Part shown: positions 1 through 21,140 of the stretch, piece by piece
How the letters are laid out: every line of letters begins with the position of its first letter
Position numbering within the stretch: the first letter of the stretch is position 1
IMG/VR virus record: IMGVR_UViG_3300008448_011501
Coordinates: 1-21,140 of that record
Length of the DNA stretch: 21,140 nt
Source of the DNA: a virus
Direction: 5' to 3' (one strand)
Program-made: the position numbers and the translations under genes
The notes under the pieces: model-generated
Told to the model about the DNA's origin: nothing
The model's database searches: none
The model's input: only the letters and a program-made list of their open reading frames with translations

Positions 1-156
1 GAAATCTACCTTGATGTAAAGAATCCGAAACTTTATAAAAAGGTTCGTCGCTTTTATGAAAATGAAGGTGTCGTATTTTCTGGTGATCCTCTTGATGACT
101 ATGAAATTCTGATGGAAACCATCGCCGCTGATCTTGAATCTGTTGAGGTTGCATGA
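1..156 (+). CDS. 3' end of a hypothetical protein (partial)
   Basis: An open frame enters from the left edge and ends at a TGA at 154-156, giving 51 residues of C-terminus with no start in view. The visible part is acidic, with segments such as YLDVKNPKLYKKVRRFYENEG and a tail ending ESVEVA. I do not recognise the family. Its stop overlaps the start of the next gene in an ATGA (153-156), so the two are probably translated together. The frame is credible because it is uninterrupted, uses ordinary codons and is coupled to the following gene. Confidence 0.7.
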   Translation, partial: EIYLDVKNPKLYKKVRRFYENEGVVFSGDPLDDYEILMETIAADLESVEVA

Positions 157-404
157 AAACCAAAGTTCTTCTGGAACGCGAAGGATACCGTTTCGTTGAG
201 GCAGGTATTCTTGAAATCAACGGCAAACCCGATTATCGTTTGCAAAAGCAAAATTATTATACCAAACGCTGGAATGACATTTATCTGTTTGATAATGTTC
301 TACAATGTTCTACTGCAATGGAAGATTTTGAATATGCAAAATGGTTAGATCCAGATAGAGTTCCTTGTTATGTAAGAGACGACGAAGACACGGAGAGTCT
401 TTAA
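153..404 (+). CDS. Small hypothetical protein, 83 aa
   Basis: This is an 83-residue soluble protein of unknown function. It has no signal peptide or membrane segment. It is rich in aromatic and charged residues (KQNYYTKRWNDIYLFDN) and ends with a very acidic tail (RDDEDTESL). The ATG overlaps the stop of the preceding gene by ATGA, which supports this start. Small acidic proteins of this kind are common in early or accessory regions of T4-like phages, but I cannot name the family. The G+C content of these first few hundred bases looks higher than in the glycan cluster that follows, so this gene probably belongs to the backbone and not to the cluster. Confidence 0.65.
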   Translation: MKTKVLLEREGYRFVEAGILEINGKPDYRLQKQNYYTKRWNDIYLFDNVLQCSTAMEDFEYAKWLDPDRVPCYVRDDEDTESL

Positions 405-415
405 AAGCACTGGTC

Positions 416-420
416 GGGAG
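416..420 (+). promoter_or_regulatory. Ribosome binding site for the small membrane protein
   Basis: GGGAG lies 10 bases before the ATG at 431. It supports starting the membrane protein there and not at the upstream in-frame ATG at 365, which would add an unlikely basic leader overlapping the preceding gene. Confidence 0.5.
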
Positions 421-430
421 CAAACCCCTT

Positions 431-658
431 ATGTCTAAAACAAGTGTCCTAAGATATCTTGGGAACCTTCTCCTCATAATAGGATATCAAGTCATGTTAT
501 GGGGAGATTTTAAAAACGGTTTGTTAATTAAATGTATTGGAGGAATACTTACAGTACCATTTGCTATCAAACTAAAACTATGGGATGTGCTGTTTTTATG
601 TGCATTCTTCGGGATTAGTGAAATCACAAAACTAACCCAACTTTTCTTAGTTTCTTAA
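431..658 (+). CDS. Small three-helix membrane protein, 75 aa
   Basis: A 75-residue hydrophobic protein with about three membrane segments at residues 9-24 (LGNLLLIIGYQVMLW), 31-47 (GLLIKCIGGILTVPFAI) and 50-64 (WDVLFLCAFFGIS). Short charged turns separate the segments. No enzyme motif is visible. It is probably an inner-membrane protein. I have the impression of similar small membrane proteins in marine T4-like phages, but I cannot verify that here. The open frame extends up to 365, but the start at 431 has a GGGAG ribosome site and avoids overlap with the previous gene. The last codons and the stop lie inside the first hairpin of the following ladder (646-665), so ribosomes finishing this gene would disturb that hairpin. 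Confidence 0.65.
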   Translation: MSKTSVLRYLGNLLLIIGYQVMLWGDFKNGLLIKCIGGILTVPFAIKLKLWDVLFLCAFFGISEITKLTQLFLVS

Positions 659-665
659 AACTAAG
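646..665 (+). repeat. Hairpin 1 of a three-unit ladder, followed by TGGTG
   Basis: A perfect 8-bp inverted repeat, CTTAGTTT / AAACTAAG, with a 4-base loop (654-657). TGGTG follows directly at 666-670. A second short inverted repeat, GTCA-AATA-TGAC, comes just after. No run of T follows, so this is not an ordinary terminator on the + strand. Confidence 0.7.
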
Positions 666-695
666 TGGTGGAGTCAAATATGACCCTATTGTTTT

Positions 696-716
696 CTTGC
701 TTTTCTCAAAAGCAAG
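696..716 (+). repeat. Hairpin 2 of a three-unit ladder, followed by TGGTG
   Basis: A perfect 9-bp inverted repeat, CTTGCTTTT / AAAAGCAAG, with a 3-base loop. TGGTG follows directly at 717-721, 51 bases after the TGGTG of unit 1. A short GGGA-CTCTC-TCCC stem lies at 727-739, in the place of the small stem in unit 1. Confidence 0.7.
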
Positions 717-748
717 TGGTGCGGATGGGACTCTCTCCCGCCTGGTTT

Positions 749-771
749 CCAATTTCCAGTCAAAAAATTGG
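749..771 (+). repeat. Hairpin 3 of a three-unit ladder, overlapping TGGTG
   Basis: A 7-bp inverted repeat, CCAATTT / AAATTGG, with a 9-base loop. The TGGTG (769-773) overlaps the end of the stem and lies 52 bases after the one in unit 2. The stem sequence differs from units 1 and 2, so what is conserved is the layout (stem, TGGTG, spacing) and not the stem sequence. Confidence 0.6.
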
Positions 772-800
772 TGGCGTGCATGGCGAACCTAAAATACTGA

Positions 801-828
801 AGGTGGGTTGCATAAACCCACCTTTTTT
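801..828 (+). terminator. Intrinsic terminator before the glycan cluster
   Basis: A 9-bp perfect stem, AGGTGGGTT / AACCCACCT, with a GCATA loop, runs straight into six T residues (823-828). This is a textbook Rho-independent terminator. It separates the transcript of the small upstream genes from the glycan cluster. Confidence 0.9.
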
Positions 829-830
829 AG

Positions 831-840
831 TATAATAATA
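831..840 (+). promoter_or_regulatory. Probable promoter box TATAATAATA
   Basis: TATAATAATA sits two bases after the terminator T-run and 16 bases before the ATG at 857. It resembles both a sigma-70 -10 box (TATAAT) and the late promoter of T4-like phages (TATAAATA). No -35 box is possible without overlapping the terminator stem, which slightly favours a late-type, -35-independent promoter. Transcription would start around 847-850, leaving a leader of about 10 bases. Confidence 0.45.
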
Positions 841-856
841 CAAAAGCTTTTTTTAT

Positions 857-1360
857 ATGAAGATCGGTTTTAACTGCAGTTGTTTCGATCTTTTTCATGC
901 TGGGCATGTTACAATGCTTAAAATGGAAAAAGAAATGTGCGACTATTTAAAGGTAGCACTTCAAGTTGATCCTTCCATTGATAGACCTGGTTTAAAAAAT
1001 AAACCAGTACAGTCGATTTATGAGAGATATACTCAGGTGCAAGGATGTAAGTATGTTGATGAAATTCTTGTCTACGATACTGAAGCAGATCTTCTCAATT
1101 TAATAAAGACTCAAACTTTTCATATTAGGTTTTTAAGTGAAGAATATAAAGATATTGATTTTACCGGAAAGCAATATTGTATTGAGAATGGAATAGAGAT
1201 TTATTATCACTTGAGGAAGCATCAATATTCAAGTTCTGAGTTGAGAAAAAGAGTATATGAATTTGAAAAATTGAAAAAAGAAGAAAAGGATGTCAATAAT
1301 ATTATTCAATATTCTCCAGAAATTTTAGAAAAATATTTGATAAAAAATGATTTATTATGA
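857..1360 (+). CDS. Cytidylyltransferase-family protein (glycerol-3-phosphate cytidylyltransferase-like)
   Basis: This is a 167-residue nucleotidyltransferase of the TagD / HIGH superfamily. It probably activates a small phosphorylated alcohol or sugar with CTP. Residues 1-20 (MKIGFNCSCFDLFHAGHVTM) carry the nucleotide-binding HAGH motif at 14-17. The second family motif is at 124-133 (YSSSELRKRV), matching the ISTTxL..RI region of TagD. TagD proteins are about 130 residues, so the charged tail of about 30 residues is extra. Glycerol-3-phosphate is the usual substrate in this subfamily, but heptose or ethanolamine phosphate cannot be excluded. It is the first gene after the terminator and promoter, has no clear ribosome site, and overlaps the next gene by ATGA. 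Confidence 0.8.
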   Translation: MKIGFNCSCFDLFHAGHVTMLKMEKEMCDYLKVALQVDPSIDRPGLKNKPVQSIYERYTQVQGCKYVDEILVYDTEADLLNLIKTQTFHIRFLSEEYKDIDFTGKQYCIENGIEIYYHLRKHQYSSSELRKRVYEFEKLKKEEKDVNNIIQYSPEILEKYLIKNDLL

Positions 1361-2277
1361 CTGTTTTAGTTACTGGCGGTGCAGGATTTATTGGAAGTAA
1401 TTTTCTCCACCATTTAATTACTTGTACAACTGAAGAAGTAATCTGTATTGATAAATTAACTTATGCTGCAGATCGGCATAATATTCCAGATAATGTAAAG
1501 TTTTATACTACTGATATTGTCGATGAGCATAATTGTGAGTTTGTTTTTAAAAAACATAAACCATCTACGGTTTTTCATTTTGCAGCAGAAAGTCATGTAG
1601 ATAATTCAATCAAAGATTGTAGAGAATTCATTCATACAAATATTTTAGGGACAGTTAATCTTCTGAATTTATCTTTAAAATATGAAGTTCAAAAGTTCAT
1701 TCATATTTCGACAGATGAAGTTTATGGATCTATTGATGATGGATATTTCACAGAGAACTCAAATTATTCTCCACGAAATCCATACTCTGCATCAAAGGCA
1801 GCATCGGATCATTTTGTGATGGCATACCACAATACTTATGGACTTCCTGCTGTAATTACAAACTGTTCTAATAATTATGGACCTAGACAACACGCTGAAA
1901 AATTAATTCCTATTATAATAAACAATCTTAAGAATAATAAAAAAGTTCCAATCTATGGTGATGGGAAACAAATTAGAGATTGGTTATATGTTCAGGATCA
2001 TTGTGAAGCACTAATAGAAATTTGGTTTAAAGGTAAGATAGGTCAAAAATATAATATTGGAGGTGAATATGAAATTCAAAATATTGACCTTCTTAAAAAG
2101 ATTATAAATCTTATGGGTAAAGACGAGAGCCTTATTGAGTTTGTTAAAGATCGTCCAGGTCATGATCGTAGGTATTCGACAGATATTTCAAAAATTGAAA
2201 ATGAGATTGGTTGGACGCCTCGATTTGATCTTGAACTCGGTCTTCATGAAACAATAAACTACTATCTTGACCAATAA
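1357..2277 (+). CDS. rfbB: dTDP-glucose 4,6-dehydratase
   Basis: A short-chain dehydrogenase (SDR) that turns dTDP-glucose into dTDP-4-keto-6-deoxyglucose, the entry to rhamnose and many amino-deoxysugars. It has the NAD-binding GGAGFIG at residues 7-13. The dehydratase triad segment STDEVYG at 118-124 supplies Thr, Asp and Glu. The Y143-xxx-K147 pair lies in PYSASKAASD. Family-specific features include AAESHVD (76-82), GDGKQIRDWLYV and the C-terminal RPGHDRRY. At 306 residues it is somewhat shorter than the usual 340-360. It overlaps the upstream gene by ATGA. RmlA, RmlC and RmlD are absent from the window, so dTDP-glucose would have to come from the host or from genes outside. Confidence 0.92.
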   Translation: MTVLVTGGAGFIGSNFLHHLITCTTEEVICIDKLTYAADRHNIPDNVKFYTTDIVDEHNCEFVFKKHKPSTVFHFAAESHVDNSIKDCREFIHTNILGTVNLLNLSLKYEVQKFIHISTDEVYGSIDDGYFTENSNYSPRNPYSASKAASDHFVMAYHNTYGLPAVITNCSNNYGPRQHAEKLIPIIINNLKNNKKVPIYGDGKQIRDWLYVQDHCEALIEIWFKGKIGQKYNIGGEYEIQNIDLLKKIINLMGKDESLIEFVKDRPGHDRRYSTDISKIENEIGWTPRFDLELGLHETINYYLDQ

Positions 2278-2319
2278 AATCTTATATGTTAGAATTATAA
2301 CCATAGTATTTCATTTTGT

Positions 2320-3327
2320 ATGAAAAGAGCTTTAATAACTGGAATAACAGGGCAAGATGGTTCTTATCTTGCAGAACTTCTCCTAAGTAAAGGATATGAG
2401 GTTCATGGAACAATTCGAAGAAGTTCCACTATTAACAATGATAGAATCAATCATCTTGCTCAGGATGTTGTTCTCCATCATGCAGATCTAACAGATTCTA
2501 CAAATATTCTGCATGTCATTCAAGAAGTAGAACCAACTGAAATTTATAATCTTGCTGCACAAAGTCATGTGAAAGTTTCCTTTCAAATGCCTGCATATAC
2601 TGCAGAAGTGGATGCGTTGGGTGCCGTAAGAATTCTCCATAGTCTTTGTATTCTTGGTATGGAGAAAGATGTTCGTTTTTATCAAGCATCTACTTCTGAG
2701 ATGTTTGGTATGGTTCAAGAAATTCCTCAGCGTGAAACTACACAATTTTACCCACGTTCCCCCTATGGTGTAGCAAAACTGTATGGGCATTGGATCACTA
2801 AAAATTATAGGGAATCGATGGGTCTTCATGCAAGTTCTGGAATCTTGTTTAATCATGAGTCTCCTCGTCGTGGTGAAACTTTTGTGACTCGTAAAATCTC
2901 AATCGGATTATCTAAGATTAAGGCTGGTCTTCTAGATTGTCTTCAACTTGGAAATTTAAATGCGAAGCGTGATTGGGGACATGCAAAGGATTTTGTTGAG
3001 GCAATGTGGTTAATGCTTCAGCAAGATGAACCAGATGATTATGTTATTGCTACTGAAGAGCAGCATTCTGTTCGTGAGTTTGTTGAAAAATGTGCTCCTT
3101 ATTTTGGGATGAATATTCGTTGGGAAGGTGAAGGTCTCAATGAAGTTGGAATAGATACAGTAAGTGATCGTGTTGTAATTCGCGTATCTGAAAAATATTT
3201 CAGACCATCTGAAGTTGATACTTTGATTGGAGATGCAACCAAAGCTAGAGAAAAACTTGGATGGAAAATAAAAATTAGCTTTGATGAACTCGTTAGAGAT
3301 ATGTGTCTAAATGAGCAAATATTCTGA
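2320..3327 (+). CDS. gmd: GDP-mannose 4,6-dehydratase
   Basis: An SDR enzyme that makes GDP-4-keto-6-deoxymannose from GDP-mannose, the common precursor of GDP-fucose, rhamnose, perosamine and colitose. The NADP-binding GITGQDG is at residues 8-14, followed by the family's [10 protein letters not shown]. Catalytic STSEMFG is at 124-130 (Thr125, Glu127), and Y149-xxx-K153 is in [10 protein letters not shown]. The segment [15 protein letters not shown] is diagnostic of Gmd. At 335 residues it is at the short end of the family. A 42-base AT-rich gap precedes it. The next gene is a ColD-type dehydratase that would use its product. Confidence 0.94.
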
Positions 3328-3328
3328 T

Positions 3329-3334
3329 AGGAGG
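3329..3334 (+). promoter_or_regulatory. Ribosome binding site for the ColD-like gene
   Basis: AGGAGG starts two bases after the gmd stop and lies 11 bases before the ATG at 3346. It is one of the few strong Shine-Dalgarno sites in the cluster and supports this start. Confidence 0.65.
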
Positions 3335-3345
3335 AATCGTAAGAT

Positions 3346-4509
3346 ATGTATTGGCCCTTAATGAAAGATACGATCACTTTTTCAGATCGTCTAAAAATGG
3401 CAAAATTTGTTCTCTTTACAAGTCGTCTTACAAACGGACCAAAAGTAAAAGAGTTTGAAAATCAATGGTCTAACTGGTTAGGATGTGATTATTCTTTATA
3501 TGTGTCTTCTGGTAGCACTGCAAACTCACTTCTAATATCTTCCGTAAAGGAACTTTATGGTTTGAATGATGGAGATAAAGTCATTGTTCCTGCTTGTACT
3601 TGGGTGACAAACATTGCTCCTGTAATTCAATCAGGTCTCACTCCTATTTTTTGCGATGTAAATCTTAGGAACTTTAGTTTTGATGAGAAAAATCTGGAAT
3701 ATATTGCAAAAGAACATCCAGATGTAAAGGCAATTTTTATCACTCATCTACTTGGAATTTCTGCAAATGTTGAGAGGTATAAAGAACTATTTCCAAATGC
3801 TTTGATATTGGAAGATATTTGCGAATCTCACGGCGTAGAAAATAGTCAAGGTGTTCGTAGAGGGAAAGATTCTCTGGGATCTACTTTTAGTTTTTATTTT
3901 GGTCATCATATGACTACTATTGAAGGTGGTATGGTTTGTACCAATAATAAAGACTTGTATGAACTTATGAGAATGAAACGTAGTCATGGAATGGCGAGAG
4001 AAGCAAGTCCAGATCGTTTCAAACAATATACTGAGGAAAATCCAGGTATTTCAAAGCAATTTCTTTTTATGACTGATGGTTATAATTTTAGAAATCATGA
4101 AATCTGTGCAGTTCTTGGATTGTCGCAATTAAAAAGACTTGACACAATGATCGAAATTCGCAGAAGAAATTACAAAGATTTTTGTTTTTCTATTGCAAAA
4201 AATTCTGATAAGTTTTATATCCCAGAATATAAAACTGGTAATAGTAGTTTTTGTTTCCCAATTATCTGTAAAGATCAGAAGAACGTGCAAAAACTTAAAG
4301 AAATTTTTGATTCTCGCGGAATAGAGCATCGTCCAATTGTCAGTGGTAATATTTTGAGACATCCTGCTTTTAAAAAATATAAAGTTTTTTCCGAAAAAGA
4401 AACCCTAAATGTTGAAACACTACATACATGTGGTGTTTATGTTGGAAATAATCATTTTGTTACTCCCAACCAAATGAAAGTATTGGCAAATATACTTGAC
4501 AATATTTAA
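3346..4509 (+). CDS. colD: GDP-4-keto-6-deoxymannose 3-dehydratase, ColD type (His in place of PLP lysine)
   Basis: A member of the DegT/DnrJ/EryC1 sugar-aminotransferase fold in which the catalytic lysine is replaced. The normal PGKN region reads FGHHMTTIEGG at residues 185-195, placing His187 (or its neighbour His188) at the lysine position. This is the hallmark of 3-dehydratases such as ColD, which use PMP and remove the C3 hydroxyl. Other family landmarks are SSGSTAN at 54-60, EDICES at 156-161 and a C-terminal RPIVSGN followed by GVYVGNN, both as in ColD. Length (387) matches ColD. RfbH, acting on a CDP-sugar, also has the His, but the adjacent gmd and the lack of rfbF/rfbG favour the GDP-sugar route to a 3,6-dideoxyhexose such as colitose. 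Confidence 0.85.
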   Translation: MYWPLMKDTITFSDRLKMAKFVLFTSRLTNGPKVKEFENQWSNWLGCDYSLYVSSGSTANSLLISSVKELYGLNDGDKVIVPACTWVTNIAPVIQSGLTPIFCDVNLRNFSFDEKNLEYIAKEHPDVKAIFITHLLGISANVERYKELFPNALILEDICESHGVENSQGVRRGKDSLGSTFSFYFGHHMTTIEGGMVCTNNKDLYELMRMKRSHGMAREASPDRFKQYTEENPGISKQFLFMTDGYNFRNHEICAVLGLSQLKRLDTMIEIRRRNYKDFCFSIAKNSDKFYIPEYKTGNSSFCFPIICKDQKNVQKLKEIFDSRGIEHRPIVSGNILRHPAFKKYKVFSEKETLNVETLHTCGVYVGNNHFVTPNQMKVLANILDNI

Positions 4510-4532
4510 ATTATTTTTTATAGTTAAATTAC

Positions 4533-4539
4533 AAAGGAG
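4533..4539 (+). promoter_or_regulatory. Ribosome binding site for the GME gene
   Basis: AAAGGAG ends 8 bases before the ATG at 4548, in a 38-base AT-rich gap. It gives the epimerase gene independent translation initiation. Confidence 0.65.
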
Positions 4540-4547
4540 ATTTATTA

Positions 4548-5618
4548 ATGTCTGAAAAACAAAAAACAGCTCTTGTGTGTGGTGCTGGTGGATTTATTGG
4601 AAGTTATATGGTCAGACGTTTGAGGTCTGAGGGATATTGGGTACGTGGTGTGGACCTAAAGTATCCAGAATATTCTGTTTCTGCTGCAAACGAATTTATT
4701 CGTGGCGATCTAACGGATCAAAATTTTGTTGATCGTGTTGTGCAATTTAAAGGTGATGCTGGAAACTTCTACAAGTTTGTTCCCTTTGAACATGTAGATT
4801 CATTTGATGAGATTTATCAGTTTGCTGCTGATATGGGCGGCGCTGGTTATATTTTTACCGGAGATCATGATGCAGACGTAATGCATAACTCTGCTTGCAT
4901 CAATCTTAATATATTAGATTCTGTTCATAAGTTAAATGATAAACTAGAAAAAAATAAAACCAAAATTTTCTATTCATCATCTGCTTGCATGTATCCAGAA
5001 TATGCTCAAATGGATGTTGACAATCCTGGATTGAAAGAATCTGATGCTTACCCTGCAGGACCTGATTCGGAATATGGTTGGGAAAAACTATTTTCCGAAA
5101 GACTGTATCTTGCATATAATAGAAACTATCAGATTCCAGTAAGGATCGCTCGCTACCATAATATTTTTGGTCCTGAGGGAACTTGGACTGGAGGCAAAGA
5201 AAAATCTCCCGCTGCTATGTGTCGTAAAGTTGCAGAACTTCCTGTCACAGGTGGGGAAATTGATATCTGGGGGGATGGCGAACAAACTCGTTCATTCCTG
5301 TATATTGATGAATGTATTGAAGCAACTCGCCGTCTGATGCAATCAGAGTTCCTTGGACCAGTAAATATTGGATCTGAAGAAATGGTGACAATCAATCACT
5401 TAGCCGATCTTGCTGCAAAAGTTGGTGGGAAAAATATTACTAAAAAGCATATTCTGAATGGTCCTCTAGGTGTTCGTGGACGCAATTCGAATAATGATCT
5501 TATCCGCGAAAAACTGGGATGGGATTACTCTCAGACTCTTGAGGAGGGAATTCGTAAAACTTATGAGTGGATTAATGCACAAGTTTATAGTGATAAGATA
5601 ATGCATCACCCAGTTTGA
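4548..5618 (+). CDS. gme: GDP-mannose 3,5-epimerase (plant-like GME)
   Basis: An extended SDR enzyme that converts GDP-D-mannose to GDP-L-galactose (or GDP-L-gulose). The NAD-binding GAGGFIG is at residues 12-18. AADMGGAGYIF (93-103) matches the GME signature. SSSACMYPE (143-151) contains the acid/base Cys147. YGWEK (176-180) holds the Tyr-Lys pair. GTWTGGKEKSPAAMCRK (211-227) carries the conserved second acid/base lysine. WGDGEQTRSFLYIDE, VNIGSEEMV and GVRGRNS are also as in plant GME. It has an extra segment at about 66-84 not expected in plant enzymes. The two bases before the next ATG leave it tightly linked downstream. It would supply the L-sugar donor for the GT10 and GT11 enzymes of this cluster. 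Confidence 0.92.
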   Translation: MSEKQKTALVCGAGGFIGSYMVRRLRSEGYWVRGVDLKYPEYSVSAANEFIRGDLTDQNFVDRVVQFKGDAGNFYKFVPFEHVDSFDEIYQFAADMGGAGYIFTGDHDADVMHNSACINLNILDSVHKLNDKLEKNKTKIFYSSSACMYPEYAQMDVDNPGLKESDAYPAGPDSEYGWEKLFSERLYLAYNRNYQIPVRIARYHNIFGPEGTWTGGKEKSPAAMCRKVAELPVTGGEIDIWGDGEQTRSFLYIDECIEATRRLMQSEFLGPVNIGSEEMVTINHLADLAAKVGGKNITKKHILNGPLGVRGRNSNNDLIREKLGWDYSQTLEEGIRKTYEWINAQVYSDKIMHHPV

Positions 5619-5619
5619 A

Positions 5620-6507
5620 ATGAAAGTATGTTTTTATACGGAAGGGCATCTTGGTGATTTCATCATCGGAATCCCTTTCTTTAAGTTATTAATTGAAAAA
5701 TATCCAAATAATGAATATTATCAGTACATTTATGGATCTGATGGTACGGTATATCCTGATATTTTTATTAGAACCGTACCTAATTTGATTCCAACTGAAA
5801 ATATAGATGGTGATATAGTTATTCCAACATGGTTTTGCAACCCAATATATGTACCACTTCATTTGAATACGGAAGAAGTTCTTAAGACTTTATATCCATA
5901 TGATATGGTATCGAATCAAAAATATTTCTGGAAACATGTTTATGCGAAATACGGATTCGATATAGAAATTCCAGATGATATTGGATTAGATTTTGATTTT
6001 GGTACAATATTAGATAAAGAGTCTATTCTCTTAATTGAAAATTTAAAAACAAATGTTCGCAAAAAAATTCTTTTTGTCAATATTAAAGGTAGATCTGGAC
6101 AGACTGATAATGAAGATTGGTTGCCGAGAATAAACCAATTAGCATCAGTTCATACTGAATATGATTTTTATTATACGAATACTGAAAGTCATGAAATAGT
6201 TAATCAGAATGTTATTCATACTCCAACTATTTTTGGTAAACACAAATCTGATATTATTCATAACTCGTATTTAAGCACGTTTTGTGATATAATAGTTGCA
6301 AAGAATTCTGGAGCTTTTCAGGCAATATCCATGCAGAATAAAAACGTTATGGATGATAAAAAAATTCTTTTGTGTCAGACTGAAAATAATGTCCATGTTC
6401 CAGATTTGGAGTGTTTTTATAATCGCAATTTATACCGAGCATCTAATATCCACACTAGAACAACTTCAGAAACGTTTTCTAGACTATCACAAATTTTAAA
6501 TTCATGA
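5620..6507 (+). CDS. Uncharacterised protein with GT9-like N-terminus
   Basis: A 295-residue protein that I cannot assign firmly. The N-terminus, TEGHLGDFIIGIPFFKLL at about residues 7-24, resembles the GD-xxxxx-P loop at the start of heptosyltransferase-type (GT9, GT-B fold) enzymes. In the C-terminal part, CDIIVAKNSGAFQAISM at about 222-238 resembles the donor-site region where such enzymes have a Ser-Gly before the next helix. No signal peptide or membrane segment is visible. It is very AT-rich, more so than the preceding epimerase gene. It starts one base after that gene's stop and overlaps the next by ATGA. A role in sugar transfer is inferred from the motif and context only. Confidence 0.6.
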   Translation: MKVCFYTEGHLGDFIIGIPFFKLLIEKYPNNEYYQYIYGSDGTVYPDIFIRTVPNLIPTENIDGDIVIPTWFCNPIYVPLHLNTEEVLKTLYPYDMVSNQKYFWKHVYAKYGFDIEIPDDIGLDFDFGTILDKESILLIENLKTNVRKKILFVNIKGRSGQTDNEDWLPRINQLASVHTEYDFYYTNTESHEIVNQNVIHTPTIFGKHKSDIIHNSYLSTFCDIIVAKNSGAFQAISMQNKNVMDDKKILLCQTENNVHVPDLECFYNRNLYRASNIHTRTTSETFSRLSQILNS

Positions 6508-7439
6508 GCATAAAAGTTAGCGAAATTACAAAAGAAGAAGTTTTAAATATTGATAAGTCAGTATTTGTTAGGGAAAATTGGTATTTAATGTGTTGGGGAA
6601 TGGGAGATGCTACAGCGGCTACTCTTTTTCTAGAATCTCGATCTCCCGTTCCCTACAAGATTCTTTGTCAAAAAAGAATATTTAATGGTGTTAAGTTTAT
6701 CTTAGACAACTATACTCCTTCCCCCCATAAATGCACTGAAATTGTAATTTATCCCGATGATTTTCAGGATTATCTTGGATATCCATTTGATCAACAAGAA
6801 ATTATGATGTCTTGTAATGGATTTTTCCCTCAAGATTCACGTTGTATGCAAGAAGCTCACCGATATGGTAAATTAAAAGTTGCCCACATGCCATTTAACT
6901 ATTGGGACTTTTGCAGTAATATTCAAAATACTGGGGTGCTGCAAAAGGCATATGATTATGATCTTAGGGCAACCAAAGATATAGAAGAGAAAACCTGTAT
7001 TTTATTTCCCGAAAGAGGTGATAGTTGGCAAATGCAGGATGATTTCTGGCAAAGTATTGTCGATAAGATGAGAGAAAAGGATTATAGAGTTTTTGTTAAT
7101 ATGACTAAAAAAACAAAAATCTTTAAAAATCAAAAAACTTTTGAGGGGACTGAACCCCTAGACAAATACGAACTACAAGATCTAATGGACTATATTGTTC
7201 GCCATAAAAATCTTGTGATTATTGGTCAGTGTTGTGGGATATTTGATTTGTTCAAATATCTTAGTTGCCTGAAAATTATGATTTTTGCTGGTAGCGATGG
7301 ATCTGATCCTAGTATGCCCGATCCAACAAGAGCTGGATATCCAAATGCACATTTACATAGCACACCCTTCACGAAAAACCATATAGATATTAAGACATCA
7401 GAATTTGATGTGAGACAGTTAGATCTTATCGTTCCATAG
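6504..7439 (+). CDS. Uncharacterised glycan-cluster protein, GT-B-like
   Basis: A 311-residue protein without a recognised family. WGMGDATAATLFLES at residues 31-45 puts a GMGD loop near the N-terminus, as in its upstream neighbour. ILFPERGDSWQ in the middle and VIIGQCCGIFDLFKYL near the C-terminus look like the two halves of a GT-B or GT9-like donor site. It has several cysteines, including an adjacent pair. No membrane segment or signal is seen. It is overlapped by the previous gene (ATGA) and followed by a ribosome site that drives the FkbM gene. A glycosyltransferase role is a guess from shape and position. Confidence 0.55.
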   Translation: MSIKVSEITKEEVLNIDKSVFVRENWYLMCWGMGDATAATLFLESRSPVPYKILCQKRIFNGVKFILDNYTPSPHKCTEIVIYPDDFQDYLGYPFDQQEIMMSCNGFFPQDSRCMQEAHRYGKLKVAHMPFNYWDFCSNIQNTGVLQKAYDYDLRATKDIEEKTCILFPERGDSWQMQDDFWQSIVDKMREKDYRVFVNMTKKTKIFKNQKTFEGTEPLDKYELQDLMDYIVRHKNLVIIGQCCGIFDLFKYLSCLKIMIFAGSDGSDPSMPDPTRAGYPNAHLHSTPFTKNHIDIKTSEFDVRQLDLIVP

Positions 7440-7442
7440 GAG
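7436..7442 (+). promoter_or_regulatory. Ribosome binding site for the first FkbM gene
   Basis: ATAGGAG spans the stop of the preceding gene and lies 7 bases before the ATG at 7450. Confidence 0.55.
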
Positions 7443-7449
7443 TCATATC

Positions 7450-8265
7450 ATGAGTATGCTTGGTCCATATGCTTCGTACAACGAAGCGACAGGATATGCT
7501 GTTCAAATTACGCCAACTTCTGAGTATGTTGGTATATTTGAGAGAATTAATATTCAACCAAAAGGAGTTATACATGTTGGTATGTGGGACTTCTGTGAAA
7601 TGTTTTGCTATGCAAAACTAGTTGGGAATAATGTGATAGGAATTGAAGGAGACCCTAGAACATATGAACATATGTCAAAACCTGTTGCTGACAAATGGGG
7701 AATACTTTCATTTAATCAATGCGTTTCTGATACTGATGGTGAAGAAAAAGATTTTTACCTTCATGGTGAAGGATCTAGTTTTTATCAAGGTCAACCAGAA
7801 TGGAACAGAACAAATGGAATTTCTGTAAAGACAAAAACTCTTTCTACATTGATTGAAGAAAATAATATTGATATGAATCAATATGACTTTTTAAACATCG
7901 ATGCTGAAGGATCAGAACTGGACGTTCTTAAAGGTTTTGAAAAATATCTTCCATATATTAATGTTATTGATATGGAAACATCTTTTCTCGATAAGCATAT
8001 AAGCGGTTGTACCCACGAAATAATTGTTTCATGGTTGCGCCAAAGAGGATTTGAAATTAAGGAAATGTCCTCTTCATATAATAATGAAGGGTGGGGAGAT
8101 TCTCTTTTTGTCAGAAAAGATAAAGAACATACTCCATTTATTGATACCAATTTTGGTGATGAAATTTGGGGTAAAGGATATTTGGAAAAACATTGTTCAT
8201 TTCAGCAACCTGGAACACAACAACTTCATTGGCAAAATAATACACCTGGATTCGTAGCGTTATGA
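7450..8265 (+). CDS. FkbM-family methyltransferase (divergent SAM motif)
   Basis: A 271-residue Rossmann methyltransferase of the FkbM type, expected to O-methylate a sugar using SAM. The family landmarks are a first strand and loop VIHVGMWDFCEM at about residues 40-51, the acidic end of strand 2 (IGIEGDP, 63-69), and the diagnostic FLNIDAEGSELDVLKGF at about 147-163. The motif I glycine loop is unusual: the common DVGANIG is replaced by HVGMWDF, so cofactor binding may be altered. A tail of about 60 residues follows the core. The next gene overlaps by ATGA. A second, more canonical FkbM protein lies at 9492-10202. Confidence 0.8.
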   Translation: MSMLGPYASYNEATGYAVQITPTSEYVGIFERINIQPKGVIHVGMWDFCEMFCYAKLVGNNVIGIEGDPRTYEHMSKPVADKWGILSFNQCVSDTDGEEKDFYLHGEGSSFYQGQPEWNRTNGISVKTKTLSTLIEENNIDMNQYDFLNIDAEGSELDVLKGFEKYLPYINVIDMETSFLDKHISGCTHEIIVSWLRQRGFEIKEMSSSYNNEGWGDSLFVRKDKEHTPFIDTNFGDEIWGKGYLEKHCSFQQPGTQQLHWQNNTPGFVAL

Positions 8266-8633
8266 AAATCGAAGTAGCAAATGGTGAGATTGTTGATAAA
8301 CTTACCATTCTCAAAATCAAATTAAAAAATTCTGATAGTGATTTGAAGACGGAACAAATCCTCAAAGAATTAGAGTATCTTGTTCCTATTGTTGATGATT
8401 TGAATGTACCTCAAGAAATGATTGATGAACTTCAGGAAGTCAATCAAAAAATATGGGATACTGAAGATAGTATTCGTCTATGTGAAAAGAATAAACAATT
8501 CGATGAAAAATTTGTTCAACTTGCAAGGGATGTGTATTATAATAATGATGAACGTTTTCATGTTAAATCAAAAATTAACAAGTATACTAATAGTCAGATA
8601 AACGAACAAAAAATACTTCCCAAATACCAATAA
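8262..8633 (+). CDS. DUF6165-family protein
   Basis: A 123-residue protein that matches my recollection of the DUF6165 family: an N-terminal VANGEIVDKLTILKIK, a central LQEVNQKIWDTEDSIR, then FVQLARDVYYNNDERFHVK and a C-terminal INEQKILPKY. The family has no known activity but is frequent in bacterial polysaccharide gene clusters and in marine phages. It looks helical and soluble, with no catalytic motif I can name. It overlaps the upstream methyltransferase gene by ATGA and is followed four bases later by the GT8-like gene. The context suggests an accessory or adaptor role in glycan assembly. Confidence 0.8.
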   Translation: MKIEVANGEIVDKLTILKIKLKNSDSDLKTEQILKELEYLVPIVDDLNVPQEMIDELQEVNQKIWDTEDSIRLCEKNKQFDEKFVQLARDVYYNNDERFHVKSKINKYTNSQINEQKILPKYQ

Positions 8634-8637
8634 AAAA

Positions 8638-9495
8638 ATGTCTAAAAAAATTCTGATATCTACATGGTGTACAGATGACTATGCAGATTTTCTGAGTATA
8701 CAGAGACTAGTAAACTCAGTTAAGTATTTTCATCCTGATGTAGATCATGTCATTTTTAATACTGAAATGACAGAAAAAGCCTATGCACAATATCCTTGGT
8801 TAACTCCTGTATGGATGATGCCTCCATCATGTATACCTTTTATTGACGATTATGACATGGTTGTTCATTTGGACGCCGATTGTGTTGTAACTGGACCTCT
8901 TGATGAACTTTTTGAGAGTGATGCTGATGTTGTGGGAGTTAGAAACAACAATAGTTTTCATAAGGCAGGATCTCATAGGGGAATCACAATAGCTCATTTG
9001 CAACCATTTGGAAATGGATCTCCATTACCAGTCCAAAAATTTATTAATGCTGGACTGGTGGGTGTAAATAGGAAAGAGTTTTGGTTTGATTGGTTAAATC
9101 TAAATGAAGAGGCAGCACGTATTAGGAGAGAAGTTAATCCTTGTGCTCACGGTCTTGGTGATGAACAAGATACATTAAATCAATTGTTTCATTGGGAAAA
9201 ATATAATACAGAGATAATTGATCCAATATCTTCAAATCTTTCATATGGACTTTGTAATACCTGGGGAGATGATCCCAATAATCATTGGGAGAGTTGGAGT
9301 CAAATCTATGTAAAAGATGATAGACTCTATATTGATGATCCAAATACTGGAAATCCAATGTGGATTAAAGTTATGCACCGAGCAGGTGGAGGTCTCGGCA
9401 GCGAACTAAATAGGAAATATGGTGGTCTTTACAATTGGTTAAAGACTGTTGTTCCAAATGAAACTTTCGAATACATTAACAAAATAACATCATGA
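8638..9495 (+). CDS. GT8-like glycosyltransferase
   Basis: A 285-residue GT-A-fold glycosyltransferase. The metal-binding DxD motif is in VHLDADCVVTGPLDEL at about residues 76-91 (Asp79-Ala80-Asp81), preceded by a typical N-terminal strand ILISTWCTDDY. VQKFINAGLVGVNRKEF and GLGDEQDTLNQLF further on match the acceptor and divalent-metal regions of GT8-type enzymes, and a late VMHRAGG supplies the usual third metal-ligand histidine. No membrane anchor is seen. It follows DUF6165 after four A residues and overlaps the next FkbM gene by ATGA. The donor sugar cannot be deduced. Confidence 0.75.
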   Translation: MSKKILISTWCTDDYADFLSIQRLVNSVKYFHPDVDHVIFNTEMTEKAYAQYPWLTPVWMMPPSCIPFIDDYDMVVHLDADCVVTGPLDELFESDADVVGVRNNNSFHKAGSHRGITIAHLQPFGNGSPLPVQKFINAGLVGVNRKEFWFDWLNLNEEAARIRREVNPCAHGLGDEQDTLNQLFHWEKYNTEIIDPISSNLSYGLCNTWGDDPNNHWESWSQIYVKDDRLYIDDPNTGNPMWIKVMHRAGGGLGSELNRKYGGLYNWLKTVVPNETFEYINKITS

Positions 9496-10202
9496 CCGAC
9501 GTTCTTAAATTTACTGATATTTCTGGAAATATCATAGACCTTTCTTCATCTGAGAATTATAAGCAACATGCACTTGCTGAACATTCTTGTACGATTGCTA
9601 TAATCAATCAATTTAATGATGACTTTTATTACTTCCTTCGAGATCAGGAAGAACTTAATGTTATTGATTTAGGTGCAAATGTTGGTTTGTTCTCGCTGTA
9701 TGTTTCTCCTATTGCTGAGAAAATTTTTGCAGTTGAACCAACCCCATCTCATTTTGAATTATTGAATGAAGTCATTAATTTAACTCAAAAACAAAATATA
9801 GAAACACACCAGGTTGCAATTGGATTAGAAGATGGGGAATGTGATTTTTATATTCATGAAAGAAATTCTACTATGAACTCCTTTGTTCAGCACAGGACTG
9901 ACCCTCATAGTGGAAAGATTGTAAAAGTAAAAACTCAAACTTTAAATAGTTTTATTGATTCTTTAAATCTTAACTCAAAAGTTGGATTTGTTAAAATGGA
10001 TATTGAAGGATTTGAGAATGAGGTTATTTTTGAACCTTCATTTGAAGATGCGATTTCGAAAATAGACGCAATCTATGTGGAGGTGCATGATTTTGAAGAT
10101 CGTGGTAGAATGAGTTATAATTTCAATAAGATTCAAGACCAGTTCAAGGCTTGGGGAAAAACTGTAGAAAAACTTCAATTTGATGGTATGTTAGTTTATT
10201 GA
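9492..10202 (+). CDS. FkbM-family methyltransferase (canonical)
   Basis: A 236-residue SAM-dependent methyltransferase. Motif I is canonical, VIDLGANVGLFS at about residues 57-68. Strand 2 ends in FAVEPTP (79-85). The FkbM signature GFVKMDIEGFENEVIFE lies at about 165-181. It would O-methylate a hydroxyl of the cluster's glycan or of a precursor. It starts in an ATGA overlap with the GT8-like gene, and its TGA shares its last base with the ATG of the transketolase gene. Confidence 0.88.
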   Translation: MTDVLKFTDISGNIIDLSSSENYKQHALAEHSCTIAIINQFNDDFYYFLRDQEELNVIDLGANVGLFSLYVSPIAEKIFAVEPTPSHFELLNEVINLTQKQNIETHQVAIGLEDGECDFYIHERNSTMNSFVQHRTDPHSGKIVKVKTQTLNSFIDSLNLNSKVGFVKMDIEGFENEVIFEPSFEDAISKIDAIYVEVHDFEDRGRMSYNFNKIQDQFKAWGKTVEKLQFDGMLVY

Positions 10203-10819
10203 TGAAAAAACTTTATCGTAGATTACTTGACATTTGTTATGAAAATAAACTTCACCATTTGGGAAGTTATTTTTCTTGTTTAGAAATTCTAAACAAAATT
10301 TATAGCGAAATGAGTGAGGATGATATTTTCATTCTTTCAAATGGACATGCTGTTGTTGCATTATATGTAATACTTGAGGAGTATTACGGTTTGAATGCAC
10401 AAGAGTTGTTGGATAAGTATGGGGAGCATCCCAAAAGAAACGAGTTGGACAAAATTTATTGTTCAACTGGAAGTCTTGGTATGGGAATTACTGTCGCTGT
10501 TGGGAGAGCACTCGCTAATCCTAATCGCAATGTATATTGTATGATTTCTGATGGAGAATGTGCTGAAGGATCTATTTGGGAAGCACTTAGATTTTCCCAT
10601 GAAAGCAAAGTTGATAATTTGAAAATCTATGTGAATGCAAACGGTTGGGCAGCATACGATGCAGTTGATTTGGATTATTTGGAAACTAGAATTAAAGCGT
10701 TTAATCCAAAAGTAAACTTTGTTAGAACAACTGTAGAGAGTTTCGGTCTTTCTGGATTGGATGCTCACTACACAAATTTTACAGAACAGCAATATCTGGA
10801 GGCAGTTGAATCGTTATGA
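10202..10819 (+). CDS. Transketolase-like protein, N-terminal (TPP-binding) subunit
   Basis: This 205-residue protein covers only the TPP pyrophosphate domain of transketolase. KLHHLGSYFSCLEIL at residues 16-30 holds the conserved His. ILSNGHA is at 44-50. STGSLGMGITVAVGRAL at 88-104 is a clear family segment. SDGECAEGSIWEALRFS at 116-132, followed after about 15 residues by VNANG, forms the TPP motif (usually GDGE...N; here Ser replaces the first Gly). The open frame can be read from a TTG at 10199, but the ATG at 10202 is the natural start. Together with the next gene it would form a two-subunit ketol transferase. The sugar substrate is unknown. Confidence 0.88.
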   Translation: MKKLYRRLLDICYENKLHHLGSYFSCLEILNKIYSEMSEDDIFILSNGHAVVALYVILEEYYGLNAQELLDKYGEHPKRNELDKIYCSTGSLGMGITVAVGRALANPNRNVYCMISDGECAEGSIWEALRFSHESKVDNLKIYVNANGWAAYDAVDLDYLETRIKAFNPKVNFVRTTVESFGLSGLDAHYTNFTEQQYLEAVESL

Positions 10820-11286
10820 GAAGAAGATTTCAAGAACTTCTTACTGAAGAAATGAGAGCAAATGATAATATTGTTCTCTTAGTTGGTGATGTTGGATATA
10901 AAGTTTTTGATCATCTTCGTGATGAATTCCCTCAAAGAGTTATTAATCCAGGTGCCGCAGAACAACTCATGATAGGTATGGGAGTTGGTTTTGCCTTAGA
11001 AGGAAAGATTCCAGTATGCTATTCAATCACTCCTTTTCTTCTTTATCGCCCATTCGAGTTTATTCGTAATTACTTGCATTATGAGCAGATTCCTGTTAAA
11101 CTTGTAGGTAGTGGACGCAATGATGATTATGGTCCCTGTGGATTCAGTCATTATGCCTGCGAAGATTTGCAAGTCTTAAAAGCACTTCCAAATATTGAAG
11201 TTTATCATCCACAGTCCCCAGAAGAAGTTGATATTAAAAAATTTCTTTATTCGGATAAGCCATCTTATATTAATCTTAAACGATGA
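10816..11286 (+). CDS. Transketolase-like protein, pyrimidine-binding subunit (lacks C-terminal domain)
   Basis: A 156-residue protein corresponding to the middle (pyrimidine) domain of transketolase. NPGAAEQLMIGMGVGFALEG at residues 44-63 contains the catalytic glutamate (Glu49) that activates TPP. ITPFLLYRPFEFIRNYL and LVGSGRNDDYGPCGFSHYACEDLQVL follow the family pattern, ending with PNIEVYHPQSPEEV. The usual C-terminal domain of about 120-150 residues is absent, a domain not needed for catalysis. The ATGA overlap with the upstream subunit shows that the split is a true two-gene arrangement and not a frameshift. It also overlaps the following SDR gene by ATGA. Confidence 0.87.
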   Translation: MRRRFQELLTEEMRANDNIVLLVGDVGYKVFDHLRDEFPQRVINPGAAEQLMIGMGVGFALEGKIPVCYSITPFLLYRPFEFIRNYLHYEQIPVKLVGSGRNDDYGPCGFSHYACEDLQVLKALPNIEVYHPQSPEEVDIKKFLYSDKPSYINLKR

Positions 11287-12104
11287 GAATTTTGTTTACT
11301 GGACATAAAGGAACTCTTGGTAGGGAACTTATTCCATATCTCAGAGAGAATCATGACGTTCAATGTTATGATATTAATTATTCCAGTATTGAAAATGTAA
11401 ATCAATTTTTTCGCAATAGAGAATTTGATTTTATTATACATTCTGCCATTCGTGGAGGTCGTAGAGTCCGACAAGATTCTGCAGAGGATCTTTACAATAA
11501 CCTAATGATGTTTGAGTGTTTAGCATCTCAATCAATCCCTATGATTAATTTCTGTAGTGGTGCTTCATATGGCAGGAAAAAAGATATCGATAATGTAGAA
11601 GAGAAAGACTTTGGAAAATTAATTCCTGATGATTATTATGGACTGTCGAAATATTTGATTACATATCGTTCTCGTCAAATGAGACATGTTTATAATTTGA
11701 GATTTTTTAATGTTTTTGGTCCAGAGTCCCCAAAAGATATGTTTACCACTGTTAACATTAAAAACTATATCAATAAAAGAGAAATCGTTATCTTTAAAGA
11801 TAGATTAATGGATCTTTTTGGGATAGATGATACTAAAAAAGTTGTGGATTTATATCTTTCTGGAGATATAAATCTACCAAGAGAACTCAATCTTGTATAT
11901 TCTAAAAGTTATTATCTTTCAGAAGTTGCTGAAATGATTAATAATTTATCTGATTATAAAGTACCTATTGATATTTTTGAGCCTGGGTATGAAAAATCAT
12001 ATTCTGCTTCTGGTTATGAACTTTCCAAATTGAATTTGGAACTCGATGGTCTTAATACATCAATTAAAAAATGTTATCTGCATTATTTAAACCATGCAAA
12101 ATAA
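11283..12104 (+). CDS. NAD-dependent epimerase/dehydratase or reductase (extended SDR)
   Basis: A 273-residue SDR enzyme that acts on a nucleotide sugar. The dinucleotide loop is GHKGTLG at residues 7-13, and SGASYG at 92-97 with Y119-xxx-K123 forms the active site. There is no dehydratase TDE triad, so a reductase or epimerase is more likely. FNVFGPE at about 137-143 is common in GDP-fucose-synthase-like and RmlD-like SDRs. It follows the split transketolase by an ATGA overlap, which suggests that it reduces or epimerises that pair's product. It is also a candidate for the missing ColC-type step. Its 3' end overlaps the next gene by 11 bases. Confidence 0.8.
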   Translation: MRILFTGHKGTLGRELIPYLRENHDVQCYDINYSSIENVNQFFRNREFDFIIHSAIRGGRRVRQDSAEDLYNNLMMFECLASQSIPMINFCSGASYGRKKDIDNVEEKDFGKLIPDDYYGLSKYLITYRSRQMRHVYNLRFFNVFGPESPKDMFTTVNIKNYINKREIVIFKDRLMDLFGIDDTKKVVDLYLSGDINLPRELNLVYSKSYYLSEVAEMINNLSDYKVPIDIFEPGYEKSYSASGYELSKLNLELDGLNTSIKKCYLHYLNHAK

Positions 12105-12828
12105 AACCTGTTTAATTTATCAACCTGTTGGACTTGGAGATATTATATGGCTTCAGGGACTTATTGATCTTATCATCAACGATGGATTTACTGTTTATTA
12201 TCCTGTGGGTGATATTTATTATGATCTAGTTGTAAAATATTTGAAAAAGGATAATCTAATCTGGGTTAGAGAGTCGGATAATTTTCCTTTAAAAAGATAT
12301 TATGGAACTATTAATATTCATGAAACTCAAGATGAACTTTATTTGCCAGTTAGTTTTGCTGACAGATATCTTCCAAAATGTTCTGTAATGGCTGCAAAAT
12401 ATTATTTTATTTCTGCTCCTATTTCCGATTATAGAAAATCTTTTGATATCATTAGGAATGAAGAGAGAGAAAATAAGTTAATTGAGACTTATGGACTTAC
12501 TGGTGATTATGTAATTCTTAATCGTGCTTTCGGTACAGATCCTGATGACTCAGATAACTTTACTGTAGAAACTGATAAAAAGGTTCATGTAATGAGTCTT
12601 CAGCAAGATAAGTTAAATGGATTCAATGTATTTGATTGGATTAAGGCATTTGAAAATGCCTCGGAAATTCATACAGTTGGCACATGTATTTGTTATTTGA
12701 TTGACAAATATTGCCACAATAATGAGATTCATATGTATCAAAGGAGACATCCTAATCAAGAGCAGACTTTTCATAATGAAATAAATCTTGTGTATAGGAA
12801 TCCCAATTGGATTTATGAAAATCAGTAA
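12094..12828 (+). CDS. Uncharacterised protein with GLGD motif, GT9-like
   Basis: A 244-residue protein without a firm family. The N-terminus QPVGLGDIIWLQGLIDLI at residues 10-27 has the GLGD loop followed by a hydrophobic helix seen in GT9-like and related GT-B enzymes. YVILNRAFGTDPDD in the middle resembles the interdomain strand leading to the donor domain, and IHTVGTCICYLIDKY near the end resembles the donor-site helix. It shares this N-terminal pattern with the genes at 5620 and 6504 but little else by eye. It overlaps the SDR gene by 11 bases. A glycosyltransferase or glycan-handling role is inferred. Confidence 0.55.
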   Translation: MQNKTCLIYQPVGLGDIIWLQGLIDLIINDGFTVYYPVGDIYYDLVVKYLKKDNLIWVRESDNFPLKRYYGTINIHETQDELYLPVSFADRYLPKCSVMAAKYYFISAPISDYRKSFDIIRNEERENKLIETYGLTGDYVILNRAFGTDPDDSDNFTVETDKKVHVMSLQQDKLNGFNVFDWIKAFENASEIHTVGTCICYLIDKYCHNNEIHMYQRRHPNQEQTFHNEINLVYRNPNWIYENQ

Positions 12829-12835
12829 AAAGGAG
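12828..12835 (+). promoter_or_regulatory. Ribosome binding site that sets a GTG start
   Basis: AAAAGGAG lies 7 bases before the GTG at 12843. The nearby TTG at 12842 is followed at once by TGA, so it is not a usable start. This fixes the start of the GT10-like gene at the GTG. Confidence 0.7.
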
Positions 12836-12842
12836 ACTAGTT

Positions 12843-13682
12843 GTGACTGAAAGAGTAAAATTTAATTTAGTTGATAGTACGTTTTCACATTTGGATGGCG
12901 GTAGACTACCAATTCCAAACAAGGGGTATTCCGTTCATGCTAAAGAATCAAAGTATATTGAGTGGGTCACTAATGGTAGTGGAGTAGCAAAATTCTACAC
13001 TGATCGTAGAATCCCAGAAGCCTTTAATGATGATTCTGATGAAATCAAATACGCTTGGTTTTTGGAATCCAAACCTATTGTTCCAGATCTTTTCCAATTT
13101 CTTCGAGATAATCTGGATGCTTTCTTAGAAAAGTTTGAGTACATTTTTGTTTTTGAAAAAGAACTACTGAAGTTGAGCCCTCAGTTTAAGTGGGTTCCTG
13201 CTCAAGGATTTTGGATTCGTGATCCAAAAATCTATGACAAGTCTAAGATGATTTCTATGATTACTTCAAACAAAGTAATGTGTGAGGGTCATAAGAAAAG
13301 ATTGGAATATGTTGAAAAGTTCAGAGATCAAGTAGATCATTTTGGAAATGGTTTTAAGTGGATCGATTGGAAAGAAGAAGGACTTTGTGATTATATGTTC
13401 TCTATCGCAATGGAGAACTGTGAAGTTCCTGGATACTTCACAGAGAAAATTTTAGATTGTTTTGCTACAGGAACGATTCCCATTTACTTGGGTGATCCCA
13501 CTATTGGTGAGCATTTTAATATGGATGGTATTATAACAATTTCTGATGAATTTTATATTTCTGATGAATTGTATTATAGTAAAATGGATGCAATCAAAGA
13601 TAACTTGGAGAGAGCTAAAAAAATGGAAGTTCTTGAAGACTACATCTGGGAAAATTATTTAAAGGAAAAGTTTGGTAAATGA
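12843..13682 (+). CDS. GT10-family fucosyltransferase-like enzyme
   Basis: A 279-residue enzyme whose C-terminal half carries the alpha-1,3/1,4-fucosyltransferase signature: YMFSIAMENCEVPGYFTEKI at residues 184-203, followed by DCFATGTIPIYLGDPTIGEHFN. This is the GDP-fucose-binding region of GT10, with the conserved Glu191-Asn192 and the Lys202. The N-terminal half (acceptor domain) is more divergent. Translation starts at a GTG with a strong ribosome site. GT10 enzymes use GDP-L-fucose, and here the donor could be GDP-L-galactose or a GDP-3,6-dideoxy-L-hexose, which the enzymes at 2320-5618 could provide. No membrane anchor is present. It overlaps the HAD gene by four bases. Confidence 0.88.
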   Translation: MTERVKFNLVDSTFSHLDGGRLPIPNKGYSVHAKESKYIEWVTNGSGVAKFYTDRRIPEAFNDDSDEIKYAWFLESKPIVPDLFQFLRDNLDAFLEKFEYIFVFEKELLKLSPQFKWVPAQGFWIRDPKIYDKSKMISMITSNKVMCEGHKKRLEYVEKFRDQVDHFGNGFKWIDWKEEGLCDYMFSIAMENCEVPGYFTEKILDCFATGTIPIYLGDPTIGEHFNMDGIITISDEFYISDELYYSKMDAIKDNLERAKKMEVLEDYIWENYLKEKFGK

Positions 13683-13999
13683 TTTATGTTTTTGATTTAG
13701 ATCATACTCTTTGCAATATTGTAAGGGGTGAAAATAATAATTGGAAATATTTTGAAGCTACTCCTTACTATGATAGAATTGAAAAAGTAAATCAACTTTG
13801 GGAAGAAGGTCATACAATTATTATTGAGACTGCTAGAGGTTGTAATTCAAAAATTAATCACTATGAAAAAACTTTTGATCAACTTCGTTCTTGGGGACTT
13901 AAATTTCACACATTAAGAACTGGTGTAAAGTATGCCGCAGATTATTATATTGATGATAAAGCAGTAAATAGCGAGGATTTTTTTAATGGGAAGTATTAG
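13679..13999 (+). CDS. HAD-family phosphatase, small
   Basis: A 106-residue HAD-superfamily hydrolase with no cap domain. Motif I is VFDLDHTLC at residues 4-12 (nucleophile Asp6, acid/base Asp8). Motif II is IIETARG (Thr51). Motif III is Lys84 in GVKYAAD, and motif IV is the Asp92-Asp93 pair. It is complete in all four motifs and the small size is normal for this polysaccharide-cluster subgroup. It would remove phosphate from a small alcohol or sugar phosphate. It overlaps the GT10 gene by four bases and the CapK-like gene by 14, which links it to the downstream adenylation module. Confidence 0.87.
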   Translation: MIYVFDLDHTLCNIVRGENNNWKYFEATPYYDRIEKVNQLWEEGHTIIIETARGCNSKINHYEKTFDQLRSWGLKFHTLRTGVKYAADYYIDDKAVNSEDFFNGKY

Positions 14000-15320
14000 C
14001 AGAATTGTTAAAAAATCACCCAACCTTATCAAGTGGTCCTATTACAATCTTGTACCTTTTCATAAAAGGTATGGGAAAGTATATAAGGAAACACTTGATT
14101 TTTTGCTTCATAGTTCCAAATGGAATGAAGAAGAAAAAAAATCTTATCAGTTGTTGGAACTAAAATCTTTGTTATCATATTGTTATGATAATGTTCCATA
14201 TTATAGGGATATTTTTATTGAAAATAAATGGGATCCAAGAGATTTCAAAACAGTTGAAGACTTAAAAAATTTTCCAGTCTTGACTAAAAAGATTATTATT
14301 GAAAATCGTGATCGTTTAATTGCCGATAATAGAAAACTTGATCGTGCATATCCAATCACAACAAGTGGATCTAGTGGCGATAAACTAGAATTTTTTGTTG
14401 ATGATGACACTCTCAAAAAAGAAGCTGCTTTTAATATGAGAGCATATCTTGAACACGGGGCAAAAATGTACGATACTCCCAGTGTTTGGTTGAGGCGTTA
14501 TGTTCCAAAAGATAGTGATTCACCTCTGTGGTATTACGATCATGAACTTAAACGTTTATACATGTCTGCTTATCATTTAAATTCTCAAACAATCAAACTG
14601 TATATTGATAAAATTAATTCTGGCAATTATCAAACAATATGCACGTATCCATCGTCTGCTTACATTCTTGCCTGTTTATGTGAAGAAAATAACTTACATT
14701 TAAAGAATGTGAAAAAAATTCACGTGACTTCAGAAAAAATGTTAAATCAGTGGTATGATAAAGTAGTCGATGTTCTTGGTATTATTCCATGTGGTCATTA
14801 TGGTCAGATGGAAAAAGTATCCTTCATGCATCAAACGGAATGGTCTAGAGATTATAATCAAAACTATGAATATGGTGTTGATGAGTTTTATGATAATGGG
14901 GATGGAACTTTTGGATTGATTGCTACTGGATTTTTAAACTATTACATGCCATTCATTCGTTATCGGACAGAAGATACTTTTGTTTTGGAGGATGGTGTAG
15001 TTAAAGAAATTAATGGGCGAAGCAGTGATATTCTAGTTTCTGCTAGTGGATCAAGATTACCTGGTGTTAATTTTTATAGTTGGATTGATAAAAAAATGCC
15101 AGCGATTAAAATGTTTCAGATCATTCAGAAATCTGGAAGAGACATTGTTTTCAACTATGTCCAGAATTCTGATTGCGGTGATGATATAAAAAGTGATATA
15201 ATAGAGGGACTATCTTCTCGTCTAGGTGAAATGAATTATACAATCAATCGAGTTGATGAAATAAAGAGGGATTTAAAAACAAACAAAATCAGAAGCATTA
15301 TCAATGAGGTGAACGTATGA
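13986..15320 (+). CDS. CapK/PaaK-like adenylate-forming enzyme
   Basis: A 444-residue member of the phenylacetate-CoA-ligase-like adenylating family often called CapK in polysaccharide clusters. ITTSGSSGDKLEFF at about residues 124-137 is the P-loop-like motif. CGHYGQMEKVSF at 269-280 matches the A5 region (YGxxE). FIRYRTEDTFVLEDG and INGRSSDIL supply the A7/A8-type Asp and Arg. It would adenylate a carboxylate and pass it to a thiol or amine, but the substrate is unknown. It lies between a phosphatase and a sugar-dehydrogenase-family gene, so amidation of a uronic acid is one possibility. Both junctions overlap (14 and 4 bases). Confidence 0.83.
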   Translation: MGSISRIVKKSPNLIKWSYYNLVPFHKRYGKVYKETLDFLLHSSKWNEEEKKSYQLLELKSLLSYCYDNVPYYRDIFIENKWDPRDFKTVEDLKNFPVLTKKIIIENRDRLIADNRKLDRAYPITTSGSSGDKLEFFVDDDTLKKEAAFNMRAYLEHGAKMYDTPSVWLRRYVPKDSDSPLWYYDHELKRLYMSAYHLNSQTIKLYIDKINSGNYQTICTYPSSAYILACLCEENNLHLKNVKKIHVTSEKMLNQWYDKVVDVLGIIPCGHYGQMEKVSFMHQTEWSRDYNQNYEYGVDEFYDNGDGTFGLIATGFLNYYMPFIRYRTEDTFVLEDGVVKEINGRSSDILVSASGSRLPGVNFYSWIDKKMPAIKMFQIIQKSGRDIVFNYVQNSDCGDDIKSDIIEGLSSRLGEMNYTINRVDEIKRDLKTNKIRSIINEVNV

Positions 15321-16543
15321 ATGTTAGTTTTGTTGGACTGGGAAAATTAGGATTACCTCTTGCTTGTTGCCTGGCAAAGAGTGGAAATAAAATTCTGGGC
15401 GTAGATAAAAATGAATATATTCTTGAGAAATTGAATAATCAAGAACTTCCTTTTTATGAACCAGGATTATCTGATATCTTTCCACACAAAAACTTTATTG
15501 GATTTACCGATTCATATGCCAGAGCTGTGGAAGAAACAGATGCATCAATTATTTTGGTGAATACTCAACTTGGAGATAGTGGATATTCTGCAGAATTTGT
15601 TGAGTCTGCTCTTACAGATTTATCTGTTAATTTGAAAAAAAGTAAAAAAGAATATCATTTGATTGTTCTTTCATCGACTGTTCTTCCAGGAACAATTAAT
15701 AAATTGATTCATTTGGTTGAGAAAATTTCTGGTAGAAAGTATGGTCAAGGATTTGGATTTTCTTATGTTCCAGACTTTGTAAAACTTGGTAATGTAATTA
15801 AAGACTTTTTGAATCCTGAGTTTTTCCTAATCGGAGCTAATAATAGTCGGGACATTTCTCAGACACAAACTATTTGGTCTAAGTTCCACACCAATAATGC
15901 GCCTAAAAAAATTCTTTCATTGGAAGAGGCAGAGATTGCCAAGGTCGCTTTGAACGCATTTATTGTTAATAAGATCACCTTTGCAAATTTTCTAGGTCAA
16001 CTTTGTGATGGTATGGACAATGTAAATGTGCATAACATTACCGAGACCATAGGATTAGATAAAAGAATTTCTCCATACTTCTTTGGATATGGAACTCCAT
16101 ATGGTGGAACATGTTTTCCTAGAGATACTTCTGCTTTTATTAAATTTGCAGAGAACAGAGGCAAAGAAGCAAAGCATCTTAAATTTGCTGACGAAGTGAA
16201 TGAAAGTCTTCATGAAGATTTACTGAGAAAATGTAGTGGATATAAAAATGTTGGTATTCTTGGTCTATCGTTTAAACCAGCATCCCCAGTCACCATAGGA
16301 TCTCCTTCAGTTAGATTAATTGAAAAACTTGCAAATAAAGGAGTTGGAGTTTTTGTTTATGATGAACTTCCGCAAACATATGATAATTTAAATGGTCTAT
16401 TAGATTTTGTAATCAAATGTGATTCTGCACAGCAATGTGTAGATAAATCTGACGCAATTATTATTATGCATCCTAATAAGTCATTTGCTTCTCTTGATAC
16501 ATCTAATAAAGTGTTCATTGATTTTTGGGGAGTTCTTTCGTAA
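15317..16543 (+). CDS. UDP-glucose/GDP-mannose dehydrogenase family enzyme
   Basis: A 408-residue two-step NAD-dependent dehydrogenase that would oxidise the C6 hydroxyl of a nucleotide sugar to a uronic acid. The N-terminal NAD loop is VGLGKLGLPLA at residues 6-16 followed by GVDKNE. The segment EIAKVALNAFIVNKITFAN at about 206-224 holds the conserved Lys. The active-site cysteine is Cys266 in YGGTCFPRD. The motif usually written PEFLREG is here VPDFVKLGNVIKDF, so it is divergent, and the substrate (UDP-glucose, GDP-mannose or an N-acetylated sugar) cannot be chosen by eye. It is shorter than many members (about 430). It starts in an ATGA overlap, and its TAA shares the final A with the ATG of the next gene. 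Confidence 0.88.
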   Translation: MNVSFVGLGKLGLPLACCLAKSGNKILGVDKNEYILEKLNNQELPFYEPGLSDIFPHKNFIGFTDSYARAVEETDASIILVNTQLGDSGYSAEFVESALTDLSVNLKKSKKEYHLIVLSSTVLPGTINKLIHLVEKISGRKYGQGFGFSYVPDFVKLGNVIKDFLNPEFFLIGANNSRDISQTQTIWSKFHTNNAPKKILSLEEAEIAKVALNAFIVNKITFANFLGQLCDGMDNVNVHNITETIGLDKRISPYFFGYGTPYGGTCFPRDTSAFIKFAENRGKEAKHLKFADEVNESLHEDLLRKCSGYKNVGILGLSFKPASPVTIGSPSVRLIEKLANKGVGVFVYDELPQTYDNLNGLLDFVIKCDSAQQCVDKSDAIIIMHPNKSFASLDTSNKVFIDFWGVLS

Positions 16544-17577
16544 TGATTAAAGTTAGAGAATCTATTAAAAAACTTGAAGAATATAATGTTGGTGGAAGAA
16601 GAAATCTTTCTTCCGACTGGGAATGTTTTGATTGGAATGAATCTGAGTTTCCTCCATCAAATAAAGTTTTTGATGTTGTTAAAAGATTCTATCGTTATGA
16701 AAGATATCCAGATGTTGCAACTTCAAAATTGAAGGAAAATCTTTCCAGATATACTTCTGTCTCAGAAGATTTTATTGAAGTTTATAATGGATCTGACGAT
16801 GCTTTAAGGGATATTTTTACAGTCTTTGTGGACAAAGATACTCAGGTATTATCTTACCAACCTTCTTATACTCAAGTAGATACTTTCATTACTACAAGCA
16901 CTGATAACTACGAGAGGGTTCAAATTGAGGATCCTTTAGGGAAACACCGATATAATTTTGACCATTGCAAATATGCTGATGTTGTTTATCTTGTAAATCC
17001 AAATAATCCTACTGGTAAGTTGTTGAACCCTAAAGAGATTGAAAAATTGATTACATCTCTACCAGATGTTTTATTTGTTATTGATGAAGCTTATTATGAA
17101 TTTGCTAAACAATCTTGCTGTCATTTAGTTGCAACAAATAAAAATTTAATCGTAACTAGAACTTTTTCAAAAGCATTTGGTCTTGCAGCTCTTCGTTTAG
17201 GATATATCATTGCTCACCCAGATCTACTTGCACATCTTAGAAAGTTTAGAAATGGTAAGTCCGTAAATGCTCTTGCACAACTTTGCGGTGTTGCATGTTT
17301 AAATGATTTAGATTATTTGGAGTTTTGCATTTCTGAAATGAATGATGCTAAAAAATTTTTCATGGATAATCTACCAAATCAATATAGTGCAGTGGAAAGT
17401 TTTGCAAACTTTGTTTTAGTCAAAACTCCCGATTCTAAAACTGTGTTAAATAAAATGAAAGAGAATAAAATTCTTATTAGAGATAGAAGTTCTTTTCAAA
17501 ACTTAGATAACTGTGTTAGAATAACAATTGGATCTAAAAAGCAAATTATTAAAATTTTGGATGTGTTGAATAAATGA
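16543..17577 (+). CDS. HisC-like class I/II aminotransferase
   Basis: A 344-residue PLP enzyme of the histidinol-phosphate aminotransferase group. With the start at 16543, NPNNPTG is at residues 152-158, VIDEAY at 179-184 (Asp181, Tyr184), and the Schiff-base lysine is Lys210 in TRTFSKAFGLAALRLGY. An upstream TTG at 16525 would overlap the previous gene more, and the TAATG junction at 16541-16545 is the natural start. Genuine histidine synthesis is unlikely in this setting. HisC-like enzymes of capsule clusters are known to make amino alcohol phosphates, so the role here is probably specialised. Confidence 0.86.
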   Translation: MIKVRESIKKLEEYNVGGRRNLSSDWECFDWNESEFPPSNKVFDVVKRFYRYERYPDVATSKLKENLSRYTSVSEDFIEVYNGSDDALRDIFTVFVDKDTQVLSYQPSYTQVDTFITTSTDNYERVQIEDPLGKHRYNFDHCKYADVVYLVNPNNPTGKLLNPKEIEKLITSLPDVLFVIDEAYYEFAKQSCCHLVATNKNLIVTRTFSKAFGLAALRLGYIIAHPDLLAHLRKFRNGKSVNALAQLCGVACLNDLDYLEFCISEMNDAKKFFMDNLPNQYSAVESFANFVLVKTPDSKTVLNKMKENKILIRDRSSFQNLDNCVRITIGSKKQIIKILDVLNK

Positions 17578-18503
17578 TCGGATACAACAGACTGGGTATT
17601 AATGGACGCCTGGCAAACCAAATGTTCCAGTATGCTTCATTAAGAGGCATTGCAGCAAAGCATGGATATGATTGGTGCATTCCACCAAGAGATAGGCAAA
17701 CCTATCAAATGGCAGAATATGTCTTAATGGATGGATTCAAATTACCCCACGTGAAAGAAAATAATATTGGATTTGTTCCAGCAGAATATCCAATTTATGA
17801 TGAACCTTCTCACGACTTTGATGAAGAACTTTTTGAGAACTGTCCTGATAATATAAATCTTGAGGGATTTAGGCAATCTGAAAAATACTTCAAACATATT
17901 GAAACTGAGATTAGGGAAGATTTTGAGTTTGTAGATGATATCTACGAACCTTGCAAGGAATTTATATCGCAATTTGATGATAATATTATTTTTCTCCACG
18001 TAAGAAGAGCAGATGCTACAGGCAGACCACATCAATATCCAGTAGCTGGAATTGAGTGGTATGAAAAAATGCTCAAGGAAAATTTCTCAGATGACGTTCC
18101 AGTTTTAGTTTTGACTGATAAGTTGGATTGGGTGCAAGAACAGAATTTATTTAAAGGTGATAGATTCTTTATATCAGAAGAAAGGGAATATTCGACTCAG
18201 GCTGTTTGGAATGGTAGGGGGAAGATGGAATATAGTCTATCTCCTTGGATTGATCTCTGTCTTATGAGTTTGTGTAATGGATCCATTTTTCCAAATAGTA
18301 CCTATGGTTGGTGGGGATCTTGGTTGCAGAAAAATAAAAAGTATTCTACGGTTTATCAGCATCCTTACTTTGGTCCGTTCTTCACGGATCAACATGATTG
18401 CTATAGGGACCTTAAAGATTTATATCCTGATGGGTGGATTAGAGGACATCTTCCAGATGAGTTTATTGATAAAGAGTATACTGCCTCCGAAAATGAACTA
18501 TGA
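17574..18503 (+). CDS. GT11-family fucosyltransferase-like enzyme (copy 1)
   Basis: A 309-residue glycosyltransferase of the GT11 (alpha-1,2-fucosyltransferase) family. GRLANQMFQYASLRGIA at residues 11-27 is the N-terminal family motif. FLHVRRADA at 140-148 is the GDP-binding segment, with Ala-Asp instead of the usual Gly-Asp. NSTYGWWGSWLQ at 241-252 is the C-terminal motif. GT11 enzymes use GDP-L-fucose or colitose, and GDP-L-galactose is a plausible donor here. It is a clear paralogue of the enzyme at 20147: both share CIPP, FDEELF, a CPD motif and EKYFKH in the same order. It overlaps the aminotransferase and the next glycosyltransferase by four bases each. Confidence 0.87.
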   Translation: MIGYNRLGINGRLANQMFQYASLRGIAAKHGYDWCIPPRDRQTYQMAEYVLMDGFKLPHVKENNIGFVPAEYPIYDEPSHDFDEELFENCPDNINLEGFRQSEKYFKHIETEIREDFEFVDDIYEPCKEFISQFDDNIIFLHVRRADATGRPHQYPVAGIEWYEKMLKENFSDDVPVLVLTDKLDWVQEQNLFKGDRFFISEEREYSTQAVWNGRGKMEYSLSPWIDLCLMSLCNGSIFPNSTYGWWGSWLQKNKKYSTVYQHPYFGPFFTDQHDCYRDLKDLYPDGWIRGHLPDEFIDKEYTASENEL

Positions 18504-19309
18504 TGGATTTAACATTTATTATTCCAACAAGAATTGAAACAGAAGATAGATTGAGAAATATTATATCTTCTGTTTCTTATTTGCTAAAACATATTCCAGC
18601 AAAGGTTCTTGTAAAAGAAGTTTCTTCACATGCAACATTTAAATTTAGAGCTTTACCTGAAATCAAAAAACATGTTGATACTTCTAATCTAGATTATATT
18701 TTTGAGGAAACTAATGATAATCTTTTTTGTAAAAGTAAAGTTTTAAATGATTTAATTCTTGCTGCTGATACTAAAGTTGTTGCAAACTATGATGCTGATT
18801 GTATTTTGCCAATTTCATCTTATCGTAAAGCATACGAATTGATTGATAGGGGGCAAGCTGATGTTGTTTATCCTTATGGGTGTGGAGTTTATCAATGGAA
18901 AGCAGAATATAATAGTGAAATTTTTGAGACTTTTATAAGTCAACTAGATATTAGTGTATTGAATAAAAATAAGACCTTATCAAACTCAACTATCGGTTGG
19001 ACGCAATTTATTGATCGTCAAACTTATATTGATTCTTACATGATGAATGAAAACTTCGTTTCTTGGGGTTGTGAAGATGATGAGTTTTATTATCGAATGA
19101 GTTGTCTTGGGAGACGCATTGCCAGAGTTGATGATTATGTTTATCATTTAGAACATGGTCGGACATATAACTCTTGGTTCAGCAATCCAAATTTTAATAA
19201 TAATTGGGTTCTCTGGAATACAATCAAGACATTTGACAAAACGCAATTAGTGCAGTATTATGAAAAACAGGACTATGTTAAAAACCGTAGAATGCAAATA
19301 TTAAAATGA
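18500..19309 (+). CDS. GT2/GT7-like glycosyltransferase
   Basis: A 269-residue GT-A glycosyltransferase. It begins with FIIPTRIETEDRLRNI, a GT2-like nucleotide-binding start, and has the DxD motif in ANYDADCILP (Asp98-Ala99-Asp100). WGCEDDEFYYRMSCLG at about residues 189-204 resembles the GWGxEDxD motif of GT7-type galactosyl or GalNAc transferases, and VYHLEHGRTYNSW supplies a possible metal-ligand His. Two in-frame ATGs (18500 and 18503) are equally possible starts. It overlaps both neighbours by four bases. Chain extension is the likely role, but the donor is not evident. Confidence 0.8.
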   Translation: MMDLTFIIPTRIETEDRLRNIISSVSYLLKHIPAKVLVKEVSSHATFKFRALPEIKKHVDTSNLDYIFEETNDNLFCKSKVLNDLILAADTKVVANYDADCILPISSYRKAYELIDRGQADVVYPYGCGVYQWKAEYNSEIFETFISQLDISVLNKNKTLSNSTIGWTQFIDRQTYIDSYMMNENFVSWGCEDDEFYYRMSCLGRRIARVDDYVYHLEHGRTYNSWFSNPNFNNNWVLWNTIKTFDKTQLVQYYEKQDYVKNRRMQILK

Positions 19310-20160
19310 AAAAAATATTAATTCTTGGATCTAGTGGTCAGATTGGTGCTTATCTGACAGAATATCTTCGTGAGAAAGGTCATGAAGTTTCGGAGTTTGA
19401 TATTGTAAATGGTGAGGAAGAGGATCTTACTAAGATTCCGAATAGTAAACTAATGCACGACATTCGTGTTGCTGACTTCGTTTTCTTTCTTGCATTTGAT
19501 GTTGGCGGATCTAGGTATCTGAAAAAGTATCAGCATACCTATGACTTTATCAATAATAATATTAGACTTATGGCAAACGTATTTCAGTATCTTGCTGAAT
19601 ATCGTAAACCATTTGTATTTGCATCATCCCAAATGAGCAACATGAGTCATTCTCCATATGGAGTTTTGAAAAGAGTTGGGGAACTTTACACTCAAACTTT
19701 AGGTGGACTAACTGTTAAGTTTTGGAATGTTTATGGTGTAGAAAAAGATGCTGAAAAATCTCATGTGATTACTGATCTTATTCGCAAGGGATTTGAAGAA
19801 GGTGAGTTTGAAATGCTTACGGATGGAACTGAAGAAAGGCAGTTCCTTTACGCGGAAGATTGCTGCGAAGGTTTGGAAACAGTAATGAACTGTTATGATA
19901 ACTTCAAACCAACAGATCCATTGCATATTACTTCGTTTAGAAATGATTCAATTAAATCTGTTGCTGAAATGATTCAGGGTCAATTCAATTTAATTGGCAA
20001 GTATGATGTAAAAATAAAACCAGGTATCGCTAAAGATAGCGTCCAAATGGATAAGAGAAACGAAGCAGATACATACATCACTGGGTGGTGGATGCCTAAA
20101 ACTTCACTTGATAAAGGAATCGCAAAAGTATTTGAGGAAATGAAACATGATTGGATTTAA
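19306..20160 (+). CDS. NAD-dependent epimerase/dehydratase (extended SDR)
   Basis: A 284-residue SDR enzyme. The nucleotide loop is LGSSGQIGAYL at residues 7-17, and ASSQMS (106-111) with Tyr118-xxx-Lys122 in SPYGVLKRVGE forms the active site. VKFWNVYGVE and DGTEERQFLYAEDCCEGL are common to nucleotide-sugar epimerases. There is no TDE dehydratase triad. It sits between two GDP-L-sugar-type transferases (GT7-like and GT11), so a reductase or epimerase acting on their donor, including a ColC-like role, is possible. The preceding gene overlaps by four bases and the following by 14. Confidence 0.8.
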   Translation: MKKILILGSSGQIGAYLTEYLREKGHEVSEFDIVNGEEEDLTKIPNSKLMHDIRVADFVFFLAFDVGGSRYLKKYQHTYDFINNNIRLMANVFQYLAEYRKPFVFASSQMSNMSHSPYGVLKRVGELYTQTLGGLTVKFWNVYGVEKDAEKSHVITDLIRKGFEEGEFEMLTDGTEERQFLYAEDCCEGLETVMNCYDNFKPTDPLHITSFRNDSIKSVAEMIQGQFNLIGKYDVKIKPGIAKDSVQMDKRNEADTYITGWWMPKTSLDKGIAKVFEEMKHDWI

Positions 20161-21010
20161 TCATATTGGAACAATGGGTAGGTTGGGAAATCAAATGTTC
20201 CAACATGCTTCAACAAAAGGTATTGCCAGAAAACTAGGAGTTGAGTATTGCATTCCTCCAGCAAATAGACCTGATTTTCAAATTGATAACTATGGTTTAT
20301 TTGAAGCATTTGAAATGACGAATGTTGATAGTGTTCAGTTTTTAAATAATGGAAACGCTCCACTTGTTCAAGAAAGACAATTTCATTTTGACGAAGAATT
20401 ATTTACTCTTTGTCCAGATCATGTAAGTTTGAATGGATTCTTTCAAACTGAAAAATATTTCAAGCATGTTGAAAGTGAGATCAGAGAGGATTATACTTTT
20501 AGGTCTGAGTGGCTTGGACCTTGTACTGAGTTCATGAGTCAGTTTGAAGGTCAAGAAGTGGCATTCTTACATGTTCGTAGAGGTGATCCAAATCTTGCAG
20601 ACAAGCGTGGATTTAAGTGGGCGTATGTGAATTGCTCAGATCAACATCCTGTTCAACCACTAGAGTATTATGAAGAAGCACTAAAGCATTTTCCAGAAGA
20701 TATGCCTGTACTGGTTTTTTCTGATTCTATTGATTGGTGTAAAGAACAAGATATTTTTAAACCTGATCGTTTTATGTTCTCTGAACCAGAGGATAAGTAT
20801 GATGATGGTGCATTGGTTCCTTATGTGGACTTGTGCATAATGTCTTTGTGCTCTCATGCAATCATTGCCAATAGTTCCTTGTCTTGGTGGGGCGCTTGGT
20901 TGCAAAAAAATCCAAACAAGAAAGTAATCGCACCCAAGATGTGGTTCGGTCCCGCATATAGTCAACACAACACTAAAGATCTAATTCCAGAATCATGGAC
21001 AGTAATTTGA
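20147..21010 (+). CDS. GT11-family fucosyltransferase-like enzyme (copy 2)
   Basis: A 287-residue GT11 enzyme. GRLGNQMFQHASTKGIA is at residues 11-27, HVRRGDP at 142-148 is the canonical GDP-binding segment, and NSSLSWWGAWLQ at 242-253 is the C-terminal motif. It is closer to the classical family consensus than the paralogue at 17574 (RRGD and not RRAD, SLSWWG and not TYGWWG). It could transfer GDP-L-galactose, fucose or colitose. The start overlaps the SDR gene by 14 bases, and its 3' end overlaps the next gene by 16. Confidence 0.89.
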   Translation: MIGFNHIGTMGRLGNQMFQHASTKGIARKLGVEYCIPPANRPDFQIDNYGLFEAFEMTNVDSVQFLNNGNAPLVQERQFHFDEELFTLCPDHVSLNGFFQTEKYFKHVESEIREDYTFRSEWLGPCTEFMSQFEGQEVAFLHVRRGDPNLADKRGFKWAYVNCSDQHPVQPLEYYEEALKHFPEDMPVLVFSDSIDWCKEQDIFKPDRFMFSEPEDKYDDGALVPYVDLCIMSLCSHAIIANSSLSWWGAWLQKNPNKKVIAPKMWFGPAYSQHNTKDLIPESWTVI

Positions 21011-21140
21011 CACTTGATAAAAACAAATCTTGTTTTAAATTAAATGGTTTACCTCCCATTTTATGGTTAAACCTTGATAATGATACTCATCGCAGAGAGT
21101 ACATGGAAAGTCAATTTCAGTATTGGGAAATTGATAATCA
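20995..21140 (+). CDS. N-terminus of a GT25-like glycosyltransferase (partial)
   Basis: An ATG at 20995, inside the end of the GT11 gene, opens a frame that runs to the window edge (48 residues). After a leader of about 20 residues it reads PPILWLNLDNDTHRREYMES, matching the N-terminal nucleotide-binding strand of GT25 (LPS galactosyltransferase-like) enzymes, whose consensus is INLDRxxxRR. The frame is cut by the end of the window, so the catalytic DxD region is not visible. It shows that the cluster continues to the right. Confidence 0.6.
   Translation, partial: MDSNLTLDKNKSCFKLNGLPPILWLNLDNDTHRREYMESQFQYWEIDN

Follow-up and report, generated by a model that had tools for sequence, protein, structure and literature searches.

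The analyzed window, a 21,140-nucleotide stretch of the virus record IMGVR_UViG_3300008448_011501, contains a cluster of sugar genes and is the glycan cluster of a T4-like marine cyanophage; the setting is that of a phage and not that of the bacterial capsule region with which the original prediction had compared it. Four genes between positions 13679 and 17577, all on the plus strand, had been proposed to form a uronic-acid amidation module, and they were indeed found there as intact, overlapping and translationally coupled ORFs with their catalytic residues present. They encode a small EcbF/BcbF-like HAD-superfamily phosphatase (HAD, 106 aa, 13679–13999), a CapK-like AMP-forming ligase of the PaaK fold (CapK, 444 aa, 13986–15320), a member of the UDP-glucose/GDP-mannose 6-dehydrogenase family (UGD, 408 aa, 15317–16543) and a HisC-like class I/II PLP enzyme (344 aa, 16543–17577), the ATG start of the last overlapping the UGD stop as TAATG. 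A GT10 (fucosyltransferase-like) gene, a possible transferase (12843–13682, plus strand), precedes HAD with a 4-base overlap, and an alpha-1,2-fucosyltransferase-like (GT11) gene (17574–18503, plus strand) follows the HisC-like gene, likewise with a 4-base overlap. An HldE-II-like gene (857–1360) and a DegT/ArnB-type aminotransferase (3346–4509) are located further upstream.

Three Pfam UDPG_MGDP_dh domains were detected in UGD, which scored 269 bits against TIGR03026 (over the cut-off) and carries the catalytic Cys in GGTCFPRDT, and thus appears by sequence to be the UDP-glucose dehydrogenase family member expected of a pathway like that of Campylobacter jejuni. The HAD protein is a remote relative of the EcbF/BcbF capsule phosphatases, with a weak match to TIGR01689 (E 3.9e-5, 23.6 bits vs. 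a curated cut-off of 162); its family profile matched PDB 9iqw (“Capsule biosynthesis protein”) at 9.5e-10, and the motifs DxDxT, T, K, and DD are all present. The HisC-like protein matched PF00155 at 4.4e-38 and the CobD model with 173 bits, and retains the SKAFG lysine, Y15, R314, and R327, as well as the HisC-type phosphate-site residues. Its highest scores came from true HisC models, which counts against the amidation reading, and the 261 bits obtained for TIGR01141 fall just below the curated equivalog cut-off (276.55). A histidine biosynthesis gene was rejected because of this score and because no other his genes occur in the scanned cluster. A nucleotide-sugar aminotransferase was also discarded, as such enzymes are normally of the DegT/ArnB type and the cluster already holds one at 3346–4509.

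HAD, CapK, UGD, and a PLP enzyme co-occur in 31 further viral contigs, which fall into 22 CapK groups at 95% identity, with identities down to about 40%. The order of UGD and the PLP gene swaps among them and most neighbors differ (GT10 beside HAD is not constant and GT11 beside HisC varies), and the recurrence of the four genes in rearranged order indicates that their grouping is not due to chance. All 22 untruncated contigs with a HisC-like gene also carry CapK. One record counts against amidation: in L013, HAD-CapK-UGD is preserved, but no class I/II PLP gene occurs anywhere in its 184 kb. Distances between the module genes were highly congruent (Mantel r 0.85–0.94), but the epimerase used as a control correlated as well (0.77–0.87), so that this test shows shared inheritance and not function. 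The control result, together with the gene shuffling typical of phage glycan islands, would suit loosely linked cargo genes that yield no common product, an explanation that we find hardly credible given that local order and membership are kept over about 40–95% CapK identity and that some loci encode CapK and a PLP domain as one protein.

The position of HAD bears on whether this enzyme belongs to the amine branch at all. Of the 31 loci with upstream sequence, 30 have HAD immediately before CapK, and in the remaining one (L044) a single gene separates the two. It could instead be a heptose-type sugar-phosphate phosphatase, leaving only UGD, CapK, and HisC to cooperate: its match phrog_1238 is labeled phosphoheptose isomerase, the HldE-II-like gene is found in the same window, and in S-SRM01 a small HAD adjoins SIS and NDP-sugar synthase genes. 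We regard this as very unlikely, since HAD stays by CapK while the other genes around them change. The S-SRM01 case illustrates that small HADs serve other jobs in cyanophage glycan clusters, which counts against the amidation explanation.

Each phage locus has one of two PLP types and not both. In L028–L031 and L044, the HisC-like enzyme is replaced by a serine-phosphate-decarboxylase-like one, which in L028–L031 is fused to CapK, the separate HisC gene being absent there. The fused domain (L029/L031) is ~40% identical to the Sulfurospirillum “norcobamide biosynthesis serine-O-phosphate decarboxylase” and only 24–29% identical to the HisC-like protein of the window, while the free-standing enzyme of L044 matched PDB 6OUX at 5.8e-64, which we take to be the Sulfurospirillum norcobamide serine-O-phosphate decarboxylase (SMUL_1544 type). 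The Sulfurospirillum enzyme belongs to a cobamide cluster, whereas the phage PLP domain is part of a glycan cluster, and the window encodes the HisC-like type.

Conservation of the unit, the natural CapK-PLP fusion and the swap of two PLP types, which parallels Cj1437 and Cj1436 of C. jejuni, all back the proposed module, and we consider it somewhat probable that the four genes are a phage-borne module amidating a uronic acid in a glycan. For this module, the following account of substrates, amide linkage, reaction order, and final glycan is inferred. A nucleotide uronate would arise when UGD oxidizes a nucleotide sugar. In the window, the PLP enzyme probably works as an aminotransferase on a phosphorylated ketone and makes an amino-alcohol phosphate (the leading candidate is dihydroxyacetone phosphate, giving serinol phosphate); in the relatives, it is probably a serine-phosphate decarboxylase giving ethanolamine phosphate. 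CapK, as the putative uronate-amide ligase, would use ATP to convert the uronate carboxylate to an acyl-AMP, which the amine would attack to form the amide, and HAD would dephosphorylate the amino-alcohol part, most likely once the amide has formed.

The last step departs from the order suggested originally, in which HAD acted first and CapK second. That order is probably reversed, since in C. jejuni the amine is still phosphorylated at coupling and the HAD acts later, on the amide (PMC11800397, PMC12409886). This bacterium makes amidated glucuronate with two amine chemistries, a UGD and a HAD; its amide ligase is the ADP-producing Cj1438C, and UDP-GlcA is not accepted (PMC11800397, PMC12409886). 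The anticipated resemblance to Cj1435–Cj1441 is supported, with CapK as the candidate ligase of the phage. The HS:2 pathway (Cj1435, Cj1436, Cj1437, Cj1438C, Cj1441) and the phage unit have in common a sugar-nucleotide dehydrogenase, a HAD and, as candidates in the phage, a PLP transaminase and an ATP-using ligase within one glycan cluster, and the decarboxylase-like PLP enzyme of the phage relatives parallels the second of the two C. jejuni amine makers (Cj1437 and Cj1436). They differ in that the phage HAD has 106 aa vs. a 25.8-kDa Cj1435 construct, and in that C. jejuni holds both PLP types together and the phages one per locus. No Cj1438C-like ligase was recognized by Pfam/NCBIfam models in the scanned window proteins (Pfam scan: 857 to 17577). 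Because Cj1438C produces ADP, CapK would be its non-orthologous replacement and not part of the same gene set; by analogy, the phage unit may work like Cj1435–Cj1441, a likeness of function that need not reflect orthology.

CapK itself had no Pfam match and was related to the DVU1553/FlxY/PaaK models at E 8e-16 to 1.5e-11, with 43.5 bits for TIGR02155 (phenylacetate-CoA ligase PaaK), far from the cut-off of 646. Its catalytic motifs (SGSSGD, YGQ.E, RYRxxD, GR, and K434) agree with the adenylation motifs of the ANL/PaaK enzymes (P-loop SG(S/T)(S/T)G, YGxxE, RYxxxD, GR, and the A10 Lys), and G128, G131, Y272, E276, R325, Y326, D330, G344, R345, and K434 are invariant among the aligned phage and bacterial members. 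The predicted fold is that of PaaK (Foldseek E 1e-18 to PaaK1), in a model of moderate confidence (pLDDT 72.5, TM about 0.5); the best structures were PaaK (2y27/2y4o) and BT_0428 (4r1l), followed by the ester- or amide-forming NatL2, AjiA1, and ClxA. The acyl-CoA ligases among the nearest curated models and the PaaK phenylacetate-CoA ligases among the nearest folds would also fit a CoA/acyl ligase that activates another small acid and N-acylates an amino sugar or amine, with UGD supplying a separate uronate and the genes merely co-clustered. This we judge unlikely: no gene adjoining the unit in the window was recognized as an acyltransferase, very different neighborhoods retain UGD together with a PLP enzyme of the small-phosphoamine type, and in some loci the PLP domain is part of the CapK polypeptide. 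For the amide ligase that we favor, ClxA and NatL2 offer a precedent as PaaK-fold ligases joining two molecules without CoA (PMC12519233, PMC7204872). NatL2, AjiA1, and ClxA share the PaaK fold with the phage CapK and, via an acyl-AMP, directly create C(O)-N or C(O)-O bonds without CoA, but they act on aromatic acids, carry a C-terminal extension, and belong to secondary-metabolite clusters. The aromatic substrates of NatL2 and ClxA, and the ester that NatL2 forms initially, weaken the case for direct sugar-acid amide formation by this fold.

Bacterial CapK relatives adjoin wecB/wecC uronate genes, including a cluster of the Vibrio VPS type; they are about 23–27% identical to the phage CapK, a distance that counts against the amidation explanation. 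In Vibrio, VpsH/VC0924 is annotated as CapK (PMC12505965), the VPS polymer contains a uronate amidated with glycine (PMC3901696), and the enzyme of glycine amidation was called unknown in a 2015 review (PMC4432689). The likeness lies in a CapK-family gene (VpsH, of putative role) clustered with a uronate-forming dehydrogenase (VpsB), and in the amidated uronate of the polymer (GulNAcA-Gly); the CapK of VPS-type plasmid clusters is about 23–25% identical to that of the phage. Since the VPS amine is glycine, no amine-making genes are needed there, whereas the phage unit has a candidate amine maker. This use of glycine, the CobD score and the fold and phosphate site common to HisC-like and CobD-like enzymes would agree with amidation by an amine other than serinol or ethanolamine, such as an amino acid or the aminopropanol of threonine-phosphate decarboxylase chemistry, the HisC-like enzyme then having another phosphorylated substrate. 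Since the second PLP type most resembles serine-phosphate decarboxylase, we deem such variants improbable, a little more so than the CoA/acyl ligase.

Among 50,697 deposited phage records, remote CapK matches (21–26%) were confined to two unverified fecal records, and at the sensitivity of this search no characterized phage carries the four-gene unit. Of the HisC matches inspected among phage records, L080 turned out to be an ordinary contig with a host hisC, and the cyanophage S-SCSM2R to carry an unrelated gene that neighbors SPASM-domain and tail genes. CapK- and HisC-profile searches of genome contigs gave no confirmed bacterial relatives. A literature search on CapK, taurine, and capsule returned nothing usable, no cyanophage paper dealing with CapK or with amidated uronates was found, and the literature examined does not document a PaaK-fold AMP-forming enzyme as a sugar-amide ligase. 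CapK/PaaK-like genes recur in polysaccharide loci, and we know of no reaction assigned to them. A wider proposal, plausible but held with some doubt, is that the phage CapK is such a ligase, that the same family explains the Vibrio VPS glycine amide, that the CapK proteins of polysaccharide clusters are uronate-amide ligases, and that phages carry interchangeable serinol- and ethanolamine-type versions, one with a fused ligase-decarboxylase. If so, the CapK genes of polysaccharide loci would gain a reaction and the missing VPS glycinylation step would be addressed. Phages would then be equipped with a pathway by which a sugar acid of a glycan loses its negative charge and gains an amino alcohol; this change could influence how other phages recognize their receptor, or coat the virion or host surface. 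The CapK-PLP fusion provides a single polypeptide in which the amidation idea can be tested.

A GDP-mannose 3,5-epimerase-like SDR gene (4548–5618, plus strand) accompanies the four-gene unit in 23 of 32 loci; in L013, L042, L043, and L044, it is the immediate neighbor of UGD. As it lies 13 genes from the unit in the window, it is only tentatively considered a fifth member, possibly acting on the sugar.

The original prediction of a possible uronic-acid amidation module at 13679–17577 was confirmed as far as its four genes are concerned: those encoding the HAD protein (13679–13999), the CapK-like protein (13986–15320), a dehydrogenase of the UDP-glucose/GDP-mannose family (UGD, 15317–16543) and a HisC-like PLP enzyme (16543–17577) are all intact, successive genes overlap by 14, 4 and 1 bases, and the catalytic residues are kept across the relatives of all four. 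CapK had no Pfam match; it was matched by the DVU1553/FlxY/PaaK models, its AlphaFold model (moderate confidence) matched PaaK structures (Foldseek E 1e−18), and adenylation motifs including the C-terminal lysine were common to phage and bacterial CapKs.

HAD, CapK, UGD and a PLP enzyme form a real unit. Searches of viral contigs with the CapK and HisC-like queries yielded 31 further CapK-bearing contigs, which together with the window fell into 22, 19 and 15 CapK groups at identity cut-offs of 95%, 90% and 80%, respectively, counts that are safer than those of contigs, as repeated sampling of one virus may underlie some of the latter. HAD was located immediately 5′ of CapK in all loci with upstream sequence except L044, where a methyltransferase gene separates them, UGD followed at most two genes after CapK wherever the contig extends, and a PLP enzyme was found in all loci but L013 and L032 (the L032 contig stops within CapK). 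L013 keeps HAD-CapK-UGD with no PF00155 (class I/II PLP enzyme) match anywhere on its 184-kb record, so its amine source would be elsewhere. The order HAD-CapK-UGD-HisC characterizes the window's clade, and HAD-CapK-HisC-UGD those of L016, L036, L042, and L045. Some relatives carry an insertion between CapK and UGD, which is either a gene for a methyltransferase, one for a small SET-domain protein (L006, 6592–6873; L009, 5651–5944) or an unclassified ORF. A carbamoyltransferase gene (L031, 6108–7691) lies directly 5′ of HAD and the fused CapK-PLP gene. Bacterial genome contigs scanned with CapK and HisC profiles gave no confirmed relative.

CapK, the sole ATP-using acid-activating candidate seen, would be the amide ligase of the module. 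The PaaK-fold enzymes ClxA and NatL2 form C–N or C–O bonds directly from acyl-AMP, the NatL2 route going through an ester (PMC12519233, PMC7204872). Independent support for a ligase role comes from bacteria, where plasmid-borne CapK relatives adjoin wecB/wecC and Vibrio polysaccharide (VPS) genes. VC0924/VpsH is annotated as CapK (PMC12505965), the VPS polymer contains GulNAcA amidated with glycine (PMC3901696), and a 2015 review gave the glycine-adding enzyme as unknown (PMC4432689); VpsH may be the glycine ligase. Since glycine is already at hand, VPS needs no amine-making genes, which fits a CapK there without HAD and HisC partners.

Two types of PLP enzyme could supply the amine. The window HisC-like protein keeps equivalents of Tyr20, Arg322, and Arg335, which bind the phosphorylated substrate in E. 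coli HisC, a pattern that fits a small phosphorylated compound as its substrate rather than a nucleotide sugar; serinol phosphate is only the leading guess for the window's amine. The amine branch is tied directly to CapK by L028–L031, in which CapK is an 829-aa fusion with a class I/II PLP enzyme as its C-terminal half and a separate HisC is missing. This fusion-type enzyme, present as a separate gene in L044, is of a different type from the window HisC-like protein (24–29% identity) and is 34–40% identical to a Sulfurospirillum protein annotated as norcobamide biosynthesis serine-O-phosphate decarboxylase, which sits in a cobamide cluster. The best solved structure for the L044 type was 6OUX ('Threonine phosphate decarboxylase-like enzyme', 5.8e−64), presumably SMUL_1544. 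SMUL_1544 was proposed to make ethanolamine phosphate (PMC4585668).

In Campylobacter jejuni HS:2, Cj1437 makes serinol phosphate and Cj1436 ethanolamine phosphate for glucuronate amidation. There Cj1438C forms the amide and releases ADP; it acts on glucuronate that is part of the polymer or of a glycoside, not on UDP-GlcA, and couples the amine in phosphorylated form, Cj1435 taking the phosphate off afterwards (PMC11800397, PMC12409886). The phage module similarly has either a HisC-like or a serine-phosphate-decarboxylase-like PLP enzyme, and its HAD would, by analogy, remove the phosphate after amidation. In contrast, CapK is a ligase candidate of a different kind from Cj1438C, and the phage HAD is much smaller; a scan against Pfam families recognised no Cj1438C-like candidate among the window proteins encoded from 857 to 17577. 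The original interpretation is partly supported, in a sharpened form: the unit would work like the C. jejuni uronamide pathway, but membership in that pathway is withheld because of the ligase and HAD differences.

UGD scored best against UDP-glucose enzymes. In 23 of 32 loci, however, the unit occurs together with a gene for a GDP-mannose 3,5-epimerase-like protein, which in several (L013, L042, L043, L044) is its direct neighbour, hence the uronate could possibly be GDP-linked or epimerised. The epimerase-like protein is a possible fifth component of the unit, with the sugar as its substrate; in the window it is an SDR encoded at 4548–5618 (best structure 2c59, E 1.1e−82).

The window is a single virus record of 21,140 bases. 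Gene calls with family and profile matches gave about 24 genes in it, all on the same strand and nearly all of glycan type, among them RmlB-like and GDP-mannose dehydratase-like enzymes, a DegT aminotransferase, FkbM methyltransferases, and GT10 and GT11 fucosyltransferase-like proteins, including two alpha-1,2-fucosyltransferase-like paralogues (17574–18503 and 20147–21010, phrog_2644). An HldE domain II-like nucleotidyltransferase (857–1360, phrog_7878) suggests a heptose-type or related nucleotide sugar. The window most likely comes from a T4-like cyanophage and covers part of its variable glycan island, given that its bases 1–838 are ~81% identical to Synechococcus phage S-SRM01 (Kyanoviridae), that the closest module relatives, L003 and L012 (CapK 90–93% identical), are on psbA-bearing contigs, and that three further module-bearing contigs encode a T4-type Gp23 capsid protein. 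Past the 838-base junction S-SRM01 carries a different sugar cluster, and such a common junction followed by unlike glycan clusters points to a variable glycan island of cyanophages. The window's transketolase is encoded in two parts by neighbouring genes that overlap (10199–11286, TPP-binding half first, pyrimidine-binding half second), an arrangement also found in L003, L010, and L012.
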